A stretch of DNA of 41,852 nucleotides from a virus: positions 1 through 41,852 of IMG/VR virus record IMGVR_UViG_3300002518_000018. One strand, given 5' to 3'. The notes under the pieces were generated by a model that worked only from the letters and a program-made list of their open reading frames with translations, was not told where the DNA came from and searched no databases. The translations under genes were made by a program, and so were the position numbers. Positions 1 through 41,852 of this stretch are shown one piece after another; the first letter of the stretch is position 1; each line of letters opens with the position of its first letter.

Positions 1-25
1 CACCGACACACCGGGCTCCCATCAA

Positions 26-89
26 GAGAGGCAACTAGACCCCCACAGAGAGGCAACTAGACCCCCACAGAGACCCACAGAGACCCACA
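26..89. repeat. Tandem repeats: 22 bp x2 then 10 bp x2
   Basis: Two perfect 22-bp copies lie at 26-47 and 48-69 (each begins GAGAGGCAAC). They are followed by two perfect 10-bp copies of GAGACCCACA at 70-79 and 80-89. No gene overlaps them. The function is unknown; slippage-generated repeats or protein-binding repeats are both possible. Confidence 0.85.
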
Positions 90-260
90 CTCACTAGAAG
101 CCCCACAGGCCACTCACAGACCCCCACACAGCCCAAAACCAAACCCCCGTGCGTCTCCGCGTCAGGCAGCGGTTCCATTCCGCCTTGGGCCGCATGGGAA
201 CCCAGACCCCCTAAAATGCACCCCCTCCCCCCAAAGAAGGGGGCCACCCGAAACCACCCG

Positions 261-315
261 CCCTTGGACCACCCTTGGACCACCCTTGGACCACCCTTGG
301 ACCACCCTTGGACCG
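261..315. repeat. Five tandem 11-bp units (iteron-like)
   Basis: The unit CCCTTGGACCA is repeated head to tail at 261-271, 272-282, 283-293, 294-304 and 305-315, with only the last base of the fifth copy changed. An 11-bp spacing is one helical turn, so bound proteins would line up on one face of the DNA, as with iterons. The array sits where the plus strand changes from C-rich to G-rich. An origin or partition role is inference only. Confidence 0.85.
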
Positions 316-470
316 CAATAGGGCTGGCCTTTGAGCGAAGGGGGGCTTCATCAGAGCCGAGCGACCGGTATCGGCTTGGTGGCTTGGTGGCTTGGTGGTA
401 GGTGAGGGGGTGGCCTGCAATAGGCTTGGCCTTTGGAGAGAGGGGGTGCTTATACAGTGCGGACGACCGG
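315..470. repeat. 54-bp imperfect direct repeat around 8-bp triplet
   Basis: Segments 315-368 and 417-470 are equal in length (54 bp) and align without gaps. Both begin GCAATAGG, share GGCCTTTG, continue with a G-run and GCTT, and end GACCGG. Between them lie three perfect 8-bp copies of GGCTTGGT at 373-380, 381-388 and 389-396. No coding sequence explains the conservation. Confidence 0.75.
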
Positions 471-497
471 GGGTGGTTGTTGGTGATTGGTTGGTTG

Positions 498-1220
498 TTA
501 GTATCCGGAGACGATCCATTGTGGTGTGGGTTTGACGTGAAGTAGTGCGCCTTGTTGTACGGACCAATTGAGTCCATCGTAGTTGGCTCGGAAGACTTGG
601 TATGGTGTGGGGTGTGCGTGGAAGTTGCGTGGAATCCAGATGCACCATAAGCGTGGTATGGTTTCGGTGGGTTGTTGGGAAGGTCCGATGGCCCGGAGTC
701 GTCGGAGTGTGTCTTGGGCGCCGAGTCGTACGCCTTGGTGGATGGATGCGGCGACTTGTCGTCCGGTGCGTTGTTCTTGTTGTGCCATGTGTTCCAGGGA
801 TCGTATTTCGCGGTGTGTTTCGGACATGGAGTCGGGGGGAGTCCATGGTTCTTGTGTGGGTCGTGTGTGTGGGTCGGCTTCATTATTCAGGTGTGCGGCG
901 AACTGTGCGGGTGGGAGTCGGCGAGTGAGTGTGGAGTCACGCCAGGGTATGATGATTTGCTGTGCGAGAGGGAGCAGTTCGAACAAGACGGCGGCACGGG
1001 TGGCGATGAGTACGGGGCATATGGCGTGTGGAGGGCACATGCATTGGTGTGGGTTGCCGGATGGTGTCATGCATTGGAAGGTGGGGAGTTGGGTTTGTGA
1101 GTCGCGTCGGTGGAGCAGGTGTTCGGGTGCGATTTGCTTGGGTGCGATGATGATGGTATGGCCTTGTATGTTTATCATGGACACGAGGGGAATGGAGTGG
1201 TGGTGGTGGGTGATTGACAT
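498..1220 (-). CDS. Hypothetical protein with Cys/His cluster
   Basis: This is an unrecognised protein of 240 residues. The ATG at 1220 follows a clear GGAGG with 7-nt spacing, which decides the start. Codons end overwhelmingly in C or A with a consistent pattern, so I take this frame as coding rather than the G/T-rich, Cys/Trp-rich frame on the opposite strand. A cluster of Cys50, His58, Cys60, Cys62, His65 and Cys68 could bind a metal. The second half is rich in Arg, Gln and Glu and looks helical. It begins with four consecutive histidines shortly after the start. It is transcribed away from the phosphatase-like gene at 1413, leaving a 192-bp divergent region. It lacks the C-terminal S-D/E-W motif shared by the neighbouring plus-strand proteins. 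No function can be given. Confidence 0.7.
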   Translation of the reverse strand: MSITHHHHSIPLVSMINIQGHTIIIAPKQIAPEHLLHRRDSQTQLPTFQCMTPSGNPHQCMCPPHAICPVLIATRAAVLFELLPLAQQIIIPWRDSTLTRRLPPAQFAAHLNNEADPHTRPTQEPWTPPDSMSETHREIRSLEHMAQQEQRTGRQVAASIHQGVRLGAQDTLRRLRAIGPSQQPTETIPRLWCIWIPRNFHAHPTPYQVFRANYDGLNWSVQQGALLHVKPTPQWIVSGY

Positions 1221-1412
1221 AATGAAGCCTCCGATCGTGTGCGTGTGTCGTGATATGCGGTTTAGTGGGTTATATGTATGCAGCAGGTTGGGGTGCAGAG
1301 CACGTCAGATTGGTTGCCGCTGAGGGTGGCGATTGAGAGAAGACACTAGAAGATAACACAGATGGCACATGAGGTGCTGTGTGTGGTTTGAGAGCCAGGA
1401 CAGGAGTGGAAG
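1221..1412. promoter_or_regulatory. Divergent intergenic region
   Basis: This 192-bp space separates divergent genes, so it must hold or adjoin both promoters. I could not pick a convincing -35/-10 pair on either strand. A GTTTAGT half-site resembling half of the dispersed 15-bp palindrome is present near 1261, but the second half is absent. Confidence refers to its regulatory nature, not to specific boxes. Confidence 0.35.
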
Positions 1413-2354
1413 ATGAAAGAGAGATTGGACGCAAAGACGAAGCAAGCAATGATGGAGATGCACTTGTCGGTGTCGCGACGCAAACATCTCCCGACATGGG
1501 GTGAACTCGTGATGGTGCGAGACATGGAGTTGGAGTTGCAGTTGTCGTCGGTGGTGGCTCCGGTGTCGCATGGGCCTCGGAGGTTCGAGGTTGCGAGGGT
1601 GGGGTCAGCGGGGGCGTCGTTATTGGGGAAGGAGAGCGTTCCGATCATCTGTGGTCCGTATCCGGGATACGAGAGCAGAGCTTCGTGGGATCGAGGGAGA
1701 AAACTAGCGGTGTCGTCGCCGCGAGCGATGGAGGCGTTGCGGTCCTTGAAAGAGTCTGGGGTGGATACGCTCTTTCGCTTGCAAGAGGATGGAGAGAAGA
1801 CGTGGGAGAATCACGGGTTTTTGTCGTATGCCGCAGCATGGCAAATGTTGCACGGGAGCAAGGCGGGTGACATTCGCGTGGGTGGTTCGAACGTGCATGC
1901 GCCGATCAAAGACATGAGCGTTCCGGACGTCAGGACGATGAATATGCTCTTGGATGTGATGGACGCGACGTTGGCGTTGGGGATGGGTATCTATGTGCAC
2001 TGTTGGGGAGGGCACGGTCGAACAGGAACGGTGATGTGTTGTTGGTTGCAACGACACGCGGGTCCGTGGTTGTGGGAGTGGATGGCCGGGTGGTGTGGTG
2101 TGGAGGCGAACGACATTCAGGACATGGGTCAAGAATCGATCGTGCATGGTGTGTTGGGGTATTGGGAGTGGTGTCGGTCGGTGGATGAGTACATGGCGAA
2201 CGCGGAGTCGCCGCAGACCAAACGCCAGATGGACATGGTGAGGTCTTGGATGAGCCATGATCGGTCGGTGGTTCGCGACGCGGATGCAGCGGTTGGGTTG
2301 GATGCGTTGAAAGAGTCGTATGAGTTGTGTGTCCCTGGTAAGGCAGTGTCGTGA
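1413..2354 (+). CDS. Dual-specificity / tyrosine phosphatase-like protein
   Basis: The 313-residue protein contains the cysteine phosphatase signature H-C-x5-R-T-G: His196, Cys197, Arg203, Thr204, Gly205, read from VHCWGGHGRTG. Cys197 would be the nucleophile and Arg203 the phosphate-binding residue. About 30 residues upstream, the segment HAPIKDMSVPD fits the loop that supplies the general-acid Asp in dual-specificity phosphatases. The roughly 90-residue N-terminal part matches nothing I know. Such enzymes remove phosphate from Tyr/Ser/Thr or from nucleotides, RNA 5' ends or inositides, and the substrate here is unknown. AGGAG lies upstream of the chosen ATG. The stop overlaps the next start (GTGA), so the next gene is translationally coupled. 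Leucine codon TTG is unusually frequent, in line with the G/T-rich plus strand in this region. Confidence 0.8.
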   Translation: MKERLDAKTKQAMMEMHLSVSRRKHLPTWGELVMVRDMELELQLSSVVAPVSHGPRRFEVARVGSAGASLLGKESVPIICGPYPGYESRASWDRGRKLAVSSPRAMEALRSLKESGVDTLFRLQEDGEKTWENHGFLSYAAAWQMLHGSKAGDIRVGGSNVHAPIKDMSVPDVRTMNMLLDVMDATLALGMGIYVHCWGGHGRTGTVMCCWLQRHAGPWLWEWMAGWCGVEANDIQDMGQESIVHGVLGYWEWCRSVDEYMANAESPQTKRQMDMVRSWMSHDRSVVRDADAAVGLDALKESYELCVPGKAVS

Positions 2355-2713
2355 GTAAGTTATCGCGATTGGTGAGGCGGTTGGATTGGATCGTCCGGAG
2401 GGCTGAGTTGGAGAATACTCCGCTTCAAAGTTGGACGATCTTCGGGAATCCGGGCGGTGCGATCAAGGGAGAAGCTTTTCACAGGTACACGCTCCGAATG
2501 GAGCGTGTGAGAACCCGGACATCGGGAATCGCATTAAAGATCGTGGAGCCGAATCCAAAGACAATAGAGAGGTGCGAGCTTGACGTGGGTCGGGCTATGC
2601 TTCTGCGTGTTTTGTTGGAGCCGACTCGCATGGTGCTGCGTGTGTTGGGCAAGTATCCCGGCCTGTCATTGGATGCCATGATGAGGAACCGAAAGGCTTT
2701 ATCGGATTGGTGA
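2351..2713 (+). CDS. Hypothetical protein, C-terminal SDW tag
   Basis: This 120-residue protein is not recognised. It begins at GTG, overlapping the stop of the phosphatase-like gene by 4 bp (GTGA), which implies translational coupling. It is basic (many Arg) and looks largely alpha/beta with a helical end. It finishes RNRKALSDW followed directly by the stop, one of seven proteins in this window carrying the R-(R/K/N)-x(n)-S-(D/E)-W motif near the C-terminus. It closes the first plus-strand transcription unit; the next gene starts behind a new promoter at 2741-2785. Confidence 0.75.
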   Translation: MSKLSRLVRRLDWIVRRAELENTPLQSWTIFGNPGGAIKGEAFHRYTLRMERVRTRTSGIALKIVEPNPKTIERCELDVGRAMLLRVLLEPTRMVLRVLGKYPGLSLDAMMRNRKALSDW

Positions 2714-2740
2714 TGCTGCGATCCGACAACAGCACATGAA

Positions 2741-2755
2741 GTTCAGTGACTGAAC
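2741..2755. promoter_or_regulatory. 15-bp palindromic operator, copy 1
   Basis: GTTCAGTGACTGAAC is a perfect odd palindrome, extended to 19 bp at 2739-2757. It lies just upstream of the TATAAT at 2775 and covers the expected -35 position, so a bound protein would block or replace -35 contacts. It is followed by a run of six T, so weak terminator activity cannot be excluded. Confidence 0.75.
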
Positions 2756-2796
2756 TTTTTTGGTACCTGCCCGATATAATATAATCTGCCCGATAC
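2751..2796 (+). promoter_or_regulatory. Promoter with doubled TATAAT and flanking direct repeat
   Basis: TATAAT occurs at 2775-2780 and again, overlapping by one base, at 2780-2785. A weak -35 (TGAACT, 2751-2756) lies 18 bp upstream, inside the palindrome. Direct repeats of CTGCCCGATA at 2768-2777 and 2787-2796 flank the -10 and look like a second operator. It would drive the gene at 2826 and those behind it. Confidence 0.6.
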
Positions 2797-2825
2797 GATG
2801 ACTTGAAAGAGGAGAGAATCCAGAC

Positions 2826-3149
2826 ATGAGCAAAACAATCACAGAGTTCTACTTGTCGGAGACCCGAACACAAAGCATGTCGATGCCCCCGGATTCGCAG
2901 ATTTTGTGTGTAGTTGGCTACACTAATCCGATGACGGAAACCAGCGAAGTGCACTTGTTCGCCGAGCACCTGCGTAAACACGAGAGTGAACCTGAACTGT
3001 GGGAGACACGTGTCTTTCACATGTTTTCGGCCTTTGAGGACATCCCCGAAGAGTTAATCTTGGATTATATAGACTCTATCCAACTAGGGGGCACGGTAAT
3101 GCACACAGTTCGTGTGAAGCACGTATACGAAGAGATAATCATTACTTGA
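2826..3149 (+). CDS. Hypothetical small acidic protein
   Basis: This unrecognised protein of 107 residues is acidic and without obvious motif. An AGGAG lies rather far upstream of the ATG (about 11 nt). It is the first gene after the promoter at 2751-2796 and sits 19 bp before the next gene, so the two are probably cotranscribed. The protein looks compact alpha/beta (FAEHLRKH, FSAFEDIPEELILDYIDS) and ends in a short hydrophobic strand. There is no S-D/E-W ending and no membrane segment. No function is assigned. Confidence 0.65.
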   Translation: MSKTITEFYLSETRTQSMSMPPDSQILCVVGYTNPMTETSEVHLFAEHLRKHESEPELWETRVFHMFSAFEDIPEELILDYIDSIQLGGTVMHTVRVKHVYEEIIIT

Positions 3150-3168
3150 TACACCAGGAGCCGTTGAG

Positions 3169-3858
3169 ATGGGAATCACTAGAGACAAGTCGACGTTTGA
3201 GAGTTGGATTCGCTACTATGCCGAGGACAAGGTCGAGCATAGGGCTTTGGCATCTCTGTTGGGGGATAGAGAGAGCTACCTGCTAGAAGACTATGGACCA
3301 CCGTTGCAGGGCATGCGAGAGTTCTCCGGGTTGGGTCCGGGTCGAATGAAGAATATGCTCTTGGATCGCCTGCATCTGATCAGCCAAACGGCTAGCTTGG
3401 ACAGTTACAAGCAGGGGTTTATGGGGTCGGCTGCGGGCATACCGTGTACGGTGATTGCACGGAGTCCGTGTTCCATGTGGCTGCGGGTTGTCTTCCTAGA
3501 GGGGGCGGCAGCGTGGGTGAACAACGAAGCGGTGCGTTCTTGGTCGAAGTTCGAAACCCGGTACAGCACACCGGATATGCGTCGGGTGCGTGACCTGCCG
3601 GTGAGTTTGCGGGGATACAAGACGCCACGCAAGACGACGGCTCTTGATTGGGAGACCGAGGAGGTTTGTCGATTGGGCGATGCCGTGGATGCAGGGCTCT
3701 CTCAGATACAAGCACTGTTGCCGGAGAGCTTGCCGGTGGATTGGTCTTTTGTTCGGCTGCGGATGCACCGGCAGATTCGCTTGGTGGCCAAGTTGAAGAT
3801 TGTATCCGACTCGGCAGAGCTTGGGGATTCCGATGGAGCAGGTGATGCATCGGATTGA
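3169..3858 (+). CDS. Hypothetical protein, 229 aa
   Basis: This protein is not recognised. AGGAG with 8-nt spacing precedes the ATG. The first 60 residues look helical (ESWIRYYAEDKVEHRALASLL), the middle is mixed, and the end is an acidic Ser/Asp/Gly tail (residues about 212-229) that is probably disordered. The tail overlaps the start of the next gene by 14 bp, which suggests coupled translation. The composition remains G/T-rich on the plus strand. It is part of the small operon 2826-4252. Confidence 0.65.
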   Translation: MGITRDKSTFESWIRYYAEDKVEHRALASLLGDRESYLLEDYGPPLQGMREFSGLGPGRMKNMLLDRLHLISQTASLDSYKQGFMGSAAGIPCTVIARSPCSMWLRVVFLEGAAAWVNNEAVRSWSKFETRYSTPDMRRVRDLPVSLRGYKTPRKTTALDWETEEVCRLGDAVDAGLSQIQALLPESLPVDWSFVRLRMHRQIRLVAKLKIVSDSAELGDSDGAGDASD

Positions 3859-4252
3859 GTGTGTCCTGGATAACGCATGGGTGACCAAGTTTCGGCCTCA
3901 GTGGGTGGCACCGGATGGTTCACGTGGTCCGGCACCGTTCGGCCCGGATGCTTTTGGTGCTGAAGTCTCAGAGGTGGGCATGATTGCCATGCCAGGCATT
4001 GGGGGAACGTTTTCGATCTGGTCGCCGGATGAGCGTCGGTATGTGGTCTTCGCACACTACAGCGGCCCGAGTGACCCGGTGTCGTTGGACGACAGCTTCG
4101 TGGTCGAGTTCCGGCCTGACAAGAAGACACAGAGCAAGCTGCGTCGCATGGTGCGTACCTTTTTGTTATGGGACGCGAAGAATCAGAAAAAGGAAGAGAA
4201 AGAGAGACGAGACCGAGCCGCGAGAAATCGTCAGTTTACCTATTTGTGGTGA
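3845..4252 (+). CDS. Hypothetical protein, C-terminal tag-like RNRx5W
   Basis: This 135-residue protein is not recognised. Two starts are possible. I prefer ATG 3845 because GGAG lies 6 nt upstream; ATG 3833 would add four residues. Both overlap the previous gene. The centre looks like a beta-rich domain (GTFSIWSPDERRYVVFAHYSG, with EFRP). The C-terminus is a charged helix (KNQKKEEKERRDRAARNRQ) ending in FTYLW. Its end RNRQFTYLW has the same spacing from RNR to terminal Trp as the RNRKALSDW of the protein ending at 2713, so it may be a diverged form of the shared tag. The first of three 9-bp tandem repeats covers its stop codon. Confidence 0.6.
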   Translation: MHRIECVLDNAWVTKFRPQWVAPDGSRGPAPFGPDAFGAEVSEVGMIAMPGIGGTFSIWSPDERRYVVFAHYSGPSDPVSLDDSFVVEFRPDKKTQSKLRRMVRTFLLWDAKNQKKEEKERRDRAARNRQFTYLW

Positions 4253-4270
4253 TTGTGGTGATTGTGGTGA
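4244..4270. repeat. Three perfect 9-bp tandem repeats
   Basis: TTGTGGTGA occurs at 4244-4252, 4253-4261 and 4262-4270. The first copy includes the TGA stop of the gene ending at 4252. The repeats open an intergenic region dense in palindromes. Confidence 0.85.
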
Positions 4271-4448
4271 AGTGCTTCGCGACGCGAAAAAGTGCCACTT
4301 AAGTGCTCCGCCGATGTTCAAATAGCGAACATGTCAGTCTATATTTACTTGGTTCCAGATTGGACAAGGCATGCGGCGCCGCTCGCGACAGTCTTTAAAA
4401 ACCACAGATCTGTGGAGGCGATTACGTTGCTGCCAAACGGAGAGAAAA
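4253..4448. promoter_or_regulatory. Palindrome-dense intergenic region, candidate control region or origin
   Basis: In 196 bp this region contains, after the 9-bp repeats, TTCGCGACGCGAA (4276-4288), CACTTAAGTG (4296-4305), the operator-like ATGTTCAAATAGCGAACAT (4314-4332) and CCACAGATCTGTGG (4402-4415). An open frame beginning at ATG 4331 crosses into the next gene, but it has no ribosome binding site and unusual composition, so I do not call it. The plus strand is clearly G-rich before this point and C-rich further right, so a replication-related role is possible. Confidence 0.5.
4314..4332. promoter_or_regulatory. Diverged copy of the palindromic operator
   Basis: ATGTTCAAATAGCGAACAT keeps the outer arms ATGTTC/GAACAT and the GTTC-N7-GAAC spacing of the perfect copy at 6065-6083, but the inner AGTNACT is lost. 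It lies upstream of the gene at 4449. It may be a weaker site for the same regulator, or a coincidence. Confidence 0.4.
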
Positions 4449-6011
4449 ATGACGAAGAAAAGAAAGATGCAGACAAAGGGCGATCGGAGACGAGAGAGAG
4501 AGGCGACTCGATCTAAGAGCCCGGCTCGCACCAAGAAGGGCAATATCCCCAAGGGAGACCCCACGAAAGTGTGGTTTGTTCGCTTTGGCGGATCGGACTT
4601 GGGACCATACGACGTGGAGGAGGTTCGAGAGGGCTTGGAGCAAGCTTTGTTTCTGGAAGACTCTGTGGCCATACACCGGCACAGTTTCAAGCGTCAGTCG
4701 GTCGAGAAGCTGCTTCGAGAGGCGGACGAGTTGGCCGAGAAGATCGCCCTTGGCGAGATCACAGAAGAGGAATCTATCGCCGAAGAGATCGACAGCGAAT
4801 ACGACGGCTTGGAAGATCTGCCTGAGTTCGATGACAATGGCGACCGAGAGTGGCCTCGTGCTTCGTCGTCGGGGTCGCGTTCTTCGAGTAGCGATGGTGG
4901 CGTCAATGGTGGTCGCACGATCCCGGAGGACGAAAGGTGGCACCGATCGGGTGGTCGCACCGGAGCCAACTCGCACAGTTCCCCCGGCGGAAGCCGCAGT
5001 CGATCGTCATTCGGAGGAGGTCGTCAGGGCGGGTACAGTACTCGACGGTCGGACATGTCTACTGATCCGGTGGACCCGTGGAGTTCCATGACGCCTCCGG
5101 GTGTCAATCAAGGACGCTCCGGTGGAAAGAAGTCTGGACCACCTCGACAGACCTCCCTGTTTGGATTCCCTGCGTCCCAACCTGCCAGAGGGAGACAGCC
5201 CTCTACGCCGCGAGCAGCCGACGCCACCCAGAGTCCTTTCCGGCAAACACAAGCCGCTGCCTCGATGTACGACAGAGTTCAGAACGGCGAGATCTCGTGG
5301 TCGGAGTACATCGAAGCTCGACGGTATGAGGAAGAGGGCCTCGCGGAGCACTTGGAAGAGTTCCCCTTGTCTTTGCGAGAGAGAGACCTCCGGCTCTCCG
5401 AAGAGAGCGGACTCAATGACGCCCTCCAAGACATCGACGAATCCGCTCGGTTGGTCATGGGCGTCATTCACCGCATCTCATTGAATCGCAGGCGTCGCCT
5501 CACCGAAGAGTTGGATAAAGAGCGAAAAGCCTATCTCCGCGAATATCACGATGAGAGAGATTGGAACGAGTACTTCTCCCCGGAGTGGGATGGGTTATAC
5601 GGAATCTGCTCGGTGCCGGGTCCGATCGGAGAACGCATCGAGACCGGACCTGTTCGCTTTGGCGACGATTGGCCGGGGGTGTTTTTCCGAGGCGACGACG
5701 CGATGGCTTTGGGTGTCGATGTGTCCACGGTGTGTACTGCCCTTGAGAACCTGCCTGCCGAGCACAACACTGCCGAAGTCCAATTGGCAGTCCGGTCGCT
5801 AATGGGGATGGTGTCTATCGTGGAAGACCACGTGGCCATTCCGGCGACCGAAAAGGTCTCTCGTGTGCCCGGAACACCTCCTGTAGCCGATCCCGTGACG
5901 GACACGGTCGATCTTGCAGTGGACACTGACAGCACCTCCACCACGATCTCCGCAGAAGACGCCCATGTCGGGGGAAAGCCCCACAAGACCGGGAGTTCGG
6001 GGAAGGTCTAA
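4449..6011 (+). CDS. Large protein with GYF-like domain and disordered S/G/R-rich centre
   Basis: This is a 520-residue protein. The ATG at 4449 follows CGGAGAG; an earlier in-frame start at 4371 has no ribosome binding site. Residues 1-35 are very basic. Residues about 40-90 (VWFVRFGGSDLGPYDVEEV and on) match the pattern of the GYF_2/DUF4339 type: an aromatic strand, G-G, G-P-Y, then a helix. This is a recognition by pattern, not by search. Residues about 90-135 are acidic. Residues about 140-270 are Ser/Gly/Arg/Pro-rich and almost certainly disordered. A helical, charged segment follows (about 275-375), then a mixed domain and a Thr/Asp-rich tail. GYF-type domains bind proline-rich peptides, so it may be a scaffold or adaptor. 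It lacks the S-D/E-W ending. Confidence 0.75.
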   Translation: MTKKRKMQTKGDRRREREATRSKSPARTKKGNIPKGDPTKVWFVRFGGSDLGPYDVEEVREGLEQALFLEDSVAIHRHSFKRQSVEKLLREADELAEKIALGEITEEESIAEEIDSEYDGLEDLPEFDDNGDREWPRASSSGSRSSSSDGGVNGGRTIPEDERWHRSGGRTGANSHSSPGGSRSRSSFGGGRQGGYSTRRSDMSTDPVDPWSSMTPPGVNQGRSGGKKSGPPRQTSLFGFPASQPARGRQPSTPRAADATQSPFRQTQAAASMYDRVQNGEISWSEYIEARRYEEEGLAEHLEEFPLSLRERDLRLSEESGLNDALQDIDESARLVMGVIHRISLNRRRRLTEELDKERKAYLREYHDERDWNEYFSPEWDGLYGICSVPGPIGERIETGPVRFGDDWPGVFFRGDDAMALGVDVSTVCTALENLPAEHNTAEVQLAVRSLMGMVSIVEDHVAIPATEKVSRVPGTPPVADPVTDTVDLAVDTDSTSTTISAEDAHVGGKPHKTGSSGKV

Positions 6012-6066
6012 TCCAGATATTTATCCGCATCGCCCTTGGCATATTCAAGTAAGACACGAAATCGAT

Positions 6067-6081
6067 GTTCAGTCACTGAAC
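6067..6081. promoter_or_regulatory. 15-bp palindromic operator, copy 2
   Basis: GTTCAGTCACTGAAC is a perfect palindrome, 19 bp at 6065-6083. It ends 20 bp before the ATG at 6102, immediately upstream of the AGGAGA ribosome binding site. Confidence 0.75.
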
Positions 6082-6101
6082 ATTTCCAGGAGAAACGACA
6101 A

Positions 6102-6485
6102 ATGAACTTATATCGACTGCGATCGCCTCTCCTCGACACAGAGGAGGCTCGAAACCACAACATCGAAGAGTTCCATGTAAGCAAAGGAAGTGCCACTCGT
6201 GCGGCTCGTACACTGTTGGTCGTGCACACCCCGGACGACCCCAAAAAATCCGAAAAAGATGCCGAAGAGGGTTGGGCCATGTTCTGCTATGTGGAGCTTG
6301 TCTTGCTCCTTGGCTCCGGATCGCGGATAAAACAAGTCGTCGATCTTTTGAACGATGGCATCGACTTAGACCGATACACAGAGACTCTGCTCAAGTACTC
6401 CCGGAACCCTCGACAGAAACGCCTCAACCGAGACTTATGCAACGAAATCGGTCATGCGGAAAGGAAGATCCGCGAAAGAATTTGA
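6102..6485 (+). CDS. Hypothetical protein, 127 aa
   Basis: This protein is not recognised. I use ATG 6102, just after AGGAGA; an in-frame ATG at 6036 would place the operator palindrome inside the coding region. The protein is mostly helical, with a hydrophobic stretch (MFCYVELVLLLGSG, about residues 60-75) followed by a charged helical half rich in Arg. The stretch is short and followed by charged residues, so it is more likely a buried helix than a membrane span. It has its own operator copy in the leader and so is probably regulated separately from the gene before it. Confidence 0.65.
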   Translation: MNLYRLRSPLLDTEEARNHNIEEFHVSKGSATRAARTLLVVHTPDDPKKSEKDAEEGWAMFCYVELVLLLGSGSRIKQVVDLLNDGIDLDRYTETLLKYSRNPRQKRLNRDLCNEIGHAERKIRERI

Positions 6486-6524
6486 ACAGAAGCCTCACGG
6501 CCTGCGACCGAAGAGCTTCTGTTC
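6484..6524 (+). other. 10-bp perfect inverted repeat
   Basis: GAACAGAAGC (6484-6493) and GCTTCTGTTC (6515-6524) are exact reverse complements separated by 21 nt. The hairpin overlaps the stop of the gene ending at 6485. There is no U-tract, so it is not a standard intrinsic terminator; mRNA stabilisation or a protein site are possible. Confidence 0.55.
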
Positions 6525-6607
6525 ACTCCACCTCCTCCGCGAGCAACCCGACCAAAGAAACTTTCTCCTGCCGAGATAGAGAGAGATCGCCGACGAAGGA
6601 GCGTGTG

Positions 6608-6673
6608 GTGAGAGACACAGACAAGAACACAGACAAGAAGTTCACGGGCAGCACAAAACCGGACTCAAAGTAA
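6608..6673 (+). CDS. Possible 21-residue micro-ORF
   Basis: GTG 6608 follows AAGGAG with 6-nt spacing and opens a 21-codon frame, very rich in Asp, Lys and Thr, ending 22 bp before the next gene. It is the only candidate in the 210-bp gap 6486-6695. Support is limited to the ribosome binding site and position. Confidence 0.2.
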   Translation: MRDTDKNTDKKFTGSTKPDSK

Positions 6674-6695
6674 GACTGTCAAAACAGGATGGATC

Positions 6696-7688
6696 ATGTT
6701 CTTCGAAGCCTTTGTCAACGTACATTGCGGGTGCTGTAGTGGCGAGTTGGGTCAAGTTGGAGTGAATCTGCCTCCCGCACACACGGAGACCTTGCGAGAG
6801 CTTATCAGTGCGTACACGTGGATGTGCTCCGACTGTAGAGCGGTTGCTCCTGGTGTCACGGCTCCGGCTCTGATAGACGAAGCCCGGCTGTTGGACCCAA
6901 AAGTCATCGAGGAGGTCCGAGAGGCATGGGAGTCTTGGAAGTCCGATGGCATGCTCGTGTCAACTGGGAAACTCTCTCCTTTGGAGGCGTCTTACGCAAA
7001 AGATCCGGGTGACATGTTCCTGCTTCCTCTTCCCGGCTCGACACGATCAGAGAAAGAGGTCTATCGCCGCAAGGCCCACAGGGATATTCATCACTCGAAT
7101 ATTGTGATCACCTCCCTCCCGACAGGATGCAGCCTCGCAGAGCAAGAAGATAAATTCAAAGCAGCACTCCGAAGCTTGTACATTGCAACGGATAGAGAGA
7201 TCGAATACCTGATCGCCAACATCATGGCACGCGGGTGGTCTTTCTTGCCTCAAACTCACCGGATCAAGTTGGTGGTTCTCGACGACTACATCAGGTTGCG
7301 ACGGAGCGGTGGAGAGGGCGGAGAACCTGTGAATTTGTCTTTGGGCATGTACATCGCATCGAGCTTGCTGACCGGAGGAGTCTCAACAGCCTTTCGTATA
7401 AATCCGGACATTGACATTCATAGCATTCGGTTCTTGGCACATGACCCGTTCTTTTATCTGCGTCCACTGCCCCACAGTGACTCGACCGTGTGGTTAGAGA
7501 AGTACGTGCCCGACAGCAAGATCAAAGAAGAGCGACTAGCGGTCTTAGGTAGCGTCATGGGCTCCCCAGAGGAGCCCGCAGAGACATTCACAGAGACATT
7601 GCCGTCGAAGCCAGAGGTCAAGAAAGCAACGGTCTTGGAGGCAGCAGAGGCCCGCCGGAAGACCAATAGCGATTGGAGCATGTCATGA
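6696..7688 (+). CDS. Zinc-ribbon protein with C-terminal SDW tag
   Basis: This 330-residue protein starts at ATG 6696 behind AGGA. Near the N-terminus are Cys11-x2-Cys14 and Cys44-x2-Cys47 (from HCGCC and CSDC), the usual layout of a zinc ribbon. The rest is unrecognised and looks mainly helical. Residues near 290-315 are Pro/Glu/Thr-rich, followed by a helix, LEAAEARRK. It ends ARRKTNSDWSMS: the shared motif R-R-x(n)-S-D-W with three further residues. These extra residues are encoded where the gene overlaps the next start (ATGTCATGA), so they may be a by-product of gene packing. It is the first of six consecutive tagged proteins. Confidence 0.7.
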   Translation: MFFEAFVNVHCGCCSGELGQVGVNLPPAHTETLRELISAYTWMCSDCRAVAPGVTAPALIDEARLLDPKVIEEVREAWESWKSDGMLVSTGKLSPLEASYAKDPGDMFLLPLPGSTRSEKEVYRRKAHRDIHHSNIVITSLPTGCSLAEQEDKFKAALRSLYIATDREIEYLIANIMARGWSFLPQTHRIKLVVLDDYIRLRRSGGEGGEPVNLSLGMYIASSLLTGGVSTAFRINPDIDIHSIRFLAHDPFFYLRPLPHSDSTVWLEKYVPDSKIKEERLAVLGSVMGSPEEPAETFTETLPSKPEVKKATVLEAAEARRKTNSDWSMS

Positions 7689-8437
7689 TAAGCACAGCGG
7701 ATGTAGCTGTCACCCCCGATCCATACGCCGAGTGGTACGACAGCAAGCTAACGCCACCACCTGGATTGGTTGCACTTGAAGCTCCCTACTTGCGCCACAA
7801 CACCAAGGCGAAAGATGCTCTCGAAGCGGCGACAGAGGACATTTTTATTCGCCACAGACACGTTTCCTTGACAAAGAAAGCGGTTCTGTGCATACGGGGT
7901 CTCCGGAGAAGTCACAGTGACCCATATCGAGACCCGGTCGCACACATGGTGGGAATATGCAACTACGGGACTCCCGAAGTGCTGCAAGACACCGCTTCCG
8001 CCGAGTTACGAAACATATTCAACATGGAACCCAGACACGCGGGAAGTCTTCGGCCATACCCAGAAGAGACCTCTTGGGACACGATCCCATTTCCTTTGGA
8101 CCATCACAGCCTGACAAATGCGTTTCTTATCAGATTCGCAAAGCAGAGCCAAGCACACACCTTATTGGGGTACGCACAGATACTATTGGCCCCGTATCGA
8201 ATGGGGATCGCGATGGTCCCTTTAAGAGCAGACGGATTTTCGGAGACCCGGACGCTATCTCCATGGGAGTTTGTTTCTGTGGAGTTGAGTCACCTGTGGG
8301 AGTATGCTGTCCACCAAGGATTGGCGAGCGATGAATTCGTGGATAGGTCCATCGCTAGCTCTTGGAAGTCGGGATCTGTGACGAATCTTGCTCTGGCAGC
8401 AGCCGCTGCCGAACGCCGGTCCCGATCCGAGTGGTGA
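7685..8437 (+). CDS. Hypothetical protein, C-terminal SEW tag
   Basis: This 250-residue protein is not recognised. I use ATG 7685, which overlaps the previous stop as ATGA; an earlier in-frame GTG/ATG at 7673 is less likely. It appears alpha/beta, Pro-rich near the N-terminus (TPPPGLVALEAPYL). A last helix (SVTNLALAAAAAERRSRSEW) carries the tag, with Trp the final residue. The alanine-rich helix leading directly into the tag resembles that of the protein ending at 12086 (LEAARREESDW). Confidence 0.7.
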   Translation: MISTADVAVTPDPYAEWYDSKLTPPPGLVALEAPYLRHNTKAKDALEAATEDIFIRHRHVSLTKKAVLCIRGLRRSHSDPYRDPVAHMVGICNYGTPEVLQDTASAELRNIFNMEPRHAGSLRPYPEETSWDTIPFPLDHHSLTNAFLIRFAKQSQAHTLLGYAQILLAPYRMGIAMVPLRADGFSETRTLSPWEFVSVELSHLWEYAVHQGLASDEFVDRSIASSWKSGSVTNLALAAAAAERRSRSEW

Positions 8438-8492
8438 GAGCCTGGCCCCCCAAGCCTCCCAAGATCCGAATGCCACAAGCACAGGTAGAGCC

Positions 8493-9746
8493 ATGACCGC
8501 ACGAGAACTATTGTTGATATTGATCAATAGCGAGAAACGACAAGAGTTCGTGGAGGCTCTTCTGTCCGAAAGGTGGATCAGCCTCGACGAGACAATCATT
8601 ATCGGCGACGAATCCTTTCTAGGAATAAGCTCGGTTGGCGAATCCGTGTCTTTGCTGCACACAATCCACAGGACGATCCGGCGTCGCATCGCGGAGGAGT
8701 CCGGGGTTGTAGAAAGAGACGTTCCCGACAGCGAGATAGACGCTCTCTTTACGCCAAAGATGTTGGCCGATATAAGCTCTATTGTCGATCGGGTTTTACT
8801 CGAAAGAGCCCTCCATGAGGAAGAGGAGGAGACTCCCGGTTCAGTCACTGAACCAACGAGAACTCTGGTTGCGGGGTCTTTGTCCACGGGACCAGGGCTG
8901 TCCATCATGGGAGCAGGCACCGATTCAAGAATAGAAACAGGATTCGCCGGAGCATCGGAAGACGGGCTGAGTCTTCCGAGAACCATGGGCTTTGGGAAAA
9001 AGCCATCTCCAAGGCTATCGGACATGATGAGCTTAGGAGAGTACGACTATGCCCGAACGACCAGAGGTTGGGGTCCGGGATCTCTACGCAGGAAAGCGTG
9101 TCAATTATTCAGCACGTTGGGAATTCCCACACGCGGGGATTGGATCTGGAGCTTGACACCCTTTGGTGACGGTTGCGTCTCTCCCCCGGCAGGAGATACA
9201 GAATCACATTGTTGGGGTTGGAAAGAGTACGGCATCAATCATCCACCCGAATCCAAAGACCGCACCTTCCCCAACCAACATTATCAAATCGTCGGATTCA
9301 GGGAAGTGTCTTTCGACATCGCCTCAAGATCCACATGGCAACGAGAGATCTTGGGCCACATCACAGGATTACCAGAGATTATCTTGGATAAAATAATAGG
9401 GGGATTTCCGGGAGTGATCCCACACCATGCTATCACTCGCGAGGCGATCCCCGCTCCGGAGTCCTTGGGGATCTCGCAGACGTGGTGGACGGTCATGCAC
9501 TTGGTGGCCGGAGGATTCTGTGTTGCGCATGTCAGCGATGGAAGCAGCATCGATGTTCTGTATGACATTTGGAGCCACCCCACAGACATAGAGGAAGACA
9601 CTGTTATGCAACGAGGATCGTCGCACGAACTCGTCGAGCTACTGACAAAAGCCATAACTCGCCCGGAGCTAGAGAGCCATGAAAAAGAAAGAAGAGAGAG
9701 GAGCGAGTGGGCATATCTTGTTGGGGAAGACTCCACCGACAGTTGA
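8493..9746 (+). CDS. Hypothetical protein with internal SEW tag and intragenic operator
   Basis: This is an unrecognised 417-residue protein. The upstream frame is open but has no start with a ribosome binding site, so ATG 8493 (after AGGTAGAG) is chosen. Residues 1-40 are helical, about 110-170 are low-complexity, and the C-terminal half has many Trp and looks like a folded domain. Near the end, KERRERSEW matches the shared tag but is followed by 13 more residues, the only case with a long extension. A perfect copy of the 15-bp palindrome (8839-8853) lies within the gene and encodes SVTEP. The next possible reading frame overlaps its 3' end. Confidence 0.65.
   Translation: MTARELLLILINSEKRQEFVEALLSERWISLDETIIIGDESFLGISSVGESVSLLHTIHRTIRRRIAEESGVVERDVPDSEIDALFTPKMLADISSIVDRVLLERALHEEEEETPGSVTEPTRTLVAGSLSTGPGLSIMGAGTDSRIETGFAGASEDGLSLPRTMGFGKKPSPRLSDMMSLGEYDYARTTRGWGPGSLRRKACQLFSTLGIPTRGDWIWSLTPFGDGCVSPPAGDTESHCWGWKEYGINHPPESKDRTFPNQHYQIVGFREVSFDIASRSTWQREILGHITGLPEIILDKIIGGFPGVIPHHAITREAIPAPESLGISQTWWTVMHLVAGGFCVAHVSDGSSIDVLYDIWSHPTDIEEDTVMQRGSSHELVELLTKAITRPELESHEKERRERSEWAYLVGEDSTDS
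8839..8853. promoter_or_regulatory. 15-bp palindromic operator, copy 3, inside a gene
   Basis: GTTCAGTCACTGAAC, perfect and extended to 17 bp (8838-8854), lies inside the 8493-9746 gene. It could control an internal promoter or act as a roadblock, or be constrained only as protein code. Confidence 0.5.
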
Positions 9747-9870
9747 GACCGACCGAGACAGGTTGGCCGACATCGCAGCCCGACGCCGAGAGGCACTTAT
9801 GCCAATTGACACACTCCGGCATCTCCACATACCCCCCACACACCACATTATTCACACAGGAGTAGACGAT

Positions 9871-10947
9871 ATGCCCAGAACACCCAAAGATTTTCATACT
9901 CCCTTTCCCTATGAGCCCGAAGACCACTCTGACTTCTATGATCGCGGCGAGCATGAGACGGAAGTCTCCGAAGCACTAGAGGCAGTTTTGACAGAACTCA
10001 CTCCTGAAATGAGGGATCTGTCCGAGGCACTGAAAGCAGCTACCGAGCCATTCATGCCTCCCATCGCAACAGGAGCAGGGAGCATCGGAGAAGCACTCTC
10101 CAAGGGCACAGGTGCCAAGACAGAGCAGTACCGCGTGAGTGCCAACGAGCTTATCTTGGCACTGAAAAAGGGAACACCGGAGCGGGACGCTCTTATTCGC
10201 CTGTTGTCCGCGACAGACCCTAATGCCACCGTCATCGTCGCAGAAGTCGAGACCGCTCCCGACTTGGCGACCAAGGCTTCCTTGTCTCCTCTTCTCACAA
10301 CGAGGAGACACCTGGTCGAGAAGGACACAGAAGATAGCGAAGGTGAATCGACGGAGCCCTCTCCCGAAAAGAAGTCCGAGTTGGTCAAAGCAGCGGAGCG
10401 ATCGATCAAGGCTATTAAGATAGAGGGAGAGGAGGAGCCCATGTTTCGTGCTTCCCTGCATGGGGGCTCCAAGGGCTCTGCTTTGGAGTTTCACCCTATT
10501 GGGATTGCACTTGGCGAACTACCAGACCGGATTCGTTCGAGAGTTGTCTCGGTAGCACGAGGCGAGGGTATCCCTGTTCCAAACGTGAGGTACATGCTGC
10601 ACGACATCGAAAGAGGGTTCAGCAGAGAAACGGCTATCGCGAAGCTTTCAAGCCTGTATGGTGGAGGCATGGATCATTACGCCCGTGCTCTCCCCGCTCC
10701 GCTCCCCCACCTGTGTCATTCTAGTGCCGTTGTTTTCGCGTTTGACTCTCACCGGAAGATCCAACGGGATGAGATCATACAGGAGTATATCGAAAAACTC
10801 CGTGAGGCGGGTTGGGTTATTCAGGACATGGCGGCACCTGAGAGCGTCGAGGAGAGCGAAACAGAAGCCGAGGAGGCACCTCTATCGATCGACAAACTCA
10901 GGTCGGCAGAGAGCCGGAGAGGAGGCAGCAGTGAGTGGTCGAGGTAA
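9871..10947 (+). CDS. Hypothetical acidic protein, C-terminal SEW tag
   Basis: This 358-residue protein is not recognised. ATG 9871 has AGGAG with good spacing. The frame is open back to 9679 and its composition there is protein-like (RLADIAARRREA), so a longer form starting at 9679 and overlapping the previous gene by 68 nt cannot be excluded. The protein is helical and acidic, with Ser/Glu/Pro-rich linkers near residues 145-190 and 325-345, and ends ESRRGGSSEWSR. The tag is followed by two residues, encoded within the overlap with the next gene. The repeated features of this run (helices, low-complexity linker, basic RR, S-E-W) suggest similar handling of all these proteins. Confidence 0.65.
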   Translation: MPRTPKDFHTPFPYEPEDHSDFYDRGEHETEVSEALEAVLTELTPEMRDLSEALKAATEPFMPPIATGAGSIGEALSKGTGAKTEQYRVSANELILALKKGTPERDALIRLLSATDPNATVIVAEVETAPDLATKASLSPLLTTRRHLVEKDTEDSEGESTEPSPEKKSELVKAAERSIKAIKIEGEEEPMFRASLHGGSKGSALEFHPIGIALGELPDRIRSRVVSVARGEGIPVPNVRYMLHDIERGFSRETAIAKLSSLYGGGMDHYARALPAPLPHLCHSSAVVFAFDSHRKIQRDEIIQEYIEKLREAGWVIQDMAAPESVEESETEAEEAPLSIDKLRSAESRRGGSSEWSR

Positions 10948-11674
10948 GGAGTCACCCACTCCGCTCCCTATCGCCTCGCTATCACCCGCTGACGTTTTTA
11001 TCAGTGAGGTTGTGAAAGAGATGCGAAAGGAGGCATCCGCTCGCGATCCCGAACCTGTACCAGAGCCGGGGATTCCTGGTTGGGCTCACAGAGCTATCGA
11101 GAGAATCGACGTGGAACCTACTGCGGATGTTGCAGATTACGCCAGACACATGTTCTCCGGTTACAAGAAAAGAGCACCCTCCGACGTCAGGCGATACCCC
11201 CTCTTCAGAGACCCTCTCAGAAAACCCACGAAGACCCTGTTGGCGAAAGAGCCGTGGGCGTGGACTCCCAACCCACACGGTATCTTGACACCAAGCAATC
11301 CATCAGATGCTCACGCGACGATATTCGAACAATGGTGGAGCAGGAATGAGTTGTTCTTCGAGAAGCGCATCACAGAGAAGGCACGCGAATTAACAGAAGC
11401 TGTTCTCGCAGAGATCGCCAGACGAGCGGACATTTTACTAGAAGAGCTTACGGAGCACGTCCGAGCACAACTCAAAGCTCTGGAAGAGCGGGTCGCCGCT
11501 ATCACCGAGACCGTCGAAGGTGAAGTCCTCCGAGAAGAGTTGAAAGCTGCGAAGGACCGCTTGCTAGATTGTGCTAATAAGATAAGAGAAGACTTGGAGA
11601 GAACCTTAAACGAGAAGTCTCACGATTTCTTGGGAAGCCTTAGTGAGTCCCGCAAGTCATCTTCGGATTGGTAG
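10931..11674 (+). CDS. Coiled-coil protein, C-terminal SDW tag
   Basis: This 247-residue protein starts at GTG 10931, with GGAGG 5 nt upstream, inside the end of the previous gene (17-bp overlap). The open frame upstream to 10658 is a shadow. Residues about 140-235 form a long charged helix with heptad-like spacing (KARELTEAVLAEIARRADILL and beyond), so it is probably a coiled coil. The N-terminal part is Pro-rich. It ends SESRKSSSDW with Trp the last residue. It is probably an elongated oligomer; function unknown. Confidence 0.7.
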   Translation: MSGRGKESPTPLPIASLSPADVFISEVVKEMRKEASARDPEPVPEPGIPGWAHRAIERIDVEPTADVADYARHMFSGYKKRAPSDVRRYPLFRDPLRKPTKTLLAKEPWAWTPNPHGILTPSNPSDAHATIFEQWWSRNELFFEKRITEKARELTEAVLAEIARRADILLEELTEHVRAQLKALEERVAAITETVEGEVLREELKAAKDRLLDCANKIREDLERTLNEKSHDFLGSLSESRKSSSDW

Positions 11675-11678
11675 GGCA

Positions 11679-12086
11679 ATGAGCAAAAAAGGAAAAGGTG
11701 GAGCCAGGGGAGGCGGGACGCACAGACGTCACCACGGCAAGGGTCGAGACCCTAGATACTTCCAAGATCGATCTGGGGGCAAATACGGGGGCAAGAAAAA
11801 GAAACGCGAGAAGGTAACACTCACTCCACCTCTGCCACCCATGGCATCATCGACCACCGCAAGCAGAAGACTCGCAACTTGGTGTTATGATCTCTCTGCA
11901 CCTGAAAGTGATGCAACCACTGATACAGACTTCTCCATAATTGTCAGGGGAGCAAGCTTGGATTGGGACGAAACGGCAACAACCCACTTTACTCCCCCGA
12001 TTATTGTGACGGTGGACAATGCAGAAAAGCCCCCACCGGAATTGATCCAGCTGGAGGCTGCTCGTAGGGAAGAGAGTGATTGGTAG
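11679..12086 (+). CDS. Basic protein with Gly/Lys/Arg N-terminus, C-terminal SDW tag
   Basis: This 135-residue protein starts at ATG 11679, behind GGTAGGG, 4 bp after the previous stop. Residues 1-45 are extremely basic and glycine-rich (KGKGGARGGG and KYGGKKKKREK), fitting a nucleic-acid-binding tail. The rest contains beta-strand-like segments and ends LEAARREESDW with Trp the final residue. It closes the tagged run and converges on the small minus-strand gene at 12094. Confidence 0.7.
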   Translation: MSKKGKGGARGGGTHRRHHGKGRDPRYFQDRSGGKYGGKKKKREKVTLTPPLPPMASSTTASRRLATWCYDLSAPESDATTDTDFSIIVRGASLDWDETATTHFTPPIIVTVDNAEKPPPELIQLEAARREESDW

Positions 12087-12093
12087 GGTCCAC

Positions 12094-12234
12094 CTACTTG
12101 AGGAGGAAAGTGATCCACCAACAGCTACCGATGCTGCTCAGCAGGACCAGAGAGTCCACAATAAGACTCTTCTGGAGTTCGGTAGTAAGTTCGCCTTGCG
12201 TCAGGGTTCGGGGCATTTCAAATCGTCTTTTCAT
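12094..12234 (-). CDS. Small membrane protein, 46 aa
   Basis: ATG 12234 follows AAGAAGAG and sits directly behind repeat leader A (12241-12300). The protein is 46 residues. A basic, amphipathic first half is followed by one hydrophobic segment (about 24-45) containing Ser, Cys and two Trp. It is a single-span inner-membrane protein by appearance. The function is unknown; small phage membrane proteins of this size include holin-related, antiholin and superinfection-exclusion proteins. Its leader is shared with two other cassettes. Confidence 0.6.
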   Translation of the reverse strand: MKRRFEMPRTLTQGELTTELQKSLIVDSLVLLSSIGSCWWITFLLK

Positions 12235-12240
12235 CTCTTC

Positions 12241-12300
12241 TTTCTCCGTCTTGGAATGTTCGCTTGTAATGGCTTTCTCCCCGTTCTATTTTGAGGTGCA
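12241..12300 (-). repeat. Dispersed leader element, copy A
   Basis: On the minus strand this is a 43-bp core (12300 to 12258, beginning TGCACCTCAAAATAGAAC), identical to copy B, followed by ATTCC and GACGGAGAAA as in copy C. It ends just before the ribosome binding site of the 46-residue gene. It carries no sigma-70 boxes I can recognise and may be a phage-specific promoter or a leader RNA. Confidence 0.85.
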
Positions 12301-12325
12301 AACCGGAGAATAGGGGGATTGGTGA

Positions 12326-12340
12326 GTTCAGTGACTGAAC
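12326..12340. promoter_or_regulatory. 15-bp palindromic operator, copy 4 (23-bp symmetric)
   Basis: The perfect GTTCAGTGACTGAAC has symmetry extending to 23 bp (12322-12344), the longest in the window. In minus-strand sense it lies 25 bp upstream of leader element A, the same arrangement as the copy at 37952 and element C. Confidence 0.75.
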
Positions 12341-12356
12341 TCACACAGGACTAGGA

Positions 12357-12665
12357 CTACAGGAGCCTTATTGGCTCGACACCGCGAGACTGCAATCCTC
12401 TGTGGATGTTGCCCAAGGTGAACTTGGGGGTGAAGCCTTCGGGGCTGCGGATTCGGATGTGTGCGGACTCGCCATTCTCTCGGATCACGTCCTTGAGTTC
12501 GGTGGTGAGTTCGGCAAAAAACGCTGCATCTTCCGAGTCTTCTTTGCCCAACAAGAACAAGAGGGTATTGCAGTTCAAGAGAGCCAACTCTCGGCGGAGG
12601 TCGCTCTGGCTTCCAATAGCACCGGCTTCCATCTTCTCGTTATATTCTGCCCAAAATCCGCTCAT
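12357..12665 (-). CDS. Hypothetical small protein, 102 aa
   Basis: This is an unrecognised, helical, soluble-looking protein. ATG 12665 has GGAGG 5 nt upstream; an in-frame GTG at 12677 would overlap the previous gene. Its ATG comes one base after the stop of the membrane protein gene (12667-12897), so the two form an operon behind leader element B. The sequence includes an acidic central helix (KEDSEDAAFFAELTTELKDVI) and a basic C-terminus. Confidence 0.65.
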   Translation of the reverse strand: MSGFWAEYNEKMEAGAIGSQSDLRRELALLNCNTLLFLLGKEDSEDAAFFAELTTELKDVIRENGESAHIRIRSPEGFTPKFTLGNIHRGLQSRGVEPIRLL

Positions 12666-12666
12666 C

Positions 12667-12897
12667 TCAACCTCCACACTTTTTCGAGATCACACAGTAA
12701 GAAACCATCGTCCAAGGACCGGCCATACAGATAACCCACACGATGCCGCCCACGATGGTGAGCCCGAAATACGCACACAGGATGACAAAGGGGCTGTTGC
12801 GGCGGAATCCGCGAATAACCCACAAGATCAACAAGAGGACAGAGATGATTCCGATCATGAGACCGGGCGTCAGGATTGTTTGGAGTTGCTGCAACAT
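12667..12897 (-). CDS. Two-span membrane protein, 76 aa
   Basis: The 76-residue protein has two hydrophobic segments, about 12-28 and 37-59, separated by a short basic turn (RGFRRNS). It fits a small two-span inner-membrane protein with both ends on one side. Two-span holins look like this, but it is not next to a recognisable endolysin and no family motif is visible. ATG 12897 follows an AGAAAAGAAAAG purine run. It is transcribed from leader element B and coupled to the downstream 102-residue gene. Confidence 0.6.
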   Translation of the reverse strand: MLQQLQTILTPGLMIGIISVLLLILWVIRGFRRNSPFVILCAYFGLTIVGGIVWVICMAGPWTMVSYCVISKKCGG

Positions 12898-12905
12898 CTT
12901 TTCTT

Positions 12906-12981
12906 TTCTCCGACATGTGGAATATTCGGGGCTTTTCGGTTCGCTTGTAATGGCTTTCTCCCCGTTCTATTTTGAGGTGCA
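12906..12981 (-). repeat. Dispersed leader element, copy B
   Basis: The 43-bp core (12981 to 12939 on the minus strand) is identical to copy A. After it comes an insertion of about 14 bp before an ATTCC and CGGAGAAA tail. It lies directly upstream of the two-span membrane protein gene. No palindrome copy is present upstream, unlike elements A and C. Confidence 0.85.
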
Positions 12982-13096
12982 CTTTCTGCAAAACTTGGTC
13001 AATCCGTGTCCGAGTACCCGAATCCCTTTCTTATATAGATACTGTTGAACAAGCCGACTCACCGGGCCGAAAAGCCTCAACTCACAGGAGGGCACC

Positions 13097-13690
13097 ATGC
13101 CTGATAGCACTCTGAGACAACTCAAAGACAAGCGGCGACAAGACGTCATTCGCACGTTCTACACGGAAGCTCTTGAACTCTTTCGAAAAGCCAGCATCGA
13201 AGTGGAGGGCGGAGAGAGTGCCCAACGCACCACTCTGACCACTCCCAAGGGAACCGTTCGCTTCACGACCATGGACACGGTCTCCGATGTGCTGACGGGC
13301 GTCATCTTGGTCGTGGACGGCACCTACCCGGATAGCTCCCATATCTTCACGGCTCCGAACTCCGAATGGCTCGACGCCGACAACTCCCCTCTCTTGGGCT
13401 CGTGCATCACGGGAACGACGGTCTTTATTCCCGAAATGGCTCAGTTCCACCTGGAGCAGGTTCGACGAGAAGACCCCGACCTTGCTGCCTTTGCCACCCT
13501 GATTGAAAGAAAATGGAGAGAAAACATCGAAAACGACATGCCGCCATGTGAGGCATTCGGGTTCGCGTGGCAAGAATATGAGGGAACTATGCCCCCAGAC
13601 ACCGAGGACTACAGCGAAAACACCCTCCAAGCTGTTGCCTTGGTGCAAGCCTCGATCGCTCTCAGCCGCGCCACCGTAATGGAAACATAA
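13097..13690 (+). CDS. Hypothetical protein, 197 aa
   Basis: This unrecognised 197-residue protein has a strong ribosome binding site (AGGAGG, then GCACC, then ATG). The first 40 residues are helical, a beta-rich part follows (about 45-110, GTVRFTTMDTVSDVLTGVILVVDG), and then a helical end. The gene stands alone on the plus strand between minus-strand genes, with T/A-rich sequence (TATATAGATACT, near 13034) that may hold its promoter, and a clear intrinsic terminator at 13773-13799. This self-contained unit is typical of accessory genes carried in phage structural blocks. Confidence 0.7.
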   Translation: MPDSTLRQLKDKRRQDVIRTFYTEALELFRKASIEVEGGESAQRTTLTTPKGTVRFTTMDTVSDVLTGVILVVDGTYPDSSHIFTAPNSEWLDADNSPLLGSCITGTTVFIPEMAQFHLEQVRREDPDLAAFATLIERKWRENIENDMPPCEAFGFAWQEYEGTMPPDTEDYSENTLQAVALVQASIALSRATVMET

Positions 13691-13721
13691 TGGATGTTTG
13701 GCCCCCGACCCATCCGTTCTC

Positions 13722-13769
13722 CCCTTAAAATAAAATGGCCGACCAAGGAGGGGAACCCGGTCAGCCATT
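13722..13769 (-). terminator. Intrinsic terminator, minus strand
   Basis: Arms 13734-13744 and 13759-13769 pair with one mismatch, and on the minus strand are followed by TTTATTTT. This would stop transcription of the tail block beyond the gene ending at 13918. Confidence 0.7.
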
Positions 13770-13772
13770 CGA

Positions 13773-13799
13773 GGTTGGCACCAAAGCCAACTGTTTTTT
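13773..13799 (+). terminator. Intrinsic terminator, plus strand
   Basis: GTTGGC (13774-13779), loop ACCAAA and GCCAAC (13786-13791) are followed by TG and six T. It terminates the gene ending at 13690. Confidence 0.8.
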
Positions 13800-13822
13800 A
13801 TGATCGTCGCTAGAACGACCAC

Positions 13823-13848
13823 GCCAAAGGGGAGGGGAACCCTCTGGC
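13823..13848. other. Additional hairpin in the terminator region
   Basis: GCCAAAGGG (13823-13831) pairs with CCCTCTGGC (13840-13848) with one mismatch around loop GAGGGGAA. It shares GGGGAACCC with the loop region of the neighbouring hairpin at 13734-13769. It could be part of a bidirectional terminator block. Confidence 0.5.
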
Positions 13849-13917
13849 CTCTGACAAAGAAAACGCAGCCCGTGACGAAAACCTGACAAACAATCTCAAT
13901 CTTTTTTTATATGCCTG

Positions 13918-14256
13918 TCATATTCTCCACAAAGACCGACGCACCCGCTTCTTTTGCTGGACGTCTTTGATCATCTTGCCTGCTTCCACAAGTTCCCATA
14001 GCTCCGGGCTCATCTCTTTCACGATCTCGGAGAACAACGCTTGGAACTCCGCTGTCTCCGTGAACCCACACGCACGCACATAAGCTCGAAACAGTTGCTT
14101 GGCTTGCTTGTACGCGGAGTGCACCGCAGGAGTTGTCTGGACGTCTTTGATGCGAGAGGCCAAGTCCTTCACGATGTCGACAGAGGCGTCTATCATCTGA
14201 TCGCTGGTGGGATCGGTCGTGTACCTCTCGATCAGGTCTGACTTGGACAAGCTCAT
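13918..14256 (-). CDS. Hypothetical helical protein at end of tail block
   Basis: This 112-residue protein is not recognised. AGGAGG precedes ATG 14256, and an operator copy sits 13 bp upstream of the start. It appears wholly helical and ends in a basic patch (KKRVRRSLWRI). The segment IKDVQ occurs twice (about residues 36-40 and 96-100), with GGACGTCTTTGAT repeated on the plus strand. As the last gene of the tail block it might be a fibre chaperone or a non-structural protein. This is inference from position only. Confidence 0.65.
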   Translation of the reverse strand: MSLSKSDLIERYTTDPTSDQMIDASVDIVKDLASRIKDVQTTPAVHSAYKQAKQLFRAYVRACGFTETAEFQALFSEIVKEMSPELWELVEAGKMIKDVQQKKRVRRSLWRI

Positions 14257-14269
14257 GACACCTCCTGGG

Positions 14270-14284
14270 GTTCAGTCACTAAAC
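14270..14284. promoter_or_regulatory. 15-bp palindromic operator, copy 5
   Basis: GTTCAGTCACTAAAC has one asymmetric pair. It lies 13 bp upstream of ATG 14256, directly before the ribosome binding site. Confidence 0.7.
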
Positions 14285-14293
14285 TCTACAAGA

Positions 14294-17200
14294 TTACAAG
14301 ATTAGATCATCTATCTTTGCGGCTGGGAAGACACCATCCCACGTATTATAGAAGATGACCATGTTTCCGTTTCCAAGGTCTCCAGCGAGAACACTGTTAT
14401 TATTGACAGTGGCATCCATTATCCAGGTCCCGCCTGCCTTAGCCGAGAGCATTCCGCCCCTGACATTCTCCGCCCAGTTTGGGTTTGATATTCCTCCCAG
14501 CCAGTACGGGTAGTTCGTCGCCACGCCTTCTACGTGATTGCCTGAACACACGATATTCACAGAGTTAGAGAAAGAAAAGCCGGAGGTCGTTGCAACAGCC
14601 GCGCTGTTCCCTGTTACGACGCTGTCGATCGTGTATTCAACCAAGTACCCCGACTCTGTCGTAACGCAACGATTCCCAGTAAGGACGATGCCTTGGCTTC
14701 CAAACGAGCTATCGCCATTAGAGGTGATCCCGTACTGGAAGTTGTAGATATTGTTTCCCGCGCATGTATTCGAGAAGGATGACTCGATTCGGATACCGAC
14801 TCCCGAAGCAATACCGAACCCATGAATCGTATTGTCGGTGAACTTATTGAACTGGCACCCAGTCGAGTGCGAACCGAGAACGTGGAAGTCGATACCAAAC
14901 TCCACCTCACGAATAATAGACGACGAGATATTATTGTATTCCGATGTACCAACACACAATATCCCCGTCTCGAAAGACAGCACTGTCATAGCAGAGATCG
15001 TGCTTCTGTCCATTTGCCCTGCGCTGAGTCCCACCGATCCAGCAGGGCGAGTGCCGCTGCACTTGATCCGAACACCAGACAAATCTGAATCTAGCAGGGA
15101 ACCAAGAAGAATACCAACTCCCGAGACAGCTTCAATCAAGGTGTCAGAGATCGTCGAGTCGGCCATGCTGCCGCCACCCGATATTCCTCTCGGAGAAGCA
15201 CTCCCTCCAGCCTCACCCAAGAGGCACCCTTCCATTCTAGACTTAAGGAAACCTGCCTCAAAGGCAATCAGGCCCTCGACCGAGGCTGCGTCGACCTCAC
15301 ACCGCACCTGCACGTTACGCAGCACTGAGGTCGTTATATTGCTCTGGAATCGCATCCCGACCAGAGAGGCTGGACCCGTGAACAAACAATCCTCAAATCG
15401 ACTGTCAGACACAACGCCCGTGTTCCACCAGTAACCAGAGACCTCCGTGACCGTGTTCCCGGAGACCTCACTGAATCGACAATCCTTGACGACCATCTCA
15501 GAAGCTGTCGTTCCCTTGACGCCCTGCCCAGACAACTCAAAAACACACCCGTGAAACTCGAACCCTGTCATCGCGCCCAAGTCAAGAGCGGGTCGAGCGC
15601 TGGTGACGTCATCGTACTCCGCGACAAACTTGCAGTTCTCGAATCGGATATTGGAGCAGCCGCTGGCATTGAACACCCTACCCTTGCCGTGAATCGTCAT
15701 GTCCCGGAACGTCATCTCGGAGCAGTTCGTCAGATCGAACAAGATGTGGTCCTGTGATGTCGCTGCCGTCGTCATCTTCAGTGTCGTCGTGTCCATACCC
15801 TCGCCTTGGAAGAGCCAGCCGCTAGAGCCTTGACCCGCTGTCGTGAAGACCGTATGGGTCGGCACACCACCCAATAAAGCAAAGTCATACAAGCCCTTGC
15901 GGAACAACATCCGACCCCCTTGCTGCGGGCTGTTCCAATTCAGGACCATGTTTTGCCAAGCAGTCGCGGCGGACTGCATGGTCGCCACGTCCGTGTTATC
16001 CACGACCACGTCAGCAAAGACCGGAGCCGTGACACCACCACCCCCGATTTGCGCACGCACCGGGGAGAATGTCATGTCGTATGACTTTTGGGAACTCAGG
16101 GCATCTCGCAGAGACGGTAACGCAAGCTGCGTGAAGATGTCGTTGCGGGCGCCGACCACCTCGTCATCCAATGCGTTCAGACCACGATTGCCCGAATTCG
16201 GCATCGGCAGAGCCGCCCAATTCCGACGCCGTCCGTTCACCAAGCGAATAGCGGGAGTGTCTGCTGCGGCATTAGGCAGAGGCCACCAATCCGGACGATA
16301 CGATTGTTGGTGCAACCACAGTTTGTAATGGCCGCTGCCGTCTTTCTTCTCTTGACGATGCACTTGGGCATAGAACCCATTCCACGGACCCGATCGGATC
16401 TGGAACGTCCAATTTGCCCAATCGTCAGGCATTATGTCGGGGTTCACAAGCGTCTCCACGCTCATCGAGGTGACCTTGACCCATCTCCAATCCGGGTCCA
16501 CATCGATCAACACACCCTCGTAATACTCGGCACCCGCCACCGATACGCCGTTCTCTGTGGGAGTCTGTGTCTCCAAGCCCAAGACCACGCGAGCCATCTG
16601 CGTCGCCAAGTGATCATAGACGCTCTTCAGGTCTCGTGCCCAATGGTCCGACTCGGTGTCTCCGATAATCTCTCCCGTGTCGCCATAGCGCATCGGAGCT
16701 TCCAATCGCTCAAATACACGAGGACGTTGGTCTGTCGCCTTTCGACCAATCCGCACCGTCTTCCCGCCGACCTGCCGCGTCTCGTGCTCTCCATACCCGA
16801 TCACCGGAATGACCTGGCGTGATCCACCTGCCAACGAGATCGTCGTCAGGTCATTCCCGGTACTGTCGCTGTTTGGGTTCCCAAAGACAATCTGACCTTG
16901 GGAGTTGGTCCGCAACACCATCAGCGGCATCACATTTGGATCATCCGAAGAGAAGCCCTGCGGGGCATACCCTGGCGTGCTGCGAGAGCCCGCCGGATTC
17001 TGACGAATGGGATGCTTGATCCGCCACCCTGGCGTCAACCTCGTAGACATGCGAGCGATGTCCACCTCTTGACCGTTTGGCAACGGCGAGACGTTCGCCT
17101 TGGTCGAGTCGTAGACCGTCCGACCATCGAAGCTGTCTTCGATCCACATGAACTCGACCTCGATCCAAAACTCCGTACTGGAGCCGCGCAACGGGAAAGA

Positions 17201-17458
17201 CTGACTGACATCTCCCGTCTCAGCGTTGATCATGCGACCACCCCAAGTCCCGACGACTCCATTGAAGATCGTCACCATACCCTTGTTGGCGTTAATCTGA
17301 TTCGCCGGGACTTCTGCCCGAAAGCCCTGGTACACACCATTGCCCAAGACCAAGTCGATCAGGTTGTCACGCAACCCCACTGGGTGCGTCTCTGTCGCGT
17401 GAGTGAAGTCAGGCAGGTCCACTCTCTCGGCGTTATGGAATTTCGGTGCTCGTGGCAT
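14294..17458 (-). CDS. Tail fibre or tailspike with right-handed beta-helix
   Basis: This 1054-residue protein starts at ATG 17458, behind GGGG; an upstream in-frame ATG (17464) and TTG (17473) are less suited. Residues about 1-500 are an attachment part with mixed beta segments. From about 510 the pattern changes to short repeated strand-turn units typical of a right-handed beta-helix: GLYDFALLGG, DHILFDLTNCSEMTFRDMTIHG, CSNIRFENCKF, FEFHGCVFELSGQG, FNKFTDNTIHGFG. These run to about residue 960 before a small C-terminal domain. Such proteins are phage tailspikes, often polysaccharide-degrading, but I cannot identify catalytic residues. It is the most host-distal part of the tail block and the leading receptor-binding candidate. 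Confidence 0.75.
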   Translation of the reverse strand: MPRAPKFHNAERVDLPDFTHATETHPVGLRDNLIDLVLGNGVYQGFRAEVPANQINANKGMVTIFNGVVGTWGGRMINAETGDVSQSFPLRGSSTEFWIEVEFMWIEDSFDGRTVYDSTKANVSPLPNGQEVDIARMSTRLTPGWRIKHPIRQNPAGSRSTPGYAPQGFSSDDPNVMPLMVLRTNSQGQIVFGNPNSDSTGNDLTTISLAGGSRQVIPVIGYGEHETRQVGGKTVRIGRKATDQRPRVFERLEAPMRYGDTGEIIGDTESDHWARDLKSVYDHLATQMARVVLGLETQTPTENGVSVAGAEYYEGVLIDVDPDWRWVKVTSMSVETLVNPDIMPDDWANWTFQIRSGPWNGFYAQVHRQEKKDGSGHYKLWLHQQSYRPDWWPLPNAAADTPAIRLVNGRRRNWAALPMPNSGNRGLNALDDEVVGARNDIFTQLALPSLRDALSSQKSYDMTFSPVRAQIGGGGVTAPVFADVVVDNTDVATMQSAATAWQNMVLNWNSPQQGGRMLFRKGLYDFALLGGVPTHTVFTTAGQGSSGWLFQGEGMDTTTLKMTTAATSQDHILFDLTNCSEMTFRDMTIHGKGRVFNASGCSNIRFENCKFVAEYDDVTSARPALDLGAMTGFEFHGCVFELSGQGVKGTTASEMVVKDCRFSEVSGNTVTEVSGYWWNTGVVSDSRFEDCLFTGPASLVGMRFQSNITTSVLRNVQVRCEVDAASVEGLIAFEAGFLKSRMEGCLLGEAGGSASPRGISGGGSMADSTISDTLIEAVSGVGILLGSLLDSDLSGVRIKCSGTRPAGSVGLSAGQMDRSTISAMTVLSFETGILCVGTSEYNNISSSIIREVEFGIDFHVLGSHSTGCQFNKFTDNTIHGFGIASGVGIRIESSFSNTCAGNNIYNFQYGITSNGDSSFGSQGIVLTGNRCVTTESGYLVEYTIDSVVTGNSAAVATTSGFSFSNSVNIVCSGNHVEGVATNYPYWLGGISNPNWAENVRGGMLSAKAGGTWIMDATVNNNSVLAGDLGNGNMVIFYNTWDGVFPAAKIDDLIL

Positions 17459-17475
17459 AATCATTATCCCCAAAA

Positions 17476-17490
17476 GTTTAGTAACTGAAC
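17476..17490. promoter_or_regulatory. 15-bp palindromic operator, copy 6
   Basis: GTTTAGTAACTGAAC lies 17 bp upstream of ATG 17458, between the tailspike gene and the preceding fibre gene. Confidence 0.7.
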
Positions 17491-17506
17491 CTGTGTGTGA
17501 ATCAAA

Positions 17507-20092
17507 TCAAATTGGAATTATCTGATCTTTGGCATTCACAAAGATCACCTTCACTCCAGCAGCCCTGCCCAAGTCCACCAAAGTCCGCAATCGCTGCAAT
17601 ACCATACCACCTCCCAAATAGAATGGCCAACTGTAACCGTTCCTCAATGGAACAGACCACTTGTCGGCTTTGACCAATTTGATCGGCATCGTCTCTGTCG
17701 CATCCAACGGATTGGTTCGAGATGGGTTGTGCGAGAACTCCGGAACAAACCCCCGCTCAAAGAACAGATGAGCCCGCGTGGGAGTCTGGGTGTCGATTCG
17801 TGTGTACGCCAACGACTCCAAGTTTGCTGAACCGTAATCCAACAGCATATGGCCTTGGCCAGTTGTCGGAGCCGTCTCCAACCCTGGATTGCCTCCCCAT
17901 ATACCCACGGCTCCGCTCACGGGCAGGAAGTCAAGGTACGATGCCACCCGAACTCCCCCACGATGACGCCGCGAGATGCCCGACACATACAGCACGTTCT
18001 CTTTGTCTGTTCCCGCTGCACCTCGGCCCCACAAGTACACTGGCGTTCGGCCAAAGTCGCCCTCTGAGCCAACGACGATACGGGGTGGTGCCCCCGTTGG
18101 GTTGATGCCGTTGGTGTTGGCGATCCAATTATTGATAACGGACTGCGACGGAAACACCGATGCATCCGTGACGTTTAGCTCGGTCGTCGCAAACGTACCC
18201 AAGCCCGGAACGGTCTGGTTGCCGAGCGGCGAACTCGGAGAGGACACCGGGTCATACTCAGACAACACCATCACAGCGGCCAGATACACCCGTACATCGT
18301 TCGCCAGGTCTCCCCGGTCCACCTCGATCATGGCAGTGCCCGTCTCTTGTGCATTCGATAACGTCCGCTCATTGGGATCGTACACATGCATCCCCGGCCA
18401 CTGCCCCAATACCGTCGGCGGCCAATCCCCGTGAACCTGATGAGATGCCCACGTTGGTTCGAACTGCCCTGCCGTCAGGCCCAGGAACTCTTGGAAGCTC
18501 TCTCCACTGATTAAGTCCAAGGGCAGCGGCATGATCTCCAGCTTGCAGCCGAAGTCTGCTTGGCCTCGCACGACCTCCACCGTGACCGGCTGTGTCAACA
18601 AGATGCCAAACGCCACGGGCGCCGTCACCGTCACCTGTCGGCTCCCCGGTGTGAACGCAGCGATCGTCGCCTCTCCCAACACGCCACCCGCCGAGTTAGA
18701 GAATACCAACTTGTTCGTGAAGCCCCAATCCAACGGTCGGAGAGGTCGGTCCAAATAGATAATAGTGTCGTTAAGCTCCACCTCGGAGGCGAGCCGCCTC
18801 TTTTGGTACGTGCTCCCCAAGACCATAACCTTTTGTTCGGCCCCGCCTCCCTCGTCCACGATCCAGACGCCGTACGGATTCTCCCACCGGCACTCACACA
18901 CCAACTCTGTCGCACCTTGGTTCTGTGCGTCCAGAACCAAGCCCGTCCGGTGATACAGCCACCGAACTTTGGTGCCTTGGGCGAATCGTACCCCGACCGG
19001 CAAAGGTCCATCCAGCGTAATAATGCGAGACGGTGCATCGAACGTGCTGAACTCCGCCAACAACGGTGGGTCGCTGTGTTGCAGCAACTCTCCTTCGGGA
19101 TTCAAGAGCACCTTCTTGGGCGTAGCCCCGTACGTTTGTGCTCGCAACACCTCGTCTTGCAGGCGCAACTCTGTCTCGCCTGCCACCGCTTCTAAGCGCA
19201 GTGTCGCCTCTCTCCACGGAGAAGGATGCAACACAGAGATGCCTGGCAAGATCGCAAGCGACTTGTTCGAACATATGATCTTCACCACGGCTCGGCGAGC
19301 ACGGGTGTCGAACAAGTCCCAACATCCCCCCGTGATCGTGATCTTCTCGCCCTTGAGGTGCTTCTTTGTCAGGTCATTTACCACGCGAACACGGCTCGCG
19401 AACGGATCTGGCGCCACAAATGTAACACTCTCCTCGTTTGGCCCGCCCAAGTCCAAGTAGCCATCAGCGTACAAGGGGAATGTGTACCTGTCTCGGTTCA
19501 CCACGAGGCCCAAGCCCGTCACCGTTCCACCTGAAGACATTCCCGTAATTGTCATGCTGCCATCAAATGGCCCGCCCTCTGGCTCGATCATCTCTGTTGT
19601 GTAATAGATGCGCTTCTGTGCTGCATTGTGCTCCTTCAGCAGAGCGATGACTTTCTTCCCCGTGACGGGATGCTGTGCTTGGATGCGCTCTCCGGGCACA
19701 AAAGGCGTCGTGTTCCACGTATCGTACGGCACATAACTGCCGTAAGGAGCGTACACCAGGAACCCTTGGTCAACCTTTGCATCGACATCCAATTCATAGT
19801 ATTGGTCCTCGTAAGGGCCAATCACAATCTCCAATAAGCTCTCGAAAATATATTGGATGCTCTTGCCGTCGGCAACCATTGCTTGGACACAGGCTCGAAA
19901 GAAGTCGTCATCTGAGAACCCCACGTCAGGTCGCGGAAACCCCTCGTTCTTCGCCAAAGCCGTCAGGAACCCTCCCGCCGACCACCGCACAAACATCATA
20001 CGTCGCAGCGTCTGCAATGCAGACCTACCACTGTTCGGCAGCAATGGTAAAGACAGATTCCCCAAAATGCTCGTTACAAAATCAACCGGCAT
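17507..20092 (-). CDS. Large tail fibre or baseplate-associated protein
   Basis: This 861-residue protein starts at ATG 20092, with GGGAGG 7 nt upstream, overlapping the TAA of the previous gene by one base (TAATG), so it is translationally coupled. The N-terminal about 130 residues are helical (LQTLRRMMFVRWSAGGFLTALAKNEG pattern) and may dock onto the baseplate. The remainder is beta-rich with repeated strand pairs, as in fibre shafts and adhesion domains. No catalytic motif is visible. It lies between the Ig-like protein and the beta-helix tailspike, so a fibre or connector role is inferred from position and size. Confidence 0.6.
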   Translation of the reverse strand: MPVDFVTSILGNLSLPLLPNSGRSALQTLRRMMFVRWSAGGFLTALAKNEGFPRPDVGFSDDDFFRACVQAMVADGKSIQYIFESLLEIVIGPYEDQYYELDVDAKVDQGFLVYAPYGSYVPYDTWNTTPFVPGERIQAQHPVTGKKVIALLKEHNAAQKRIYYTTEMIEPEGGPFDGSMTITGMSSGGTVTGLGLVVNRDRYTFPLYADGYLDLGGPNEESVTFVAPDPFASRVRVVNDLTKKHLKGEKITITGGCWDLFDTRARRAVVKIICSNKSLAILPGISVLHPSPWREATLRLEAVAGETELRLQDEVLRAQTYGATPKKVLLNPEGELLQHSDPPLLAEFSTFDAPSRIITLDGPLPVGVRFAQGTKVRWLYHRTGLVLDAQNQGATELVCECRWENPYGVWIVDEGGGAEQKVMVLGSTYQKRRLASEVELNDTIIYLDRPLRPLDWGFTNKLVFSNSAGGVLGEATIAAFTPGSRQVTVTAPVAFGILLTQPVTVEVVRGQADFGCKLEIMPLPLDLISGESFQEFLGLTAGQFEPTWASHQVHGDWPPTVLGQWPGMHVYDPNERTLSNAQETGTAMIEVDRGDLANDVRVYLAAVMVLSEYDPVSSPSSPLGNQTVPGLGTFATTELNVTDASVFPSQSVINNWIANTNGINPTGAPPRIVVGSEGDFGRTPVYLWGRGAAGTDKENVLYVSGISRRHRGGVRVASYLDFLPVSGAVGIWGGNPGLETAPTTGQGHMLLDYGSANLESLAYTRIDTQTPTRAHLFFERGFVPEFSHNPSRTNPLDATETMPIKLVKADKWSVPLRNGYSWPFYLGGGMVLQRLRTLVDLGRAAGVKVIFVNAKDQIIPI

Positions 20093-21894
20093 TACTTTGC
20101 CTCCCAATCATCCGACAAAAAGACACCGCCAATGGCATCTGACCCGTAGAGCAATGTTGCCAGGAGAGCATTCGGGTCCACCTCTTCTGTGCCAGGGGGC
20201 ACGTACATCTCGGTCGGACTCCCCGACAAGGTCACAAAGTCTTCCGTCACACCATCCCATTTGGTGCGTCTCGAACGATACGTGAAGGCATCTCCCGACA
20301 CAGGCTGACTGTATCTGTCAACAATATTTGCCACGCTCAATGTATGAAGCTCGTAGGTGATCTGCGTGTGTGTGAAGACAAAGACAAAGCGTGGGTCGCC
20401 AGGGAACTCTATTGTACGATCCGAAGCCCCGTCGCGAACCAGCTTGTTCGGGTCGAGCCGATGGATCGTGACAGGCAAGTTGGTCGATGTGTCAGTCAGT
20501 GTCCAATTCGCCGGGTTTCGCAGATCATCGTTATTTGTCAACGGAGCCGTAAACTCCACCAACAACATTCTCTCTCCGATCACGTAAACCTCGCGAATCT
20601 TGGTCGTGTCGCCTGTCTGAAAGCAGCAAACATCGGAGACCGTGTTCCCCGCCGTATCCCCCACATCGACCTTGAAACAGATCTTTGTGTCTGCGGGCCA
20701 TAGCGGATCGGAGCCGGGCCGATGAATAACAACCTCGTACCCAGAGACAGGAACACCGCTGATAGCCGTCACTGTGCCCGAATACCCCAATAGCCACACC
20801 GAACCATTCTGGAGCACCTGTGTCCACGGACCAGCAGAGTCGATCCCCCATGAGACCTGAAGCGACGCCAACGATACAGCGACGTCGTCCGTGACGCGAA
20901 ATGCATAAGAGGTGTCGCGAGGAACCCGCTGCAAGTCGCCCGCCGTCAACCCCGTCCCGCAAACCGGAGCCTGCTGATCTACCACCGGGGGGATCGTGTC
21001 TACAGTCTCCATTGTGAACGAACAATTCAAAACAGCCGAGTTTCCGGCCAAGTCGGAGACCTGCGTTCGCACGGCGACCACATCGGCGCTCTTGATATAC
21101 CCTACCGCCAAGGTCAGCGTGACATCACGCTCCAACACAGGGTCTCCACCTGCCACAATAGAAACAGCAACCGTCGGCGACCACGGCGCCGCCACACCGT
21201 CCCACACCAATCGATATGCCCCCGCGTTCTCCGACGTCACTGATAGCCATATCCGTATGCTGGTGGCATCAATGCCGGAGCCTCCGGGGAATGGCATGTC
21301 CCGAAGGGTGTACGTAATACTGTTGACGGGCAAGGCCACATCAACCGTGCCACAAGCAGGCACATTGTTTTGGAGAATGGGAGGCTCTTGCTCCAAGGCA
21401 TCCACCATCCAAGCACCATCCCCCAAAGACCCTGCGAGCGAACCCTCTGACGTCACAGAGCCCAAGCTTGGACGACCCAAGCCATTGGGAGGCACCAAAG
21501 ACTGATGGGCCTGGTCCACGAGACCCCCCGCCAAGTCTTGATCGACCAAGGCTCCCGCTTCGAAGCTGCTCCAATCGGCGACCGTCACCGTAACGATAGA
21601 CGAATACCCCGACTGCGAGGCATCCACGTTCTCCGTCTTGGCTCTGTAGTAGAACGTTCCGGCGCCGGGGCGATCGATCAAGTAGAAGCTGCTCGTGATC
21701 AATCCACCAAAAGGAGTCCACACAACACCATTCGTCGATCGCTCAACAAGAAAGCCCGCATATTCAACCGGGAAGCTGCTCAGTACGTCCGGAGAGATCC
21801 CAATAAAGACACTGGGAGTCACGCCTGAGTACACCAAGCGACGGTCACGACCTTGGCAGACGGCATGAATTGTAGGGATCACCGGGACAGGCAT
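20092..21894 (-). CDS. Ig/FnIII-like tail protein
   Basis: This 600-residue protein has several beta-sandwich-like segments. Residues about 20-110 have the spacing of a fibronectin type III domain (YAGFLVERSTNGVVW, then TFYYRAKTEN, then SSIVTVTV). Residues about 175-310 and 315-430 each contain an Ig-like pattern ending in D-x-A-G-N (VSDLAGNSAV, GDTAGNTVSD), each starting with a P-x-C-G-T segment. The repeated P-A-C-G-T / P-V-C-G-T indicates duplicated domains. Such domains are common in phage tail and baseplate proteins and can bind carbohydrates weakly at the cell surface. The ATG at 21894 has only a weak ribosome binding site. Confidence 0.65.
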   Translation of the reverse strand: MPVPVIPTIHAVCQGRDRRLVYSGVTPSVFIGISPDVLSSFPVEYAGFLVERSTNGVVWTPFGGLITSSFYLIDRPGAGTFYYRAKTENVDASQSGYSSIVTVTVADWSSFEAGALVDQDLAGGLVDQAHQSLVPPNGLGRPSLGSVTSEGSLAGSLGDGAWMVDALEQEPPILQNNVPACGTVDVALPVNSITYTLRDMPFPGGSGIDATSIRIWLSVTSENAGAYRLVWDGVAAPWSPTVAVSIVAGGDPVLERDVTLTLAVGYIKSADVVAVRTQVSDLAGNSAVLNCSFTMETVDTIPPVVDQQAPVCGTGLTAGDLQRVPRDTSYAFRVTDDVAVSLASLQVSWGIDSAGPWTQVLQNGSVWLLGYSGTVTAISGVPVSGYEVVIHRPGSDPLWPADTKICFKVDVGDTAGNTVSDVCCFQTGDTTKIREVYVIGERMLLVEFTAPLTNNDDLRNPANWTLTDTSTNLPVTIHRLDPNKLVRDGASDRTIEFPGDPRFVFVFTHTQITYELHTLSVANIVDRYSQPVSGDAFTYRSRRTKWDGVTEDFVTLSGSPTEMYVPPGTEEVDPNALLATLLYGSDAIGGVFLSDDWEAK

Positions 21895-21922
21895 GAGAAC
21901 ATCTCGCTCTTCGGTTCAAAAA

Positions 21923-21937
21923 GTTCAGTAACTAAAC
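21923..21937. promoter_or_regulatory. 15-bp palindromic operator, copy 7
   Basis: GTTCAGTAACTAAAC lies 28 bp upstream of ATG 21894 and 10 bp below the stop of the gene ending at 21948. Confidence 0.7.
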
Positions 21938-21947
21938 TATCACACGA

Positions 21948-24923
21948 TCAAAAGGCAGGCCAACCTGGGATCGGCCATGACTCGGCGACGACAACCCGAC
22001 CCCCAAGTGCCAACGTCGGCAACTTCATCCGCGAGACCGCGACTCCACCCACTGACGATGCACCGTTGGGCAACACCGGAAAATGAACAGGCCGCACCAT
22101 CTCCTGACCGGTAGGAGCATCCTGGGGAGCCAAAGTAAAAGACGTCATCTCCGACATAAACGAAGCTGCCAATCCGGCAACAACGTCATCCACGATGACC
22201 TGAAATCCGACCTTCAGGGGAGTTTGCAACCCATTGGTCACAGAGTGCACAGAGATATACCCGCCTGCCAAGGGCTCATAATACAAGAAGTCGATCTGTC
22301 TGCCCTCACGGCGTATCCGCAACGTCACCTCCGAGCCTGGACTCGACAAGTTCGTTCCCACCGGGATCGCCGTCAAACCTGTGACTTGCTGCCCGGCGAC
22401 ATCGTAAAAGTCCAAGCCGCCCTCTATCTGAAAGATCGCGTTGCCCCCGGTCTGGCCCAATACCGCGAATTCTGTGTATCCAAAGAGACGGCGCTCGCCT
22501 TCGATAAAGAGGCGAATCCTGAAGTTTTGCCCGGTCAAGGCTCCTTGGTGTGCATTCCAACGCGAGAACGCATTGAAGGGCGGCCAAAATAGTGTCTTCA
22601 TCTCCAACACAAAGTCTCCACGCGAGACATTTGCTCCGCGCGTCCACGATTGGATATGAGTTGCTGATGCTTCCCCGGTCCACTTGCCATACAGAGCCCA
22701 ACGCGGCACCGAGAAACTGGAACCTCCTACGGGAGCCGAACGCCACTCGCCGTTTGTGCTCCTGCATCGGTCCAATACATCATCGGTCACCGTGATCTCC
22801 CGGCCCACCCAATCCGGAAAGCGCATCCCCGGAGGAGCCCCTGGGAGGCTCGCTGTGACGACCAAGCCCTGCGGGGTGGTCGTGATATACCCATAAGTCT
22901 CCACGACGGTGTCCGTTGGGATAGCATTGCTATATCGAACGACCGTGCCCCACGTATCCCCCAACCATCCCGACGCCACGCCCAAGACCTCGTTGCCCAC
23001 CGGAGAGCTATCAATCAAGCTCATCGAAGCACACATCCCCCCAAACCAATCCACTCCCTCCCACGAATTATCTTCCGTGATCGGAGCCGCTGCCAAATTA
23101 TCTCCTGGTTCGGCCAAGAAGTCCTTTCGGCAAAGAGACCCCTGGAGTTCATCCGGGTCCGCTCCCTTGATCGCCTGCTGCCACCACAATGCCTTGGCCT
23201 GCGTAACAGAGACGCCCACCCAACACTCATCCGTTGCATCCCACAAATCGACAGACGCCGAGTCACGCTGGAACAACCAACGGGTAAACACTGGAGACGT
23301 TCCCTCCGACAACACCAACATGCCTGCATACGTGTCACCCACACCCGGCATCGCCCCTGGTACTTCCTGGATACCGTACGCCAAATACACCAATCCATCC
23401 GAGCACCGTCGAATATTCACCCCGTACGTCATCGCATTGTCAACTACTTCAGAGCCGACCTTTCGCATGGTCCCGACAAACCCACCTGTGTGGAGATCAT
23501 CGTAATTGTCTTGGACGACTGCCTCTGGAGCAGCAACGGGATACCATCTCCTGGAACCCCACGTTCCGGTCTCCCGCAAAATCTCCCCTGGAGTATTAAA
23601 CAGCGAAAACCGAGACAGCCCATCCACATCGAAGATCTTCACCGTGTCCCACCGCAACGAGAACAGCCAGACCTCTCCCTTCTCTTCGGATTCAATCCCG
23701 CGCGGATGGTTCCGGGTCATAACGATATGACCCTCGTCCGCATCCAACCACCCTGGCGACCACCAAGGCGTCGTCGTGTGCACCGGAGCACTCCATGTGG
23801 GCAAATTCTTCCAACGTCGCCACAACACAGGAGCCGCACCGGTGACGTCCAATAAAACCAATGCGTTGGCGCCCGTGTTGTCCAAGGTCCACATAACCAT
23901 CAGTTTATCGGGGCAATCTTGGGCTCCCCCGGACAACTCTCCGGGGTTCCCGCCGTCTGTGGGCTCCACATACCACGAAGCCTGCTGATTCCCCACAAAG
24001 GGATCGCTCCCGATCTCGACCCGCACATCTGCAATCGCGTGCTTGCTCTCTCCTGCTGTTGCCCCATTGGGGAACTCGGCGTGCAAACGCGGCACGATGT
24101 TCCCGGTGAAGCTGACGGGCACCGCAACTGCCACTCCCATCGACGTCCACGCCACGTTCGTGTAATCCGTGCCGCTCTTGTCAAGCGTGTAAAACCCCTC
24201 GTATGTGCCCGCCGTGTCGTCGTACTTGATCGCAACATCCACGCTAAGGTGGCTGGCCGCCAATGGCAAAGCCACGGTGTACGAAACCACCAAAGCCCCG
24301 GCATCGTAATGACCGGCAATCACAGAGAAACCGTGGGTCGCCGTATTGACATACCCCACGAACAAGTAAGTGGACTCGTCTCCCGACGCCTGGAGTCCCA
24401 AAAGCACACAGTTCTCGGCGTTAACCCCCAACGGCACGCCCTCGCCATTTGTCGATACGCGAGAACTCAACACACACAGGTTGCCCGCTGGAGTGAAGAC
24501 CATGCTTCCCTTCCGATCATACGACTCGGCACCCACCGGCCCGGCATACACTGACTCACAGCGCCTCCCAAACGGTGGGTTCGCGACATAATCAATCCCT
24601 TCCTCTGTGAAGTCTGTACCCCCCACGATTCCCACCCACCGGGAGATGTCCGTCACCCGGTCGGCGAAATCATCGATCGACTCCTTTGCCCGATAAGTCC
24701 GCTGCTCCACCCCACCTTCGAAATATTGACCGTTGGCACCAAAGCCATGATACGAAACGACCCCCGAAGGATCTTTGAAGTGACTCGTCGTATCAGGAGA
24801 CCGACCATCCGCAATCGGCATCAACGCCACACGATGAACGGTTGGCAACTGTTGGATCGGATTCGTTGCCGCATCCAGGTCACCTTGCGTTGTCACAAAC
24901 TTCAGGGGTCGTACCAGGCTCAT
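21948..24923 (-). CDS. Large tail protein with lectin-like segments
   Basis: This 991-residue protein is not assigned to a family with certainty. Residues about 135-310 and about 810-950 both look like jelly-roll (concanavalin/laminin-G-like) sandwiches: alternating strands with DGTAGTYEGFYTLD-type hairpins in the first, and FVLEMKTLFWPPFNAFSRW through RIRREGRQIDFLYYEP in the second. The middle (about 320-780) is Trp-rich and beta-rich and could be a propeller. This suggests a surface-binding tail appendage. It follows the baseplate J-like and membrane-associated genes and has its own operator copy 17 bp upstream of the start. Confidence 0.55.
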   Translation of the reverse strand: MSLVRPLKFVTTQGDLDAATNPIQQLPTVHRVALMPIADGRSPDTTSHFKDPSGVVSYHGFGANGQYFEGGVEQRTYRAKESIDDFADRVTDISRWVGIVGGTDFTEEGIDYVANPPFGRRCESVYAGPVGAESYDRKGSMVFTPAGNLCVLSSRVSTNGEGVPLGVNAENCVLLGLQASGDESTYLFVGYVNTATHGFSVIAGHYDAGALVVSYTVALPLAASHLSVDVAIKYDDTAGTYEGFYTLDKSGTDYTNVAWTSMGVAVAVPVSFTGNIVPRLHAEFPNGATAGESKHAIADVRVEIGSDPFVGNQQASWYVEPTDGGNPGELSGGAQDCPDKLMVMWTLDNTGANALVLLDVTGAAPVLWRRWKNLPTWSAPVHTTTPWWSPGWLDADEGHIVMTRNHPRGIESEEKGEVWLFSLRWDTVKIFDVDGLSRFSLFNTPGEILRETGTWGSRRWYPVAAPEAVVQDNYDDLHTGGFVGTMRKVGSEVVDNAMTYGVNIRRCSDGLVYLAYGIQEVPGAMPGVGDTYAGMLVLSEGTSPVFTRWLFQRDSASVDLWDATDECWVGVSVTQAKALWWQQAIKGADPDELQGSLCRKDFLAEPGDNLAAAPITEDNSWEGVDWFGGMCASMSLIDSSPVGNEVLGVASGWLGDTWGTVVRYSNAIPTDTVVETYGYITTTPQGLVVTASLPGAPPGMRFPDWVGREITVTDDVLDRCRSTNGEWRSAPVGGSSFSVPRWALYGKWTGEASATHIQSWTRGANVSRGDFVLEMKTLFWPPFNAFSRWNAHQGALTGQNFRIRLFIEGERRLFGYTEFAVLGQTGGNAIFQIEGGLDFYDVAGQQVTGLTAIPVGTNLSSPGSEVTLRIRREGRQIDFLYYEPLAGGYISVHSVTNGLQTPLKVGFQVIVDDVVAGLAASFMSEMTSFTLAPQDAPTGQEMVRPVHFPVLPNGASSVGGVAVSRMKLPTLALGGRVVVAESWPIPGWPAF

Positions 24924-33142: not shown

Positions 33143-35362
33143 TTACTTCTTGACGCTTCGACCCTTCTTGGCCTTGGCTCGTGTCTTCCGAGAAGGTGCT
33201 GCTGGCAGATTCGCCACACTGGCACCCGACAACACCTTACGCAACATCCCCATCGGCACAATGACGAACTGGCCGCCAAATTCGGAAGAGTGATCCGTGT
33301 GGTGCTTTCTCCACTCCGCCCTGGTCTTGTCACCCGCCACTCCATATGGCAGATCATGCCCGAACTTCAAGGCAGTCTTTCCTTGCTTCACCAAGCCTCG
33401 GTAAAATGTCTCCATTTTCTTCCGAGCCGCCGGATCTTTCTTCAATTGCGCCGACCAACCACTCAAGAACTTGGCCCGGCTGGCGTCGGCTGCTTTCATC
33501 TCGAAGTAATTCCACAGCTTCCCGAACCCCGTTCCCTTCCATTGGCCGGAGCCTGTTTGGAACTTGGACTTCGGGGTGGGCTTCCCGCCCAACCCGAACT
33601 TGCGCCCCAATTTGATTGCCATCGTCACCAACGATCCAACAGCACCACCCAAGACCCTCACGAAGGTCGCAAACCCACCCACGATGTCTTTCAAGAGACC
33701 CTTGTTCTTCTCCATGAACTCGACAAGCCACTTGCTGAAGGGAAGAACCACCTTCTTGATCAGCGGACCTGTGCTCCCCAAGAGCTTGTACGCGACATCA
33801 GATGCCCGCTCTTTGATCGAATACAGATCGTGTTGCCCTTTGCCTTTGCCTTTCTCTGCTACTCTGGCGTATCTCTCGGCGTCTCTGGCACGCAACCTAC
33901 TGGGACGACCCCATCTCTGGACGTGGGCATCTCCACGCCCCTTCATGCCCCCAATCGTCCCGTCTTTATCACCACGCAAGATCGCTTGGATTTGACTCTG
34001 CTTGTCTGCCAAGCTGCCTGAACCGGAATAAACCCTGGCGACGTCTTCAGCCACAAACGTACTCTTCATGCCGAAATTCTTCAACGCCAACAACGTCTCT
34101 CGTGCCGTGCCTCCACCGTACTTCCCGGTGCCGTACTCTCTCTTGCCTTGGGCCAGAATGTCCCGAATATTCTCCGGGTTCGAAGCCCCTTGCTCCATGC
34201 GACGATAAGCGTCAAAGAAGCTGGTTCCACGCCCAAATCCAAACGCCCGCAATAGAAAAGCTTGCGATGCCCCGCTGGAGCCCCTGATGGATTTATCCAT
34301 TTGGCCCAACGCACTCGCACCGTACTTACCCATCAACCCTGGCCGACCCGACGAATTCATCATGGCCAACTGCTGAACGATCGCCTTCATGCCGTCGCTC
34401 TTCGGCGTCACCGTGATGATCTCTTCCGAGAGCCGGTTCGCGCCCTCCAACAGTTCCGGGATACGACCTTCATCCAACCCCGACTTGATACCCGCTGCGA
34501 AGATCCGGATAAACTCTTGCTTGGCTGTCTTGGTTCCCCGGCCACGACGCATCATGCCCGCTCCGGTCGTGAAACCCTCTTGGCCCCAACCACGCATCAG
34601 TTGAAAGCCCCAATCACCCGCTTCTGCCGAACGACCCATCCCCAACTTGGAGCCGGTGCCCTGAAGTTGTGCTGCCTCGGCAGGCGTGTATCCGTACTTC
34701 CGTCCCGATATATATGGATTGCGCCCGCGACCTGCCCCCCCCGTCATGTACGGTGCCCACTCCAGCCGATTGTCCTCGCGGTTCTCATACGCACCCACTG
34801 CCTGTTGGATGCCGCCTGTGATAATCCCCTGCATGCCATAGACACCGAGAGTGCTCAACCACCCCATGCCTTGTGCTGCATATCCGCGAGCCCTGCCGCC
34901 CATCGATGCAGCGCCGCCACTGCGGAGAGCGACCGGACGACTCCCTCCGCCTCCACCCCCGATCGAACCCATGCGAGACTGTGCCCGCCGAATGGCATTC
35001 AGTTCTTTCTCTACGACCCGACGAGCCTTCCGAGCCGCCTTCCCCAACTCATCGAAGCTCTTCTTGCCCATCTTCCCAAAGTCAGCGACGCCTTTCGACG
35101 ACTGCGTGAACATCCGGGACATTCGAGGCATCTCTTGCTTGAAGCCCAAAGACAACGTCCGGCTGAAGTCTCGCATACGATGCCGCACGCTGCGACGCAT
35201 GTTCCCGCCTTGAGGGAACATCACATCCGACATCATACCTGCTTGGGATTGCCTGGGAACCCGCCGCATGTCCTGCTGCAACGACCTCGACATCTGCCCC
35301 ATCTGAGATTGGAACCGATCGTACTGTAATTCCAATTCGACCGGAATCTTCATGCGCTTCAT
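33143..35362 (-). CDS. Tape measure protein
   Basis: This 739-residue protein is rich in Gly, Lys, Arg and Ala with long helical stretches. Residues about 535-610 contain hydrophobic helices (GPLIKKVVLPFSKWLVEFMEKN, GGFATFVRVLGGAVGSLVTMAIKLG), typical of tape measure membrane-insertion segments. The C-terminus is very basic. At about 1.5 angstrom per residue it predicts a tail of about 110 nm. It lies directly after the chaperone pair and before the hub, the canonical position. ATG 35362 has GGGAG upstream; ATG 35353 is possible. No peptidase or transglycosylase motif is obvious. Confidence 0.85.
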   Translation of the reverse strand: MKRMKIPVELELQYDRFQSQMGQMSRSLQQDMRRVPRQSQAGMMSDVMFPQGGNMRRSVRHRMRDFSRTLSLGFKQEMPRMSRMFTQSSKGVADFGKMGKKSFDELGKAARKARRVVEKELNAIRRAQSRMGSIGGGGGGSRPVALRSGGAASMGGRARGYAAQGMGWLSTLGVYGMQGIITGGIQQAVGAYENREDNRLEWAPYMTGGAGRGRNPYISGRKYGYTPAEAAQLQGTGSKLGMGRSAEAGDWGFQLMRGWGQEGFTTGAGMMRRGRGTKTAKQEFIRIFAAGIKSGLDEGRIPELLEGANRLSEEIITVTPKSDGMKAIVQQLAMMNSSGRPGLMGKYGASALGQMDKSIRGSSGASQAFLLRAFGFGRGTSFFDAYRRMEQGASNPENIRDILAQGKREYGTGKYGGGTARETLLALKNFGMKSTFVAEDVARVYSGSGSLADKQSQIQAILRGDKDGTIGGMKGRGDAHVQRWGRPSRLRARDAERYARVAEKGKGKGQHDLYSIKERASDVAYKLLGSTGPLIKKVVLPFSKWLVEFMEKNKGLLKDIVGGFATFVRVLGGAVGSLVTMAIKLGRKFGLGGKPTPKSKFQTGSGQWKGTGFGKLWNYFEMKAADASRAKFLSGWSAQLKKDPAARKKMETFYRGLVKQGKTALKFGHDLPYGVAGDKTRAEWRKHHTDHSSEFGGQFVIVPMGMLRKVLSGASVANLPAAPSRKTRAKAKKGRSVKK

Positions 35363-35390
35363 GCCAGCATCTCCCTAAACCAAAGAAAAA

Positions 35391-35405
35391 GTTCAGTGAC
35401 TGAAC
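35391..35405. promoter_or_regulatory. 15-bp palindromic operator, copy 11
   Basis: The perfect GTTCAGTGACTGAAC lies 28 bp upstream of the tape measure start and directly abuts the stop codon of the chaperone gene ending at 35406. Confidence 0.7.
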
Positions 35406-36209
35406 TTAATCATCCCATTCACCTTCGAACCAACCCATCTCAGCCGCCTTCGCAAACGCCGCGTCTGCGTCGCTCCCGCCTGCCTGCCGAAACACGTCTG
35501 CCACGCCCGTCTCAGATGGAATCACCGGAGCCGGACGACTCGCTCGCCTCTCCGAGACACCCGACTCACCAAAGCTCAATTCATCGGGGAACCCGTTCGC
35601 ATCCAAGCTGGACGGGTCCACCCAATTCAATGTCCTCGGCATCCGAGAGTCGATCGCGTCATCCACCGGGCGCCCCGCTGAGTGCTCCCCTTGGATTTCT
35701 GCCAACATCTCCATCGCGTCTCGATCTCCTGTGGCCGCCAATGCCGTCAACGTCTGAAGCTGCTCGTGATCACCGAACTGACGACTGTTCTCTATCTGGT
35801 CGATCTCCAAGAAGTGATCTTGGATCGGGTCCATATAAAATGGGTCACCGGTCAGTTCCGTATATCGCCGAGATGCTTCTCGCATGGCCTCCCACCGCTT
35901 CCGAGCGTTCTCCGGCTCAAACGCATCCAAGTCCGGAGTCTCGCCGCGAGCGACCTGACGCTCCCAATAATCGGTAAGCCAATCACCTGTCACAGCAGAC
36001 TCACGACCCAGATGCTTCAGCCGAGCCTTGCGGGCTTCGTCTTCGTCATCCTCCAGCATGTCCTCCATGAACTCGATCATCAACTCCATCGGGTCAGCAC
36101 GCAGCCAAGCATCGCTTGTGATGGGAAGTTTATACTTCTGTGTCCACCATCGACGCAAGACTGTCTGTGTGCTGGGGTTCGTGATGTTGGCTATGGCTTG
36201 GCTCTCCAC
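35406..36209 (-). CDS. Tail assembly chaperone, downstream (gpT-like) frame
   Basis: The open frame has a nominal GTG start at 36209 and 267 codons. It overlaps the upstream chaperone gene by 80 bp and is in the +1 (equivalently -2) frame relative to it. There is no good ribosome binding site at the GTG, so expression as a frameshift extension of the 36130-36615 product is likely, as in gpG-gpGT of lambda-type phages. The frame stays open upstream of the GTG. It is helical and acidic, with a Ser/Pro-rich end (residues about 180-240). It lies just before the tape measure gene. Confidence 0.7.
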   Translation of the reverse strand: MESQAIANITNPSTQTVLRRWWTQKYKLPITSDAWLRADPMELMIEFMEDMLEDDEDEARKARLKHLGRESAVTGDWLTDYWERQVARGETPDLDAFEPENARKRWEAMREASRRYTELTGDPFYMDPIQDHFLEIDQIENSRQFGDHEQLQTLTALAATGDRDAMEMLAEIQGEHSAGRPVDDAIDSRMPRTLNWVDPSSLDANGFPDELSFGESGVSERRASRPAPVIPSETGVADVFRQAGGSDADAAFAKAAEMGWFEGEWDD

Positions 36210-36615
36210 GACCTCCCACCCGCTCTTCGTTATCTCCCGACTCTTCCCCTGGATCGTAGCGAAAGGGATCGACTTTTCGCGCCTCTGCGAAGACTGCTGC
36301 GAGCAATCCGGGGTCGAAGATCTCCTCCTCTCCCCACCATTCCGGGGCGTCGATAATCGCTATTCGCAAGAAAGCGGCTGTTTCTGCCATCATCTCCATG
36401 TGCTCTGGCACACCACAACCCGGATTGTCCGGGTCGTAATACTTGCCGCCCAACATCTTCGACTTCAGACCTTCCATCTCCATCCATTGGAAGACATTGG
36501 GTCGCCGAGCCGTGAACCGGCCCTCGTAGCGAATCCCATCGTCCATAGACGTGTAGTCGATCTCGAAGACGAGTTCTCGTGGGTAAGCTCCCTTGCTCTT
36601 TCTGCCCGTAGCCAT
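36130..36615 (-). CDS. Tail assembly chaperone, upstream (gpG-like)
   Basis: This 161-residue protein starts at ATG 36615, with AGGAGA upstream. It has a beta-rich N-terminal half (LVFEIDYTSMDDGIRYEGRF) and then a helical segment EMMAETAAFLRIAIIDAPEWW plus an aspartate-rich helix ending KVDPFR, the arrangement usual in phage tail assembly chaperones. The product binds the tape measure protein and guides tube polymerisation. A GGGG run at 36246-36249 (codon GGG 123 in this frame) is a possible +1 slip site joining this frame to the downstream one. The exact site is inference. Confidence 0.75.
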   Translation of the reverse strand: MATGRKSKGAYPRELVFEIDYTSMDDGIRYEGRFTARRPNVFQWMEMEGLKSKMLGGKYYDPDNPGCGVPEHMEMMAETAAFLRIAIIDAPEWWGEEEIFDPGLLAAVFAEARKVDPFRYDPGEESGDNEERVGGRGEPSHSQHHEPQHTDSLASMVDTEV

Positions 36616-36655
36616 AAGCGATCTCTCCTGGGGTTGCGGGGGTGGCCGAGGCCAA

Positions 36656-37069
36656 TTACACTTGCGACTCGTCCAATACGCGAATCGCAAACATGCTCAG
36701 TGTCTCTGTCACGAGAGACCGAGCCGAAAAGTCGAAGTTCTTGGTGTTCGCTCGACACCGTTGGAACAGGTACGCCACGCGATCGGTGATCTTGTCCTCC
36801 ACCGATGCGTTGACCTCTCCACTGGTCAAGATGTTGTTCTGGGTCGGATAGATTCCTTGGTTCTTCAGCGAAGACCCAATCACCCGAAACAGATTGACTG
36901 TGAAGTTGGAGCGGTACCCTACTGGAACATACTCCAAGACCTCGACCATGTCCATGACGTCCACGGGTTCGAGATCGACCGTTTCTTCGCCGCTGACGCC
37001 GCCCGCGTACGCAAACTTACGACCTTGGACGACGAAACGAGCACGAGAACCAGCAAATGTGCGAGCCAT
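36656..37069 (-). CDS. Tail tube-like structural protein
   Basis: This 137-residue protein starts at ATG 37069, with AGGAGA; the open frame upstream is noncoding leader. Its pattern, M-A-R-T-F-x-G-S-R-A then G-x-x-x-x-Y, E-x-V-D-L-E-P-V-D-V, GYRSNFTVNLFRVIG, then a 'P-x-Q-N-N-I-L-x-S-G-E-V' and D-K-x-x-D-R-V stretch, resembles small tail tube or tube-like proteins of myophages. It lies just before the chaperone pair, a usual position for the tube. The 188-residue gene before it is the other tube candidate. Confidence 0.55.
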   Translation of the reverse strand: MARTFAGSRARFVVQGRKFAYAGGVSGEETVDLEPVDVMDMVEVLEYVPVGYRSNFTVNLFRVIGSSLKNQGIYPTQNNILTSGEVNASVEDKITDRVAYLFQRCRANTKNFDFSARSLVTETLSMFAIRVLDESQV

Positions 37070-37100
37070 GTTGCTTCTCCTGGGGAACTGCAAGCTCCCA

Positions 37101-37125
37101 TATAAAATAAGTGTGCTGACGCACA
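37101..37125 (-). terminator. Weak intrinsic terminator between tail genes
   Basis: On the minus strand TGTGC-TGAC-type stem arms (37112-37116 with 37121-37125) are followed by CTTATTTTAT. The five-pair stem is weak. A stronger GCCCTG/CAGGGC hairpin at 37161-37175 lies upstream. Together they may attenuate transcription after the gene ending at 37285. Confidence 0.4.
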
Positions 37126-37284
37126 AACAGATATGAAACAGGGGAACAAAGAGGGGGATCGCCCTGAAACAGGGCCAGAATCGATGAGGGGCGTTACCGA
37201 GGGGCTGTCGTAGGAGATGACTTGACCCAGAGCAACAGCGTAGAGAGGAGGTGCTCGCAAACACCAAAGAGGAAGTTGATTCGA

Positions 37285-37851
37285 CTACTTGCCGAGGACG
37301 ATGAGGCGGTGATAGCCATCAGCGGTCGCACTCGTCGCGGCACTGAGGACGCTGACGACCGAGCCGTCGGACTTCGCCGTGTCGATCTTGTTGAAGCGCA
37401 TGACCGAGTCTTCGATGGTCGGAGCCGCACTGTGGGTAAATTTGAGGGCGCCGTCGCGGAATTGGTTGCGAACCGTGTCGGCCACCGAGGCGATGCTCAA
37501 GCTCAAGGTTTCCATTCCCGCAACTTTCATGAAGACCTCGCCCGTGATGATGAGACCAGGGGCAGCGGGGTTGGGGTAGACAAACAAGATCGCAGCGAAG
37601 GGCTCGAAGCCACAGGCAAGCTCGACATTGTCCACGTCTGCGATAACCGCAGACGTTCCTGCCGAATCGGGAAGGGCTGTGACGTTGGTCTGCCATTCGA
37701 AGCTGGCGACTTTCATGGCAGGCCCCATAAAGGCACCCAGCAGTCGTGCATCGGCAAACGGACCTTGCGGGCCATCGCCAAGGTCTCGCAGCTTCGCAGA
37801 CCAATCTTCATTTCCACTGACAAACGTTGTGCTTCCAAATCGATCAGCCAT
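37285..37851 (-). CDS. Probable virion protein, 188 aa (tube candidate)
   Basis: This unrecognised 188-residue protein has a tail-tube-like size. ATG 37851 follows AGGAGAG. It is rich in Ala, Ser, Val and Gly with alternating beta strands and no charged helices, as in abundant structural proteins. It has its own sigma-70-like promoter with an operator upstream, and is separated from the next gene by hairpins, which suggests high, separate expression. Position after the sheath candidate makes tail tube possible. A head-decoration protein is an alternative. Confidence 0.6.
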   Translation of the reverse strand: MADRFGSTTFVSGNEDWSAKLRDLGDGPQGPFADARLLGAFMGPAMKVASFEWQTNVTALPDSAGTSAVIADVDNVELACGFEPFAAILFVYPNPAAPGLIITGEVFMKVAGMETLSLSIASVADTVRNQFRDGALKFTHSAAPTIEDSVMRFNKIDTAKSDGSVVSVLSAATSATADGYHRLIVLGK

Positions 37852-37921
37852 CTTTTCTCTCCTATTGGGCTACAGATCGTCGGAGGCTCGCCAAGCAGAC
37901 CCCTCTGCCATGTCAAAATGT

Positions 37922-37950
37922 AGCATACGAGTCCGATATACTGTTGTCAA
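37922..37950 (-). promoter_or_regulatory. Sigma-70-like promoter of the tail block
   Basis: On the minus strand TTGACA (37950-37945) is separated by 17 bp from TATGCT (37927-37922), a near-consensus pair. The 15-bp palindrome at 37952-37966 abuts the -35, so its ligand could activate or block. It drives the gene starting at 37851, and probably the genes beyond it. Confidence 0.7.
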
Positions 37951-37951
37951 T

Positions 37952-37966
37952 GTTCAGTCACTAAAT
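37952..37966. promoter_or_regulatory. 15-bp palindromic operator, copy 12
   Basis: GTTCAGTCACTAAAT, with the last base changed, abuts the -35 of the minus-strand promoter on one side. On the other side it lies 22 bp upstream of leader element C. One bound protein could control both directions. Confidence 0.7.
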
Positions 37967-37988
37967 AATTCCACACGCGAGAGAGCGG

Positions 37989-38047
37989 TGCACCTCAAAA
38001 TAGAACGGGAAGAAAGCCATTACAGTCGAACATTCCAAGACGGAGAA
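37989..38047 (+). repeat. Dispersed leader element, copy C
   Basis: The core (37989-38031) differs from copies A and B at three or four positions. The tail ATTCC and GACGGAGAAA matches copy A. It leads into the plus-strand islet of small genes. Orientation relative to the genes is the same as in A and B. Confidence 0.85.
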
Positions 38048-38055
38048 AAAAAACA

Positions 38056-38106
38056 GTGAGAGTCGAAACCAACAAAATCCCCAAAAAGACTCAGCGAGGA
38101 GTGTGA
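38056..38106 (+). CDS. Possible 16-residue leader peptide
   Basis: GTG 38056 follows GGAGA by about 10 nt and opens a 17-codon frame (M/V-R-V-E-T-N-K-I-P-K-K-T-Q-R-G-V) with TGA at 38104-38106, two bases before ATG 38109. The placement fits a leader peptide that couples translation of the next gene. Evidence is position only. Confidence 0.3.
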   Translation: MRVETNKIPKKTQRGV

Positions 38107-38108
38107 AC

Positions 38109-38396
38109 ATGGAAAACGCCCCCGACTACACGAATCTCCGAGAAGCGTTCTCTAGGCAAAAACAAGACGCCCTCGCGGAATACAGAATCACCCAAAAACA
38201 AGCGTCCTCTCTCCTTCACTTCAAGAAACATCGATCTGGGATTCACCGCTCAACAATAAAAGCTCTCGTCCGACGCGGACTTATCCACAAGGACCAATTC
38301 TCACTCACCCGCGAGGGTCACGTCCTCTGCGAAACTCTGAGCGAATCTTACGCACACTTTCTTCACAGACACATTTACGGAGAAGCCAATGACTGA
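38109..38396 (+). CDS. Winged-helix-like small protein
   Basis: This 95-residue protein starts at ATG 38109, behind GAGGAG. Residues about 35-80 read as a winged helix: helix KQASSLLHFKKHRSG, helix RSTIKALVRRGLIHK, then a wing (FSLTREGHVL) and a final helix. This is a pattern judgement. It is the first of four genes in the plus-strand islet and a natural candidate for the protein that binds the dispersed palindrome. That link is inference. It overlaps the next gene by 8 bp. Confidence 0.6.
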   Translation: MENAPDYTNLREAFSRQKQDALAEYRITQKQASSLLHFKKHRSGIHRSTIKALVRRGLIHKDQFSLTREGHVLCETLSESYAHFLHRHIYGEAND

Positions 38397-38784
38397 GATT
38401 CCTTGCCCACGATGTCGAGCCGAAGGAACCATCCCTGCTTACAGCCACGTCTGCGGCGGCATCTGCTTCCTGTGTAATGGAAAGTGCACGATATTGCAAA
38501 AACGCATCCGACACAACCCGCAACACCTCGCAGGAAGCACGTGGATACGATTCCGCATGGACCTCCACCGCGACACGCAACAGCTTATCGCAGAATTGTG
38601 CTCACGGGAGCCCGGAGGAAAAGTCCACGCAATGAAGAGGTGGTATCACGACCACACCTTCTCCATCATGAAGGCTGCTGACCGAGACAAAGCCGACCGA
38701 TTCAAAAGTCGGGTAAAGGAAGCCCAACTCAGCTACGAACACCTCGAAGACTCCCCCCATTGGTACTCCTCGGCAAAAGTCTAA
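38389..38784 (+). CDS. Zinc finger protein (DnaJ-finger-like)
   Basis: This 131-residue protein has an N-terminal cysteine cluster: Cys6-x2-Cys9 (CPRCRAEGTIP), Cys22, Cys26-x2-Cys29 and Cys33 (CGGICFLCNGKC). The C-x2-C-x-A/x-G pattern resembles a DnaJ-type zinc finger. The helical C-terminal part is rich in charged residues (about 50-125). The start lies behind TTTACGGAGAA, a ribosome binding site shared with the next gene. A role in nucleic-acid or protein binding is likely. Confidence 0.65.
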   Translation: MTEIPCPRCRAEGTIPAYSHVCGGICFLCNGKCTILQKRIRHNPQHLAGSTWIRFRMDLHRDTQQLIAELCSREPGGKVHAMKRWYHDHTFSIMKAADRDKADRFKSRVKEAQLSYEHLEDSPHWYSSAKV

Positions 38785-38819
38785 GAACACCCTCATCACA
38801 CGTTTACGGAGAAAAACAC

Positions 38820-39056
38820 ATGAACGACACCCAATGGACCCCACCCGAACCGAGCATCGAGATCGTGGAAACCGTCAAAGAGGAAGATATTTGGTACATC
38901 GACACCCTTATCGACGGCATCGAACACACCTTCGAATTTGTGTCCGACACCATGCCCACATGGGAAGAGGTCGTTGCGGCTGCTGCCGACGCCAAAGACC
39001 TGATCGAAGAACAACTCAACGAGCATGCCATGGAGGCCATGTACGGACTCTACTAA
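38820..39056 (+). CDS. Small acidic protein, 78 aa
   Basis: This unrecognised 78-residue protein is strongly acidic: E/D-rich strands IEIVETVKEEDIWYIDTLID and a helical end. ATG 38820 follows the same TTTACGGAGAA found before the previous gene. Small acidic phage proteins often mimic DNA or inhibit host enzymes, but nothing here identifies a target. Confidence 0.6.
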   Translation: MNDTQWTPPEPSIEIVETVKEEDIWYIDTLIDGIEHTFEFVSDTMPTWEEVVAAAADAKDLIEEQLNEHAMEAMYGLY

Positions 39057-39093
39057 GCCCACGCCAAAGACACTCAAAAACAGGAACCCGGAG

Positions 39094-39246
39094 ATGCTGT
39101 ACTATATCATCGAAACAGGAGTCGAATACCTCACCCACATGTTGGACTTGATCACAGCGTTGGCTATATATGGAGGAGCATACATCTCCTTGATCGTATG
39201 CCAAAACAGCCCCGACGACTGCCCTCCTCAGACCTGCGATGATTAA
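39094..39246 (+). CDS. Small membrane protein, 50 aa
   Basis: ATG 39094 follows AGGA. The 50-residue protein has a long hydrophobic segment (about 8-36) and a short C-terminal tail with Cys residues (VCQNSPDDCPPQTCDD). Its stop codon overlaps the stop of the converging sheath candidate by three bases (39244-39246 versus 39243-39245). Function unknown. Confidence 0.55.
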   Translation: MLYYIIETGVEYLTHMLDLITALAIYGGAYISLIVCQNSPDDCPPQTCDD

Positions 39247-41852
39247 GCCGAGAGTTGCGGCAATTGGAACGCCATGTCAACCAAGGCGAAGTTGAGTGCT
39301 GCTTTCGGGAAGCACCCGAACTTGATCCGCACAATGTCACCCGAAATCTTCACGGACAAGCTGTGGTACGCCAAGATCGGCTTACCATTGATCTCGCTGT
39401 CCACTATGATCCCCTCCGCCCTCTTCTCCGCCAAGAAGGTGGTAATCTCTCCTCGAATCGAACCGGGGGAAGCACGAGCCTTGAAGCGAACACCTTCGGC
39501 TCGCGACCCCGTACCCTCCCCGATGAACATATCCTCAATCAAAATTTGAATACCGCGTGTCAGATCATTCCGGATCTCCCACACGTTGATGTCCGTCCGA
39601 GCCAAGTTGTCGCTCGACACGTGCGTGGTGTAGCCGCGATTGATACGGAAAGAGCCTCGCAGGGGCTTGACGTACAGCAAGCCACCCAACGATGCCTTTC
39701 GAGCTTGTACGCGGTTTGTCGGCTCCCAATCACCCAAGGGTGAGCGGATATTGTCTGCCGAGATGTGCTTGAGCGAGAAGCCCTCACCCAAGTCACTGCC
39801 CAACTGCATCGCCGCCGTCTTGCAACCCAACGCCCACACCGGCATCCACTCCGGAATACCCCGCGTCGTGGTCTCCAAGATCTCCTGGCCACACAACGAC
39901 ATGCTCTCTTGGTTGATCTTCTTGACCCACTCCAAAAGCCCTGTCGTCGTCGCTGTGCTCTCCAAGGGAGCCGAGAGACCAAAGTACCCGTTGCGGTAGA
40001 CACGCTCCAACTCGCACAAGTCCAAGTGGGCCTTAAAGTCGGTCAGCAGCGTCTCCACATCGGTCGTGGCCCACCCGCGTCTCGGCGTCGAGGCACAGGG
40101 AATATCCACCCGGATCGTGTCGTTCGTCCGCAGTTGTTCGAACCCGTGTGCCCACGAAATGGGATAGAACGGATCTGCCGTGTCGCTCGCCTTGCGAACG
40201 ATCGAGTCACCTGACAGCCCATTATAGTACTGTTGGTGCACCGTCTGTGTGTCTGGCTCGGCTCCGCCAAACGAAGAGGCATACCCTGCCGAGCCACCGT
40301 CGAAGCCACCTGTCGCACGAACCGCCGTGAAGCGGCCATGGTTCTGGTTCAGCCAACCCACGACCTTCTGGACGTTGTCACGCACGATGCCGTACTTGCT
40401 GCGTTGCCCGTACGTCGCACCCGGACCATCCCCGAATGCCAGGTTCGCTTGCCAATGGTCCGCAAGCTGCCCGAAGTCGAACCGCTCCGGGTTGATGTTC
40501 GGAGCACGACCGTTCCCGTACCGCGACAACACCCAAATACTCTCGTTCAAGTGATCCCGCAACGATTGGTACGTGTTGTACTTGGTCAGGTCCACCGTTA
40601 TCAGAGTCTGTGTCCACGCAGGAGACGACTTCGAGTCTTTCAGCACAATCGCCAAAGACTCCGCCTTCCCCGACTTGCCTGTGACCTGCAACTCGACATC
40701 GGTCAAGGTCATAACCTTGTATTGGAGACCAGATCCTGGCACAAAGCCCAACCCCGACATCAGCGGATTGGGGAGCTTGTCCGTCAAGGTCGCGACCGTT
40801 GACGTGTGGCTGGCCAACTTATAGATATTGCCGATCGCTTCGACGTGAGAAGCGTACAGGGCATCTGTGCTCTTCAAGATGGGAGTGCCGCCGTCTCGAA
40901 CCGCAGTAGCTCCCGACAGCGTATCACCGTCGGCGATGGTTCCCACGATGGTGCCCAAGATCAACTCGCCCGTGTCGGTCTCTTCGATGAACTTCCCGGT
41001 GCCGCCACCTGTCGCTGTCACGGTCTCGCCATACGTGAACTGGACCCATCCGCCCGCAGCCGCCGGAGAATGATTCGGGACAGCGTCAACGGTCACGAAG
41101 TTATTCACGTCCGGAGGAATCAGGTCGAGCTTCACACCGCTGCCAAACTGCCCTGTCGGCTGTGCGAAGTGGACCTCGACACCTTCCACCTTCACAAAGG
41201 TCGCCAACTTACCCGTCGGATCTTTCAGCACCGACCCTGCCGGGATCGTTCCCGTGACTGCCGCAACACACGAAACCGTCGCGTTGTAGTAGCCGCCGTT
41301 CGCCGTTCGGTCTGTACCCGTGACAGCAATCCATCTGTTTTGGTGGTCATTAGCCACCCCAAGAGACCCACCATTCAGAGCCAGACCCGTCGAAGCCGAC
41401 TGTGTGTGATCGACACCTGAACGTGCCGTCTTCGTCGTTCCTTCGATCCCAACAGGTTGAGGCCGAATCCAATCCGTCGGGGTCACCGAACCCCCTGTGG
41501 GGTCAACGTGAATCTCAAACGCCGGGTCATTCGTGCCGCCTACCGGGACCGCCGTGACCTCCTCGTTATAATTGTAGCGGTGAAGGAACTTGTATCCCTT
41601 GTCCTGGTCGTTTGTATCTTCGGGGCGAAAATACCCATCGTTCAGGTTCCCGCCCGGCCCCCACTCGCTGGAGAGCAACTGGATCGACGGCACCAAGAGC
41701 TTCACTTTCGTCACCACGCCCGATGCAAACGGCGTGATGTTCCACGTCTGATCCAAGCGGAGCTTTAAGCGTTGGCGCCCCGCCACAGGAGATGCCGCCG
41801 AAGACAGCACTTGTCGCTGCTGTCCCTTCCCCCACCCTTGGGAGATCTCCAC
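39243..41852 (-). CDS. Tail sheath candidate, partial at the window end
   Basis: At least 869 residues, with the start beyond position 41852; the GTG at 41852 is probably internal. The C-terminal about 200 residues look like a sheath end: KIS/PLGDWEPT, VWEIRNDLTRGIQILIEDMFIGEG, then a strand-rich AEGIIVDSEINGKPI part and a final hydrophobic strand pair. The N-terminal and middle parts are beta-rich with Gly/Thr and Asp. It is larger than typical sheaths (about 400-700 residues), so insertions or another large virion protein remain possible. It converges with the plus-strand islet. Confidence 0.55.
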   Translation of the reverse strand: MEISQGWGKGQQRQVLSSAASPVAGRQRLKLRLDQTWNITPFASGVVTKVKLLVPSIQLLSSEWGPGGNLNDGYFRPEDTNDQDKGYKFLHRYNYNEEVTAVPVGGTNDPAFEIHVDPTGGSVTPTDWIRPQPVGIEGTTKTARSGVDHTQSASTGLALNGGSLGVANDHQNRWIAVTGTDRTANGGYYNATVSCVAAVTGTIPAGSVLKDPTGKLATFVKVEGVEVHFAQPTGQFGSGVKLDLIPPDVNNFVTVDAVPNHSPAAAGGWVQFTYGETVTATGGGTGKFIEETDTGELILGTIVGTIADGDTLSGATAVRDGGTPILKSTDALYASHVEAIGNIYKLASHTSTVATLTDKLPNPLMSGLGFVPGSGLQYKVMTLTDVELQVTGKSGKAESLAIVLKDSKSSPAWTQTLITVDLTKYNTYQSLRDHLNESIWVLSRYGNGRAPNINPERFDFGQLADHWQANLAFGDGPGATYGQRSKYGIVRDNVQKVVGWLNQNHGRFTAVRATGGFDGGSAGYASSFGGAEPDTQTVHQQYYNGLSGDSIVRKASDTADPFYPISWAHGFEQLRTNDTIRVDIPCASTPRRGWATTDVETLLTDFKAHLDLCELERVYRNGYFGLSAPLESTATTTGLLEWVKKINQESMSLCGQEILETTTRGIPEWMPVWALGCKTAAMQLGSDLGEGFSLKHISADNIRSPLGDWEPTNRVQARKASLGGLLYVKPLRGSFRINRGYTTHVSSDNLARTDINVWEIRNDLTRGIQILIEDMFIGEGTGSRAEGVRFKARASPGSIRGEITTFLAEKRAEGIIVDSEINGKPILAYHSLSVKISGDIVRIKFGCFPKAALNFALVDMAFQLPQLSA

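Follow-up and report, generated by a model that had tools for sequence, protein, structure and literature searches.

CbbQO is a machine made of a MoxR-type ATPase and a VWA/MIDAS adaptor, whose Rubisco substrates, about 30% identical, share a C-terminal motif (H/KR) that is needed for activation, as are the MIDAS and an acidic substrate residue linked to it (PMC5437159, PMC4660213). The CobS and CobT proteins of viruses (CobST), which have the same two-part composition, are filed as a cobalamin auxiliary metabolic gene and have been proposed, not shown, to borrow the CobN of the host (PMC8651126). Rea1/Mdn1 (midasin) and NorQ/NorD are related AAA+ systems in which a MIDAS domain grips a partner and which act on a larger complex; what they bind is a domain (UBL) or a single enzyme, with no portable peptide tag. 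Short C-terminal peptides are read by an AAA+ machine in ssrA/ClpXP and other C-terminal degrons, and portable terminal peptides on several proteins are known from encapsulin cargo and from the capsid targeting sequence of T4, the latter being N-terminal. Here we describe a C-terminal tag, (R/K)(R/K)x(1-3)S(D/E)W, in a virus record of 41,852 bp (the window, that is, the whole stretch analysed), and we put the probability that this tag is read by the phage's own CobS and CobT at roughly 60%, on the basis of co-occurrence, gene order and precedent. Whereas CbbQO serves one kind of substrate through a basic motif and has no aromatic tag, the phage described here tags 12 of its proteins, which are unrelated, and the tag changes from phage to phage. 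Unlike the ssrA peptide, the tag forms part of the coding sequence of each gene and ends in an aromatic residue, and, unlike for the encapsulin and T4 signals, no link of the tag with capsid genes was found. The sequence-only reading that first noticed the motif knew of no such phage tag, and we likewise found none of this kind described in the open-access literature. If docking to CobST were proved, this phage-wide, phage-specific tag system could be described as a far-reaching variant of substrate recognition by MoxR/VWA machines.

As seen from Table 1, the seven tagged tails reported by the sequence-only reading are all present and in frame, up to the stop codons that end the genes; the extension beyond the Trp of the protein ending at 9746 had been given as 13 residues and is 11. 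An eighth protein, proposed for its tail RNRQFTYLW, lacks S-D/E-W and possibly fits only the looser basic-x-W form known from the tags of relatives. Searches of both Pfam and PHROG gave no family for the tagged window proteins, and one of them, used as a query, had no homologue in INPHARED or IMG/VR. Homologues of other window proteins were found neither in IMG/VR with a single tail-sheath query nor in the genome_contigs collection with a baseplate query. The only route to relatives was through an intergenic palindrome and a promoter-like motif, and then through the capsid protein.

Table 1. Tagged proteins and associated features of the window and of the joining contig, IMGVR_UViG_3300002518_000001. 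Gene starts come from a home-made gene caller and some are uncertain; gene ends are certain.
Feature	Sequence	Position	Strand	Tag or remark
Tagged ORFan, 120 aa, GTG start	window	2351..2713	+	RNRKALSDW, exact C-terminus (2684-2710)
Possible variant member	window	3845..4252	+	tail ARNRQFTYLW, basic-x-W without S-D/E
Tagged ORFan, 330 aa, zinc-ribbon-like N-terminus	window	6696..7688	+	ARRKTNSDW (7650-7676), then SMS
Tagged ORFan, about 250 aa (ATG 7685)	window	7685..8437	+	ERRSRSEW, exact C-terminus (8411-8434)
Tagged ORFan, about 417 aa (ATG 8493)	window	8493..9746	+	ERRERSEW (9687-9710), then 11 residues
Tagged ORFan, about 358 aa (ATG 9871, or 9679)	window	9871..10947	+	SRRGGSSEW (10912-10938), then SR
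Tagged ORFan, 247 aa, coiled coil	window	10931..11674	+	SRKSSSDW, exact C-terminus (11648-11671)
Tagged ORFan, about 135 aa (ATG 11679), Gly/Lys-rich	window	11679..12086	+	ARREESDW, exact C-terminus (12060-12083)
Exact overlap, 75 bp, with end of joining contig (104,653 bp)	window	41778..41852	-	
SDW ORFan	joining contig	2185-2778	-	one of five
SDW ORFans	joining contig	stops 9067, 16754, 17286, 34215		four of five
CobS (MoxR AAA+)	joining contig	17379-18647		
CobT (VWA/MIDAS)	joining contig	18844-20784		

Two elements repeated in the window, the palindrome GTTCAGTNACTGAAC (12 sites) and a promoter-like 27-mer, both led to the joining contig, with which the window appears to form one genome of about 146 kb. 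Because the overlap is short we infer this join, which is backed by the shared DNA elements and by five further SDW proteins in the joining contig. The contig also has genes for DnaB, a primase, UvsX- and SbcCD-like proteins, a terminase and a portal. The capsid protein of this phage matches known SPO1-like ones at 40%, making it an SPO1-like phage.

At the level of the peptide we are nearly certain that the tag signal is real. In the joint proteome of window and joining contig (135 proteins, with ORF limits assigned manually for the 12 tagged ones), seven proteins of the former and five of the latter carry (R/K)(R/K)x(1-3)S(D/E)W; all 12 matches are terminal, at most 11 residues from the C-terminus, and none is internal. 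S[DE]W forms the exact C-terminus of 9 of the 135 proteins (0.03 expected), and 12 have it somewhere in their final 20 residues (0.5 expected), far above chance; the highest counts in 1000 shuffles were 2 and 4, respectively. A scan that presupposes no motif, based on column shuffles after removal of paralogues, also returned [KR]xxSxW (log10 p -8.9; the best of 12 column shuffles reached -4.5). It replaced an anchored EM motif finder that was not selective enough, scoring untagged controls highly.

It is scarcely credible that the tag is a by-product of the DNA, arising from the Shine-Dalgarno sequences and start codons of overlapping next genes or from common ancestry. Tag codons at 7688 and 10947 do overlap the ribosome site of the next gene (in the second case an SD-like AGGAGG and the GTG start at 10931), but several tags precede non-coding DNA, five more stand in distant genes, and the codons of the shared residues vary between genes (Ser is TCG, AGC, TCC or AGT, Arg is written six ways, and Asp/Glu differ too). 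The proteins had been said to look unlike each other, and comparison of the 12 confirmed that they are mutually dissimilar, with no paralogy. Varied codons together with the lack of paralogy indicate selection on the peptide, not a DNA repeat. The differing codons, the terminal-only statistics and the blind scan thus rule out an origin from Shine-Dalgarno overlap, and the mutual dissimilarity rules out a shared end inherited by paralogues.

With the join resting on the 75-bp overlap, the same genome contains a paired MoxR-type ATPase and VWA/MIDAS protein, CobS and CobT. The CobT matches the Pfam models CobT_C and CobT, and the CobS matches AAA_5, a likeness to the CobN-CobS-CobT cobaltochelatase; unlike in that system, CobST here accompanies phage proteins that are tagged and DNA-related, an association suggestive of a job other than cobalamin. 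No CobN was noticed in a general scan of joining-contig proteins. A DxSGSM-type motif is kept in all CobTs compared. The AlphaFold2 model of the joining-contig CobT is poor (pLDDT 58) and, because of this low confidence, was used only to match the VWA fold, for which the best PDB hit was the NorQ-NorD VWA, with MDN1-MIDAS/UBL also matched; CobT structures are present in the PDB.

Comparison of genomes ties the tag to CobST through several lines of evidence that are in part independent. Alignment of the capsid protein yielded 79 further contigs, several of which were read whole. None of these whole-read relatives has RRxxSDW, and for the tagged proteins of the window and joining contig no homologue could be detected in any of ten related contigs; most relatives have either CobST with a diverged tag (-AxWNF, -EW/-YW) or neither. 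In G014 five unrelated proteins end in AxWNF (blind scan, log10 p -7.1), and in G010 three adjacent genes end in GEW, KEW and SYW. Comparison of gene content found CobS and CobT homologues in G014, G010 and G005, the last with only a weak tag candidate, and found them absent from G012, G013 and G011, which have no tag. The genes immediately preceding cobS include tagged ones in the joining contig, in G010 and in G014, and also in two loci fetched by CobT (L262 and L265, see below).

We then applied the same blind scan of C-termini to unrelated phages chosen by CobT alone, and these proved to have tag forms of their own: -YGxW, -FGx(W/F)A, -FGxF and -W(A/G)(S/T)W. Ten proteins are tagged in nickie (xxGx[FWY][AG], log10 p -8.8) and ten in BUCTxx99 (YGx[FWY], -11.1), nine in ANB28 (-10.1), six in V1VFA-S ([FWY]GxF, -9.3) and five in RHEph10 (-8.6), while SSU5 and Cyrano have two proteins each with WATW/WGSW-type ends. 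A tag was found in none of ten phages without CobST (G012, G013, G011, PHB04, ST4, Touem01, Yen8, EalM132, SJC03 and Catdawg). Mycobacteriophage Catdawg, in which no CobT was found, encodes in gp95 a distant homologue of a tagged protein of G014. Overall, 10 of 18 CobST genomes have a tag versus 0 of 10 without CobST, a difference (Fisher p 0.004, or 0.03 by a strict test) that ignores kinship and is to be read cautiously, because genomes of the same lineage are not independent. The eight CobST genomes with no significant tag (G005, ICP2, CRP-810, BS162P1, syn9, HCTV-2, HHTV-2 and G021) indicate that CobST can exist without one. The proposed substrates thus have a C-terminal motif in common and co-occur with CobST, though not in every CobST genome.

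A second set was fetched from IMG/VR by CobT alone; leaving the joining contig aside, it comprised 79 loci, of which G005 and G010 account for two. After dereplication to 48 loci, 23 genes end in [FYW][GA]x[WF], versus 0.74 expected from the internal frequency (p 1.6e-26); they are spread over 17 loci, at a distance of 4-12 genes on the upstream side of cobST, and are not all independent events, since many belong to one WGR-like family. In the locus with the closest CobT (L262, 47%), the two genes that precede cobS bear RKRQSSW and RKNKSDW, which is the window's own tag, and L265 has RRREW, RKPEW and KAKSFW on genes before cobS.

Loss of the tag could be followed only in homologues of the relatives' tagged proteins, and there the form of the tag was found to shift with the phage. 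Homologous proteins end in RRKKAWI in G014 and KVRSYW in G010, in GWATW in SSU5 and SWGSW in Cyrano, and in FGGF in V1VFA-S and FGRF in RHEph10, each bearing the tag of its own phage; the tagged Gam-like protein of nickie has untagged homologues in two phages devoid of CobST, Touem01 and ST4. The tagged proteins fall into about 60 families, most of which have a single member. Where a domain can be recognised, it is a DNA-related one: WGR, a BRCT resembling a ligase tail, or Gam-like end protection. Pfam WGR was matched in L294 (E 5e-6), L269 and L262 (0.013) and the joining contig (0.063), with one match above the curated cut-off. These matches suggest common descent of the WGR-like tagged proteins; a profile comparison of two WGR-like families was not significant.

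These observations bear on the lead proposal of the sequence-only reading, that the tag loads cargo into the virion or into a phage-made compartment. C-terminal cargo peptides do exist in other systems, and the tagged block of the window adjoins tail genes on the opposite strand, but homologues swap tags, no domain-bearing tagged protein is structural, and among relatives whose capsids are alike it is CobST, not the capsid protein, that the tag accompanies. Family searches gave the tagged proteins no structural annotation and no convincing structural family match, and in the named phages their genes neighbour those for replication, repair and early accessory functions. Packaging and a compartment are therefore not supported, and we regard them as very unlikely; the evidence speaks strongly for the broader proposal of a docking or targeting peptide on unrelated proteins and favours that of a common partner, for which CobST is a candidate.

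C-terminal clamp-binding and SSB-tail peptides bind partners at the replisome, and the tag could similarly dock to a sliding clamp, SSB or polymerase, with CobST a mere neighbour in the replication module. Aromatic C-terminal peptides would suit pockets of this type, and the tagged genes lie beside those for exonuclease, DnaQ, DnaE, ligase, primase and the WGR, BRCT and Gam-like proteins. We nevertheless consider this unlikely, since the joining-contig proteins that were tested included no recognisable polymerase or clamp, and SbcC-, UvsX- and helicase-like genes are present in untagged phages too. Moreover, when genes of the joining contig, the window and G014 were compared by phmmer, only cobS and cobT occurred in all ten CobST phages and in 0 of 9 controls, a profile that is partly by construction because seven named phages among the ten had been chosen by CobT. 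Nickie, BUCTxx99, the Rhizobium phages and SSU5 have one replication module in common, so that another member of this module could be the reader there.

The tag might also be a C-terminal degron, by which CobST or a host protease would unfold and destroy tagged early proteins after use, with the HExxH of CobT acting as a peptidase. The partner is an AAA+ protein, the tagged proteins resemble early accessory proteins, and most CobTs compared have HExxH and a later conserved E at an N-terminal site. HExxH, however, is lost from the CobTs of nickie, BUCTxx99 and ANB28, which are among the most heavily tagged phages, and three window proteins have residues past the tag, making a degron quite unlikely. 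The absence of HExxH in nickie and BUCTxx99 further indicates that proteolysis is not a required part.

Reading of the tag by CobS and CobT, which we prefer, would work as follows. The phage would place (R/K)(R/K)xxS(D/E)W on at least 12 unrelated accessory proteins of its own, often DNA-related, and CobST, a MoxR-type AAA+ ATPase with a VWA/MIDAS adaptor, would not be making cobalamin. We speculate that CobT holds the tag by its acidic residue (Asp/Glu) or its C-terminal carboxylate, placed on or close to the metal of the MIDAS, with the aromatic residue in a pocket. ATP hydrolysis by CobS would then pull, remodel or remove the tagged protein from its complex, probably on DNA; whether remodelling, extraction or turnover is the outcome for the cargo is a matter of speculation. 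Tag and reader would drift together across phage lineages, giving each its own version (SDW, AxWNF, EW, YGxW, FGxF or WATW/WGSW), and different lineages may have acquired their tags independently of each other.

We see an even chance that many tailed phages mark sets of their own unrelated proteins with private, phage-specific aromatic C-terminal tags read by co-evolving CobST, which would extract or remodel the marked proteins, probably on DNA, and that these 'vitamin B12' genes encode protein-remodelling machines. Phage proteomes consist mostly of ORFans without a function; a portable tag would tie dozens of them to one machine and make them approachable together, and it offers a simple route, by sequence alone, to finding more such proteins. 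If tag and reader pairs are phage-specific, orthogonal pairs of tag and AAA+ machine might be usable as tools. For CobST, which is widespread in tailed viruses, the tag suggests a new and testable role.

The palindrome GTTCAGTNACTGAAC occurs 12 times in the window, where 0.09 chance matches are expected, mostly at intergenic positions, and is also present in the joining contig, which we take as the rest of the same phage genome. It looks like an operator or a terminator-linked element. A 43-bp repeat, which the joining contig likewise carries, is phage-specific and promoter-like. Convincing coding is scarce at window positions 1-1300, possibly a genome end or junction. The top-matching family of the nearby phosphatase, Tc-R-P, is linked to polymorphic toxins.

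Features and their coordinates
Feature	Record	Position	Strand	Remark
11-bp tandem repeat	window	247-334		
DSP/PTPase-like phosphatase	window	1413-2354		top match Tc-R-P, E 3e-17
Palindrome GTTCAGTNACTGAAC	window	2741, 6067, 8839, 12326, 14270, 17476, 21923, 24941, 27343, 29573, 35391, 37952		12 sites
43-bp repeat	window	12258-12300, 12939-12981		identical copies
Core of 43-bp repeat	window	37995-38021	-	third copy
HExxH + later conserved E	CobT, joining contig	residues 69-73, about 99-104		N-terminal
Candidate-tag ORFans (five)	G005 (IMGVR_UViG_3300025133_000029)	127612, 129621, 130576, 117891		
		111941	-	

Five unrelated ORFans of G005, a relative with CobST homologues, have [WF]Rxx[LW]x[DE]x[LIV]F, or a sequence like it, as their ending, possibly a diverged tag, although this candidate did not reach significance.

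Most phage CobTs retain the N-terminal HExxH and later E, possibly a metallopeptidase remnant; nickie and BUCTxx99, phages picked by CobT, have lost them. CobS carries an N-terminal zinc-finger-like Cys/His segment in these two, V1VFA-S, RHEph10, the capsid-picked relative G010 and the joining contig, and CobS of G014, another such relative, is without it. This segment resembles Ros/MucR fingers and may bind DNA or the tag.
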